Origin: Chrysopilus asiliformis
Taxonomy: Eukaryota > Arthropoda > Insecta > Diptera > Rhagionidae
DNA: 64,000 nt
Assembly: GCA_964034945.1 (NCBI GenBank)
Contig: OZ035960.1
Location: 82,088,148 to 82,152,147 of the forward strand
Direction of reading: 5' to 3'
The notes under the pieces are model-generated. The model did not search any database. It had not been told where the DNA came from and was given only the letters and a program-made list of their open reading frames with translations. Made by a program: the position numbers and the translations under genes. Within the stretch, counting starts at the first letter, position 1; every line of letters starts with the position of its first letter. This document shows, one piece after another, positions 1 through 64,000 of the stretch.

Positions 1-23
1 TGTTTTGACAGATATGAGAAAGT

Positions 24-135
24 CTACATTGTCTACGCAAAGTCGACATTGTCTACACCAATGTCTACTTTGTCTACCCCAAATCTATTGTCTACGCTAT
101 TGTCTACACTGAAGTGTAGACAATTAAAGTCTACG
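24..135. repeat. Clustered GTCTAC hexamer repeats
   Basis: About ten GTCTAC or one-base variants (such as GTCGAC) occur in roughly 110 bases, spaced irregularly at 8-16 bp. The cluster ends in an inverted copy around 112-122 (agtgtaga). It is too irregular for a simple microsatellite. Function unknown; it could be a subterminal transposase-binding array. Confidence 0.6.
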
Positions 136-1199
136 CGTAGAGGAACAACACTGGTTTTATACAATTTTTGTTTACGGACAAGGAAGCGAAGTGTCATTCT
201 TTCCCTCGCCTCTCTTCTCTTGTCCATAAAAAAAAAGTTCTGCCAGTAACTGTTGCCAAGTGTAAACCGGGCTATGAACGAAATAAAAAATCATAACGTT
301 ATAAATTTCCTTACGTAGCAAAATTAAACTTATATTTCGTGACGTTATTTCGTTTTGTATCGATAAAAAACTTAATTTCGTTACGTTATAATGTTATTAT
401 TCCGTTACACATTGAAACTGAAAACAAAAAAACGCACTGTAATAATAGTTTATCACAAAGTAATTCAGTTCAGTTTCCATAAAAATAAATTGTATAACAA
501 ATAATAAAACTCAGCAAAAAGAAAATACAAATAAAAACGGAAAAAAATGTGATTATTAAGTTAAAAAATCAATAAAAAATACAAAAGACAAAAAATCACA
601 CAAAAGTTTTGTTCATTAAAAAAATTGTCTCCACAAAAGCGTGATTTTGATATCAAAGATATAGATTTTTTTTATAGAATTTCGCTCTTCTTCTGGAGTT
701 ACTAAAAAGAAAATCTTTTCGCTACCAAAAAACTTGCTTAGAAGATTTCCATTTTTGTATCTCCAGAAATAGAGTGAATCTGGCCAAAACAAAATCCGAT
801 TTAGAATCAAAATACGATTAAAAACACTACTCCAATATTTTTGATTATATTTTATGTCTGTGGGGTTATACTTGATGAACTTTTGTGGGAAATTTCACAA
901 AAAATAATACTGAACAAAACAAGGAAATACTAATAAACAACGAAAAAACGTAATATTTTTTTCGTTTTTCGTTATGGTAACGGAATTGAATTTCTATAAC
1001 GTTCATTATAACGTAATTTTGAAGAAAAAGCCCGAAAATCATTTCGTTATTTCGTTACGTTACGATAACGTTTCTTATCCGTTTTCTTTTATTATTATTT
1101 CGTTTCTTATTATATTTAAATTGGAAATCAAGAAAAGCAAAAAATTTTGTGCTATTTTTTTTAGTACGTAATTTTGAATTTTGTGCAATGTCAAAATAA

Positions 1200-1358
1200 A
1201 TATTTATCTAAAAATTATCTAGATAATTTGGCTTTTTATCTTATCTTATCTATTATCTTTCATATTTTCATTATCTATTATCTTATCTAGATAAACATTA
1301 CGAGCATTTATCTTTATCTTTATCTAGATAAAAAAATAATTATCTGGCCCCAACACTG
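1200..1358 (-). mobile_element. hAT-like transposon end with TTATCTAGATAA subterminal palindromes
   Basis: The palindrome TTATCTAGATAA occurs three times (1215-1226, 1283-1294, 1320-1331) among many further TTATC words. The region ends at 1358 in CAGTGTTGGGGCC (read on -). Repeated short palindromes next to a CAG-starting terminus are usual in hAT elements. The flank CTCGGGAG (1359-1366) would be the 8-bp target duplication, but the other copy is outside the window. Assignment to hAT is inference. Confidence 0.45.
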
Positions 1359-1689
1359 CTCGGGAGTTAGTTAATGAGCCAGTTAGGGAGTACGGTTTTT
1401 TGAGTTAGAGAAGTGAGTTGAAGTCGGGAGCTGCAGAGGAATCAAGGTTTAGAAAAAAGGAAAAAGTTTGTTTGAAGTTTAGAAAAAGTTTGTTTGAAGT
1501 TGAGTAGTTAAGAAATTGTTGTGTGTATAATAGTAAAAGAGGAACTTAACTAATAATATAACTTGTGTTAGAAATTTGTAAACATAGTGTAAGCAGATTC
1601 AGTGTAATTAATAGAGGAGAATTATAATAAATCAATTGGCAGAATAACAACAACGTTTTTAAATTCACCCTAACAAAATAGGTGTCACA
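1359..1689 (+). repeat. E1 5' LTR, truncated (R-U5 portion)
   Basis: The 331 bases match the last 331 bases of the E1 3' LTR (18274-18906 without the 18527-18828 insertion), and I saw no difference by eye. The LTR ends in GTGTCACA, followed after four bases by the primer site. The U3 portion present in the 3' LTR (17675-18273) is missing. The break lies 25 bases downstream of the position equivalent to the TATAAAAG box, i.e. near the expected transcription start. At 1611-1620 it holds the empty TTAA target site that is filled in the 3' LTR. Confidence 0.85.
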
Positions 1690-1882
1690 TTTATGGCGCA
1701 GTTGGTAGGATTACTTGTTTATGAGGCCACAGTTCAGCAGGACAAGTGGTACAAGTGATTTAAGAATAGTTGTTTCGTGACAAACGTTATCCCGGTCATT
1801 ACAACAAAACTCTTGTGACATTTTGTTTTAAAGGGCGAAGTGTACTGTGCAACCAACGGCAGAAACCAGTCCGAAGTGATAA
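1690..1882 (+). other. E1 leader between LTR and gag
   Basis: Untranslated leader of about 190 bases carrying the primer site. No start codon context comparable to the gag ATG at 1883 is seen before it. Confidence 0.6.
1694..1710 (+). other. E1 primer binding site, tRNA-Ser type
   Basis: TGGCGCAGTTGGTAGGA lies four bases after the LTR end. It is the primer-site type of the 17.6/297 group of insect gypsy elements (tRNA-Ser). The same sequence follows both E5 LTR copies (46312 and 54038). Confidence 0.8.
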
Positions 1883-3740
1883 ATGTCAGATACACTACGG
1901 AAATTTCTTCGCAGAAACCCGAGAAGACGCGCTACGAGAAAATACACAACTCCACATACAGAGAGCTCATCCATAAGTTCAGAGGAATTCAACCGCGGAA
2001 TCAACTCCAAAGAAGCGCAACAGAAATCAACTCCAAAGAAGGACAACAGCAACACAGCAAGAAAGGTACAGCAATTCGCCAGCATCCCATTCGAACAAAT
2101 TTCACATCACCTACAAGAAGAGATTGAGGAACTTTTCGGCGCATCCAACACTCTACAAAATCTATTCGGCACCTTCAGGAACCCACAACCAGGACCCAGC
2201 GGTATCAACCCAAAGCAAGGAGACAACTGTCCAGTATCCAGCATACCAGTATCTAACATCACTAACGGAAGTGCAGCAGAACAAGTGTCAGCATCTAGAC
2301 GAGTAGAAGCGCATCAAAGAAGCAGCAAATCCCCGGAAAAAACTTCATCAGACAATCACAAAACAGTAAGCGAAAAATTTGATAATATTATAAACTTTAG
2401 AAATAGAATAGTACTAGATAGGGATAATAACGATTTTGTAATCTTAGATAGTGAAGACTCTGTAAATTCAATTAAAAGTCAAAATTCCGAATTTTTAGAG
2501 CTGACCGATCAGCAAATTAATAACGTATCTAAGTCGATTCAAGAATTTATTGTGCGGGTAGATAATTTAATTTCTAGAAACAATATCAAAGTGGAAGATA
2601 AAACAAGTAAAATGTCGTTAATAGAAATTTCCAAGTTAGTAAGTCTGATGGTCCCAGTTTTCACTGGAGAAAGGACCCCGACACTGGAAATGGATTTGAG
2701 ACGATTTTTGGATTGTGCAAAACAGATCCACGACACACTAACAGCTGATGCTGTTCCCATATTCCTATCTGTTTTACGTTCTAAATTACAAGGGAATGCA
2801 TATAGTCTAGTTGGTTCACATTCCTTTACCAGTTTTTTCAAATTTTCAAAATGTGATGCTTACGTTATATGCTCCTACTAAGTCTTTAGATAATTTGTAT
2901 GCAGAATTACGAAGGTGTGCGCAAAGTCCCGGGGAAACAGTTCAAGCTTTCGGATGTCGTTTAATAAAAATCCATACCGAAATGTACAATACTGTCCAAG
3001 CAAAATATCCGGAAGGGAGTTATGCTCTTATTAAAGAAATCGAAGAGGAAGTTCGATTCACCTACCGAGTAGGAATTTTAAGTCCTACAATACGGCAGGC
3101 TTTAATAAGTAGTACCCTAGACAAAATGGAATCACTCATGATTCTAGCTGACACCATAGAAAAAAACGAATTAAAGGCATATAAAGGTAGAAGAATGAAT
3201 CAATCATTTGAACAATCTTCAATTATGTCTGATGCACTTAATTGGACCCAACAATTCTCTAATTTCCCTAATTCAACTACTTCAACTCGTACTACAATTC
3301 AACCTTTCCCTAACTCAAGTTCCCCATTTAAAAACATCACAAGCAGAGGTTTTCAACAAAATCCATTAGGAAATTTTAGCAGATTTCCTCAACCTAATAA
3401 TCAATCAACAAATGTGCAAAGTAGCTTTTGTAAACGATTAGGACACGAATACCAAAATTGCCGAACAAGGCAATACTTCTGTTCTAATTGCCAAACTAAT
3501 GGCCACAGCACAGATCGCTGTTGGAAACAAACGCCTAATTCAAATTTCCAAACTTCAACACCAAAACGAAACCAAGCACAAATACATTTAAGCCAAAATA
3601 AGATCTCAAAACCTCTACTCTGTGATTGGTGTGAGCGAGACACCCACACTATAAATCAGTGTCCCTCAAAACGAAAATGGGAACAAAAAACTAATTCAGG
3701 CTCTCAAAATAATCTCCCATCAATACAGGGAAACCAATAG
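1883..3740 (+). pseudogene. gag: E1 gag, broken by one frameshift
   Basis: Capsid-type polyprotein of a 17.6/297-like gypsy element. The ATG at 1883 is supported by E5, whose gag begins at the same place after the leader with a similar basic N-terminus (MS-LLK/LRK, R-NP-R). The frame starting there runs to 2881, and the rest continues in another frame from about 2830 to 3740. The break lies in a T-run near 2828-2838. Near the C-terminus are two intact CX2CX4HX4C knuckles and one degenerate knuckle (about 3424-3462) whose first Cys is replaced. The capsid core resembles E5 gag closely. Nucleocapsid and capsid assembly are the family roles; this copy cannot make a full Gag without a frame correction. 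Confidence 0.88.
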
Positions 3741-5683
3741 GGTTTGAAGCTCCGCACCCATCTTCAGACCAAACCAAAAAGGGGTGTAAACCTAAAAATA
3801 TAACCACTGCTACGAAATATGAAAACGCCAAAGTAACACCCAAAAAACTCAAAATCCAAAAGAAAATTGAATCCATGCCTACTAATGAAATAATTATCCC
3901 ATACCAAAAACTTTATCGCGAGGCAGTTATAACCGCGAATGTTGACATCTCTTGTAAAAAACCAGTCCAATTTTTGGTGGATACAGGAGCAGATGTAAGT
4001 CTAATTAGACGATCGATCTTAAAACCCGATACGCCGATTAACAAAAATAGACTAGTAGTTCTGACTGGTTTATACGGTGCATCTGAACGATCGATAGGCA
4101 TCTGTGAAGCCAAAATGACTGCTGTGATAAGCGATCCAACTAAAGAAGCATTGACTTGTGAATTCCACGTAGTTAATGATAATGAATCGGTTCCTTGCGA
4201 TGGTATCATAGGAAGGGATATTTTATGGAACAGAAGTAGAATAGATTGCATTATGAAACGACTTCATTTTCCAGCAATAGAAGCGCTGCAATCAGAGCAC
4301 GAGTTTAAATTTGACTTTATAGATGACTCCTTGAACCAAATCACAAAATCTGAAATCGCGACTCAGAAAGTGACGTCAAGGGCAGGTCAATATAACAATG
4401 GAACGACTCAAGCTCAAACAATTGCAAATTCGAATCCAAGCTCAAAGAGGAGTTTGGCCCAAATATCGAAAGCTCAAACTGAAAACGGACAGGTCGATAT
4501 TCACAACCCGATTTATAAAACTTCTGAAAATCCTAAATCACTACAAGTGAATCAGCTAGAAAATTCCAATGACCCCTTGAACAAAACAACCAAATCTGAG
4601 ATCACGACTCAGAAGGTATTATCAAGGTCAGGTACATGGAATAACCTAGTCACTTGTGATCTATCTACCGTAGGTTCGGATCCACGTGCAAAAAATGCCG
4701 TGGCCCAATCATCCAAATCTTACGCCGAGATAGCGAAAATTTCACAACCAAGTCGTACAGGACGACTCGGGAAGGCAGCATGGTCAAAACCTAACCCATT
4801 TGAATCAGTTCCAATAAAAAGCACTGCTAACTCATCAACCAAATCTACAAATACTCTAAACAAACCACAAAATACTACTCAAAACCAAACACTTAACTTT
4901 CCCTCCAACCAAACAGGGAATTCTATCAAAACTATAGATGATGTTAGAAATTTGTGCAAATCTTTAGAAAAGGAACTCAATATTCAAATTTTTAAGCCGT
5001 CAGCGGAAAATAAAACCGCGCATACGGACATTAATTTAACCAAAAAACTTAACCTGAACAATGAAAAACTAAAATTCTCTCAAAAAATTTATCCAGCAAA
5101 TCTAATAATACCCCCACGTACGGAAAAGGTAATCGAAGTACCAATCCAAAACGGGAATGAAGATCTTATTTGTATGTCCAGAGAAATTGCCGATGGAGTG
5201 TACGTAGCTAACACCCTAGTTCGGCCCCGAAATGGGAAAATTACAATTAGCATCCTAAATTCAAATACGCACCAAATCACCTTGAATAACATACCCCTAA
5301 AAATTGTTAAAACAAAAAGGTTCAAAATTTTTTCATGTCAAGAAAATTTAAACCAGACTAACGGGTTTAAATCTCCTCCATATAAAAGGATTCGGGAAAT
5401 TATCGAATCCATACAAATGGATCCAGAGGCAAATCACGAAGAACGCCAGTCTATAATAAACATTTGTTCGCAATTTCATGATCTTTTTCATCTTCCCAAT
5501 GACAAATTAACCCATTCTAACGTTCTTACACATAAAATACCCATACGTCAGGACCAAGGAGCTCTAAATTTAAAGAATTATCGTTTGGCCGAAACCCACA
5601 GAAAAGTTATTAACGAACAAGTTAATAAAATGGTAGAAGAAGGAATAGTCCAGCCTAGCAAAAGTCCCTGGAACTCCCCTCTC
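3738..5683 (+). pseudogene. pol: E1 pol, protease to start of RT (truncated)
   Basis: The frame is -1 relative to gag and overlaps the gag end, as in gypsy elements; a later in-frame ATG is at 3875. The aspartic protease motif VDTGADVSLI is encoded near 3976-4005 and the IGRDIL flap region near 4210. A long Ser/Thr/Asn/Lys-rich linker follows (about 4300-5300). The start of reverse transcriptase (VEEGIVQPSKSPWNSPL) ends abruptly at about 5683, where a reversed LINE fragment begins. The catalytic RT motifs and RNase H are absent from E1. Related RT/RNase H sequence survives in E3 (31646-33430). Confidence 0.88.
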
Positions 5684-6646
5684 TTTTATTTATTTATTTA
5701 TTTATTTACTAATTCATCAATACACTGACTACTACAAGTTAAATTAAATGCTAATAAATGTATATACAAATTATAGAGAAAAAAAAATATTATAATAAAA
5801 AAAAAATAATTAAATATATGTTTACAATACTAAATAATAATTTAAAAATAAATACAAAACAAAAAAAAAATTTAATGAAGCAAATTCTTCAGTTGCGCTA
5901 GACTGATATTAAAATCAATACATTCAAATGAATTATTAAAAGTTCGAGCCATTGATGAAAGAGGCTCATTATAACCATAATTTGTCGAGTGTGATGGAAC
6001 TTTTAAAAATCTGTAAGTTCTTCTGGTTCTATTATTTGCGTTTATATTTAGTTGACTTAATAGTGGAACCGAGTCAATTATTCCGTTCAACATTTTAAAA
6101 GTGAATTTAATTTTGGCATTCGTACGGCGAACTTTTAGAGAATGCAAATTTATAAGTTTTAAGCGATCCTCATAAGGGGGGAGAATAAGAGAATTTTCCC
6201 ACGGTAAATGTTTCAGAGCAAATTGAACAAATTTTCGTTGGACACTTTCAATACGCACAGAGTGAATATCGTAGTAAGGGTCCCACACTACTGAAGCATA
6301 CTCTAAAATAGGACGAACGAATGCACAATATAAAGTTTTCGTGATAAAAGGATCACAAAATTCTTTAGACCATCTTTTAACAAAACCCAAGGTAGAGTTA
6401 GCTCTAGATGAAATCATATCAATATGGTCATTAAATGTAAGAGAAACATCAAAAATGACACCAAGATCTTTTACTTTAGTTGATCTTGGTATAACGTTAT
6501 CATTGAGCATATAATTATGTGAAATATATTCCTTCTTTCTAGTATAACTTACTACAGAACATTTATCAACGTTTAACAATAAAAAATTATTTGAACACCA
6601 AGTTTGAAAATTAAGCAAATCAGAAACATGAAAATGTATCACAACA
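5684..6646 (-). mobile_element. 5'-truncated LINE fragment encoding the C-terminus of a non-LTR RT
   Basis: On the minus strand an open frame of about 256 codons (6642 to 5872) encodes the post-catalytic part of a non-LTR reverse transcriptase (thumb and C-terminal region, with KVKDLGVIFD, ILEYASVVWDP and NYGYNEPLSSMAR). The 3' tail is a (TTTA)n tract on the plus strand at 5684-5707. The 5' part, including the catalytic motifs, is missing, as is common for LINE insertions. It replaces roughly the RT/RNase H portion of E1 rather than merely splitting it, because E1 sequence resumes in the RNase H-integrase linker at about 6647. No target duplication is visible. Confidence 0.85.
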
Positions 6647-7849
6647 CAGCGGTATGATTAAAACTGAGGAACAAGAGGTGAGGAATAAAGTAAACGATTC
6701 GACTAACAATCATCAACGAATACAAGTTGTAACTCGAAGCCAAAGTAAACAAAATAAACAACGGATGGAAAAACCAAATCAAAGCGAGAGTACAACAACA
6801 AATAATTCATATGATAAAAATGCAACGCAGCAATTACCCGAAGACAATGCACCTGATAATGACCATGAAAAGGGTGAACAAGGTAATGAACTTGAAACTG
6901 AGGATGATTCTATTGACCCAGTTATTTCCACAAAAAATGTACAGCAATTAACTGATCAAAAAGAAATAGAATCTGTACTTATGACCTACCATAATAGTCC
7001 ACTAGGCGGACACCAGGGAGTTTTCAAAACCTATCACCGTATAAGGCGATATTATCGGTGGAAAAACATGGTGAAAGACATTGAAAACTTTGTCAAAAGT
7101 TGTCCTCTTTGTCAAACGAATAAATGTTCACGCTACACGCGTATGCCAATGGTCATTACAGACACGGCATCACTACCCTTTGACAAAGTGTACCTGGATA
7201 TAGTTGGTCCACTTACAGTGACGGAAATGGGTAATAAATACCTTCTTACATTCCGAGATGATCTTACACGATTTTTCGATTGCGTGACCATAGAAAATTG
7301 CGAAGCCGAAACAGTGGCAAAAGCTTTTTACGAGCAAATCATAACGAGGTATAGAATTCCCAAAAAACTAGTCACCGATCAAGGAACAAACTTTTTGAGC
7401 GACGTATTTAAAAAATTGTGCAAACTGTTGAAAATACGCAAGTTACAAACAACCGCCTATCACCCGCAAACTAATGGTGCTCTTGAACGGTCCCACCGAC
7501 CTCTAGGTGAATACCTACGTAATTTTGTAAGTGAATACCCCACTACTTGGGATCAATGGATTAGGGAAGCAGTACACGTCCATAACAACACCATACATGC
7601 TTCAACCAAATTTACTCCCATGGACTTACTGTACGGTTTTTCCGCTGAACTTCCCACAATTGTAAAAAGAGAACCGGGACCTCTTTAAAAACGAAACTCG
7701 TAAAAATAAATTAAGTCCAATTTGGCTAGGGCCTTACGAAATAAAAGAAACCCCTAGCACGGTGAATTCAACCATAAAAATTCGTAACAAACTTGTACGC
7801 ATCCATAATAATCGACTGAACGAATACAACAGTCGAGATAAACATTAAA
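6647..7849 (+). pseudogene. E1 pol, linker and integrase
   Basis: Low-complexity linker with a VVTRSQ motif, followed by the integrase HHCC zinc finger (H in YHNSPLGGH, then CPLC near 7100). The DDE core follows, with first Asp in YLDIVGP (about 7192), second in TDQGTNF (about 7378) and Glu in GALERSHR (about 7490). The frame stops at 7688. The integrase C-terminal piece (WLGPYEI motif) continues in another frame to 7849 with a shortened connection, implying a small deletion plus frameshift near 7675-7690. Integrase would insert the cDNA into host DNA; this copy is damaged. Confidence 0.86.
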
Positions 7850-7894
7850 AAAAAAAAACACTCAGGAGTGCTCGGGAAATGTTTTTTAGGCAAA

Positions 7895-8233
7895 ATTAAG
7901 AGGTCGAAAGCCCAAGAAATCTGAGTCAAGAACAATTATACGAACCCAGAGGTATTGCTAAAACCGAGGTACAAAAGGGGAAGAATCAACCAAGAAATCA
8001 ATTAAAACATTCGCGAGTACAAGTTGCAACACGAAGCCAAAATAAACACAAAGAACGGCAGCTAAAAAATAATAAACAAAATCACAACACGTGTGGAAAA
8101 CCAACGACAACTGAGTCGGTTGAAGAAACTGCAACTCAGCAACCAACAACAACTGAGTCGAATGAAGAAACTGCAACTCAGCAACCCCGAAGACTGAAAA
8201 AAACAATAAATAAAAGAGGAAACAAATTTTACC
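7895..8233 (+). repeat. Second copy of the RNase H-integrase linker, misplaced after integrase
   Basis: This segment encodes a linker almost the same as the one after RNase H in E3 (minus strand, about 31640-31850), including QEQLY, GIAKTEVQKG and SRVQVATRSQ. In E3 it follows RNase H; here it follows integrase. It includes two units of about 42 bp encoding a TTTES-EETATQQ repeat (about 8100-8190). It looks like a piece of a related element placed here by recombination or template switching. Confidence 0.7.
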
Positions 8234-8299
8234 CTACTAAAATTTTATTTTAAAAATGTTTTGTTACAAAGAAATTTTTTTATTATAACATATGTATGT

Positions 8300-8698
8300 A
8301 GTTAACTAATTTTGTAATTAGAACTTTAAAAAAATATATTTTAAGTGGACTACTTGTCCACTATGGAATAAAACAATATAAAACTTTATATTAACTTTAT
8401 TATGAGCCCACGGCTGCGGAGTTTTAACCTTCAATATACAGAATGGATTAAGAACTAAAGAACTTTATCTTATTCTAGCTCCTTTTATAATTTTAGATAA
8501 GCTTATATGACTATTACAAGATTAGGATGTTTCATCCTATGATTCGATGTACATTATTTAGACAGGTGTCTGTGAATCATTATGATGCTTTGATATTTCT
8601 ATGTTTATATGATTGAGATTTTACTCATCGTTAGTCATTTACAGTTATATGACAAATCTATAGTCGTTTACAGTTATATGTCAAATCTATATTTAACT
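8300..8698 (-). repeat. V1 3' LTR
   Basis: 399 bp, AGTTAA...TTAACT, identical by eye to 15694-16092. It contains a short palindrome, AGTGGACtacttGTCCACT, near 8345-8363. Confidence 0.93.
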
Positions 8699-8712
8699 CC
8701 TCCCTTCTTAAG
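8699..8712 (-). other. V1 polypurine tract
   Basis: On the minus strand AAGAAGGGAGG directly precedes the LTR start. This is the usual primer for plus-strand DNA synthesis in LTR elements. Confidence 0.7.
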
Positions 8713-8739
8713 ACTTTTTGTCCTCAAAAAGAGTGAAAT

Positions 8740-10159
8740 TTATTTATTACCTGAGCTACTGTCTAATTGAATTGCTTCTGGCATACTTTTTGAGTGTATA
8801 TTTAGAATTTTAAAATTTTTAGTCTTTTTTATCCAATATATGATTATTACAATTATTGTTATTGCTGTTACATAGAGTATTGTATCATTTGATATTGAAT
8901 GAATATTTAATTGATTGATTTTTTCTGTTTGTTTTATGTTTTCAATATGAAGTTTGTCTACATTTGGTTTGATGTATGCCTCTGTAAGATTTATTTGTAA
9001 AATGGGAGGTAATGGTTGAAAGTTTTTAATTTCTTTTGAAATAAATCTTTGATTTCCGAAATCTATAGAACAGTTATTAATTTTGATAAGAAAGCTTCCT
9101 TTTAAGGATTTTATTTCATTGTCACATTCATTGGTGAAATTTCCTTCAAAATTATCAACGAATATTAGGTTATCGTTTATTTCTTCTATTACTGTATTGA
9201 TATTGTATTTGTTTGGGCAATTAGCATTTACCCCTTTAAGTAGCCTAACTGTACATGAGTTTTTTGGTAATTTTATTACACTTTCTCTTTTGCATATTGT
9301 TAGATCTTGAAATGTGTTACACTTTTGTCGGATGCCATAATAATCTTGTTTGCTAGTAAGTAAATGAGTGTAGTCAAGATCAATTTGTTTTTGATTATTG
9401 GTTATTGGTTTTAATATTAAATGATCATATTCAATTTCTTCAGTTAGTGGGATAGATACAATGTAAAGGATTAAATTATCTTTGATTGCGACATATGGGA
9501 TTGCTAGGTTAAGGGCTTCTGCTTCTGTTTTGTATGGTAAATTTTTTGTTATTTTAATAATATCGTTTAGTTCCTGTTTGTTTAGGATTTTTGTATTTAT
9601 TATTCCCTTTCTTGCCCAGTGGATGGCATCTGTGATTTGGTCAATCTCGTGTTTCATAATCATTACTTTATTGAAAATGGCTTGTTCTAAATCTTTATCC
9701 AATATTTGGTTATAGTTTTTGAGTATTTTATTGGAGATGTCAAAAATGTTTTTATTGATTATAATTTGTTTGTTATTATTTTCACGAAGTTCATTTTGGG
9801 AATTTATAAGAGTTTCTAGATCGTAAGCATCCGGGTTGCCTGCTATCCACTTCCAAGCGGATCCTATCCAATTGATAGCTCTTCTTTGGCGATAGGGTTT
9901 GAGTTCATTTAACTGTTTCTCTATTTCATTTTGTAAGTGTTCGATTTGTATTTTTAGAGGGGATGAATTGTTAATTTTTAAATTGACTGCTGAGATTAAA
10001 ACTGTATGTACCTGAATGTAATTTGTGAGGTTTATAACATGTACTATTTTGAAGTTTCCTTCTGTTAGTTTTCCAGGTCCTGCTTTGATAGTTGCAAGGG
10101 GTGTATTCGTATATTCAAAGATTTTCACACTTCCGTTGACTAACCAAATGATGGTAAAC
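8740..10159 (-). CDS. env: V1 envelope-like glycoprotein, probably from a spliced RNA
   Basis: One open frame encodes a class I-type errantiviral envelope of about 470 residues. A furin-type site RQRR lies near residue 80 (counted from 10128), followed by a hydrophobic stretch with Trp residues (INWIGSAWKW). Several N-glycosylation sequons, paired Cys residues around 9200-9320 and a C-terminal membrane segment (about residues 412-432) with a short basic tail are visible. No ATG opens the frame. Instead a splice acceptor (TTTAATTTCAG on -) ends at 10160, so the start probably comes from a spliced leader, as in gypsy. The first residues after the acceptor are hydrophobic and could complete a signal peptide. 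The protein would act at the cell or particle surface. No internal lesion was found. Confidence 0.87.
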
Positions 10160-10172
10160 CTGAAATTAAAGA
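10160..10172 (-). promoter_or_regulatory. Candidate splice acceptor for V1 env
   Basis: The minus strand reads TTTAATTTCAG then GTTTACC, with the env frame open from just before it to 8740 and a stop codon shortly upstream. The donor was not identified. Spliced env expression is established for gypsy-type errantiviruses. Confidence 0.55.
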
Positions 10173-10192
10173 TTCGTTGTGAGATAGGGGAA

Positions 10193-13100
10193 TTAATCTT
10201 GTTTAATATTTGTTTTATGAATTCTTTTGCCGCTGTACGTTGTTACTGTGACTCTGTGATCATCCTTGACTATTTCTTTGGAAAATTTCTGGTTTAATTT
10301 CCCTTTCCTTCCAGGGGCTTTTATGTAGATAACATCGCCTGTGTTATATTTTTTTGGATTCTGACGTTTTTTGTTTTCGTAATTGAGTCGTTGTTGTTGA
10401 ATTCGTTCAATTAAATGTTTGGTTTTTGTATTTGCTTGTTCTCGTGCGGTTTGTAATTCTTCCAGGGTTTTAGATGGGATTCTACCATAAAATATGGTAG
10501 CCGGAGTCTCCTTGACAGTGCTATGAATAGAATTATTATAACGGTCGGTTGCTATTAGTGCTAATTCATTTATAGACAAAGATCTGTGTTGCTTTTGTAG
10601 ACATCTTATTATTTCCTGAATTGTGGAGTGTACTCTTTCCACTTGTCCATTTACTTCGCTACGAGAGGATGGTGTCAAATATATTTCTACTCCTATATTT
10701 TGTAAAAATTCTGTTATTATTGGTGTTGTGAAAGCCTTATCTCTGTCCATTACTAATAATTTCGGAGTCGTGTAGTAATGTATTAATTCCAATATTTTTT
10801 CCTTAAGATGTAATGATGATTTATTTTCTATAGGAAATAGTTTGGTGAATTTAGAAAATTTATCTAATGATGTTAGGAATAATTTTCCATCGAGTTCCAT
10901 AATGTCAATATGGATAATTTCGGTTGGATATTGCGGAATTGGTGTGGGTTGCAATTGGTTACGAGAGGGATGTCTATCGTATTTGTTTTCTTTACAGATG
11001 TTACAGTTTGCTATAATTTCTCTGATTTTTGAGGCCATTTTAGGGAAATAATATTGTTGAAGTAGTTTTTCCTTATTTTCTTCAGCTCTTCTGTGTGCTA
11101 GCCTGTGTTCTTTTAGAATGGTTTCCAAAATTTGTTCCTCATCAATAAGGTCCGTAACCACTTTTTGTGTGAACCTAATTTTCAAATTTCTTCCAAAATG
11201 TTCCTTATATATGTCTTGAATAAGTTGCATTATATGTTCTGGGGCTTTAAGTCCGTTGATGACATCTGATCTCATTTCAGTTTTGAGTATTTGTTTTATA
11301 GAATCTTCTTTGAGTTGAATCTTTGTGATGGTCTTCCTATGATATCCGGGATGTGGTAATTCGTAGGCACGTTGTTCCTCTTCTCCTTCTTGAAGGATTA
11401 CTTGATTTTTGAAAACGTTAATAGGGGATTCGGTACAAATGATGAGATCTGTTGAATCTTCCTCTGCACTGTGTTGAGTGGATGTAGAAGCATTACATTC
11501 GCTGATGTTCATCCTAGATAAAGCGTCGGCTACTACATTTGCTTTACCTGGTCTGTAGACAATTTCGTAATTATATTCTTCGAGTCTTGCCTTCCATCTT
11601 TTGAGTTTTGCATTGTTGTTTTTATTGCTAAGAGCAAATGTTAAAGGTTGGTGGTCAGTGAGAATTTTTAATTTTTTTGCTCCATACAAATAATTTCTAA
11701 GATTTTCTAGGGCCCAAATGATTGCAAGCATTTCCTTTTCGTTTGTGGCATAATTTTGTTCGGTAGTATTCAGACTTCTGGAAATGTACGTAATTGGTTT
11801 GTCCTTTCCAATTTCTCCTTGAGATAGGACGGCTCCTAATGCATAATTAGATGCGTCGGTTGTTAGAATAAATGGTTTTTCGAAATCTGGGAAAATGAGT
11901 AATTCCGATGAGGTCAAGTGGTCTTTTAATTTATTGAAAGCTTCTTTTTCTTCTTTATTAAATTTTATTGGAATCTTTGTTGATTGGGTTTTGCGTATTC
12001 TAGCCAATTCTCCACCTGTGAGTTTTGTAAGTGGTTTGGCGATTTTGGCAAAATCCTTAATAAATTTTCTATAATAGGAGGCTAATCCTAAAAATGATTT
12101 TAGCTCCTTTAAAGTTTTGGGTTCCTGTGTGTTTGTTATAGATTGTATTTTTTTAGGATCTGCTTTAATTCCTTGGCTTGAAATTATGAAGCCTAAGAAT
12201 TCTGTTTCTGTCTTAAGAAATTCTGTTTTATCCAGGTTAACTTTTAGATTGGCTTTGCTTAGTTTTGAAAATATTACCCTTAGGTCTTCGAAATGTTGTT
12301 CGATTGTTTCGCTGTATACAACTATATCGTCTATATATACATGACAGCGTTTTCCGATTTCTTCTTTTAGTACGTCATCAATCATTCGTTGGAATTCCGA
12401 TGGGGCGTTTTTGAGGCCAAACGGTAATCTCAAAAATTCGTACTTTCCGTTTAACGTTGAAAATGCGGTTTTTTCAATGTCTTCTTCTTCCATTCGTATC
12501 TGATGAAATCCGGAAGTTAGATCTATTGTTGTGAAATACTTGGCCTTTCCCAAGTTCGCTAGAGTGCATGTAATATCAGGTATGGGATATTTGTCAGAGA
12601 TTGTGACATTATTTAGTTTTTTGTAATCAATGACCATTCTGTATTTCTTTTCGCCTGATGCATCCAATTTTTTTGGTACTACCCATATTGGTGCGTTATA
12701 GGGTGATCTTGAAGGTCTTATTACGTTGTCTTCAAGTAGTTTTTTGATCTGTTTATCAACTTCTTTTCTCATGTTGAATGGGTATGGATAAGTCTTTGCA
12801 TAAATTGGTGAATTAGTACTTGTTCTAATTCTTGCTTTTATATTAGTGACTGCTGTTATCTTGTCGTTGGGTTTAGAAAACAATGGTCTAAATTCCCTGA
12901 TTAGTTTGTTTAGATCATCCTGCTGGTTTTTAGGGAGGTGGTTATTTCTGATATTGATGTGATTTACATCGAATGACTTTTTCATCTGTAAGGGGATTTC
13001 GATTCCTGGGTGAATTTTTAAAATGGATTTACCTCTGTCAATAACTGCTTTTAGTTGTCTTAATGTATCGTCGCCTATAATTCCGTCGAAAGATGTTAGA

Positions 13101-13395
13101 GATGGTAGCAAATAGAATTTTACTGGAATTCTATTTCCGTATTTTGAGAATATTCTTCCCGTGGCTGATTGTTCTATTTTTATTTTTCCTCCAACAGAGT
13201 TTATGAAGAATGGTTTTTTAACGGGTTTGGGGTTTGATACGTGTTTTGGGGAAATGAAGTTTTTGTTGGCTCCGGTGTCTATTAGGAGTTTGAGGAATTT
13301 TCCATCCGATATTTCGTATGCTAAGTAGGGTGTTGCACTAAGTCTGCTTGGCAAAAATTTAATTCTGGCTCCAGATCGAAGTCTTCGCAGCACAA
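10193..13395 (-). CDS. pol: V1 Pol polyprotein (protease, RT, RNase H, integrase)
   Basis: About 1066 codons in the -1 frame relative to gag, overlapping it by about 70 bases. This fits translation by -1 frameshifting, since no ATG opens the frame. In order: protease (LIDTGANKNF, residue about 37), RT with LPFGLKNAPSEFQ and YIDDIVVYS (about 350), and RNase H (TTDASNYALGAVLSQ, then TDHQPL). Integrase follows with an HHCC finger (HRLAH ... CNIC) and DDE residues (HIDIMEL, MDRDKAF, NGQVERVH). It ends in a C-terminal GDVIYIKAPG domain. All catalytic residues I can check are present. Together these enzymes copy the RNA genome and integrate the cDNA. Confidence 0.93.
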
Positions 13396-14661
13396 TTCGT
13401 ATGGATCTTCATAAGCTTCGTTGCTTGTATCTTCATATGATTCCTCAGCAGGTTCCGTATTGGTGTGGTACATACGTTGTTGAGGTTGTGCATTTGGCAG
13501 GTTACCAAATGGTAAAGGTTTCCTGAACGGTTGAGGATTAATCTGTGGTCTATTCATGTAATTGACCTGTTTACTTTGTGTGCTTTTATCCACATCCATT
13601 GGCTCTGGTTTATTTTGTTGGTTATATCGGGGATAAATAGGTGGTTTATGTTGAATGTTATATGGTTTATTATATTGATTAACTTGAGGATATATTTGGG
13701 GTTTGTATTGAGCGTTATACAATGTATTGCGCTGTTGTGTCGTAAGTTGAGGTGGGTTAAAGTTTCTGGGCATTGGCGTTGGTGGTTGTGAATATCGCTT
13801 TGGGGGTAATGTTGGTGGTGTAAGAGCATTATGCGGTACTACAATTGAATTTGTTTGATTATTTTTATTGAGAAAATTGGTTGCCCTATAATTCATGTTT
13901 TGTATTTCCAGACATGAAGAATATGCTTCTGGAAGTGATCTGGGTGATTTGATTGCAATAAGTTTAGACAATTCTCCGTTCAGACCTCTTATAAATGTAT
14001 CGAGAGCTCTGTTACGGTGTCCTTCTATTATTGTGGATTGTGTTTCAATACTGAAACATTCTGTCTGGACTTTGTTAATAATTAGGGTAAGATGATGATT
14101 GACTTCTCCAAAGAATTCATCAATCGATTTCTTTCCTTGGTGGAGTGAGTACAATTGATACTCAAGGGTTCTAATATCGCGTTTGTCTGCGTAGTGCAAT
14201 GACAAACATCTTTTGATTGCTATCCAGTTTTCATCTGGAGTATTGTATGCAATTAAGGCTGTGTCAGCCTCATCAACTATCTTTTGACGTATTGAGCGAA
14301 TTATTGCTCTATAGAGGGGTTTGTTTCTTATGATTTTGTAGTCGTCCAAGACGCTTTCCACGGATTTTATCCATGAAGAATATGTTGTAGGGTTACCATT
14401 AAAGGACTTAATTTCCTTTACGGGGTCTGGTATTTTTGTTTGCTGGGATAATTCATCTTCAGTTGTGGGTTTTACTAATGGTGGTTCAATATTTATTTGA
14501 GGGGGTTGGGCAATTGTTAGTAGGGTTTGTTGAGTTTCTGATTTAAATTCATCAAACTGGATTTGGATTTTATTCGTTTGATTAATTTGTGCATTTAAGG
14601 CACCTGTTAAATTTAAAATTTCTGCCCTAACAAGGTCCATGGCTTCTTGAATAGTAGTCAT
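13321..14661 (-). CDS. gag: V1 Gag
   Basis: An ORF of 446 codons with ATG at 14661. The N-terminal third has heptad-like Leu/Ile spacing. The capsid-like middle (about residues 100-240) resembles gypsy Gag (SWIKSVESVLDDYK, FIRGLNGELSKLI). The C-terminal half is rich in Pro, Gln, Asn and Tyr, with an acidic end. No CCHC knuckle is present, as in several errantiviruses. It forms the particle shell. The end overlaps pol by about 70 bases at the presumed frameshift site. Confidence 0.9.
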   Translation of the reverse strand: MTTIQEAMDLVRAEILNLTGALNAQINQTNKIQIQFDEFKSETQQTLLTIAQPPQINIEPPLVKPTTEDELSQQTKIPDPVKEIKSFNGNPTTYSSWIKSVESVLDDYKIIRNKPLYRAIIRSIRQKIVDEADTALIAYNTPDENWIAIKRCLSLHYADKRDIRTLEYQLYSLHQGKKSIDEFFGEVNHHLTLIINKVQTECFSIETQSTIIEGHRNRALDTFIRGLNGELSKLIAIKSPRSLPEAYSSCLEIQNMNYRATNFLNKNNQTNSIVVPHNALTPPTLPPKRYSQPPTPMPRNFNPPQLTTQQRNTLYNAQYKPQIYPQVNQYNKPYNIQHKPPIYPRYNQQNKPEPMDVDKSTQSKQVNYMNRPQINPQPFRKPLPFGNLPNAQPQQRMYHTNTEPAEESYEDTSNEAYEDPYELCCEDFDLEPELNFCQADLVQHPT

Positions 14662-14669
14662 TTTATAAA

Positions 14670-14792
14670 TTTTTATACTTTGACTTGAGTTTTACTAAGT
14701 AAATTTGTTTAGGACCTGACTTCGAGTACTTCACGTTTTTACTTGACTTCGCGTTTTCACTTGACTTCGCGTTTCACTTGACTTTGAGTTTT
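14670..14792. repeat. Short tandem repeats in the V1 leader
   Basis: Four to five imperfect units of about 17-19 bp with consensus CACTTGACTTCGCGTTTT on the plus strand, just upstream of gag on the element strand. Confidence 0.75.
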
Positions 14793-15401
14793 TTTTTTAA
14801 TCAATGGGATCATTAAAACGAGATTTCATGATTTATTCAAATTAATTTTTGATAATAGTGTAACACCTTTCAATTTACACGTTAGATAATTTGTATTGGT
14901 TTTTTTCTTATAAATCTATGATAACTTTTTCAATATTTGTGATTGGTTCAAATTTTAAAATATTTTTCCATTGTATAAAAAATTTTCACTTTACTTATTT
15001 GAATATTTCAATGTTGTTGATTGATATTTAATTTGTAAAATATTTTTGTTGAATAATGAAAGTTATTTGACTTACAAAATAATTGTTGGGATCCTCATAC
15101 TGTTGATGATTCTGGATTCCGAGTGATAGACACTATATGTTGAGTGATATAATTCCTTGAAGTTGATGATGTTGATGTAGGACGAGTTGCTCCTTTTTAG
15201 ATTGAGGCGTTAAAATTGTCCGTATCCTACTGGGGCTCGTTCACTGCACACATTCACCATCAGTACACTGCTATTTAGATCAATATCTCCGTGATCTGCT
15301 GCCGTGCGAATGCACTTGTCCTTTTAACTATGGACAACTTCTTGATTTTGTCACTATTTCACTTTATGACAGGTTTTTTGCACTGATTCTGATGATTGAT
15401 G

Positions 15402-15520
15402 TTTCGTTTTTTTTTCGTGGCACTTGTTTTTAATTGTGGCACTTTTTATAGAAACAGTTAGTTGGTTTCGTTTTTTCGTGGCACTTGTTTTTAATTGTGG
15501 CACTTTTTATAGAAACTATT
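15402..15520. repeat. Direct duplication of about 60 bp in the V1 leader
   Basis: Two units, each containing CGTGGCACTTG then TTTTTAATTGTGGCAC and TTTATAGAAAC, lie head to tail near the primer-site end of the leader. They differ mainly in a T-run length. Confidence 0.8.
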
Positions 15521-15676
15521 AACTTTGATCGTGGATTATATATATTTTGATTTATAGATTTTATATATTTCATTTATTTTTCGATTCTTTGATTTTTATA
15601 ATTTTTCATTTATATTTTGTGGCTTGAATTGTAAATTCACGTTTTCATTTTATAGCACTTTTATTAAAAGACGCCG

Positions 15677-15692
15677 GTCCCTGCTCGGGCGC
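15677..15692 (-). other. V1 primer binding site
   Basis: On the minus strand GCGCCCGAGCAGGGAC starts two bases after the LTR end. The same 16 bases occur in the primer site of the unrelated element EG (22361-22376). They resemble a tRNA-Lys-type site; the tRNA was not confirmed. Confidence 0.65.
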
Positions 15693-15693
15693 T

Positions 15694-16092
15694 AGTTAAC
15701 TAATTTTGTAATTAGAACTTTAAAAAAATATATTTTAAGTGGACTACTTGTCCACTATGGAATAAAACAATATAAAACTTTATATTAACTTTATTATGAG
15801 CCCACGGCTGCGGAGTTTTAACCTTCAATATACAGAATGGATTAAGAACTAAAGAACTTTATCTTATTCTAGCTCCTTTTATAATTTTAGATAAGCTTAT
15901 ATGACTATTACAAGATTAGGATGTTTCATCCTATGATTCGATGTACATTATTTAGACAGGTGTCTGTGAATCATTATGATGCTTTGATATTTCTATGTTT
16001 ATATGATTGAGATTTTACTCATCGTTAGTCATTTACAGTTATATGACAAATCTATAGTCGTTTACAGTTATATGTCAAATCTATATTTAACT
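15694..16092 (-). repeat. V1 5' LTR
   Basis: 399 bp, identical by eye to 8300-8698. The flank at 16093-16096 is the second ATGT of the target duplication. Confidence 0.93.
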
Positions 16093-16105
16093 ATGTATAT
16101 ATGCA

Positions 16106-16483
16106 TCAAGGCCAGAAAATACAACTGGTGCGGCCATCATGATCTAAACCCGTGACGTCCATGCCCATTTTCTCGGCAAAATTCTCCAAATCCGAAATCG
16201 TCATTCCGTCTTCTAACATTGTCCCTTGGCGGAAGGTAAGCCGGGACCCAAGTGCCACTGCCACCGGAAACGGAAGAATCGGGACCGCGACGCTGACGGC
16301 TGCCTGAAGTCCATCCTTGTCAAAGCGCGGGATCAGGTCTAAGAGATCCTCCATCCAACGCAGAGCTCGGCGCTGATCTCCTACTGATGACACCAAAATG
16401 GCCGACCCAACAAGTTGGAAGACAATAGCCTCTTTGGCCAAAACCACAAAAGAATACTCGGAATTAGGACGGCAGAAATACAT
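16106..16483 (-). CDS. Antisense ORF A in E1, 125 aa, unknown family
   Basis: The ORF lies antisense to E1 between pol and env. It is visibly richer in G+C than its surroundings. The context is AAA-ATG, with a stop (TAG) two codons upstream, so this ATG is the likely start. A pyrimidine-rich stretch ending TTCAG (about 16494-16504 on -) suggests an upstream 5' exon. I do not recognise the protein. It aligns without gaps over residues 1-83 with the 127-aa antisense ORF at 33524-33907: shared VL at 14-15, E18, DL at 46-47, D55, FPVAV at 72-76, L78, T83. After a 3-residue offset a V-x-GL match follows, and both end in WP. No signal peptide or membrane segment is evident. A minus-strand AATAAA lies downstream across the V1 insertion (about 8244-8249). 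Function unknown. Confidence 0.65.
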   Translation of the reverse strand: MYFCRPNSEYSFVVLAKEAIVFQLVGSAILVSSVGDQRRALRWMEDLLDLIPRFDKDGLQAAVSVAVPILPFPVAVALGSRLTFRQGTMLEDGMTISDLENFAEKMGMDVTGLDHDGRTSCIFWP

Positions 16484-16506
16484 TTTCCACTAATCACTGA
16501 AGGTAA

Positions 16507-17001
16507 ATGAGAGTTACTGCAATGCGCGAATTATTTATAAGAAAGGAAAACCGCAAAACAAGCAATTCAGGCGTCTCCAAAAACACGTACCAATTAACGC
16601 ACATGAACCAACTAGCTCCAATCCATTTACAATCAGAACACATGTCTATAGGTGAAGTTGAAAAGGAAATCAACGACCTAACCTTAAATGAAAAATTGCA
16701 CCAATACCACGCGCACATTACCGCTCAATAGGTCTTATTCTCAATATTACTATTAATAGCCGTGATCTATCTAATTTACCGATGCAGAGAAGGGTTATGC
16801 AAACGAAATAAGAAAAATAAGAGGCAGAGAACCAAGTTAAATCCTATTCGCATTGCATTACCCGAAATTAATGTGACCAAACCACACGAATCTGAAAGTA
16901 AAAACATAGAAGAAATATTCTCATTAGGAACCGCCCAAGGTACCGACGATTGGACCTTCCAAAAGAAAAAGGGGTGGGAAAGTCTAGGTTTAAAATTCTG
17001 A
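16507..17001 (+). pseudogene. E1 env, C-terminal remnant
   Basis: Reading frame with a stop at 16729-16731. It encodes the end of an ectodomain with a Glu/Leu/His-rich stretch, then a hydrophobic membrane segment (about 16738-16785) followed by Cys-Arg and a long basic tail. This is the usual end of an errantiviral envelope. The N-terminal part, with the cleavage site and fusion region, is missing: antisense ORF A lies immediately upstream, where E3 still has most of env (34994-36639). A deletion of over 1 kb is inferred. Not functional. Confidence 0.7.
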
Positions 17002-17674
17002 AATCTATTACCGTCGAACCATAGACGTAATCAACTGGAAATTTCTATATAATAATGATAACTGATAGTAACTAGAAATTTTAATAATTGAAAATATAAT
17101 ATTATGATAGTAACTGGAAATTTTAATTGAAAAAAAAAAAAAAAAAAACATTTATAAGTATATTAAGTTTATATAAGCACAACAACAAAACAAAACCAAA
17201 ATGAACATAATACATAGGTTAAGATTTAGAAGAAGCACAACAACAAAACAAAACCAAAATGAACATAATATATAGGTTAAGATTTAGACAAAAATAGGTT
17301 TTTATTTAAAAATTTTCATGAGAAGACAAAACCGAAATACCTTGATATAAAATATTTTAAATTAAAAATTTTAGAAAGAGAAAAAAAATGGAGAAAAACT
17401 CTGAAAATCAAAACAAATAACTAAAAACCTGAAAAATATATGTTAAAATTACAAACGATGTAAAACACTATTTCGACTTAATAACAGAATCAAAACTCAA
17501 ACAGTTTCTCATAACATTATTAGTTTATTGACAGTTTAGTAAGTAAATTTGCTTGTACCCAGTGAAAAATTATTAAGGCATTTTTTGTTCACTGGGTAAT
17601 TTACATTTTTAAAGCCAAGTAATTTTGGTGACATTTCGAAAAATTACATTTTTCTTTCTTCAGGGGGTAAGGAA
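17002..17674 (+). other. E1 3' untranslated region
   Basis: Non-coding. It holds a 54-bp tandem duplication (about 17175-17292, unit containing GCACAACAACAAAACAAAAC) and a hairpin (17542-17604) with stem ACCCAGTGAA/TTCACTGGGT and outer stem GTAAATT/AATTTAC. A purine-rich stretch (AGGGGGTAAGGAA, 17662-17674) at the LTR edge serves as polypurine tract. Confidence 0.7.
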
Positions 17675-18248
17675 TGTGATGAATTGCATTTCAACTTTTC
17701 CAAACCGGATGCAATCCATCACTTGAGTTAAAGCAGAAGGTACAAAGTTCCAAATCAGAACATTGAACCATTCAATAAATTCAATAAAATTTCACAATCA
17801 AAAATTGCACAAGTGCACTCCGATCAATGTACTTTGTACCCATCATAAACCTTACATTTCATCATAATAATAATTCCGCCATACAAACCAATGAACCCCA
17901 AAAACGTACAAAATACACGACCTCATATTTCATAACAATTCGTCGATGTACAACTCAATAAACCCCAAACGTACAAAATACGTTTAGCGAAGGCACGCGA
18001 CAAACGCGATCCTATTTCACAACAATTGTATTGTTTTCATAACAATTGTATGTCGATCTTCACCAAGCCGGTAAAAATGCTGATTCTTCCAAATAATTCT
18101 GAGGGCTCACGACCAGAGCAAATACGAATTAAATGATTTCATAATTCACATCTGAATTGAAGTTTTTACCTATATTGCAATTACATACACAATGTAGGTT
18201 AATTAGGAAATTGTCTGAACGACAAAAAATTGAGCAGGTCAAGAAGCC

Positions 18249-18256
18249 TATAAAAG
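18249..18256 (+). promoter_or_regulatory. TATA box of E1 LTR
   Basis: TATAAAAG within GCCTATAAAAGAAGG. The same context occurs in both E5 LTR copies (45626-45633 and 53352-53359). Confidence 0.7.
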
Positions 18257-18526
18257 AAGGTGTTAAGGCCTGACTCGGGAGTTAGTTAATGAGCCAGTTA
18301 GGGAGTACGGTTTTTTGAGTTAGAGAAGTGAGTTGAAGTCGGGAGCTGCAGAGGAATCAAGGTTTAGAAAAAAGGAAAAAGTTTGTTTGAAGTTTAGAAA
18401 AAGTTTGTTTGAAGTTGAGTAGTTAAGAAATTGTTGTGTGTATAATAGTAAAAGAGGAACTTAACTAATAATATAACTTGTGTTAGAAATTTGTAAACAT
18501 AGTGTAAGCAGATTCAGTGTAATTAA

Positions 18527-18824
18527 CCCTTTCGGTACATGTTTTTTTCTGTGGGTTTTAAAAATACTCTGTATACAAATTAATGATTTTTAAGCTATTA
18601 GTATTCATTTAAAACAAAAAAAAAATTTAAAAAAAAAAATTAAAAATTTTAATTTTTTTCAAATACGTCCACTGTGGTCCAGCTTTTTACTCAAAAAATC
18701 AAAATTGGGTTACAAATGCACTTAAAGGTCCACTGAATGAGAATAGAGTGTTGAAAATAAATAAATAATAAGACAATTAAAATTTTTTAGCATGATGCCA
18801 TATGGCATCAAAATACCGAAAGGG
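18527..18824. mobile_element. 298-bp MITE with TTAA target duplication
   Basis: The 11-bp terminal inverted repeats CCCTTTCGGTA are exact and flanked on both sides by TTAA (18523-18526 and 18825-18828). The 5' LTR has the uninterrupted site with one TTAA. The interior is non-coding and AT-rich, with a palindrome GATGCCATATGGCATC near the right end. TTAA targeting and CCC-starting ends are typical of piggyBac-type elements, so a piggyBac transposase probably moved it. Confidence 0.9.
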
Positions 18825-18906
18825 TTAATAGAGGAGAATTATAATAAATCAATTGGCAGAATAACAACAACGTTTTTAAATTCACCCTAACAAAATAGGT
18901 GTCACA

Positions 18907-21900
18907 CTATATTCGTAACAAATTTTTCGGCGACTGTGTTTGCTTCCATATTTTGTATGGGTATGGCTTCTGAGAACTTCGTCAGGTCGTCTTGAAATGT
19001 TAGTATATATTTATTTCCTTCGTAGCTGGTGGGTAAGGGTCCCACAATATCTAGGAATATTTTCTCAAATGACTTTTGAGCCGTTGTTGTTAGTCTCATC
19101 GGGACTGTGGTTTTTCTTGACACTTTATTTATTTGGCAGGAAGGACATTTTTTTATAAATTCTTCTATTGTCTTTGCCAGGTTTTCCCAATGGTAGATTC
19201 TTTTTATTCTCTTTGTTGTCTGGGTAAAACCTTGGTGTCCACCCAGTGGCGACAAATGATAATCGAAAATGACCTGATTTATTTCTTCGAGATCTTGTAA
19301 TTCGATTATCTTGTTGGTGTAGATTATAACCTTTTCATACTGCGGCTGTTGAAACGCTTCTTTAAACAACACTTTGACTTGTTCCAGGGTGTGTCTACTT
19401 GTGATTGGCATTTGTATTGATAAATGTTTGATCCTTTGGTTGGTACATATTGTTTTAATTTCGTTAAGTACCTTCCGCATACCTTCCTTTTCATTTTCCG
19501 TATTCGCGGGTAGTAGTACTTGGGCAGCGGTGTAGTAATTTTTACCTGACCGCACGGTTTCTACTTCCCAATAATTAAGTTTATTTTTAATTGGAAAATC
19601 GTTTATTTCGGTTGATTCGTTGATTAGAAAGAATTTATGAGGTATATTGCTGATTTTAATTAGATTTCCATTTTCTACGTTGACTTCTACAGGATTCTGT
19701 TGCTCGTTATCGTCGCCTGGATCTTGAGTTCTTTGATTTAGTCTTGTTGCTTGTCTAGTTAAGACCACGTTAACTTGGTTAGAGCAGGGGTTCTTTATCC
19801 GACTTAATGCGTCTGCATTGGCGTTCATTTTGCCCGGTTTATGTATGACCCGGTTATGTATGAATTTTGTGCCATAAATATATGGACGAAATTGTTCTAC
19901 CGCGTATACTATTGCCAATAACTCCTTTTCGATTGTGGAGTAATTGCACTCTGCAGGGTTTAGCGTACGGCTGGCATAACATATTGGTTGGTCTTTTCCT
20001 ATTGGTCCTTGGGATAAAACAGCACCGATTGCATAATTACTAGCATCGGTCGTGATGAGAAATTCTTTCTCGAAGTCAGGATAAATTAACACGGGTTCTG
20101 TGATCAGATTTTGTTTTAAGTCGTGAAATGCTTCATCACAGTGTGCATCCCAATAGAATTTTGTGTCCTTTTTCAATAATTTGTTGAGAGGTCGGGCTAT
20201 CTTCGCAAAATTCTCTATAAATCGACGATAATACCCGACGAATCCCAAGAAACTTTTAACATCCTTTTGGTTTCTTGGTGTTGGGTAATTTTTTACTACC
20301 TCGATCTTTTTTGGATCGGGGTGAATGCCCGTTTCGTCGATCAAATGACCAAGATATGCAATCTGTTTTTGTAAGAAAAAACATTTCTCTGGCTGTAGCC
20401 TAAGTTTGTTTTCACGTAAACGGTTGAAGATAGACGCTAGTTTACGGTTATGATCGTTAAGATCGAATCCGTATACCACTACGTCGTCCAGGTATACTAA
20501 GCACTCTATTCCCTGTAATCCAGTTAAGACGTTATTCATAAGTCTCTGGAAAGTCGCAGGGGCAGTTTTTAACCCGAATGGCATTCTCCTGAATTGGTAA
20601 TGATCATACGGTGTACTAAAAGCTGTCTTTTCCTTGTCCTCTTCGCTAAGGCATACTTGATGATAACCGCTAGCAAGGTCAAGTGTGCTAAAGTATTTAG
20701 CTCTTCCCAATTGGTCTAATATTTCAGTAATATTAGGCAATGGGTAAGATTCCCCGTGAGTTACTTCGTTTAATTTACGGAAGTCGACTACTACGCGCCA
20801 CTTCTTATTTCCTTTGCTGTCTGGTTTTTTAGGCACCAAAAGCAATGGAGAATTCCAGGGACTCCTACTGTTCTCTATTAAACCTGCCTGCAACATTTCT
20901 TCCACTTGGCGGTTTATTTCCGTCTTGTGGGCTTGGGCCAACCTATATGGTTTGGTATATAGTGGAGGTTGTTCTGGGCTGATCAGTATCGTGTGTTCCG
21001 CGGCGTCCGTACATGTCAGTTGGTCACCATCTAGGAAGAATAAATCGTTAAATTCCCTGCAAATTTCTAGTACCTTTTCTCTTTCCTCTGGATTGCAATG
21101 GCTTAAATTAATTCCGCTTTCCAATGTTTTGAGCCTCCGTTCTATTTTATGGACGCTTTCCTCTTGGATTACGCTATAATCGTCGAGACTTTCGAACGTT
21201 AGATCCAGATCCTGTTCTTTGATGAATTCGTCATTGTCGTTGAGATTTAGCATGGTTATGTTTATTCCTCTTTCTTTCGGCTGGACTATGGCGTTGCCAA
21301 TGTTGACTCCTGGTTTTATTTCTTTATTTATGCATAATGCGGGTTTTTGTAAGTTTGTACTTATGTTTACTACCGTTTTTGTTCTTTTGGGTAGGTTGAT
21401 GATTTTGGTCTTTTTGACTTCCTGTTTTCTGTTAGCGGGTTGGAGTTGGGAAATATCGTTCTCTGTCGTAGCGTCGATACGCGATATTTCCGTTATTGTA
21501 TTTTGTAATAATTGGTCAGTACGGTTGCCATCTCTTGTGGTGGCATTGCCGTCTGACGATTTTATTTTGTTGTCAGTACGGTTGCCATCTCTTGTGGTGG
21601 CATTGCCGTCTGACGATTTTATTTTGTTGTCAGTACGGTTGCCATCTCTTGTGGTGGCATTGCCGTCTGACGATTTTATTTTATTGCCAGTACGGTTACC
21701 ATCTCTTGTTGTGGCATTGCCGTCTGACGATTTTATTTTGCTCTCTACTAACAGGATTAATTTTAAGTTCTCGTAATCGATGGTGGCTTTATATTTTATT
21801 AGGAAGTCGTTGCCTAGTATTATAGGGTATTTCATGTTAAATTCCGGCCCGACGAGATGAAATTCGTGTTTTAATGTTAACGTAGATTCATTGTATTTAA

Positions 21901-22113
21901 TTTTAATTGTATCTTCTAGGGTGCCCAAAGTTTAGGTGGCCATCCCTAGCACGCTTGTTACTGTTGTTTGAATAGTTTCGTTAGCGAAACATTCATCTCG
22001 GGCTTCCAGGATATTTAGAATACTAATTTCGGCGCCGGTGTCTACCAGGCAGGCCGTTGTCGAATTGATAGTAGAAGACAATGGCAGTTGGATAATGGCA
22101 TTGCCTTGGACTA
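18907..22113 (-). pseudogene. pol: M2 pol (protease to first part of integrase)
   Basis: Ty3/gypsy Pol on the minus strand. It is separated from its gag by insertion EG and cut off at 18907 by the E1 LTR. Visible in order: protease (LVDTGAEISIL, about 22040) and an in-frame TAA at 21932-21934. A linker with four 57-bp repeats (21515-21742) follows. RT has RRMPFGLKTAPATFQ and YLDDVVVYG, and RNase H has TTDASNYAIGAVLSQ. Then come the integrase zinc finger (HLSPLGGHQG ... CPSC) and first catalytic Asp (FLDIVGP). In RNase H about 35 residues are missing near 19855-19890, including the DHKPL part. The second Asp and the Glu of integrase are beyond the break, presumably left of the window. Not functional. 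Confidence 0.9.
21515..21742. repeat. Four 57-bp tandem repeats in the M2 protease-RT linker
   Basis: Units at 21515, 21572, 21629 and 21686, in frame. Each encodes 19 residues on the minus strand (core KSSDGNATTRDGNRT). The units are nearly identical, so the expansion is recent compared with the other lesions. E6 has an unrelated repeat in the same linker. Confidence 0.92.
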
Positions 22114-22357
22114 TGTTGCGAGCGTCATTTGAGGCAGGCAATGGCTTCGAGTGAGATCCCGAGTTGCCGTCTTCATGGGGGGGTGGAAAAAAAAGAAGAG
22201 ACGAAAAAAAGATTGGACGAGATGCGGCGAATCAGTTCGGCTTCGGAGTAGAAAGGAATTAGACCGACGATTAGTAGTTAGTTGTGATTTGTTTGTTATA
22301 AATTGTATTTTGTTAATAAATTGAGTAATGCACATCTGGGTCTATTATTAACTAATA
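22114..22357 (+). repeat. EG 5' LTR
   Basis: TGTTGCGAG ... AACTAATA, 244 bp, ending directly before the primer site. Identical by eye to 28414-28657. Confidence 0.92.
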
Positions 22358-22358
22358 T

Positions 22359-22376
22359 TGGCGCCCGAGCAGGGAC
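22359..22376 (+). other. EG primer binding site
   Basis: TGGCGCCCGAGCAGGGAC one base after the LTR end. It resembles a tRNA-Lys-type site and shares 16 bases with the V1 primer site. Confidence 0.75.
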
Positions 22377-22851
22377 ACATAAGAAGCTTTAGGATCAAGC
22401 TACCTGTTGTTGGAAAGTTCGAAAAAATAGGTAACAATTTATACTTAGGAATCGTTCCTCAATTGGTGAATTGGAAGACTGTTGTTAATACAGTTAGTTC
22501 TCAGTACAAAGTAACTCTCATTGGAATTGGGGAAAAAAAAAATCTGAAACAACGAGAAGTGAAACAAGTTTCGTCTATATTTTTGGTTAGGGAAGCATTT
22601 GCTGAAAGAAAAGGACCAATTGGAGAAACGAGGGGGTAGTGGTGATTGTTAGTGTTAAAAATTAAAGTTTGATCCAAATTTTTGTTAATAATTCCGTAAT
22701 AATCGGTAAATAAAGTTCTTTAGTGGGTTGAAGGAAGAAAATTTAGTTATTCGGTTAGTGGAGTTAATAGAGGCACCTTAAACCGAATCGGTATCTAAAC
22801 CAGTTCTTATCCTATGTTAATCATTGGGGTACCATTTAAAACTATTCAGTA
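22377..22851 (+). other. EG leader
   Basis: Untranslated region before gag. A short open frame (22358-22639) is present, but I see no evidence it is translated. Confidence 0.5.
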
Positions 22852-24162
22852 ATGAAAACCAGAGGTCGGGGAACTCCAGTGAGTAATTCGGTGGCGACTG
22901 GTTTGTTTAACTCTCCGATACAAAGCTCAGATGAAAGGCCACGTTCTATTCTTCGTACTCCAGTGACTACCAACGAAAGGACAAATGAAATACCGCAACC
23001 GATCGGTATCTCTCCGTTAATCCCAGAGCTATCAGCAACTTCTAATTTGACAAATCAACCCATCGTATCGTCAAATGGTCAAATTAACAACTCAAATAGA
23101 ATCTCGGCGGTTGAAAATGCGCTAATTCGGGTTTCGGAACAAATTCAGGAATTGTCATTGCAGTTAAGGTCAGCACAGTTTAACCAGACGGATAATTCTA
23201 GAACCAGTACTAATATATTGCCCGCGATTAATTCTGAACAAGTACGGAGAAATGAGTCGCGAATTACACACTTGAGAAAAATCGACATTAAAGATTGGGG
23301 AATCAATTTTTCGGGAGATTCACGTGGCATGAGGGTTAGGCCATTTATTGCCGAAGTTGAACGCATGGCAGTAAGGCAAAATTTATCGTTAAATGAAGTA
23401 CTTGGTTGCATGCATTTATTACTTCGAGGTGATGCACTTCAGTGGTATAGAACAGCAGCCACGTCATTCAATTGGCAGTCGTTTACGACGGAATTGAGTG
23501 CTACATTCGGTCGTTACGATAGCGATTTATCGGTTAGACGTATGATTGAGGATAGAAAACAACGATGGGGAGAAAGGGTCGGTGTCTATATTGCGTCCAT
23601 GAAAGCCTTATTTAGAGAATTAGAGTGCCCAATGTCCGAATTAGATCAGGTGCGATTAATCAGACGGAACCTTTTGCCTCATCTGAATTTGCCTCTTCTT
23701 TCTCAAGAGGTAACGTCGGTGGAAAATCTAAAACAAATTCTTAGAACAATTGAAAACAATAGTTTACTCTCTGCTTCAAGTTCATCTCAAAATTCACAGC
23801 GAGTTTCACGGGTTTCCAACCTCAATGAAATGGCTGTGGGATCCAATGAGTTCAATAATGATTCTTCTCGTACTTCCCGCTCACCTCGCTCCGTTAATCC
23901 ATTTAGGCGAAATAATGGGTTCAGGAATACGGTTAATAATAATAATAATAACCAAAGGGTTGAAAATTCTCCGATACCCCGAACCTCATCTTCCTCAGAA
24001 GCAAATCAGAGAAGATTGTGTGTAAATTGTTACTTGGGATATCATACAGTATCCGAATGCTCACAGCCACGCCGAGCGCGGTATTTGTGCTATAATTGTG
24101 GTGCTGAAGGCACTACGGCTGCTAATTGTACCCATTGTCGCTCAACGCCGGGGGAAGAATAG
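22852..24162 (+). CDS. gag: EG Gag
   Basis: 436 codons with ATG at 22852. It has a disordered Ser/Asn/Pro-rich N-terminus, a coiled-coil-like segment (about residues 80-105) and a capsid core (about 140-310, with LLRGDALQWYR and RRNLLPHLNLPL). A Ser/Asn-rich linker and a CX2CX4HX4C knuckle (CVNCYLGYHTVSEC) follow. A second knuckle-like CYNCGAEGTTAANC has Thr where His is expected. The last 37 bases overlap pol. Forms the capsid and binds RNA. Confidence 0.9.
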   Translation: MKTRGRGTPVSNSVATGLFNSPIQSSDERPRSILRTPVTTNERTNEIPQPIGISPLIPELSATSNLTNQPIVSSNGQINNSNRISAVENALIRVSEQIQELSLQLRSAQFNQTDNSRTSTNILPAINSEQVRRNESRITHLRKIDIKDWGINFSGDSRGMRVRPFIAEVERMAVRQNLSLNEVLGCMHLLLRGDALQWYRTAATSFNWQSFTTELSATFGRYDSDLSVRRMIEDRKQRWGERVGVYIASMKALFRELECPMSELDQVRLIRRNLLPHLNLPLLSQEVTSVENLKQILRTIENNSLLSASSSSQNSQRVSRVSNLNEMAVGSNEFNNDSSRTSRSPRSVNPFRRNNGFRNTVNNNNNNQRVENSPIPRTSSSSEANQRRLCVNCYLGYHTVSECSQPRRARYLCYNCGAEGTTAANCTHCRSTPGEE

Positions 24163-27100
24163 TCGACCCCGTAGCTGGGATTACGAGGGTCGATGCCAAG
24201 CGAAAACCATTACCATTATTTCATTCCCAATTTGTTGAATCCCAAAATTATATAGACGACGACGATTTCTTCGAGTTTGAATTACTAGGACCTTCATACT
24301 CATCTTCCCTCAATACCATAAACAATGAAGCGACTGGTGTGAATACTCTAGAACTACACACGGAGCCGCAAAAGTCCGACGTATTATTAATTGATCTTTC
24401 CGAACCATATTCAGTAAAAGTTAATTGTTTTAAAATCGGTAGTTCAAAAGATAGTGATAAACGACCTCATTTACTGGTAGATATTTTTGGTAAGGAATTT
24501 GTTGCTTTGCTGGATAGTGGAGCGACTCATAGTTGTCTAAGTGGATCGGCCTTACAGTATCTTAAGTCGTTAAACCTCATCAAACGTCAATCGAATGTTT
24601 TAGTGTTCACGGCTGATGGATCGGTATTAAAATGTGAAGCACAAGTCGACATTCCCTTTACCTTTAATGAGGAATCTCACATTTTATCCATGTTAGTGGT
24701 ACCAGGGTTGACTCAAGAGGTAGTCCTTGGAATGGATTTTTGGACCAAATTTAAAATACACCCGGCCATAGTTTCATCAATGAATGTGAAGGATTTGTCC
24801 AACAATCTATCCCAAGAAGAGCAAAACCGATTAGGTGAGGTAATTGAGTTGTTTCCGGTGACTTCTGATACCAATTTTGGATGTACGGATCGAATTATTC
24901 ACGAAATCAATACCGGTAGTAATTCTCCAGTCCACCACCGATGTTATCCGATCCCAGTAAATCTTATGCAAGCCGTAGACAGCGAATTGAATCGGTTATT
25001 GAAACGGGGTGTAATTAGAGAATGTGAACCCAGTCCATGGTCGAATCCGGTAGTCATTACCATGAAAAAGGATAAAAAATCAATTCGGTTTTGTTTAGAC
25101 GCGAGATTTTTGAATGGTATAACGGAACCAGATGCCTTTCCGATGCCCAATATGGAATCTATTTTGTCTCAATTGAAATCGACCAAATACCTCAGTTCCA
25201 TCGATCTATCGGAAGCATTCTTTCAGATACCTCTTTCGGCAACCTCACAGATAAAAACCGCCTTTGCGATTCCAAGTAGGAAGCAGTATTGTTTTGTACG
25301 AACCCCTTTCGGCCTTATAAATAGCCCAAAAACCATGGCCCGACTCATGTCTAAAGTCCTGGGGCACGATTTGGAAGGCGAAGTTTTCCACTACATGGAC
25401 GACATTCTTATCTGCACTGAGACAATAGAACATCATATCATATTGTTGAGAGAAGTAGCCAGGCGGTTAAGAGAAGCTAACTTGACTATTAATGTACTTA
25501 AATCTAAATTTTGTGTCGAGAAGCTAGAGTTTCTCGGATATACTCTTACCCCGGACGGAATAACCACTAATACTTCCAAAATAGATGCTATATTGAATAT
25601 TGAACCACCTAAAAACATCAAGCAATTAAGACAGGTAATTGGTCTTTTATCGTGGTATCGGAAATTTATACCCAATTTCGCATCTATTATTGCCCCCATG
25701 ACGAATTTATTAAAGGGAAAACCAACTCAGTTGCGGTGGAATTCGGAATCCGATCAAGCGTTTAGAAAACTGAAAGAGTTGCTAACTACTGCTCCGATTT
25801 TAGCAGTTCCCGATTTCAGCAACGCTTTCATAGTCCGAGCAGATGCAAGTGACGTAGGTCTTGGTGGAGTGGTAGTGCAAGTGGCGGAAAATTCCGAAAA
25901 AGTAATAGGTTATATGTCGCGGAAGTTTACCCCTAGTGAGCTCAATTATACCACCACGGAGAAAGAGGCTTTGGCGATTATATGCTGTATAGAAAAATTC
26001 AAGCATTACTTGTTGGGTGGGAAATTTCAAATTCAGACGGATCATTCGGCTCTTCTTTGGCTGTTAAAACTGAAAGACGCCAAAGGACGATTAGCCAGGT
26101 GGATTATGAAAATCCAATCTTATGATTTTGAAATTATACATACCCCTGGTAAAACCAATACAGTTCCAGACGGACTATCTCGATGTTTTGAAATTTCAGC
26201 CTCAACGGAAACCGTAGATACTTGGTACGACCAATTATTTGCCAAGGTCGAATCGAAGCCAGATCAAAATCTATGTTTTAAACTTGAACAGCAAAAGCTT
26301 TACAAACGCTGTCGGTTCAAAAATGAGTTGGGAGTCTATGCCTATAAATGGAAGCTCATCATACCATCTTATGAACGTACTAATATTTTGAAACGTTATC
26401 ATGATCATCCCACCGCAGGCCATTTTGGCTTCTTTAAAACTTTCTCTAGAATAACCAATTTATTCTATTGGCCTACGATGAGAAAGGATGTGAAGAATTA
26501 TATCCGGTCATGTGAGGTGTGTAAAGCTGTAAAAAGTCCTAACCATCGACTTACTCCTCCTATGGGACAATACATATCACCTTCCAGACCGTGGGAAATC
26601 GTCAGCTGTGACTTCATTGGCCCGTTAGTTAGGTCCACTGACGGATACAATTTTCTCCTAGTAGTATTAGATAGATTAACCAAATTTTTGTTGCTATTTC
26701 CCTTACGAAACGCTAAGCACCCTAGTTTAATAAAAACTTTGAAGGAACACGTCTTTTCAGTATTTGGAGTACCCAGATATCTCCTAAGCGATAATGGTCC
26801 GCAATTTATCGGTAAAGATTTTAAACACTTTTTAAAAGAATTTCAGGTTCAACAATGGTTGACTCCCCACTATCATCCCCAGAGCAACCCAACGGAAAGA
26901 GCTAACCGAACTCTAATAACGCGAATACGAGCTTACATCAACGATTGTCACAAAGAATGGACTAAGTATTTACCAGAAATTGGCTGTGCAATTCGATCTT
27001 CATCGCATGAAGCAATAGAGTATACTCCGTATTATTTAAATTTTGGACAGGAGATGATAAGAAACGGATCTGAGTATTCGATAAACGATAGCAATGAAAA

Positions 27101-27410
27101 GGTGGATTACGTCACCAGATTAAACAATTTAGCGAAAGCCCGAAAATTGGCAGAAAGCAATCTTCAAAAGCATCATAGTTCTTCGGCTCGTACTTATAAT
27201 TTACGGACAAGGACGGAGCAATTTTCAGTGGGCGATATCGTATGGCGAAGGAACTTTGGCCAGTCTGATGCCATACGGGGCGTGCAGCATAAATTTTTGC
27301 CGTGGATTAAGGCACGGGTATTATCTAACCGAGGTACTGTATATGAATTGGAAGATGTAAATTCGAAGCGTCGTGGTCGTTATCATAAAAAAGATATCAA
27401 AGCTAATTAA
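24126..27410 (+). CDS. pol: EG Pol polyprotein
   Basis: 1094 codons, in the -1 frame relative to gag and overlapping it, so probably expressed by frameshifting. It contains protease with LLDSGATHSCL (about residue 128), RT with FHYMDDILIC (about 422), and RNase H (VRADASDVGLGG, EKEALAI, QTDHSALLWLL). The integrase HHCC finger (HPTAGHFGFF ... CEVC) and DDE core (CDFIGP, SDNGPQF, NPTERANR) follow. The C-terminal domain begins near FSVGDIVWRR. No stop or frameshift is visible. Enough for a full cycle apart from env, which is absent. Confidence 0.93.
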   Translation: MYPLSLNAGGRIVDPVAGITRVDAKRKPLPLFHSQFVESQNYIDDDDFFEFELLGPSYSSSLNTINNEATGVNTLELHTEPQKSDVLLIDLSEPYSVKVNCFKIGSSKDSDKRPHLLVDIFGKEFVALLDSGATHSCLSGSALQYLKSLNLIKRQSNVLVFTADGSVLKCEAQVDIPFTFNEESHILSMLVVPGLTQEVVLGMDFWTKFKIHPAIVSSMNVKDLSNNLSQEEQNRLGEVIELFPVTSDTNFGCTDRIIHEINTGSNSPVHHRCYPIPVNLMQAVDSELNRLLKRGVIRECEPSPWSNPVVITMKKDKKSIRFCLDARFLNGITEPDAFPMPNMESILSQLKSTKYLSSIDLSEAFFQIPLSATSQIKTAFAIPSRKQYCFVRTPFGLINSPKTMARLMSKVLGHDLEGEVFHYMDDILICTETIEHHIILLREVARRLREANLTINVLKSKFCVEKLEFLGYTLTPDGITTNTSKIDAILNIEPPKNIKQLRQVIGLLSWYRKFIPNFASIIAPMTNLLKGKPTQLRWNSESDQAFRKLKELLTTAPILAVPDFSNAFIVRADASDVGLGGVVVQVAENSEKVIGYMSRKFTPSELNYTTTEKEALAIICCIEKFKHYLLGGKFQIQTDHSALLWLLKLKDAKGRLARWIMKIQSYDFEIIHTPGKTNTVPDGLSRCFEISASTETVDTWYDQLFAKVESKPDQNLCFKLEQQKLYKRCRFKNELGVYAYKWKLIIPSYERTNILKRYHDHPTAGHFGFFKTFSRITNLFYWPTMRKDVKNYIRSCEVCKAVKSPNHRLTPPMGQYISPSRPWEIVSCDFIGPLVRSTDGYNFLLVVLDRLTKFLLLFPLRNAKHPSLIKTLKEHVFSVFGVPRYLLSDNGPQFIGKDFKHFLKEFQVQQWLTPHYHPQSNPTERANRTLITRIRAYINDCHKEWTKYLPEIGCAIRSSSHEAIEYTPYYLNFGQEMIRNGSEYSINDSNEKVDYVTRLNNLAKARKLAESNLQKHHSSSARTYNLRTRTEQFSVGDIVWRRNFGQSDAIRGVQHKFLPWIKARVLSNRGTVYELEDVNSKRRGRYHKKDIKAN

Positions 27411-28413
27411 TGTCAATATATTTTTCGATGTTTTCGTTAATGTTAGTCGGTTAGATTATTGTTAATTATTTTTTTTGTGTTTAAGGGTTTATAAAATTCA
27501 TTTTGATATCGGTTCCAATCCAAAAACCCCCTTTGAAAGGCAAAAAATAAATAAAATAAAATAACTCAGTAAATAAATATATAGATAACTATATAACTAA
27601 ATGAATAAATAAATAACTAAATAAAGACTAATACCTGGTCATAATGACTAGTTAAACCTTCCAAAAATTGCATATCAAAAGTGGTAAAAAGAAGGTTAAT
27701 TTTAAATTCGTAATAAACTGCGAACCGTAAAACTCACGGCGACCTCGATCATAGCCCGACTGAAGGTTAGGGAATGATTGTTTATCGCTAACGGGTATCC
27801 TCTCTACATAACCACTGGAGATTTTCAGGGAAGGAAAGGGTAAATCGTAAAGACATGAGCAGTTTTTGAAAAAGATACAGCTAGTATTGATTAAGTTTAT
27901 GTACTTTACAAGAAAAAAAAAAATAAGAAAAAAAAAACAATTTAGTATACCAGAAAATTCCCCCACATCCTTACCTTTGGCCCTATCAATAATGAATTCG
28001 GGACCTTCAAAAGTTGCGATGGAGTTTTTCTCCATAGTCGTCAATTTACTCGACCTCTAACGAGTCCATATTGGAAATTCGAGATAAATTGATATTAATT
28101 CAAGCACCTGTAACGGGATCAAAATATAGTATAGCCTAACGGTTAACCGATTTCCAGGGTTTACATGCTTTTCATATATGGTATTTTTCGAGTTGTCAAT
28201 ATATATATAATGTAGGCAAAATGCTCAATGGTAGCTTTTGAAGATTGACGGTCTAATCACCATCCTAATTAGGAAAATTCCGGCTATCTTTATGGATCCT
28301 CAGAGGTTTCTTTTTGTCTCCATATCAAACCAAGGGAGTTACCTAGCTTCCGCCGAATAACCTTTTTCTTTTTTTTTTATTTGTTTTTTTTTTTTTTATC
28401 AGGTTTAGGGAGA
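27411..28413 (+). other. EG 3' untranslated region
   Basis: About 1 kb between pol and the 3' LTR. No env. A minus-strand frame (28044-27652) with splice-like motifs is described under findings and not called as a gene. The T-rich stretch 28370-28400 and purine tract GGTTTAGGGAGA (28402-28413) precede the LTR. Confidence 0.65.
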
Positions 28414-28657
28414 TGTTGCGAGCGTCATTTGAGGCAGGCAATGGCTTCGAGTGAGATCCCGAGTTGCCGTCTTCATGGGGGGGTGGAAAAAAAAGAAGAG
28501 ACGAAAAAAAGATTGGACGAGATGCGGCGAATCAGTTCGGCTTCGGAGTAGAAAGGAATTAGACCGACGATTAGTAGTTAGTTGTGATTTGTTTGTTATA
28601 AATTGTATTTTGTTAATAAATTGAGTAATGCACATCTGGGTCTATTATTAACTAATA
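28414..28657 (+). repeat. EG 3' LTR
   Basis: 244 bp, identical by eye to 22114-22357, followed by the ACTA target duplication. Confidence 0.92.
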
Positions 28658-28673
28658 ACTATCTCGACTGGAA

Positions 28674-29816
28674 TTAATATTCTGTAACGTTGTGTACTTC
28701 GGCTTGAACTTCGATTAGATTTGAGCGGGGGTGGTTGCCGAAAGGACCATCCCGCATTTCGGAGTTTTCCTGCTCCGTGCCCAGGGTATTAATCCGCTGC
28801 TCCCGATTTGGTGCGGATCTATTCTGTGTTTGGTTGTTGTTATTTGGGACTTGTCGCCCTTGAACATTATTATTTCCCTGCGGCCGATAGTTATTTGTGG
28901 GGTAATTTCCCTGGCGTTGAGGGTTTACCGGCTGATTCCGTGGAATCTGCGAATGCTGTTGTGATGATGCGTTGTTACGCATTCGTGTGCGACATTCCTG
29001 GATGGCATGGTTAGCGCGCTTACAGTATGTGCAGTACAAGGCGTTAACTTCTCTCTTAATCCTAGTATCATTGTTCCTATTTGGGAATGACGGGTAACCT
29101 TGTGCGTTCATCTTCCGATAACACTGCTCGGAACGATGGTTATTTTTTCCGCAATGGATACACTTCAACTCATTTTTTGTAGTGAGTTTTTGGTGTACTC
29201 TTTGACGGGTGGCTTCCTCAATTAGATAGGAGGAGAGTTCTTTTATTTGGCGAGCACCCTTTACCTTAGCCAACATTCTTAGTTCTGGATTTCGCAGTCC
29301 GTCTTCTATTGCCCTCACGGCTAATTTTTCGTTTTCTTGCCTGCGTACTTCGTTGACAACATCGTACGCATGGCCTTCCCTACTCTCGTGGGTGACTGTA
29401 TTTAACAGGGTAAGTATATTTCTTACCCTGGCAAGGAAATCTTTCAATTCTTCTCTTGCATTTTGTTGTATCCCGCATAATTCAGCCTGGATATCCGCCG
29501 TGGTTCTACGCTCCAAGAATTGTTCTTCGAGTTCTTTCTTTAAAGACTCCCAAGAACTGAAATTCTCATGCTTTATCACGTCATAAGCCGGTCCGACCAG
29601 TTTTGTTTTAATGACCTCCAGATACATGGTCTGGATGCCACTTCCCTGTGTCATCTGGACGACCATTTGACAGCACGTAAGAAACCTGTGTAAGTCCGCT
29701 GATTTCCCGTCGAAATCAGGGATCATGCTCCTGACATTTGCCAGGGTGATTTTCGGCGCTCCCATTTCTCGTGTAGAGGTTTGGGCTTCTGTGTTCTCCC
29801 TGCCGTCGTTTGTCAT
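28674..29816 (-). CDS. gag: M2 Gag
   Basis: 380 codons with ATG at 29816, open throughout. It has a capsid-like core (DFDGKSADLHRFLTCC, LVGPAYDVIKHENFSSWESLKKEL) and two CX2CX4HX4C knuckles (CIHCGKNNHRSEQC and CTYCKRANHAIQEC). The C-terminus is Asn/Gln/Arg-rich. The stop lies 13 bases before the EG insertion, and the pol frame (-1) begins across it. Open, although M2 pol is broken. The M2 5' LTR and primer site were not found to the right. Confidence 0.88.
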   Translation of the reverse strand: MTNDGRENTEAQTSTREMGAPKITLANVRSMIPDFDGKSADLHRFLTCCQMVVQMTQGSGIQTMYLEVIKTKLVGPAYDVIKHENFSSWESLKKELEEQFLERRTTADIQAELCGIQQNAREELKDFLARVRNILTLLNTVTHESREGHAYDVVNEVRRQENEKLAVRAIEDGLRNPELRMLAKVKGARQIKELSSYLIEEATRQRVHQKLTTKNELKCIHCGKNNHRSEQCYRKMNAQGYPSFPNRNNDTRIKREVNALYCTYCKRANHAIQECRTRMRNNASSQQHSQIPRNQPVNPQRQGNYPTNNYRPQGNNNVQGRQVPNNNNQTQNRSAPNREQRINTLGTEQENSEMRDGPFGNHPRSNLIEVQAEVHNVTEY

Positions 29817-29830
29817 ATTTCCCGATCTTA

Positions 29831-31540
29831 ACCGAATTGTGAAAGAAAGAAAAAAATTTTTTTTCTGAGGGATGGAAAGGAAAAAAAAGGTCTCTTTTCT
29901 CTTTTTGTTTTATTTTATTTTAAGAGGGAATTCTCTCCTCTCTTTTTTTTTTTGTTTTAGTTATGACACCTGGGTGTTTGTCTATATGTTTATATATATA
30001 TATATATATATGAGGGCTATTTTTATAGTCATATTATGGATAATTTTATGTTCATCTTATTATTAATAAGATTATTAATTCATTATGTGAAAATATATAT
30101 ATATATATATTTTTTGTTGCAAAAAATTTATCATTTGACAAATAGACTTACAAGGAACCTTTTTCAGGTGTCCGCCTCCGATTCTCTTCGCATTGACATA
30201 TGTTATAGTACTCAAAAAACTAAGCGACACGTATTTTTTTTATATCTGCGGATATTCGGTTTTAAGGGGGGCAACCCCCCCTCGAAAATCCTGCGAAAAA
30301 TCGATTTTTGGCCATAACACGGCAACCAATAGTCCGATTTAAACGAAACCAAAACGAAAAGTTTTCTTTTTGCGAGAAGAATGAAACTGCGAAAAGAAAA
30401 ATTTAAAATTACAATGATAGGGTAGAGGAACCAATATTCGACCATGGTTTTTCAGCCCCCCTCCCCCCTATAATTGCCGCGCTTTAAAACTGATTACATA
30501 TTTTGAAAGGCCTATCAAAACTAAAGTTTACCTGTTTTTGCATTTGACCAGAAAAACTCAAATAATAGGGTAAGTGACCCTTTTTCCATCCCTTCAAACT
30601 AATTTTTTTACAATAAATTTTCATCCAATTGGGAAAGAACTTTCATGAGCAAGACGTGTTTTTTATATCGACAGACATTCGAGTTTATGGCAAAATTTGG
30701 GAGGGGAGGCTTTCTGAACCGTGTACACGTAACGTTCACTTAAAAGCAAATTCAAAAACTGCCGCAAATACAGCACTGATTTTTGTTCTCAAGGTAATGA
30801 AGTATTCTTTCGAACGGCACTACAATCCTAAATACATATTATGCTTTTGGGTTAAAGGGTGATACAAAAGAGAATTTTTTTTTTAATTTTTCTACTTTTT
30901 TATATATTTTATACTTCGGCGAAAAAAAAATCTTTTTTCTTGAGTTAAACTTACACCTAAGAAACAACATAATCAAATTACAATCACTGGTACATAACCA
31001 GTTATCTTCTCCCAGATATATAAACTTATTTCGATACTCTTGGTATAAAAGTGGTAACATTTCCCAAATGCCCAATGAGTTTGAAAATTTTGTAGACTTC
31101 GCATTTAAAAAAATTTCCCAGCCACTATATGAAATTGACGGATGTTCAGAAGTTGCAGTTGTACCTTGGTTATGGTGTAAGAAGTCATTACGCTTCAAGC
31201 ATTTTTTTGACGAATACCACTTTTGCTCAAAATATGAAGAATAATAAGCTTTTTTAGTTTGATCAGTATCAATTATTGTTATCAAATAAATTAATAAAAA
31301 AATAAATTGAAATGATAAATAAAAAAAAATAATACTAGAGGCCGTTGTTTTGATTTCAAGGTTCGAAGGAAAGTTTGCAGTAGAAAAAAAAAACTTCAAT
31401 TGGATTTCGACAAAATTTTTATATTTTACATATATGAAAAAATTAACACATTTTAGACCATAGCTCAGCAATCACAGCATCTAAAATGATGGTTATACCA
31501 GTTTTTGAAAGCTAATCTTCTAGTTTCTCAGGAAAAAAAG
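29831..31540. other. Unclassified AT-rich DNA
   Basis: No gene or clear element end. It contains two TA microsatellites (29991-30010 and 30091-30111). At 30255-30290 a palindromic GGGGGGCAACCCCCC core is followed by a GGCCATAACACGGCAACC stretch, and a C-run lies at 30456-30468. A 210-codon minus-strand frame (31471-30839) is mostly low-complexity and is not called. The M2 5' end would be expected here but is not seen. Confidence 0.5.
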
Positions 31541-33430
31541 AGCATCTTTTTTATGATTAAGTTGTTGTGTTTGATCGTTTTCACGGTTGTTTAAGCCGTG
31601 CAATTGCTGAGTTGCATTTTTCTCATTCGACTCAGTTGTTGTTGGTTATCCGCACATGTTGTGATTTTGTTTATCATTTTCTAGCTGCCGTTCTTTGTGT
31701 TTATTTTGGCTTCGGGTTACAACTTGTACTCGCGAATGTTTGAATGGATTTTTGGCTTGATTCTTCCCCTTTTGTACCTCGGTTTTAGCAATACCGCTGG
31801 GTTTGTATAATTGTTCTTGAATCAGATTTCTTGGGCTTTCGTCGAGCATTGTCTCTAACGAATTTTCATATTGTTGTTTTTGGGTTAATTCATTGAGATT
31901 TTCATTACTTGTAGACGATGGGATTCGACTGAGGGCATCTGCTGCCGTGTTTAGTTTCCCTGCCTTGTATTGAATCTCGTAGTCATAATCAGATAGTTTA
32001 TGACGAAAACTAGTCAGTCGTGCTGTGGTGTCCTTGACATTGAACACTCCTTTTAAAGGCCTATGGTCGGAGTAAACGATGAATTTACGTCCTAGTAAAT
32101 AACATCGAAAATGTTTTGTAGCCCAAACTATTGCCAGCAATTCTTTCTCTATTGTTGAATATCGGCGTTCAGCCTCATTCAAGGTTCGGCTAGCGTAGGC
32201 TACTGGCCTTTCGTCCTGCGATATTATAGCACCGAGTGCCTCTCCACTAACATCTGTGGTTAATGAGAATGATTTAGCAAAATCTGGATATACCAGAAGA
32301 GGTGGAGAAGTTAAAGCTTCTTTGAGAGATTCGAATGCTTTTTCGCAGGATTCGCTCCATACAAACTTGTTGCCTTTTCTGAGTAAAGTTGTGAGGGGTA
32401 AGGCCTTTTGGGCAAAATCTTCAATGAACTTTCTATAATAGTTGGCGAGCCCTAGAAAACTTTGAACTTGTCGAATGGTTTTGGGACGTGGAAAATTCTT
32501 TACACAGTCTATATTTTGGGGATCGGGGAGAGCGCCTTCTTTCGTGCATTTGTGTCCTAAATAAATTACTTCCTTTTTGAGGAAGTGACACTTCTCGGAT
32601 TGGAGTTTAAAATTATGGATTCTGAGGCGTTCGAAAATTTCCATAAGCTTTTGGTTGTGATCATCTAGGGTTTTCCCGTAAATGACCAAATCGTCAATGT
32701 AAATGAAACACTTGATTCCTTGAAGTCCTGTCAAGGCGTGATTCATAGCTCTCTGGAATGTGGCAGGAGCCGATTTCAATCCAAATGGCATCCTTGTAAA
32801 TTCAAAATGACCAAAAGGAGTACTAAAAGCTGCTTTTTCTCCATCGTTTGGCTCAACTTGAATTTGATGGTATCCGCTAGCTAAGTCCAAAGTGGTGAAG
32901 TAAGTAGAATTTCCCAACTGGTCCAAAATCTCCTCGATTCTGGGCAGTGGAAAAGCGTCTCCTACAGTGACGTCATTTAGTTTCCTAAAATCCACCACTA
33001 ATCTCCATTTCTTCTCACCGTTTGTAAATGACCAAATCGTCAATGTAAATGAAACACTTGATTCCTTGAAGTCCTGTCAAGGCGTGATTCATAGCTCTCT
33101 GGAATGTGGCAGGAGCCGATTTCAATCCAAATGGCATCCTTGTAAATTCAAAATGACCAAAAACCTTGTAAATTCAAAATGAAAACCTTGTAAATTCATA
33201 AATTCAAAATGACCAAAAGGAGTACTAAAAGCTGTTTTTTCTCGATCGTTTGGCTCAACTTGAATTTGATGGTATCTGCTAGCTAAGTCCAAAGTGGTGA
33301 AGTAAGTAGAATTTCCCAACTGGTCCAAAATATCCTCGATTCTGGGCAGTGGAAAAGCGTCTCCTACAGTGACGTCATTTAGTTTCCTAAAATCCACCAC
33401 TACTCTCCATTTATTCTCACTGTTTGCTCC
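31540..33430 (-). pseudogene. E3-type pol fragment: RT and RNase H with partial duplication
   Basis: Minus-strand RT/RNase H closely related to the part missing in E1. From 33043 to 31646 the frame encodes RT (RMPFGLKSAPATFQ, YIDDLVIYG), RNase H (LTTDVSGEALGAIISQ, SDHRPLKGV) and the VVTRSQ linker. It then stops and decays before integrase at about 31540. Upstream, 33024-33430 repeats the first part of RT (WRVVVDFRKLNDVTV) as a second copy with extra short duplications. The fragment lacks protease and integrase. Its end at about 33430 abuts A-rich DNA. Confidence 0.85.
32684..33420 (-). repeat. Tandem partial duplication with stutter in E3 RT
   Basis: About 340 bp of RT (32684-33023) recur at 33029-33420. 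At 33140-33215 the word CCTTGTAAATTCAAAATGA appears several times in succession with small variations, as if copying restarted repeatedly. The two long units differ by scattered substitutions. Confidence 0.85.
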
Positions 33431-33523
33431 CGCATAAAAAAATAAAAATAATAAATAAAACAAAAACAAATTTCTACATATAAATTTTTTACTTATTTGT
33501 TTTTACAATGTTATATGTTTTCC

Positions 33524-33907
33524 TTAAGGCCAGTTAAGGTCTGTCTTTCGGTCCAATATATCAAACGAACAGGCAAATAATCCCATGACATAGGCCATGT
33601 TATCCGCCGCTCGAGCGTCCAACGATTTCGGACAAAGATGGGCATTATGGGTCAAAATGGTCTCATTGCAGTTGAGTTTCACCGCTACGGGAAACGAAAA
33701 TGTGGCAAAAGATTTTCGACAATCCTCGATAATTGCAAAAACATCCCAAATATCCCTACGCAAATTCAAATCCTTGAGGAATAATCGAACCACTTCCGCT
33801 TTTCGTATAGGGGTGATCGCCAGCAGCATCTCCTCCTCCACTATTTGCACCTCCTCGCTGGACAAGACCAGCCATTCAAACTGCTCCTTACAAAAGGAAA
33901 TTAACAT
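33524..33907 (-). CDS. Antisense ORF B near E3 env, 127 aa, unknown family
   Basis: The ATG at 33907 has context GGAAA-ATG, as in ORF A; the stop follows TGG CCT as in ORF A. It is richer in G+C than its flanks. It aligns without gaps with ORF A over residues 1-83 (VL 14-15, E18, DL 46-47, D55, FPVAV 72-76, L78, T83), and V-x-GL and the terminal WP also match. Glu/Leu-rich helices are likely around residues 17-45. A strong splice acceptor (CTCTTTTTTTTCAG on -, ending at about 33935) precedes it. A candidate upstream exon with donor ACT-GTAAGT lies at 34172-34366. It sits head to head with the env at 34994-36639. I do not recognise the family. Confidence 0.62.
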   Translation of the reverse strand: MLISFCKEQFEWLVLSSEEVQIVEEEMLLAITPIRKAEVVRLFLKDLNLRRDIWDVFAIIEDCRKSFATFSFPVAVKLNCNETILTHNAHLCPKSLDARAADNMAYVMGLFACSFDILDRKTDLNWP

Positions 33908-34253
33908 TTTCCAAAATAAAAAACTATTCTCTCTGAAAAAAAAGAGAAATTTTTTTTTTTAAATTTTCTTAGAGTATTCTTTCTTTTTTTGACTGACGTT
34001 AGATTCACTTGGTGAACATTACAAATATCACACAAACTTAAATCGCAATACAAAAAATAAACTAATTCACCACATTTTGGCTAATTCACCACAAAGAATA
34101 CATTTTGGCTAATTCACCACAAAGAATAACAGTGAAAAAAATGGAAACAATAAAAGATAAATACTATATTTTTATATCGAAAAAAATTTTTTTTTTAGCA
34201 AAACCGCGAGTTTTTCTTTTTTTATGATCACATTAATAAAGTTGGTGGAGTCA

Positions 34254-34366
34254 AAAGTACTTACAGTTTCAGAAGCGAATGGGATGACCAAATATCGAAC
34301 TCCTCCGTAGAGATGTAATATCAAAAATTTCTTCTTCCAAAAAGACGGGAAAATCGATGGTTGCAC
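34254..34366 (-). other. Candidate 5' exon of antisense ORF B
   Basis: A minus-strand ATG at 34366 opens a frame that reaches a consensus donor, ACT then GTAAGT, at about 34259-34264. The acceptor before ORF B would close an intron of about 320 bases. Joining at the strongest acceptor does not keep one frame with ORF B, so this may be a 5' untranslated exon or an upstream ORF. ORF A shows an acceptor at the equivalent place. Inference only. Confidence 0.35.
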
Positions 34367-34993
34367 AATAGACTTTCAGTAAATGTTTGTTAAATGGAAA
34401 TATTTTCACTTAGGGATTTTTCAAGTTTTTTTTTCACAAATGTTTCAAATAACTGTTCACAACGAACTTGTATACAGTATATATTTTACACAATATAAAA
34501 CGGTATGAACTTCACACAAGAAGGAACTTAACCTCAGTCAAGTTTGGAATTAAACTAACTGAAATAATAATTTTTAAAAATTATCAAGAACCTTACGCTT
34601 TAAAGCAAACCTTGAGAAAATGACATTTCAAAGCAGTAATTGAATATAGTATATCAACATTCCACTCGAAAAAAAGAGGGGGAAAGGGGCCGGGGAATGA
34701 GTAGAATAAGGGAACGATTTCGTGGGAACGCATCTATGCACATAAAAATCTGCTGAGATGACAAAACGGAAAACCGTCTGCGGTAAATCTCCAAAAGTGC
34801 AAAATCATACAAAAAAAAGAAGCACCACAAAACAACATACATTATGAATAACTACTCAAAGCTTCATATGAAAATTAGTTTTTGTTTTGTTTTTCTTTTT
34901 TTTTTTGCAAAAAATATCAATTTTAATATTAAACTCAATAAAATACAATAAAATACAATTCAAGAGCACGAAATTTTAGTAATTTTAGTACAA
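34367..34993. other. Spacer between antisense ORF B and env
   Basis: Divergent intergenic region. A minus-strand frame (34842-34654) is open but not supported. T- and A-rich runs precede env. No promoter element stands out. Confidence 0.4.
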
Positions 34994-36639
34994 ATGACCA
35001 CTACGGAGGAAGTTACGGCTCCAATTAGGATCAATCACTTGGAACCCAAAGGAAGTTTTTTCGAACCACTAGGGCAGGCATATACATATATATCATGAAA
35101 CATGGACAATAGTAACAGTAATCGGCAACGAGGATTGGAAAGATACGCTAAATTTTTTACAAGCATGTGAAGCAACAATGGTTAAAATATGTCAGGCTTG
35201 AGAAACAAATTTTGGAAATGGAGATTGCCACCACTGGGAAAAAGACATAAACTTTTTAATCTCGGAAGTCCAAACGAGAAATCTGGAATTGGAGTATTTT
35301 TCCGGAAAAAATAAAGATACAAACCATAATATTAAAAAGAAACGAGGCCTAATAAATTTAGGGGGGTGGGTATTAAATAAAGTATTTGGAACAATGGATA
35401 GCTACGAGGCCGAAGATATTTATAATAGGTTAAACAATTTAGAAACACACGATACAGATCATTTAGATTTAATCAAAAAACAAATGACCCTTATGAAATC
35501 TAATTTCGAGAAACTGAGTGCACCACTCAAAGATTTAGAAAACGAACAAAACATAATGTTAAACAAATTAAATAGTTTTACAAATATGTTGTCATCAAAA
35601 TTTGATAACCTAAGCATGGAGGTACGGGAAATGAAATTACAAATAGAAATTACCGGCATAACGCCTTATATCCTCATGCGACTAAACAATATTTTCCAAA
35701 AAACAAACAAATATATTCACTATCATAAATTCATTAAGTTTGAAGAAATTACATCCACTAATACTAAAGATATCCGATATGAGAGATTTACAAATGAGAA
35801 TACAGCAAAACATTCAAAATTCATTTCTGGAAGGTTATCAATTACTCAAGCAAAGCCTTAAAATAGAAAGTTTTCACCTGGATTCATCAGTTATAGTAAA
35901 AATTAAATTACCGCTTCCCGAAAAAGGTTTATTCACGGCAAGCAAAGTATACGTATTACCAACAAAAATATCCCCGGAAAAATATTCAATCATAGTCACA
36001 GACACAACATATATTTTAAATAGCACTAACCCGGTTCAAATTTTTGAATTAAATACCCAAGATTTTAAGGATCATTGCAACTATATGAGATTACTGAATA
36101 GTACAAAAGTATTCCTATGTAAAATGTTACAACCCAAGGAGTTACTGCCAACAAACTACAGTTGCATATACAATGACCAAAACCCTACGAATACGATGCA
36201 AAACAGTTGTCCTTATAAAATAATTTCAGGAATACAAGATACTATAGTCAAAACACACCGATTTTTCAAACAGAAAGTTTTACAAATGACATCCCAAAAG
36301 TTAGTTTAGAAATCTTAAAAAAATTCAATAAAAGTAAATTAGGATACTCAAAACTAAAATTAGCAAGGGGCGTTATTAATGTTTAAAATATGGTGTAAGA
36401 AAAAGAAAATTAAGATTGTCCAACAAGAATCAATTGAAATGAAAAGAAAAGAACCAAAAATTATTGTTTCCCGACCTATACTTGATAACATCCAATTATC
36501 AACAACTCAAAAAGAAGAATCCAATTACGAAAAACCAATAGAGATAAACACTGGACCATCATATAACCTACCTCCCACACCTTTTAAACGAGGGAACATT
36601 CGTTTCACAACTCCAAAAATAAGTAATCTGAATATTTAA
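34994..36639 (+). pseudogene. E3 env, decayed
   Basis: Errantiviral envelope homologue in several frames. An N-terminal piece from the ATG at 34994 (FFEPLGQAYTYIS) runs to about 35093, then the frame shifts. A TGA lies at about 35197. The basic cleavage site KKKRG followed by a Gly/Leu/Trp-rich fusion-like stretch is near 35330-35375, and a heptad-rich region follows (35400-35640). Another frameshift lies near 35735-35860. The frame to 36309 holds paired Cys, and a basic cytoplasmic tail is at 36379-36639. The membrane segment between them is not evident. Not functional. An acceptor-like AATTTTAG precedes the ATG. Confidence 0.75.
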
Positions 36640-36942
36640 ATCAAACTTTATAAAAGCAAGAAAAGATAATGTTTTTTAATATATATATATATATATATAT
36701 AAAAAAATGGGAGACAGAATAAAGAGTAAAATTCTTAAAAGTAAAATTTTAATTTTATAATATAAATATAATAGATAATTGTTTTTATGAATGTCATGAA
36801 GTTATAATAATTAGTTTTTTTTGTACGTATGATTAAGGTTTATAATATTGTAATAATTAAGTATATGATTTTTTTTGTTAACAAAAAAGAAAAGAGAAAG
36901 AAAAATGTTTGCAACATTTTCCTTTGTTGAAGGCGGAAGGAA
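36640..36942 (+). other. E3 3' untranslated region
   Basis: AT-rich, with a TA microsatellite (36680-36701) and ending in a purine tract (GAAGGCGGAAGGAA, 36929-36942) immediately before the LTR. Confidence 0.6.
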
Positions 36943-37598
36943 TGTAGCGAAATAGGATCGAGACGTTATTGGAAAAACCGGATGTTTTCGAATTCCAACC
37001 TCGATTCAAAAGAATCCCTCGATGTTGCAAAATATAAAAAAAAGTATAAGATCGTCAAATTTCATGATTAATGAAATTTAACGAACTTTAAATAAGTTAG
37101 TAAAATTCCTGGGAATTGACGAAAAGGCAATTTTAACCGGATGCATACCAGACGGCAACCGTTCTCACGATAATTTTGCTTATTCAACAATTAAGCAAAA
37201 TGTATCGATTCTAATATTAAAAAGATAAAGATAATAAGTAGTGAATAAGAAGATAAGTAGTGAATAAAAAGAGTCGAAATTAAGAATTAATTAAAAGGAG
37301 TCGAAAACAAGTAGTCCTTAGAAAAAGTCAATAAGTACAGTCAAAAAATTAAAAGTGCACAAAATAGTAAAAGTTAAAAAAGTAGTTTCCAAAAGTTGAG
37401 TTATCAGAAAAAGAAAAGTAAAAGGATAGACATTAGACATTCAATATAAAAGGAGAAAGAAATTATAAAAAACTTATTATAAAAAACTCAAAAACACAAC
37501 ACTGCTTAGCGGTGGAAAGTTTGTTTTTTTATTGTCCGCGAATTAATTAATTTGAAAACAAATTAGAGGGAAAAACTTAAGTTTTGCCAGTTTTTCAA

Positions 37599-38573
37599 AT
37601 GAGTGATAACACACTTAAGAGACCCTTGAGCGAAACATCTCCGGAGCAAAGGCAAATAAGCAAAAAACAAACCAGCGAAATGTCACCATTGCCGAGTGAT
37701 CCAAGAGCTTCATTTTCATTGGAGGCCCTGATGTCTAACATGGAGGCGCTTATGGATAAAAAACTGCAACATATTGCAACAAAAGATGACATTAAAAGTC
37801 TAAGGAGTGACATCGATGAGGTAAAGAAAACCGTGAGTAAACTACAAAATGAAAACACCGAACTAAAACAAACCATTGAAACGCTTAAAACCAACGAAAA
37901 AAATTTAACGGCCAAAATCAACGAAATGGACAAGTACAAAAGACGATGTAATATTGTGGTTACAGGGATGCAGGGGGCATCAATTGCCGATGTTAAGAAA
38001 TCTTTCTTCGAGCTATGCAACAAAGTCCTTGGTGTCAACATTTCGGCGGGAAAGTTTATCAAAATTAACTCCAACAATGGCTCAAACACACATATTGTAG
38101 AGTTAACTTCACCTTATGAAGTCAACTCATTGTTACTTAATTCCGGAAAGTTGAAAAACACGGGTATTTTTATACAAAAAGACTACACTGCTGAGGAACG
38201 AAATGTTAGATACAACTGGCGGCAAGTAAAAAAAGTTCTTCCTAAACCGGATAAGCATATTAAAATATCCATACGAGGAGTATTTCTCCATATAAATGAT
38301 ATGTCAATTCGATGGTCTGATGATAACAAAATCCTGGCGAAAACTGAAAATGATAAAGACTATTTGTTGTCTCTTCTGCCGAAGTCTGTAAACAGTTTTC
38401 AAGTACGCGTAGCAAAAAATACGTCAGCGGCTTTTATGCCTAGTGGCACTAGAAGCGGTCCCAGTAGCAGTTACAATAACGAGCGGCATCAAAACAACGA
38501 CGTCATCACAACCTGTTCTGGTCGGAGTAGCAGCTCAACTCATCAAATTCAAAACAATAACAAAACCGATTAA
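37599..38573 (+). CDS. L1x ORF1, coiled-coil RNA-binding protein
   Basis: 325 codons from the ATG at 37599. A charged disordered start is followed by a coiled coil (about residues 50-115, with long Lys/Glu/Leu heptads) and an RRM-like core beginning at KRRCNIVVTGM. A basic C-terminal region and a Ser/Asn-rich tail complete it. This is the layout of L1-type ORF1 proteins, which bind the element RNA as trimers. It ends in UAA (38571-38573). The next codons are CAA TTA, and the same frame continues open into the endonuclease, so readthrough is possible (see findings). Confidence 0.85.
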   Translation: MSDNTLKRPLSETSPEQRQISKKQTSEMSPLPSDPRASFSLEALMSNMEALMDKKLQHIATKDDIKSLRSDIDEVKKTVSKLQNENTELKQTIETLKTNEKNLTAKINEMDKYKRRCNIVVTGMQGASIADVKKSFFELCNKVLGVNISAGKFIKINSNNGSNTHIVELTSPYEVNSLLLNSGKLKNTGIFIQKDYTAEERNVRYNWRQVKKVLPKPDKHIKISIRGVFLHINDMSIRWSDDNKILAKTENDKDYLLSLLPKSVNSFQVRVAKNTSAAFMPSGTRSGPSSSYNNERHQNNDVITTCSGRSSSSTHQIQNNNKTD

Positions 38574-38579
38574 CAATTA
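38571..38579 (+). promoter_or_regulatory. Candidate stop-codon readthrough site TAA CAA TTA
   Basis: The only stop between ORF1 and ORF2 is UAA followed by CAAUUA, matching the STOP-CAR-YYA readthrough context first known from tobacco mosaic virus. ORF1 and ORF2 share one frame here. The endonuclease motif LSYNVAGL begins eight codons after the stop, before the first ATG (38631). Confidence 0.55.
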
Positions 38580-41500
38580 GAAGTCTGTCAGATTCTTTCC
38601 TATAATGTTGCTGGCCTACATAATAAATTAATGTTTAACGATTTTTTTGCATTTATAAGTAAATTTGATATTTTTTTCCTTTTTGAAACGCATGTTACCG
38701 AAGAGAAATTTAATATATTTAGTAATTATTTTAAAGATTTTCAGCTATCTTGGGTTAGCGCAATAAGGAGAAGTAGTCGTGGTCGAGCCAGCGGTGGCTG
38801 TTTGTATGGTTTTAAAAAATGTGTTGCAACAAAGTATGAGCTAGCATTTACATGTTTTCATGAAGAAGTAATCTTATCCGCGAAAATCAATGGATCTAGT
38901 TTGGTATTTTTCCCAACTTACTTAAATGGTAAAAACTGGAATTCCGATTTTGAAAAACTTAAAGAAAGTGTTGGTGAAAATTGCTTTATCATACTGGGTG
39001 ATCTAAATGTAAGGGTGGGAGATAGACAAGTTATCGAAAAGGAAGTTCTTGAAAATAACCACAGACTGGCAGCTCACCGAAAATCTAAAGACAGTAAAAT
39101 AGATGGAAATGCACAATCCTTTTTACAATTTCTTGAAGACACTGGTGGAGTTATTTTAAACGGAAGATCACCAGGGGATTACGTAGGGGAAATGACATTT
39201 GTCGGAGCTATGGGTACTTCTGTCATCGATTACTGCTGCTGCTCGATGGATGTTCTAGATTTAGTTTTTGATTTTTCAGTAATAAATAAAACTTATTCAG
39301 ACCACATGCCTATAAAACTGAGTTTAAAATCTTCATATGTCGCAGTTTAAACCTCCTTCCCAAATTGTCCTGGAATAGCAATTTAGCAAACACGTATGCC
39401 ACAAACTTAGACAAAATGTTTAATTTTCCAGATCTTCAAACTAAAAATGTCGATGAGAGGGTTGAAGTTGTGAAGCAAAAGATATATAGTGCAGCAAACT
39501 ACTCGGAAATTTCCAAAAAGACAAAAATTAGCCAAGCTAAGCAGAAGTGGTTTGATCACGAATGTAGTAAGGCTAGAGAAAATGTATTAAAAAAGCTAAA
39601 CTTAGTTAGAAAATTTGGAATCGATTTTTTGCGACATAACTACCTTGCCGAACAGAAGAAATATAAAGCACTATGTCTAAGAAAAAAACAGGAATATTAT
39701 ACAGCAGTATTAGCAAAAATTAACTCTGTCACTGATTCAAAAGGTTGGTGGGAGCTAGCTAGGGAGATAAAGGGGAAAAAATGTGTTGTCGGCAACAATA
39801 TATCCATCCAGGACTTATTTCATTACTTCAAAAACCTGTTGGAAAATAGCTACACACCTTATGATATTAGTTATGCGGAACCTTACATATCTGTACCCGG
39901 TCTCGACGAAGAAATTAAAATCGAAGAAATTAAGGCAGTTTTAAGCCGTGTAAAAGATAAAAAAGCTCCGGGCATGGATAGAATTCCGTATGAATTTTAT
40001 AAGAATGCCAATGATGGTTTATTGAACGAAATAAGGCATATTTTCGAGGATATGTTTCAAAAAGCATACTGTTATTTTTCCCTTATTCAAGAAAGGCGAT
40101 CCTAATGGAGTAGAGAATTACCGCGGTTTATCTTTCTTGGATACTTTATATAAACTCTTTACTGGGGTCATACTAAACAGAATATCTTCGTGGATTGAAC
40201 AAGAAAAGGTACTGAACGAATTCCAAGCTGGTTTTAGAAAAAATTATTCGACGGTGGACAACATCTTTAACTTGGCGAGCCTCATACATTTGAAGCTTAA
40301 TAAAAAGAAAAAACTTTTTGTATTCTTTGTAGACTTAAAGGCGGCGTTCGACACAATAAATAGAAACGCTCTTTTCTATAAGTTATCAAAGTTGGGAATG
40401 TCGTCTAAAATAATTGCATCTCTGAGAGCAATCTACTCTGACATCAAATGTGCTGTCTGGGATGGTGTCTGACTTTTTTGAAGTGCATCAAGGAGTTAAA
40501 CAAGGATGTTTACTGAGTCCAATTTTATTTTCGCTATTTCTAAACGATCTTCATGACGAGCTTACAGGTGGAGTTATGTTTGGGGCTTTAAATATTAAAA
40601 TTCTACTTTACGCAGATGATTTAGTTCTATTGGCAGAGGATCCAGAAACGCTCCAAAAGATGATAAACCAATTTGAAATGTACTGCAAAATGTGGAACCT
40701 GCAAGTAAATCTTGAAAAATCTAAAATTGTAATTTTTCGCAATGGTGGAAAAAGAGCAGAAAACGAAAACTGGACTTACAGTAGTACTCCAATCGATATA
40801 GTCAACAACTATAAGTATCTTGGGGTCAATTTTACTTTTAATATGTCGTTCAACAAACACCTGGATGAAAAACTTACTGCATCAAAAAATGCGATCAACG
40901 GCGTCTGGTCCTCCTTCCTAAAAAATAAGAGAATCTCCCATTCAGGGAAATACAAAATCTTCAATGCATCAGTGAGGTCAATTATGAGCTACAGTGCACA
41001 AGTGTGGGGCTTCAAAGAATACGAACAGGTTGAGAAATTACAAAGATACTTCATCAAATCTATGTTTCATCTTCCTAAAAACACACCCAATTACATGATT
41101 TCGCTGGAAACTGGACTACCCAGGCTCTTCTGTGGCACCCTAAAAACGCACTTTAATTATATAACAAAAATTTTGAGCTACACAGAAGATAGGTTACCTA
41201 AAGTTCTAGCAGAAATGGCGATAACTGAGAATGTGTTTTGGGCAGCCGAATGGAAACAAATATTTCGTAGAGCTGGTGTAAACTTTGATTTCGAATACCG
41301 AACCAACTGGAAAACTCAACAGTCTGAGGCACTAAAAGCAGTTAAAGTTAGGCATTGGGAAGAATGCGTCGAAAAAGCTATCACATCTCAACACCATGAC
41401 GAGTATTGTAACTTGAAATATGTGGAAATACCAAATTACTTCTCTGATACGCATATTGTTGATATGGTTAGCCTGATATTTAAAGTAAGAGGAGGCTTAC

Positions 41501-41760
41501 TTGATGTAAATGCTAGGTCATTCAAAAATAATAACGATGCATCTTGTAGTTGTTGTAACATGAACGCGATTGAAAACACTTTTCATTTTCTTGCAATATG
41601 TCCTATTTTCAAAGCTTACCGTAAAATCTATTTGGGAAAATATGAGCTAACGAAAGATGAAATGTATGACTATTTAAACGGCTCGGACTATGACTCTTTG
41701 TTCCGCTATCTAGACATAGCTTTAAGATATAGAAGATTGCTTATAAATGAATTTAATTAA
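38574..41760 (+). pseudogene. L1x ORF2, endonuclease and reverse transcriptase (copy 1)
   Basis: AP-type endonuclease (YNVAG Asn motif at about 38601, LGDLNVRVGD near 38995, SDHMPIKL near 39300) followed by RT (FPLFKKGD, NEFQAGFRKNYS, DLKAAFD, GVKQGCLLSP, YADDLVLLAE near 40610). A C-terminal CX2C...H...CP motif lies at about 41545-41600. Breaks: a 13-bp net deletion near 39333 (frame ends 39350), a 23-bp deletion near 40072, and the UGA/frame change at 40470 that copy 2 also has. The product would nick target DNA and copy the LINE RNA. This copy is inactive. Confidence 0.88.
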
Positions 41761-41927
41761 TTAAAAAGATTTGCATATAGTTTCCGCATAATTATTCAAA
41801 TTAATTTTATAATAAAAAAAAAAAAAAAATTGTTTTTTGCCAACCTGACAGACAACGCAAGTTATGTCAATACGGTTTTAAGATTCTAAAGATTGTAAAT
41901 CAAATTATATTTTCTTTTGAATAAAAC

Positions 41928-41959
<32 letters not shown>

Positions 41960-43434
41960 AAAAACTCTAAGTGACAAAAGAAAAGTAAAATTGTAAAAGA
42001 ATAAATAAATAAAAAGTGCTAATTCAATAAATAAAATATATTAAACTGAAGTGTACTGTGTTTTAATCAATAAACTCCAAAATCTTAACTTCTTAATCCA
42101 TCCAAAAAATATAACACCACAATTGATCGAAGTATCAAAAGGAACCAACGGTTAGACTTTCAAAGGGAAAGTTTTTCTATTTGATCGAATTCGGATTTGG
42201 TCCAATTGAAACAATAACAAACTTAACAAATGAGCTATCGGGGAAACGCGAAGGGAATATGCAAAATTTTTTTAGGTGAGACTCGGGTATAATAAGAAAA
42301 AGAAAACAAAATTGATTGCGTGAAATTCCAATTGGATTTCTTTTTGATTTTTTTTTTCTTGGAAAAAAAGCTGGCCGCAACACAGTGTTATAACCCGGTT
42401 TAGGAATAATCGAATGATTTTGATATCATTTACCGATATAGTTGTCTTAATGATTTCCATGGAACGGTCTAAACTTTCCTTGTCATTTGTTTGTAAGGAA
42501 ATGGGTAGTTTCTGCATTTTTTCCTTGAACGTGTTTATGGTTTTTTCGAAGAGTTCTTCGTCTCTTCGGGTTCGTAAGGGCATTACGATTGTTGTTACTA
42601 TAAATTTTTTATTTTTTATTTTTGTTTCACTCATTTCTCCTATTTTTGGTACCGTGGCTCCCACGCCTTTTGGTAACTCTTCTGGGCCTGTCACCGTAAA
42701 GAATTTTACCCTGTGTTGCTTGTTGTCAACAAGTTTTTCATTTGTTATCAAAACTTGTGTCCTAATGTATTCATTTGGGCCTGTCAGGTTATTTTCAGAT
42801 TTTTCTACCTCGCGTTGTGCTTGACCTCAAGTTTTTACCATTGACACTTCTTTGGCAAAATCTTCCCTTCTAACGCGACTAAGAGCGTCAGCGTTGGTGT
42901 TAGATTTCCCTGATTTGTGTATCATACTCCTCTAATTTTATCCTCCAGCGTATTAGTCTGGATGAGGGGTCCTTGATACTCATTAACCACACTAGAGGTT
43001 TATGATCGGTAATTATTGAGAATTTATTACCGTATACGTAGGGTCGGAATTGCTCCACTCTATACATTATAGCTAAATATTCTTTCTCTATAGTGGAGTA
43101 ATTACACTCCGCTGTATTCAGTGAATGACTGGCGAAACTAATGGGTCGATCTTTTCCAATTGGACCTTGGGGAAGCACTGCTCCCATTGCGAAATTACTA
43201 GCATCAGTTGTGATGAGGAAAGGTTCCTCGAAGTTTGGGTACGCTAATACAGGTTCAGATATTGACTTTTCATTTAACGTTTCAAATGACTCGTCGCAGA
43301 ACGCGTCCGATTTAAACGAAACGTCTTTCTTAAGAAGTTTAGTGAGAGGCTTCGCTATTTTAGTGAGGATGTCTTTTGGGTTTAATTTAATTTTGTTACG
43401 GTTACCAAGTTTTTCCAATTGCCTTTGCGTAATT

Positions 43435-43551
43435 ATGCTGCCATTCTCTGATGGGCTTACTACATTTTAATTTATGCTGCCATTCTCTGATGGGCTTACT
43501 ACATTTTTATTTATGCTGCCATTCTCTGATGGGCTTACTACATTTTTATTT
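43435..43551. repeat. Three 39-bp tandem repeats in the E6 linker (copy 1)
   Basis: Units at 43435, 43474 and 43513, each encoding 13 residues on the minus strand (NKNVVSPSENGSI). The unit at 43435 carries a change creating a stop. Copy 2 at 51161-51277 is the same. Confidence 0.92.
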
Positions 43552-43894
43552 ATATTTTGTTTAGTGTTAGCAATGGATTTCCTTGGCACGTTTTCATGGC
43601 TAGTTGCAATATCCACTTCTGCATTAGAGAATCCCTCTGTGTCAATTGAAAACTTTGGGTTCTCTTTCTACAAATGTTGCACTGATATTGTCAACGTTTA
43701 TTCCAAATAATTTAATTTTCCATTATAGTGGAAAAGGAAATCGTTCCCTACCAATGCATCATAGTGCACTTGGAGTTCGGCTCCAACAATATGGAAAGGG
43801 TGTCTCCGTGTCATTGCCGAATATACTTGTTAGTTTTATTTGTTCATTAGCTTGCTGGGTGTCGTGTTGTGTTTTTCCTAAACACGCCGAGTGG

Positions 43895-44355
43895 GCATAT
43901 ACACTTTACACATAAGAAAACACTGTATAAATTTTACTTCATTTATTTAACTAACACTTTTTAATTGAAATTACAATCTTCGGTTAACTTATTAAAATTA
44001 ACAATTTACTTAAAAAGAACGTCCGGCTACTTCCGTGATCAGCTCAGAACGCTCTTGTTAACTGACTGACTCGATCATCGATCGATTACCATTACAAAGT
44101 CCAATGTTCTGGTTTGACATCAAATCTTTTAGTTATGGTAAAATAACAATTATTTGGTGACCAAGCTATATCAGCTTAAGATTTGTGTCACTACTTTTAT
44201 AATTGCTTAACTTACATTAATTACAATTATTATTAATTTATTGAACTTTGAAGACATGCGGAAGTTCGTATATTGGTGTTTTCCATTATTCGTACGATGA
44301 ACCCAAGTTAACCGAGGGTGCAAAGTACATAATTCTTATTTAAACATGAAAATAC
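43895..44355. other. Non-coding insertion in E6 protease (copy 1)
   Basis: About 450 bases without coding frame separate the active-site part of protease from its C-terminal part, judged by comparison with M2. The ends are not precisely defined. It contains an ATCATCGATCGAT stretch near 44075. Also present in copy 2 (about 51621-52081), so older than the duplication. Confidence 0.5.
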
Positions 44356-44897
44356 CTCCTCACCACATGGGGACATTCGTCTCTTATTGCGGTTGCCTGC
44401 ATCACAACAATTTCGGCGCCTTTATCCACCAAACATATTAACTCTGATTGTTTGGTAGAGGCGAAAGGGATCTTGGCAATGACATTGCGTTTGGTAACCA
44501 CCAACGGGATGGTTACTCTGAACCGCGAGGGACATCGGCTTCTACTCGGAGTTGGTTCCAGCGGGGCTGGCTTCCGATGATTCCACCCCGCTCGCTGGAG
44601 TTTTCCGAGTCGTCATCTGCGTTCAGCATGTTGACGTGCGGATTTCTTCCTCGGTTAGGAGCACTATTGAAATTGTTACTTGGGTTAATGTTTATAATAC
44701 CCTGTCGTTGGTTTTGGTTATTTTGATAACCCTGTCGCTGGTTTTGGTTATTGTTGGGGAAACCCTGTCGTTGCTTTGGGTTATTGTTTCCCTGGTACCG
44801 TGGAGTTGGTCCTTGATTTTGTTCGTAGACTTGAGTCAGTTGCGACTGATTGTAGGGTTGTCGATTGAAGTTTCGATTTGGACCCCCGTGTTACCTT

Positions 44898-46309
44898 TGT
44901 GATGAATTGCATTTCGACTTTTCCAAAATGCAATCCATCACTTCACCTAAAACAACGGGTACAAAGTATTAATTCAGAACATTGACCCATTCTTCAAGTC
45001 TCTTTACCTAAAACAACAGGTACAAAGTATTAAACCAGAACATTGACCCTTCCTTTGAGCAACATAAGTGTGATGAATTGCATTTCGACTTTTCCAGAAT
45101 GCAATCCATCACTTAACCTAAAAACAACAGGTACAAAGTATTCATTCAGAACATTGACCCATTCTTCAAGTCACTTTACCTAAAACAACAGGTACAAAGT
45201 ATTAAGCCAGAACATTGACCCATCCTTTGAGCAACATAAGCAATTCATATGCAATTCTTATTACTTTCCTAATGCAGCCCGGTCAATGCCCCTGCTTAAA
45301 CCCTATACAAAATTGGATCTTCCATATGCCATTATGCAAAATCATCAAAACTCTTCAATTCAACTAAATAACGTCGGTCAACGCACCCGCCATAGATCCA
45401 ACATTAAAATGCCAATCAGCGAAAAGAACGAAGCACGCGACAAACGCGTTCATATTTCCATACAAATGTTTTGATCTTATTTCACAACAGTGAAATACGC
45501 GAATTAGCATTACATGACAATACAATTTTTATTTCCGTCACCCAGAATTAGGTCAAGTGTTACTTGCACCTGTTTTGGCAACGTGACTAAGATTCCCACC
45601 ATCAATAAAATGAGCAGGTCAAGCCTATAAAAGAAAGTGTTAAGACCTGACTCAAGGGAGTGATTTTATAGTTTTTGTTTGGAGCTTTGGAAGGGTTATT
45701 AAGAGTTATCTTTGATAGAAGTCATCGGGAGTTATTCTATTTTGAAAAGTTATGTTTTTAAAAAGTCATGTTAAGAATTTTTAAAGGAGTTTTTAAGTGT
45801 TTTTCGAGTTCAGTTAGTTGGGAGAGATTTTAAAAGAGTTTTTGAGTTTTTCTTTTTCCAGTTGTTAAGGGATCTTAATTGTTAAATTCGAGAAACTACC
45901 GACGAAGTTCATTTTAATACACAGTTTTCGGAAAAGTGATTTGAGTAAGAAGAAAATTCAGACTTTTGTTCTTCAGACATTAAAATTTAGTTTTCGGTTA
46001 ATCAAGATGGTGAAGACTTAGTTATTCAAATGAAATTATAAAAGGTTAATAAGATTAAAATTTGTGAATTCGTTAAACCAATTAGGTTAAGCAAGATTGT
46101 GAAGATTTTGTGAGGTAATTCAAACTAAGATAATAAGACTAAAAATTGTGAACCAACTAAATTATAAAAATTTGTGTAAACTGTCAAATTAATCTAAAGT
46201 GAATAAAAATCTTTAAAATAAATTTTGTGACTTTGTTTTATTGTTTTGGGGTGAAAGTTTCACAAAAATATTTATTAGCCGCATCGAGGTGAAGACACGT
46301 TTTGTTACA
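44898..46309 (+). repeat. E5-type LTR (copy 1)
   Basis: TGTGATG ... TTACA, 1412 bp, corresponding to 52624-54035. It starts with two head-to-tail units of about 171 bp (44898-45068 and 45069-45240), each opening with the conserved hairpin. TATAAAAG lies at 45626-45633. It is followed by the tRNA-Ser-type primer site at 46312-46328. Confidence 0.88.
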
Positions 46310-46592
46310 TTTGGCGCAGTTGGTAGGATGTTTGCAGAAAAATTAGTGAAGTAAAGTGAAATAATTCACATTTAAACTCTAAATTTGTGTAATCTATAAT
46401 AGTAACAAGTGCTATTATGACAAACGAAAGAAGCCAGCGGAAAGTGAACATTTTACTATTGCTATCGCGAACATTCGAACATTTAGTTTGTGTACTTACA
46501 TTAGTTAAGCAGAACTAGTATCACAAACAGTAACAGTGACGTGAACCCGGCATAGTGCGATTAAATAAATGTCAAAACTCTAGTTTGGTATT
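46310..46592 (+). pseudogene. E5 leader and first gag codons, ending at the duplication junction (copy 1)
   Basis: Primer site and leader identical in layout to 54036-54294. The gag ATG at 46568 is followed by only three further codons before the junction (46580), where a 13-bp word CTAGTTTGGTATT occurs twice (46580-46592 and 46593-46605) and L1x sequence begins again. Confidence 0.85.
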
Positions 46593-49500
46593 CTAGTTTG
46601 GTATTTTTCCCAACTTACTTAAATGGTAAAAACTGGAATTCCGATTTTGAAAAACTTAAAGAAAGTGTTGGTGAAAATTGCTTTATCATACTGGGTGATC
46701 TAAATGTAAGGGTGGGAGATAGACAAGTTATCGAAAAGGAAGTTCTTGAAAATAACCACAGACTGGCAGCTCACCGAAAATCTAAAGACAGTAAAATAGA
46801 TGGAAATGCAAAATCCTTTTTACAATTTCTTGAAGACACTGGTGGAGTTATTTTAAACGGAAGATCACCAGGGGATTACGAAGGGGAAATGACATTTGTC
46901 GGAGCTATGGGTACTTCTGTCATCGATTACTGCTGCTGCTCGATGGATGTTCTAGATTTAGTTTTTGATTTTTCAGTAATAAATAAAACTTATTCAGACC
47001 ACATGCCTATAAAACTGAGTTTAAAATCTTCAAGATCTCCTAGTGATAGTCGCAGTTTAAACCTCCTTCCCAAATTGTCCTGGAATAGCAATTTAGCAAA
47101 CACGTATGCCACAAACTTAGACAAAATGTTTAATTTTCCAGATCTTCAAACTAAAAATGTCGATGAGAGGGTTGAAGTTGTGAAGCAAAAGATATATAGT
47201 GCAGCAAACTACTCGGAAATTTCCAAAAAGACAAAAATTAGCCAAGCTAAGCAGAAGTGGTTTGATCACGAATGTAGTAAGGCTAGAGAAAATGTATTAA
47301 AAAAGCTAAACTTAGTTAGAAAATTTGGAATCGATTTTTTGCGACATAACTACCTTGCCGAACAGAAGAAATATAAAGCACTATGTCTAAGAAAAAAACA
47401 GGAATATTATACAGCAGTATTAGCAAAAATTAACTCTGTCACTGATTCAAAAGGTTGGTGGGAGCTAGCTAGGGAGATAAAGGGGAAAAAATGTGTTGTC
47501 GGCAACAATATATCCATCCAGGACTTATTTCATTACTTCAAAAACCTGTTGGAAAATAGCTACACACCTTATGATATTAGTTATGCGGAACCTTACATAT
47601 CTGTACCCGGTCTCGACGAAGAAATTAAAATCGAAGAAATTAAGGCAGTTTTAAGCCGTGTAAAAGATAAAAAAGCTCCGGGCATGGATAGAATTCCGTA
47701 TGAATTTTATAAGAATGCCAATGATGGTTTATTGAACGAAATAAGGCATATTTTCGAGGATATGTTTCAAAAAGCATACTGTCCCGATGCTTTCAAGAAA
47801 GCCGTTATTTTTCCCTTATTCAAGAAAGGCGATCCTAATGGAGTAGAGAATTACCGCGGTTTATCTTTCTTGGATACTTTATATAAACTCTTTACTGGGG
47901 TCATACTAAACAGAATATCTTCGTGGATTGAACAAGAAAAGGTACTGAACGAATTCCAAGCTGGTTTTAGAAAAAATTATTCGACGGTGGACAACATCTT
48001 TAACTTGGCGAGCCTCATACATTTGAAGCTTAATAAAAAGAAAAAACTTTTTGTATTCTTTGTAGACTTAAAGGCGGCGTTCGACACAATAAATAGAAAC
48101 GCTCTTTTCTATAAGTTATCAAAGTTGGGAATGTCGTCTAAAATAATTGCATCTCTGAGAGCAATCTACTCTGACATCAAATGTGCTGTCTGGGATGGTG
48201 TCTGACTTTTTTGAAGTGCATCAAGGAGTTAAACAAGGATGTTTACTGAGTCCAATTTTATTTTCGCTATTTCTAAACGATCTTCATGACGAGCTTACAG
48301 GTGGAGTTATGTTTGGGGCTTTAAATATTAAAATTCTACTTTACGCAGATGATTTAGTTCTATTGGCAGAGGATCCAGAAACGCTCCAAAAGATGATAAA
48401 CCAATTTGAAATGTACTGCAAAATGTGGAACCTGCAAGTAAATCTTGAAAAATCTAAAATTGTAATTTTTCGCAATGGTGGAAAAAGAGCAGAAAACGAA
48501 AACTGGACTTACAGTAGTACTCCAATCGATATAGTCAACAACTATAAGTATCTTGGGGTCAATTTTACTTTTAATATGTCGTTCAACAAACACCTGGATG
48601 AAAAACTTACTGCATCAAAAAATGCGATCAACGGCGTCTGGTCCTCCTTCCTAAAAAATAAGAGAATCTCCCATTCAGGGAAATACAAAATCTTCAATGC
48701 ATCAGTGAGGTCAATTATGAGCTACAGTGCACAAGTGTGGGGCTTCAAAGAATACGAACAGGTTGAGAAATTACAAAGATACTTCATCAAATCTATGTTT
48801 CATCTTCCTAAAAACACACCCAATTACATGATTTCGCTGGAAACTGGACTACCCAGGCTCTTCTGTGGCACCCTAAAAACGCACTTTAATTATATAACAA
48901 AAATTTTGAGCTACACAGAAGATAGGTTACCTAAAGTTCTAGCAGAAATGGCGATAACTGAGAATGTGTTTTGGGCAGCCGAATGGAAACAAATATTTCG
49001 TAGAGCTGGTGTAAACTTTGATTTCGAATACCGAACCAACTGGAAAACTCAACAGTCTGAGGCACTAAAAGCAGTTAAAGTTAGGCATTGGGAAGAATGC
49101 GTCGAAAAAGCTATCACATCTCAACACCATGACGAGTATTGTAACTTGAAATATGTGGAAATACCAAATTACTTCTCTGATACGCATATTGTTGATATGG
49201 TTAGCCTGATATTTAAAGTAAGAGGAGGCTTACTTGATGTAAATGCTAGGTCATTCAAAAATAATAACGATGCATCTTGTAGTTGTTGTAACATGAACGC
49301 GATTGAAAACACTTTTCATTTTCTTGCAATATGTCCTATTTTCAAAGCTTACCGTAAAATCTATTTGGGAAAATATGAGCTAACGAAAGATGAAATGTAT
49401 GACTATTTAAACGGCTCGGACTATGACTCTTTGTTCCGCTATCTAGACATAGCTTTAAGATATAGAAGATTGCTTATAAATGAATTTAATTAATTAAAAA

Positions 49501-49693
49501 GATTTGCATATAGTTTCCGCATAATTATTCAAATTAATTTTATAATAAAAAAAAAAAAAAATTGTTTTTTGCCAACCTGACAGACAACGCAAGTTATGTC
49601 AATACGGTTTTAAGATTCTAAAGATTGTAAATCAAATTATATTTTCTTTTGAATAAAACTTATTATTATTATTATTATTATTATAAAAAACTC
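46593..49693 (+). pseudogene. L1x ORF2 and 3' end (copy 2, 5'-truncated by the duplication)
   Basis: The open frame 46598-48205 encodes the endonuclease (from VFFPTYLNG onward) and RT up to KCAVWDG without the two deletions of copy 1. The remainder, from GVKQGCLLSP and YADDLVLLAE to the C-terminal Cys/His motif, lies in the +1 frame (48183-49493). The frame change at a GTC-TGA-C is shared with copy 1. The 3' tail and right target duplication (49678-49693) are present; ORF1 is not. Confidence 0.88.
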
Positions 49694-49845
49694 TAAGTGA
49701 CAAAAGAAAAGTAAAATTGTAAAAGAATAAATAAATAAAAAGTGCTAATTCAATAAATAAAATATATTAAACTGAAGTGTACTCTGTTTTAATCAATAAA
49801 CTCCAAAATCTTAACTTCTTAATCCATCCAAAAAATATAACACCA

Positions 49846-52623
49846 CAATTGATCGAAGTATCAAAAGGAACCAACGGTTAGACTTTCAAAGGGAAAGTTT
49901 TTCTATTTGATCGAATTCGGATTTGGTCCAATTGAAACAATAACAAACTTAACAAATGAGCTATCGGGGAAACGCGAAGGGAATATGCAAAATTTTTTTA
50001 GGTGAGACTCGGGTATAATAAGAAAAAGAAAACAAAATTGATTGCGTGAAATTCCAATTGGATTTCTTTTTGATTTTTTTTTTCTTGGAAAAAAAGCTGG
50101 CCGCAACACAGTGTTATAACCCGGTTTAGGAATAATCGAACGATTTTGATATCATTTACCGATATAGTTGTCTTAATGATTTCCATGGAACGGTCTAAAC
50201 TTTCCTTGTCTTTTGTTTGTAAGGAAATGGGTAGTTTCTGCATTTTTTCCTTGAACGTGTTTATGGTTTTTTCGAAGAGTTCTTCGTCTCTTCGGGTTCG
50301 TAAGGGCATTACGATTGTTGTTACTATAAATTTTTTATTTTTTATTTTTGTTTCACTCATTTCTCCTATTTTTGGTACCGTGGCTCCCACGCCTTTTGGT
50401 AACTCTTCTGGGCCTGTCACCGTAAAGAATTTTACCCCGTGTTGCTTGTTGTCAACAAGTTTTTCATTTGTTATCAAAACTTGTGTCCTAATGTATTCAT
50501 TTGGGCCTGTCAGGTTATTTTCAGATTTTTCTACCTCGCGTTGTGCTTGACCTCAAGTTTTTACCATTGACACTTCTTTGGCAAAATCTTCCCTTCTAAC
50601 GCGACTAAGAGCGTCAGCGTTGGTGTTAGATTTCCCTGATTTGTGTATCATACTCCTCTAATTTTATCCTCCAGCGTATTAGTCTGGATGAGGGGTCCTT
50701 GATACTCATTAACCACACTAGAGGTTTATGATCGGTAATTATTGAGAATTTATTACCGTATACGTAGGGTCGGAATTGCTCCACTCTATACATTATAGCT
50801 AAATATTCTTTCTCTATAGTGGAGTAATTACACTCCGCTGTATTCAGTGAATGACTGGCGAAACTAATGGGTCGATCTTTTCCAATTGGACCTTGGGGAA
50901 GCACTGCTCCCATTGCGAAATTACTAGCATCAGTTGTGATGAGGAAAGGTTCCTCGAAGTTTGGGTACGCTAATACAGGTTCAGATATTGACTTTTCATT
51001 TAACGTTTCAAATGACTCGTCGCAGAACGCGTCCGATTTAAACGAAACGTCTTTCTTAAGAAGTTTAGTGAGAGGCTTCGCTATTTTAGTGAGGATGTCT
51101 TTTGGGTTTAATTTAATTTTGTTACGGTTACCAAGTTTTTCCAATTGCCTTTGCGTAATTATGCTGCCATTCTCTGATGGGCTTACTACATTTTAATTTA
51201 TGCTGCCATTCTCTGATGGGCTTACTACATTTTTATTTATGCTGCCATTCTCTGATGGGCTTACTACATTTTTATTTATATTTTGTTTAGTGTTAGCAAT
51301 GGATTTCCTTGGCACGTTTTCATGGCTAGTTGCAATATCCACTTCTGCATTAGAGAATCCCTCTGTGTCAATTGAAAACTTTGGGTTCTCTTTCTACAAA
51401 TGTTGCACTGATATTGTCAACGTTTATTCCAAATAATTTAATTTTCCATTATAGTGGAAAAGGAAATCGTTCCCTACCAATGCATCATAGTGCATTTGGA
51501 GTTCGGCTCCAACAATATGGAAAGGGTGTCTCCGTGTCATTGCCGAATATACTTGTTAGTTTTATTTGTTCATTAGCTTGCTGGGTGTCGTGTTGTGTTT
51601 TTCCTAAACACGCCGAGTGGGCATATACACTTTACACATAAGAAAACACTGTATAAATTTTACTTCATTTATTTAACTAACACTTTTTAATTGAAATTAC
51701 AATCTTCGGTTAACTTATTAAAATTAACAATTTACTTAAAAAGAACGTCCGGCTACTTCCGTGATCAGCTCAGAACGCTCTTGTTAACTGACTGACTCGA
51801 TCACCGATCGATTACCATTACAAAGTCCAATGTTCTGGTTTGACATCAAATCTTTTAGTTATGGTAAAATAACAATTATTTGGTGACCAAGCTATATCAG
51901 CTTAAGATTTGTGTCACTACTTTTATAATTGCTTAACTTACATTAATTACAATTATTATTAATTTATTGAACTTTGAAGACATGCGGAAGTTCGTATATT
52001 GGTGTTTTCCATTATTCGTACGATGAACCCAAGTTAACCGAGGGTGCAAAGTACATAATTCTTATTTAAACATGAAAATACCTCCTCACCACATGGGCAC
52101 ATTCGTCTCTTATTGCGGTTGCCTGCATCACAACAATTTCGGCGCCTTTATCCACCAAACATATTAACTCTGATTGTTTGGTAGAGGCGAAAGGGATCTT
52201 GGCAATGACATTGCGTTTGGTAACCACCAACGGGATGGTTACTCTGAACCGCGAGGGACATCGGCTTCTACTCGGAGTTGGTTCCAGCGGGGCTGGCTTG
52301 CGATGATTCCACCCCGCTCGCTGGAGTTTTCCGAGTCGTCATCTGCGTTCAGCATGTTGACGTGCGGATTTCTTCCTCGGTTAGGAGCACTATTGAAATT
52401 GTTACTTGGGTTAATGTTTATAATACCCTGTCGTTGGTTTTGGTTATTTTGATAACCCTGTCGCTGGTTTTGGTTATTGTTGGGGAAACCCTGTCGTTGC
52501 TTTGGGTTATTGTTTCCCTGGTACCGTGGAGTTGGTCCTTGATTTTGTTCGTAGACTTGAGTCAGTTGCGACTGATTGTAGGGTTGTCGATTGAAGTTTC
52601 GATTTGGACCCCCGTGTTACCTT
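49846..52623 (-). pseudogene. E6 gypsy fragment, copy 2
   Basis: Near-identical to 42120-44897: gag C-terminus, DKGAE protease, non-coding insertion, three-unit linker (51161-51277), RNase H (51144-50626) and following region (50477-50100). Single-base differences only, including one Arg/Gly and one Asn/Lys change in the post-RNase H region. Confidence 0.82.
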
Positions 52624-54035
52624 TGTGATGAATTGCATTTCGACTTTTCCAAAATGCAATCCATCACTTCACCTAAAACAACGGGTACAAAGTATTAATT
52701 CAGAACATTGACCCATTCTTCAAGTCTCTTTACCTAAAACAACAGGTACAAAGTATTAAACCAGAACATTGACCCTTCCTTTGAGCAACATAAGTGTGAT
52801 GAATTGCATTTCGACTTTTCCAGAATGCAATCCATCACTTAACCTAAAAACAACAGGTACAAAGTATTCATTCAGAACATTGACCCATTCTTCAAGTCAC
52901 TTTACCTAAAACAACAGGTACAAAGTATTAAGCCAGAACATTGACCCATCCTTTGAGCAACATAAGCAATTCATATGCAATTCTTATTACTTTCCTAATG
53001 CAGCCCGGTCAATGCCCCTGCTTAAACCCTATACAAAATTGGATCTTCCATATGCCATTATGCAAAATCATCAAAACTCTTCAATTCAACTAAATAACGT
53101 CGGTCAACGCACCCGCCATAGATCCAACATTAAAATGCCAATCAGCGAAAAGAACGAAGCACGCGACAAACGCGTTCATATTTCCATACAAATGTTTTGA
53201 TCTTATTTCACAACAGTGAAATACGCGAATTAGCATTACATGACAACACAATTTTTATTTCCGTCACCCAGAATTAGGTCAAGTGTTACTTGCACCTGTT
53301 TTGGCAACGTGACTAAGATTCCCACCATCAATAAAATGAGCAGGTCAAGCCTATAAAAGAAAGTGTTAAGACCTGACTCAAGGGAGTGATTTTATAGTTT
53401 TTGTTTGGAGCTTTGGAAGGGTTATTAAGAGTTATCTTTGATAGAAGTCATCGGGAGTTATTCTATTTTGAAAAGTTATGTTTTTAAAAAGTCATGTTAA
53501 GAATTTTTAAAGGAGTTTTTAAGTGTTTTTCGAGTTCAGTTAGTTGGGAGAGATTTTAAAAGAGTTTTTGAGTTTTTCTTTTTCCAGTTGTTAAGGGATC
53601 TTAATCGTTAAATTCGAGAAACTACCGACGAAGTTCATTTTAATACACAGTTTTCGGAAAAGTGATTTGAGTAAGAAGAAAATTCAGACTTTTGTTCTTC
53701 AGACATTAAAATTTAGTTTTCGGTTAATCAAGATGGTGAAGACTTAGTTATTCAAATGAAATTATAAAAGGTTAATAAGACTAAAATTTGTGAATTCGTT
53801 AAACCAATTAGGTTAAGCAAGATTGTGAAGATTTTGTGAGGTAATTCAAACTAAGATAATAAGACTAAAAATTGTGAACCAACTAAATTATAAAAATTTG
53901 TGTAAACTGTCAAATTAATCTAAAGTGAATAAAAATCTTTAAAATAAATTTTGTGACTTTGTTTTATTGTTTTGGGGTGAAAGTTTCACAAAAATATTTA
54001 TTAGCCGCATCGAGGTGAAGACACGTTTTGTTACA
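52624..54035 (+). repeat. E5 5' LTR (copy 2, attached to the E5 body)
   Basis: 1412 bp, TGTGATG ... GTTACA. The U3 region opens with two units of 171-172 bp (52624-52794 and 52795-52966), each with hairpin GTGATG-ATTGCATT/AATGCAAT-CATCAC and two CAACAGGTACAAAGTATT-type words. TATAAAAG at 53352-53359 lies in the same context as in the E1 LTR. The left flank is E6 gag. Confidence 0.9.
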
Positions 54036-54037
54036 TT

Positions 54038-54054
54038 TGGCGCAGTTGGTAGGA
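54038..54054 (+). other. E5 primer binding site
   Basis: TGGCGCAGTTGGTAGGA two bases after the LTR end, identical to that of E1. Confidence 0.8.
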
Positions 54055-55117
54055 TGTTTGCAGAAAAATCAGTGAAGTAAAGTGAAATAATTCACATTTA
54101 AACTCTAAATTTGTGTAATCTATAATAGTAACAAGTGCTATTATGACAAACGAAAGAAGCCAGCGGAAAGTGAACATTTTACTATTGCTATCGCGAACAT
54201 TCGAACATTTAGTTTGTGTACTTACATTAGTTAAGCAGAACTAGTATCACAAACAGTAACAGTGACGTGAACCCGGCATAGTGCGATTAAATAAATGTCA
54301 AAACTGTTGAAAACGGTTCTCCGAGTGAATCCCGACAGGAAAGTTAAGAAGAAATCAACATCGAAATCACCGATCACCCCGAATGAAGAACAAGACTCTA
54401 CCACATCACAAAAATTAGACACCGAAGGACGAACACCAGAAAAGAAGACTGTAACCGTAACACCACAACTTCTGGAGACGACAGACACCTTATACGACTT
54501 ACTAGGAGAAATTCAACTGAGGATCAACGAACAGACGGAACAAATAGAAGGAATTCAGGGAACACCGAAAAGTACCAAGCAATTCAACACATCTACACCA
54601 CAACCAGGACCTAGCAGGACAACGAGATACAGCGACGTGCCGCTTAGAGAAGGACGTATTTACCCAAGAAGCAAATTAGCATCAAATTCAACACAGGAAA
54701 AGTTTGTAAGTGACAAAATTCAAGAAATAGTAGATTTTAGGAATAAGTATTTAAGTACTAGTAATAAAAATTTGAAATTGTTTTGGCAAGATAGTCAATT
54801 CGGTGAGATATCATCTCTTAACGAAGAAACCTTCGCAGAAGAAAATAATTTACCCTCTACGCTTAACGAATTTATAGAGTCAATTGATCGATTCGTTCTA
54901 GAATTATATAGTCCAAGTCAGTACAACCCAATTCCAGTTTCCAAAATGAATTCCAAAATCAAGTCAGTACAACCCAATTCCAGTTTCCAAAATGAATTCC
55001 AAAGTTTCCAAAATCATTACGGAATATCGAAGTCAAACAGAACGGACGTGTTTTTTCTTCTCTTCATTAATTACATTACAAATTACTAAATAAATTAAAT
55101 TCCAAGTGATTTTGATA

Positions 55118-56224
55118 ATGTCGGGTCAGTGTAAAAAGTGCCGAAAGGTGCTGGGAATGAAAGACAAGTTTTTAACATGTAACGGTTCATGCGGTCTACA
55201 ATTTCATTTAAAATGTGTGCAACTAACGGAATATGATGCGAATCTAATAAACGATAAACCTGAGGTGATATTTATGTGTGAAGAATGTAGGAAAAATATA
55301 ACTTTAATTCTAAAATGTTTAAATGATGTTCAAAGTGCCCTTACCAATCACTCAAAACAACTAGAGGAGCAAAATAACAAAATAGAAAATCTCATTGTTA
55401 AAGTAAACAGTAACCAAATCAATCAGCAAGAGCCTGCCATCGGTAAAAAGGAAAAAGGTAAAACTTCGTACGCAGATATAATTAAAAAAAAGGATTTGCC
55501 AGTTATAATAAAGCCAAAAAATGTCCAAAATAATGCAGAAACAATGTCTGAAATCAACAAGGTTATTGACCCTTCCTCTTTAGCACTTAAACTGGATGGT
55601 GTGTCAAACAGGTTCAATGGGGCCGTTGCAATTAGATGCCAGGATAAACAATCACAGAGTAAAATAGAAAAAATCATTACGGAACAGCTGAGTGATAAAT
55701 ATGACGTCAAAGTACCAAAAAAGAGAAATCCTACGGTATTAATCTGTGGGCTTAGAGAAGAATGGGACAAAGAACAACTGATTGGAACAATCAAAAAACA
55801 AAACAATGTATCGGGACATTTGGAGTGCGTAAAATACTACAGAAGCAAGAAAAACCAAATTATCGTAAATGCTTTGATCGAAACTGATTACAATAGCTTC
55901 AAAGAGATTATGAACCTTGGTAAGGTGAATATTGGATGGGAAAGATTTCCAATATACGAACACATAAATGTGCAAAGGTGCTTCAACTGCTGGGGATATA
56001 GTCATAAAGCCGTAGACTGCCGTAATCAAACTACATGTGCCAAATGCAGCCAAAATCATGAAACCAGATCTTGTAATGAAAGCTCTTTTGTATGTTGTAA
56101 TTGTTTAGCTACAAATCAGAGATTAGGGTTGAATCTAAACACTGCTCATGACTGTCGGGATTCTAATTGCGAGGTTTTCAAGCGAAAACAGCAGATTGTG
56201 AGGAACAACACTAATTATTGTTAA
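55118..56224 (+). CDS. LINE ORF1: PHD finger, coiled coil and zinc knuckles
   Basis: Open frame with ATGs at 55106 (ATT-rich context) and 55118; the latter begins MSGQCKKC. A PHD-type zinc finger occupies about residues 5-58 (CKKC ... CNGSCG ... HLKC ... CEEC). A Leu/Asn/Gln coiled coil follows (about 65-105), then a charged linker. The middle has an RRM-like region (TVLICGLREEWD) and the C-terminus has zinc knuckles (CFNCWGYSHKAVDC, CAKCSQNHETRSC, CCNC). This layout is known from CR1- and Jockey-group LINEs, where the protein binds element RNA and nucleic acid. The frame ends just before ORF2, with the ORF2 ATG two bases after the stop. Confidence 0.88.
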   Translation: MSGQCKKCRKVLGMKDKFLTCNGSCGLQFHLKCVQLTEYDANLINDKPEVIFMCEECRKNITLILKCLNDVQSALTNHSKQLEEQNNKIENLIVKVNSNQINQQEPAIGKKEKGKTSYADIIKKKDLPVIIKPKNVQNNAETMSEINKVIDPSSLALKLDGVSNRFNGAVAIRCQDKQSQSKIEKIITEQLSDKYDVKVPKKRNPTVLICGLREEWDKEQLIGTIKKQNNVSGHLECVKYYRSKKNQIIVNALIETDYNSFKEIMNLGKVNIGWERFPIYEHINVQRCFNCWGYSHKAVDCRNQTTCAKCSQNHETRSCNESSFVCCNCLATNQRLGLNLNTAHDCRDSNCEVFKRKQQIVRNNTNYC

Positions 56225-56226
56225 GA

Positions 56227-59043
56227 ATGATCAGTTTATCTAATAATATCAGTAAAGGTCTTAAAATTTTTTATGCAAACATTAGAAGCTTAAGAGGAAA
56301 ACTTGATGAATTAGAATTATTATGTAAAGAAAAGCCAGATATTGACATCATAATATTGTCCGAAACGTGGATATACACGAACGAAGCGAAATTCTACAAC
56401 TTAAGCGGGTTCTTTTCTTTGCATAATTGTAGAGACAATAGAAGAGCGGGTGGCACGGTGATATTTGTCAACAATCGTTTTAACTATAAACTGATTCATA
56501 TGGAGGAGAACTACAATATTACGTTGATCCAACTAACTAATACAACTACAAAATTACATATAGCAGCATACTACAGGGCCCCAGACGAGGACAAGCAGCA
56601 ATTCATCACAACGCTAGATTCATTACTGGACACAAATAAAAACACAATAATGATAGGTGATGCTAATCTGGACATACTAAATGCAAATATTACCACACAA
56701 ATTTATATTGAAACAATTCAATCGAACGGCTATAAAATCCTAAACGAGATTAGCCCGGCAGCCGTTACCAGAAAAACTGCAACAACGAGTACTATCATAG
56801 ATCATATTATCTCCGATTGTTTCACATGTGATAATCAGTATGAAATTCAACTGGATGAAAGCGATAATCTCGATCACAAAACCATGATACTGACAGTAAA
56901 ATGCACCATACAAACTAAACCTAGAATATTAAATCACTTCATTCCACATTTGGATAAGCAAAGTTTTCGAACGAGGGTAGCCAGTAGAATTAAAAACGTC
57001 TTTGACTTCGACTTACTGACAAAAATAATAGTGGAAGCAAAACAGCAAAGCACCAAGCATAAGAAAGTAAGACATAGAATGAATAAGAACTGGCTGAGCG
57101 ATGAAATCGTTACAGAAATGAAGGCGAGAAATCGACTTTACAAAAAAACTAAGGAGAATCCAAATAACTACAGTCTCAAAGAATTATACACCAAGCAAAA
57201 AAATAAAGTAAACAGCATGGTAAGGAAAGCAAAAAAATTTTTTCTTGAGTCTAGAGTGGAACACGCTGGACAGGATCAAAGGAAAATCTGGAACGTGATC
57301 AAGGAAACAATGGCTAACCAACAGGAAAACATTAAACAAGACTCAAAAATTGATAAAGTTAACAATAATGGAGTGGATATTACTGATGAAAAAGACATAG
57401 TTGACGCCTTTAATCACTACTTCACTAACGTTGGGCACGTATTGGCTAAAGATCTAAATGCTCAATCAGGTACTATTACTTACATAACAAATAAAATTAA
57501 CGCAAAATCGATATACCTATATCCGACGGACGAAAAAGAGATATCTTCTATCATCCATAATATGAAGAAAAATGCAGCTCCTGGAGTAGATGGCATAACC
57601 GCAAGTGACTTAAAAATGGTGGAAGATATTATTTGCGAAAACCTGGCAACGGCCGTAAACAATTGCATGTCTAGCGGTATTTTCCCTGATGTGCTAAAAG
57701 CAGTAAAAGTTATTCCAATCTATAAAGGAGGAGACCCGAGCGAACTTGGAAATTATAGACCAATCAGTTTACTGCCCACGTTTAGCAAAATATACGAAAA
57801 AGTCCTGTGTCTTCGACTAACAGCATTCTTAAAATGCTCCATAGGATTCGATGAACACCAGTACGGGTTTCAAGAACACAGTGGAACACAATCAGCTACA
57901 CTTTATGTTATGGAGACTATTAACGAGATTATTGATCAAGGGGATTATGCCATAGCTGTATTTGTTGATCTTCAAAAAGCGTTTGACACAGTTGATCAAA
58001 AAATTTTACTCTCCTTTCTTGAACAACTTGGAGTACGAGGGATTCCACTAAAAATCTTTAAAAACTATTTAAGTAATAGATCTTCAGTCGTGACACATGG
58101 AGTATGCAGCAGCGGAGTGCGTGAAATAACAATCGGAGTTCCTCAAGGATCTATTATTGGACCACTCCTCTATCTGATCTACATTAATAATCTGCAACAA
58201 GTTCAGCTGAACTGCAAATATGCAATCTTTGCAGACGATACTGTCCTTATCTTTCGTGGTAGATGTAAGGAAGAACTTGAGAGAAGAACAACCGAAGGAC
58301 TAACAAAATTCTCGGCATGGCTTAAGGGTAATCAATTATCCATAAACAAAAAAAAATCGAACTTTATGCTTTTTAAGCAAAAAAATAAGGCCAATCTGAG
58401 TCTGAGCGTGAAAATTGACAACAGTGATCTGCAAAGAGTAACCAGTGCGAAATACCTTGGACTAATCATCGACGACAAACTTACATGGTCCCAACACATC
58501 GAAAAAATAAGGAAGAAGGTTGCACCTGTGATTGGTATCTTAAAAAGACTACACAACTGTGGAAAAACTGTGAAAATACAGATATTAAATGCCTATATTA
58601 TGTCGTCAATAAAATACTTGGTAACAATTTGGAGTCAGTGCTCCAAATTTCATCAACTCACAGTGGCAAGACTTATAACGAAAGCGATTAAAGTGATATT
58701 TAAACTACCGTGGCTCACACCTACTACCGAAGTTTACAGAAGAACTAACCTGATGCCTCTGGATATAATTATCAAAATTGAAAGAGTTAAACTTATTAGC
58801 AAAATAACAAACAACTTAATTAAAACAAATTTCAAATTAAATACTAATCGACACTTTCACTGCCATAATACCCGACGAAGAGATGACCTTAGAGGAAGTG
58901 CCTCGAGGACAAACAAACAACACAACAGCATCCTAAACACAGCAATTAGAACGTACAACCTACTACCTAATGATATAAAAAACTTAAATAACTTTAACGA
59001 ATTTAAAAAGAACTCAATAATATTTTTCAATAAATCACCATAA
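56227..59043 (+). CDS. LINE ORF2: endonuclease and reverse transcriptase
   Basis: 938 codons from the ATG at 56227. AP endonuclease: YANIRSL (Asn), LSETWIY (Glu), YYRAPDED, IGDANLD and a final DHKTM. RT follows: IPIYKGGDPSELGNYRPISLLP, YGFQEHSGTQSA, VDLQKAFDTVD, GVPQGSIIGPLLYLIYINN and the FADDTVL catalytic motif near 58230. The C-terminal region ends in R-TN-Q-S and YNLLPNDIKNL, typical of CR1/Daphne-type elements. No lesion seen. It nicks target DNA and primes reverse transcription there. Confidence 0.92.
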   Translation: MISLSNNISKGLKIFYANIRSLRGKLDELELLCKEKPDIDIIILSETWIYTNEAKFYNLSGFFSLHNCRDNRRAGGTVIFVNNRFNYKLIHMEENYNITLIQLTNTTTKLHIAAYYRAPDEDKQQFITTLDSLLDTNKNTIMIGDANLDILNANITTQIYIETIQSNGYKILNEISPAAVTRKTATTSTIIDHIISDCFTCDNQYEIQLDESDNLDHKTMILTVKCTIQTKPRILNHFIPHLDKQSFRTRVASRIKNVFDFDLLTKIIVEAKQQSTKHKKVRHRMNKNWLSDEIVTEMKARNRLYKKTKENPNNYSLKELYTKQKNKVNSMVRKAKKFFLESRVEHAGQDQRKIWNVIKETMANQQENIKQDSKIDKVNNNGVDITDEKDIVDAFNHYFTNVGHVLAKDLNAQSGTITYITNKINAKSIYLYPTDEKEISSIIHNMKKNAAPGVDGITASDLKMVEDIICENLATAVNNCMSSGIFPDVLKAVKVIPIYKGGDPSELGNYRPISLLPTFSKIYEKVLCLRLTAFLKCSIGFDEHQYGFQEHSGTQSATLYVMETINEIIDQGDYAIAVFVDLQKAFDTVDQKILLSFLEQLGVRGIPLKIFKNYLSNRSSVVTHGVCSSGVREITIGVPQGSIIGPLLYLIYINNLQQVQLNCKYAIFADDTVLIFRGRCKEELERRTTEGLTKFSAWLKGNQLSINKKKSNFMLFKQKNKANLSLSVKIDNSDLQRVTSAKYLGLIIDDKLTWSQHIEKIRKKVAPVIGILKRLHNCGKTVKIQILNAYIMSSIKYLVTIWSQCSKFHQLTVARLITKAIKVIFKLPWLTPTTEVYRRTNLMPLDIIIKIERVKLISKITNNLIKTNFKLNTNRHFHCHNTRRRDDLRGSASRTNKQHNSILNTAIRTYNLLPNDIKNLNNFNEFKKNSIIFFNKSP

Positions 59044-59205
59044 ATACTAATTTGTAATATGACACGAGAATAATGTTACGGTCTTTTCCTACTAGCTATT
59101 ATACCAGTTTCCCAACTGCCTTAGCTTACCCTTGGAAATAATTCTTGAAATTTTGGATTTGTCAATATATAGGCATTGTAACAGAGATATAAACAAATAA
59201 AGAAT

Positions 59206-59240
<35 letters not shown>

Positions 59241-60331
59241 CTAGATACCGCAAAATTAATTAACGAAATTGTTCCGTTATTTTCGGGTGAAAATCGAGAT
59301 ACAGTTAGAATAGACTTACAAATATTTTTAGATAGTGCCCAACAAATTTATGACAATCTTAACCCAGAAGAATGTCCTCTGTTTCTCTCTCTGATAAAAA
59401 CAAGGCTAAGGGGAGATGCCTATGACCTGATGAGAAATAACAATTTCGACAACTTTCAAAATTTTTCTGAAATGTTATTTGTAAACTATGCCCCTTCAAA
59501 AAGTATCAACGACCTGTTCGCCAGCGTACGAAAATGCGTACAAAGGCCAGGAGAAGGAGTAATGGCATACGGGTGCAGACTGGTCAAACAATACAAGGAA
59601 TTACGTTTGGCTGTTACAAAAAAATACCCTTCGGCTAATGACGCGTTATTACGAGAAGTCGAAGAGGAAACAAAATTCACATTCAAGTCAGGTATTCTTA
59701 GTCCTACAATACGACAAGCCATATTGGGACACACAGATAAAACATTATTGGCATTAATGAATCTGGCCGAAGAAATCGAAAGATCGGAAGAAAGGGTTTA
59801 CTCTCAAAACCGGTCAAGCAGACTTTTCGACCATGAGTTAAATTCTTATCAAAATTTATCGCATAACAGTTTTTCAAATTTTAACCCCGACTCAAGTCAA
59901 AGATTAAACGGCACAAATAATTTAACCAATTCTTTCACGAACCGAACATTAAATAAATCTAATACCTATTCTAGAAATTTTCAACCCAAGAATAACTCCA
60001 CTTTCCAAAATCAATCGCAACCAAATAGGTCCTCCGATTCCAGAAACTTGCGCTGTGATTTCTGTAAAAACATTGGACACGATATTTCAAACTGTCGGAC
60101 CAAACAATACTGCTGTGCACATTGTAAAGTAAATGGCCATAGCACCGAACGTTGTCGACATAATCAAAAGGGCCGACCTCAAAACAATTACCCTCAGAAG
60201 TCGAACAATTCCAATTTTCCAAATAATACCAATAGAGTCAAAATTAATGCTATTACGCAACAACCAACTCCTCCGAATGATAACTCCGAAATATGTGAGT
60301 GGTGTGAAAGAAACACCCACGCTTCTGCGAA

Positions 60332-60782
60332 TTGTCCCTACAAACTAAGATGGGATCAGAAAAAGTCTCAGGAAAACTAAAAAGGGAAGAAGCAATACAC
60401 TCGACTTCTATTCCCACTAAGCAAAAAGAGTGTAGATTTTTAAAACCTTCTGATGACAATCCTAAAGCTCTCCCGAAATTAAACCCTAAAGTACTAACTT
60501 CTATTTCCGATAGCGACAGACCTGTCACAACTAATTTTCCTATACAGAATGACGCTACAGTAAATGTAAACTCGGACATAGCAAAAAATAACCCTTTAAA
60601 ATTGCTCGTGGACACAGGAGCGGATGTCAGTTTGCTGAAGAAAGAAGCACTGAAACCGGAAATACTCCCAAATCCACAAAAGTCAATCCTTCTAAACAGC
60701 CTTTACGGCGGAGATAGTACAACCCTCGGAACCTGTGTAGGAAAAGTTGAGGCCGAAACCAATGATACTGTTACTTACAACC
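60332..60782 (+). pseudogene. E5 pol, protease part, cut by piggyBac
   Basis: The frame is -1 relative to gag and overlaps its end. A basic/Ser-rich linker leads to the protease motif LVDTGADVSLL near 60607. After about 55 further residues the frame runs into the piggyBac end at TTAA (60783). RT, RNase H and integrase of E5 must lie right of the window, beyond the piggyBac element. Confidence 0.87.
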
Positions 60783-60975
60783 TTAACCCTAATCCGCATT
60801 CGCAGTGTCTTTGAGACACCGATGCAGTTTTGAGAGTGATTGTTACGAATGTTAAAAAAGTTGTTGCATTCATGCTCCTTGACTTTGTTTTTTTAAGCCA
60901 ATACTATTTAAAAACGAAAAAAAAAAATTAATTTTTTTTACTACAACAATAATATTTCGCTTTTATGAAATTTAC

Positions 60976-61009
60976 CCTTAATCCACGCAGGCGGTGTCTC
61001 AAAGACACC
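60976..61009 (+). repeat. piggyBac subterminal inverted repeat, left copy
   Basis: CCTTAATCCACGCAGGCGG followed by palindrome GTGTCTCAAAGACACC. It matches the reverse complement of 63945-63978 with about one mismatch and the outer end (60787-60821) more loosely. Confidence 0.8.
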
Positions 61010-61129
61010 GTAACAGTTTTACCAGGAAACAAAGGCGCATTGTCTTTAGATACCGTTATTTTGGTCTGACTTTACTTCTGTTTCGCAAAATATGAGAGCA
61101 CAATAGTTTCACAATTCAGTTAAAGTTAT

Positions 61130-61383
61130 TTTGTGATTCATGGCCGAATTATACAAGGTCTGCTTGACAGCTCAGTCTCTCTTGGCTCTGACGTCATCGG
61201 CAAGAAATTCTTATAAGACTGAATGGGAATTTTCCCTAATTCTCAAATCTAGCTAACATCTAGCTAGACAACTCCGTACGCACAATCAACATTACAAAGA
61301 ATTTCTTGCCGATGACGTAGCAAAATGGTGGCTGTCGAAAAATAACCAGCAGACCTTGTATAATTCGGCCATGTTTGTGATTC
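61130..61383. mobile_element. Fold-back MITE of about 234 bp in the piggyBac 5' region
   Basis: Terminal inverted repeats ATGGCCGAATTATACAAGG and its reverse complement start at 61140 and end at 61372. The inverted similarity continues with GACGTCATCGGCAAGAAATT / AATTTCTTGCCGATGACGT closer to the centre. TTTGTGATTC (61130-61139 and 61374-61383) is a 10-bp target duplication. The interior is non-coding. Long terminal repeats and a 9-10 bp duplication suggest a Mutator/fold-back type, by inference. Confidence 0.85.
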
Positions 61384-61452
61384 AAGTTGGACGAAGTGTT
61401 AGAAAAGTACATTTTTTATATTTATAAGGATCTACCAATAAAGATTGAATAA

Positions 61453-63849
61453 ATGGCTCGAAAACATCAACTCACAAATGAGGAAATACGAAGGGCGATT
61501 GAAGCTGATTCGGACAATAGTGATTTTGAAGCAAATGACGAGGGTGATTTTGATTGTTTGCATAGTAGAAACCTTTGAAGAATTGCCTGATGAAATTCTG
61601 TCAACTGGTGATGTGATTTATCGTGAACCAGAAAGTGAAAACTATTTTGGAAGAGATGGAACCGAATGGAGTGCTGAACCATTTGATCAAAGAAGAGCGG
61701 TTAAACAAAACATCATAAAATGTCAATTAGATAAAGTGGTTTTACCTCCTGGGAAACATCTCGATGACGTAGATGATGCGTTCCAACTTTTTTTCGATAG
61801 TGCAATAATCGATCTAATTGTTAACAATACTAATAACCATGGGACAGCAAAGGACGGCCAAAAATGGGAGTTGACTGATAGCATCGAAATCAAAGCCATG
61901 TTGGGACTGCTTATTTACGCAGGCACTAAAAAAGAAGGAATTTTTGATTTTTCTGAATTCTGGGATTCAATTCATGGTCATCCAGTGTTTAGAGCAACGA
62001 TGTCCCAAAATAGATTCGCCAAAATTTCTCAACATTTGCGTTTCGATGATCCATCAATTAGATCGGCAAGGAGACAAAATGACAAATTTGCACCAATTAG
62101 AGGCCTCTGGAACTCTGTAATGGTCAATCTGAGAAAAATTTATGTCCCTGGTGCCAACCTAACAATTGACGAGCAACTCGTTCCTTTCCGAGGTAGAGTG
62201 CAGTTCAAGCAGTATATTCCATCAAAGCCGGATAAATATGGCATGAAGATCTGGTGGATATGTGATACTGATACATCCTATCCTCTATTTGGTATTCCTT
62301 ATCTTGGAAAAGAAGGAAAGAAAAGAGAAGTTAATCTAGGAGAGAATGTGGTATTGATGCTTTCCGAGTTTTACTCTCGGACAAATAGAAATTTAACATT
62401 CGACAACTTTTTCACATCATATAATCTTGCAAATCAATTATTGAGCAGAGGCCTCACAAGTGTTGGCACTTTGAGAAAAAACAAACCTTGCCTTCCACAA
62501 GAATTTCTACCTAATAAACGCAGGGATCCCGAATCAAATTTATTTGGGTTCAGAAAAAACATGTCGCTAGTGAGCTACGTCCCCAAAAAAAATAAATCAG
62601 TTTTGTTTCTATCCACGACACATCTTACTAAAACAACCGATGCGAACAATAAGAACAAACCTGAAGTTAACTAATACTACAATTCAACTAAGGGCGCAGT
62701 CGATACTTTAGATCAGATGTGTCATGCTTTTTCCGTGAAGAGAAAGTCCAACAGGTGGCCCGTTGTTATGTTCCATAACCTAATCGATGTTACTGGTATC
62801 GCAGCATATGTGATTTGGATGAAAAAATATCCAGCCTGGAATGCCCCGAAAAAGCAGAAAACGCGACCACTATATCTAAGCGATATGTCCCACTGGCCAT
62901 CAGCGGCTGCAGCTGACTGATCCCGATATCAGTTGCACATGTAATCAAATGGCGCATGGCACACTGCAAAAAATGTGCAGCTGCATGTCTGGGACACAAA
63001 GCTGACTTTTTTGAACTGACCTAAATGTAGCTGATATCAGGAACATGGCGGGTAGTTTCTATTGTCATTTTTGTTAGATTAAATAAAACAAAATGATAAT
63101 TTTCAATATTTTTATTGTCTGGCGGTAATAATTGTCATCAGTGGCACAGTCTATTAAAATAGCATGGCCACTCTCTAGGTTTTAGGCTCTCTACTTCATA
63201 TAATGTTGACTTTAAAATAATTACTAGTTGGAGACATCATCAAATTTTGACAAGTCTGTTTAACTAATATACTTTTGAACAAGGGAAAATAAATACGATG
63301 TCCATCGAATAGGAAAAATTAAACACAGGAATCGTACAAGCTGTATGAAAAGGTAGATGCTTGTACGATTGCACAGATTCAGTTTTTTTTAGCAGAGAAA
63401 TAAGGAGAAGTTCTTCCTCCGAGTCCGATATTTTGACGTTTGAGGTCAGCTGATCCCAGTTCAGTGTGCCATGTCAAATGATCGAATCAGTTCTTGCAGC
63501 TGCGCGACCTGATGTCGGGATCAGTCAGCTGCAGGAGCTGATGCGCCAGTGGGACATCTCCCTAAGAGGTTTGTCGATGGCACTAATAACTCCGCACATT
63601 TTACGCCGTAACACTACTTATTTATCGCGGTCGCTAAAAAGTGTTATGGGTGAATTAGTACAACCGTCAATCCAGGATTGTGAAGAAGATAATAACGGTA
63701 GCGCTTCCCAAAAGAAAAAACGTTGCTACCTGTGTCCAAATTCCAAGGGTCGCGCTTCGAAGCAAATTTGTTGCAAATGCAAACAAAATGTTTGCAACGA
63801 ACATTCTCAGAAATCAATCTTATCTAATAATTGTAAACAGTGCGAATGA
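61453..63849 (+). pseudogene. piggyBac transposase, degenerate
   Basis: The natural start is the ATG at 61453 (MARKHQLTNEEIRR), with an acidic N-terminus. The frame shifts by one near 61555-61575. The main frame carries the DDE/DDD core: TIDEQL (Asp at 62168), FDNFF (Asp at 62402) and VDTLDQ (Asp at 62702). An in-frame TAA lies at 62672-62674, just before the third Asp. The coding region is interrupted by a 669-bp insertion at 62887-63555. It resumes with the C-terminal Cys-rich domain (63720-63849; CYLCPNSKG, CCKCKQNVCNEH, CKQCE). All three catalytic Asp codons survive, but one frameshift, one stop and the insertion preclude activity. Family role: cut-and-paste transposition at TTAA. Confidence 0.92.
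62887..63555. mobile_element. 669-bp non-autonomous element in the transposase gene
   Basis: Terminal inverted repeats GTCCCACTGGC(G)CATCAGC with CTGCAGCTGACTGATCCCGA. The imperfect match extends to about 95 bp, including a shared ATGGCACACTG word. The flanks are AT on both sides (62885-62886 and 63556-63557), a 2-bp duplication; without insert and one AT the transposase frame is continuous. No coding capacity. Superfamily not assigned. Confidence 0.82.
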
Positions 63850-63944
63850 TATAATATATAAAAATAAATATTATTAACTGAATTAGAAACTCCAAACTTA
63901 CAATATTTTTATTTTATTATTGAATTATTCAATTTTTCCGGCAT

Positions 63945-63978
63945 GGTGTCTTTCAGACACCGCCTGCGTGGATTAAGG
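63945..63978 (-). repeat. piggyBac subterminal inverted repeat, right copy
   Basis: The reverse complement reads CCTTAATCCACGCAGGCGG then GTGTCTGAAAGACACC, paired with 60976-61009. Confidence 0.8.
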
Positions 63979-64000
63979 ACAAAATTAGCCTGAGAAGATT

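Follow-up and report, generated by a model that had tools for sequence, protein, structure and literature searches.

Plant gypsy elements, namely maize Grande (gene23), rice RIRE2 and Silene Retand, carry antisense ORFs in the interval that separates pol from the 3' LTR, and the accessible parts of the corresponding reports give a TRP28 domain in 97% of Retand clusters (PMC7264820, PMC11963269). The antisense gene hbz of the deltaretrovirus HTLV-1 codes for a bZIP protein; its expression, in spliced and unspliced forms, is driven by the 3' LTR (PMC10186651). The LTR elements of bdelloid rotifers present additional ORF3 genes that can be assigned to types, DEDDy and GDSL among them; these genes are kept by element families and are not termed antisense in the portion of that source at hand (PMC5408684). 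Insect errantiviruses have a gag-pol-env layout with a spliced env, and the accessible text on them mentions no additional or accessory ORF (PMC12992720). No antisense gene of insect gypsy elements was found in the literature searched, which was covered by titles and the beginnings of abstracts, with most subscription papers outside it.

We analysed two ORFs located in a window (the whole stretch of DNA studied, 64,000 nucleotides from Chrysopilus asiliformis) that is a nest of transposable elements with 35% G+C. An earlier note had described them as minus-strand ORFs of 125 and 127 codons, and both were found where it placed them:

16106..16483, minus strand: ORF A, 125 aa (basis: ORF listing and homology to ORF B)
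33524..33907, minus strand: ORF B, 127 aa (basis: ORF listing and homology to ORF A)

Like the plant ORFs of Grande, RIRE2 and Retand, ORF A is antisense to gag-pol, occupies a place after pol and ahead of the 3' LTR and is without known function. Unlike the Retand ORFs as described in the accessible text, ORF A and ORF B match neither TRP28 nor any other Pfam family, and, unlike the plant systems, which reside in plant hosts, they are followed by env-like sequence. The likeness to hbz is looser: an antisense frame is present in a retroelement that appears to be env-bearing, and ORF A and ORF B show putative acceptor-like sites, but they contain no bZIP or other domain of Pfam. As in the case of rotifer ORF3, a non-env extra gene of animal LTR elements would be concerned, although ORF A and ORF B match none of the ORF3 types; an insect host is also suggested by the Gypsy env and Baculo_F matches in the window. 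The carriers appear to share the gag-pol-env layout of the insect errantiviruses, one of which is nested in the element that carries ORF A, and differ from them, as far as the accessible text goes, by the extra ORF. The layout resembles that of the Grande and Retand ORFs and, more loosely, that of hbz; we claim membership in neither.

Similarity between ORF A and ORF B

The global alignment of the two proteins scored 6.6-8.3 SD above shuffles. The score of 40, compared to -43 ± 12.5 in shuffled sequences (maximum 12), was reached by 0 of 15000 shuffles, with a p of 1.5e-11 by a normal fit and 4e-4 by a Gumbel fit, and by 0 of 5000 in a separate run. A control set was composed of 483 length-matched pairs from the 56 ATG ORFs of 60-180 aa in the window. 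The z value exceeded 4 in eight of these pairs, but seven of them are copies from tandem duplications or LTRs and the remaining one is A-B, with 7.3; the best pair below it had a z of 3.98. When all 36 frame pairings were compared, the frame named in the earlier note was the best one (global z 8.3, local 5.8), the runners-up reaching 5.5 and 2.9, respectively. BLASTP of ORF A against ORF B gave an E of 5e-4, covering residue 72 to the end.

The local similarity is weak, its score being equalled by 7 of 5000 shuffles, which speaks against an inherited gene. Among the frames of the window, ORF A as query retrieved ORF B at E 2, with an unrelated frame ahead at 0.42, and ORF B retrieved ORF A at E 0.9; the better or equal unrelated matches of ORF A weigh in the same direction. 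The ungapped alignment of residues 1-83 described earlier contains 14 identities, and none of 5000 shuffles equalled its score, yet the best alignment has gaps in this region. The later V-x-GL that had been read as shared is unpaired in the best alignment, where the C-terminus pairs MG, D, R and WP. The proposal of protein-level conservation is upheld insofar as the global alignment and the 36 frame pairings support homology in the named frame. Judged from their sequences, ORF A and ORF B are very likely homologous.

Both ORFs present the GGAAA-ATG start and the TGG-CCT-stop end reported for them. GGAAA precedes the ATG in 4, and a WP terminus is found in 3, of the 170 ATG ORFs of at least 40 aa in the whole window; the two features occur together in ORF A and ORF B only, among the window ATG ORFs of at least 30 aa. 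A homology of the leaders was rejected: beyond TGGAAA there is no likeness, and 7771 of 28730 control pairs score equally high. The two products are small and acidic, with a net charge of -5 each. Two copies of the gene are known, both in defective elements, a point against its inheritance with the lineage, and tblastn and phmmer gave no significant match to a third copy within the window.

The family had not been recognised by the earlier reader, and the protein-profile searches of Pfam, PHROGs and NCBIfam likewise returned no match. In Pfam no family was obtained at E ≤ 10, and TRP28 and bZIP are thus absent. The PDB sequences gave no match (best E 0.08). AlphaFold models, computed from two-row alignments only, had a mean pLDDT of 48.5 and 35.3, and Foldseek yielded 0 matches at E ≤ 0.001; because the pLDDT is low, the Foldseek lists carry no weight. 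IMG/VR gave no result for any of the queries, namely ORF A, ORF B, the alignment of the two, the integrase of the carrier of ORF A and the RT fragment. The genome-contig scan, the plasmid search with ORF A and Rfam at gathering cut-offs were without result as well.

Coding signal and base composition

In a frame-blind alignment of A and B, the identities at the three codon positions were 50/88, 51/89 and 40/89, counted over those 266 of the 358 aligned positions at which the frame is kept, a pattern that may be taken as a modest sign of coding. Different codons are used for 18 of the 32 identical residues. The chance of an open frame at the ORFs' own composition is 0.013 for ORF A and 0.001 for ORF B. 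The claim that the ORFs are richer in G+C than their surroundings was borne out (0.52 and 0.45 compared to 0.28-0.38 in the measured flanks). At fourfold sites, the G+C is 0.60 in ORF A and 0.61 in ORF B, compared to 0.20-0.50 in 21 other element frames. Such G+C-rich, synonymously diverged copies suggest either that codon choice was maintained or that G+C-rich genes were captured separately and more recently.

In both ORFs the plus strand resembles the element in being rich in A, but this bias is absent at fourfold sites. Strand composition as a sign of long residence was rejected, the fourfold sites being unbiased (T 24 and A 21 on the ORF strand), which also counts against an inherited gene. 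The shadow of a plus-strand gene was also rejected, since the runner-up, plus frame 1 (z 5.5), holds 3 stops in A. In B, plus frame 1 includes the 121-aa open frame of the strand opposite ORF B (33597-33962, plus).

The element carrying ORF A

ORF A is carried by a plus-strand gypsy element, hereafter element A, with LTRs, gag-like frames, protease and integrase in gypsy order:

1359..1689, plus strand: truncated 5' LTR, by identity to stretches of the 3' LTR
1694..1710, plus strand: PBS-like 17-mer, read as PBS by its position
1883..3740, plus strand: two overlapping gag-like frames, resembling 59238-60362 as well as the gag frame 28674-29816
3713..5725, plus strand: protease and pol up to the RT start (RVP; tblastn to the pol 18902-21928)
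6615..7848, plus strand: integrase (Integrase_H2C2, rve), with a frame shift near 7670
7905..8253, plus strand: second pol-linker piece, of which 7905-8142 (238 nt) is 91% identical to 31841-31604
8299..16092, minus strand: nested errantivirus-type element with 400/400 nt LTRs and gag-like, pol and Gypsy env frames
16507..17001, plus strand: env-like remnant, by inspection and hydropathy, with a stop at 16729-16731 and a hydrophobic anchor after the stop
17675..18906, plus strand: 3' LTR, split by a MITE at 18527-18824

The 5' LTR is identical to the 3' LTR over 253/253 nt (18274-18526) and 82/82 nt (18825-18906), and the insertion of element A therefore looks young. The gag-like frames had no Pfam match and no RT was matched between 5725 and 6615; this copy is defective. 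The place of RT-RNaseH is filled by a minus-strand frame (5872-6642) weakly similar to LINE RT, and SH3_Tf2-1 in the integrase region is weak, below the cut-off. The absence of RT and of most of env from element A counts against an inherited gene. The nested element 8299-16092 appears to be a young insertion, given its identical 400-nt LTRs; it looks complete, with open gag-like, pol and env frames.

ORF A sits just right of this nested insertion and is followed by the env-like remnant and then by the 3' LTR. The remnant exhibits a hydrophobic anchor and a basic tail, without a significant Pfam match, and its env label was given by inspection. Its part 16507-16728 resembles residues 51-76 of the 462-aa env of the nested element (z 5.5), which is not the place expected to match a C-terminal remnant. 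The MITE at 18527-18824 in the 3' LTR is of the piggyBac type, with the ends CCCTTTCGGTA / TACCGAAAGGG and TTAA flanks.

The ORF B locus

From left to right, the second locus is composed of an inverted pol fragment, ORF B, broken env pieces, a polypurine tract and the start of an LTR:

31604..33426, minus strand: RT-RNaseH-linker fragment on the left side of ORF B, in the opposite orientation to env
34952..36639, plus strand: broken env pieces right of ORF B, one with a Baculo_F match, the others by inspection
36943..37100, plus strand: LTR start after the polypurine tract, aligned to the start of the element A 3' LTR

As the adjoining pol fragment is on the minus strand and env on the plus strand, this locus is a rearranged remnant. 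The pol fragment is cut off in RT, its RT start is partly duplicated in tandem at 32678-33426 (84% identical), and no 5' half of an element was found at the locus. The inversion of pol means that the pol order of the antisense layout is absent beside ORF B, which argues against an inherited gene. The Baculo_F match in the env piece 35202-35858 has an E of 3.4e-5 and 23.1 bits, just under the cut-off of 24.1. In 8 comparisons of the env pieces of A with those of B there was no match (z at most 1.3), a further point on the contrary side.

The polypurine tract and LTR start are alike in A and B, with a score of 54 compared to 33.3 ± 4.9 and reached by 0 of 200 mononucleotide shuffles. The two loci therefore look like the 3' ends of related elements, and it is likely, for the same reason, that ORF B has its place in the env-bearing gypsy lineage. 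The order and orientation of the ORF relative to env-like sequence and LTR are the same at both loci. Since ORF A lies inside an LTR element and ORF B lies 5' of a broken env with an A-like LTR start, the gene probably belongs to the lineage. The antisense position relative to gag-pol-env proposed earlier is thus firm for element A, with its gag, protease, integrase and LTRs, and only likely for ORF B. The position directly upstream of env holds for ORF A, 24 nt away, where only an env-like tail is left, but not for ORF B, which is about 1 kb from the first env piece (34952).

Other elements in the window

A 7.7-kb tandem repeat (38895-46579 and 46592-54305, 99.2% identity) contains LINE and gypsy parts, and its LTR is related to that of element A. 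The LTR-like sequences, at 44898-46328 and 52624-54054, are followed by the 17-mer PBS-like site of element A, and a LINE interrupts the gag-like frames after the 52624-54054 copy. Neither copy showed an antisense ORF. A minus-strand gypsy element extends over 18902-29816 (gag 28674-29816, pol 18902-21928) and appears to be split by a plus-strand gypsy element, 22113-28657, with identical 245-nt LTRs, and cut by element A. A piggyBac-type transposase frame of 409 aa is open at 61445-62674 (DDE_Tnp_1_7, E 2.5e-65).

Putative splice sites and expression

The splice acceptors reported before both ATGs correspond to acceptor-like CAG sites, which precede the ATG by 13 nt in A and by 25 nt in B:

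16497..16499, minus strand: putative acceptor-like CAG before ORF A, consensus match only
33933..33935, minus strand: putative acceptor-like CAG before ORF B, consensus match only

Acceptor sites that good occur at 1.56 per kb on the minus strand, and a given ATG is estimated to have one within 30 nt with a chance of about 5%. Their presence near both ATGs is suggestive of splicing, rather than a proof of it. Donor-like sites are weak for A, with two at 7.6 bits, which again does not favour an inherited gene, and better for B, where the best of five has 11.1 bits (at 36571). An AATAAA is present 3' of ORF A, past the nested insertion, and is unremarkable in such AT-rich DNA.

Minus-strand transcription could start from a downstream promoter, which might lie in the 3' LTR, as it does in HTLV-1 hbz, or belong to the gene itself, as in maize Grande gene23. 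Starting from that LTR or from a promoter close to env, a transcript could cross env in reverse and express the ORF with or without splicing; the acceptor-like CAG that closely precedes the ATG may be the site used. The product would be a protein, small and acidic, with a regulatory effect on the element, for instance on its sense transcription or on host silencing. This role is suggested by the regulation of the element proposed for the plant antisense ORFs and, in part, for hbz (PMC7264820, PMC11963269, PMC10186651).

Discussion

We favour, with slightly better than even confidence, the reading of ORF A and ORF B as strongly diverged copies of one gene that is placed antisense between pol and env in an env-bearing gypsy (Metaviridae) lineage, transcribed from the minus strand and regulating the element. 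The ambisense character of this lineage is put forward as a hypothesis. A wider proposal, in which an insect-type ERV lineage is ambisense and has long kept an antisense accessory gene of a new family, controlling the element or silencing and paralleling hbz and the plant ORFs independently, is tentative and somewhat short of an even prospect.

The main rival is a captured passenger gene, which we regard as rather unlikely. Two host (or other virus) paralogues would have been taken up by defective, template-switched elements, with no role in them, in the manner of retroviral transduction. This agrees with the fourfold-site G+C, which is unlike that of gag, pol and env and could mean a recent capture, with the mosaic nature of element A, where a foreign linker piece is present and a LINE RT-like frame replaces RT, and with the inverted pol beside ORF B. 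However, two related elements agree in how the ORF is oriented and placed with respect to env-like sequence and LTR, and with this shared layout a capture would have been needed twice at a like place.

It is improbable that the gene belongs to another mobile element or virus that integrated into these ones in the opposite orientation: nested elements abound in the window and a minus-strand pol fragment adjoins ORF B on the left, but that fragment is cut off in RT, and around ORF A a non-exhaustive search recognised neither a second gene nor a terminal repeat of such an element. Chance open frames with a chance resemblance are very improbable, for although the local match is weak in an unselected search (E 0.9-2), the Gumbel p is far larger than the normal one and the open-frame probabilities are as given above, the global score was reached by none of the shuffles in either run, and frame specificity, fourfold-site G+C, both termini and length all agree.

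The inherited gene that we favour would, if it is indeed inherited and expressed, extend antisense accessory genes to the env-bearing gypsy elements of animals. Such elements are silenced by piRNA clusters via antisense RNA (PMC12992720), and a minus-strand gene would share its strand with the silencing RNA, which raises a testable question. With the homology, the place and the composition of the two ORFs to go by, the proposal can be checked directly in the genomes of insects and in stranded RNA data.
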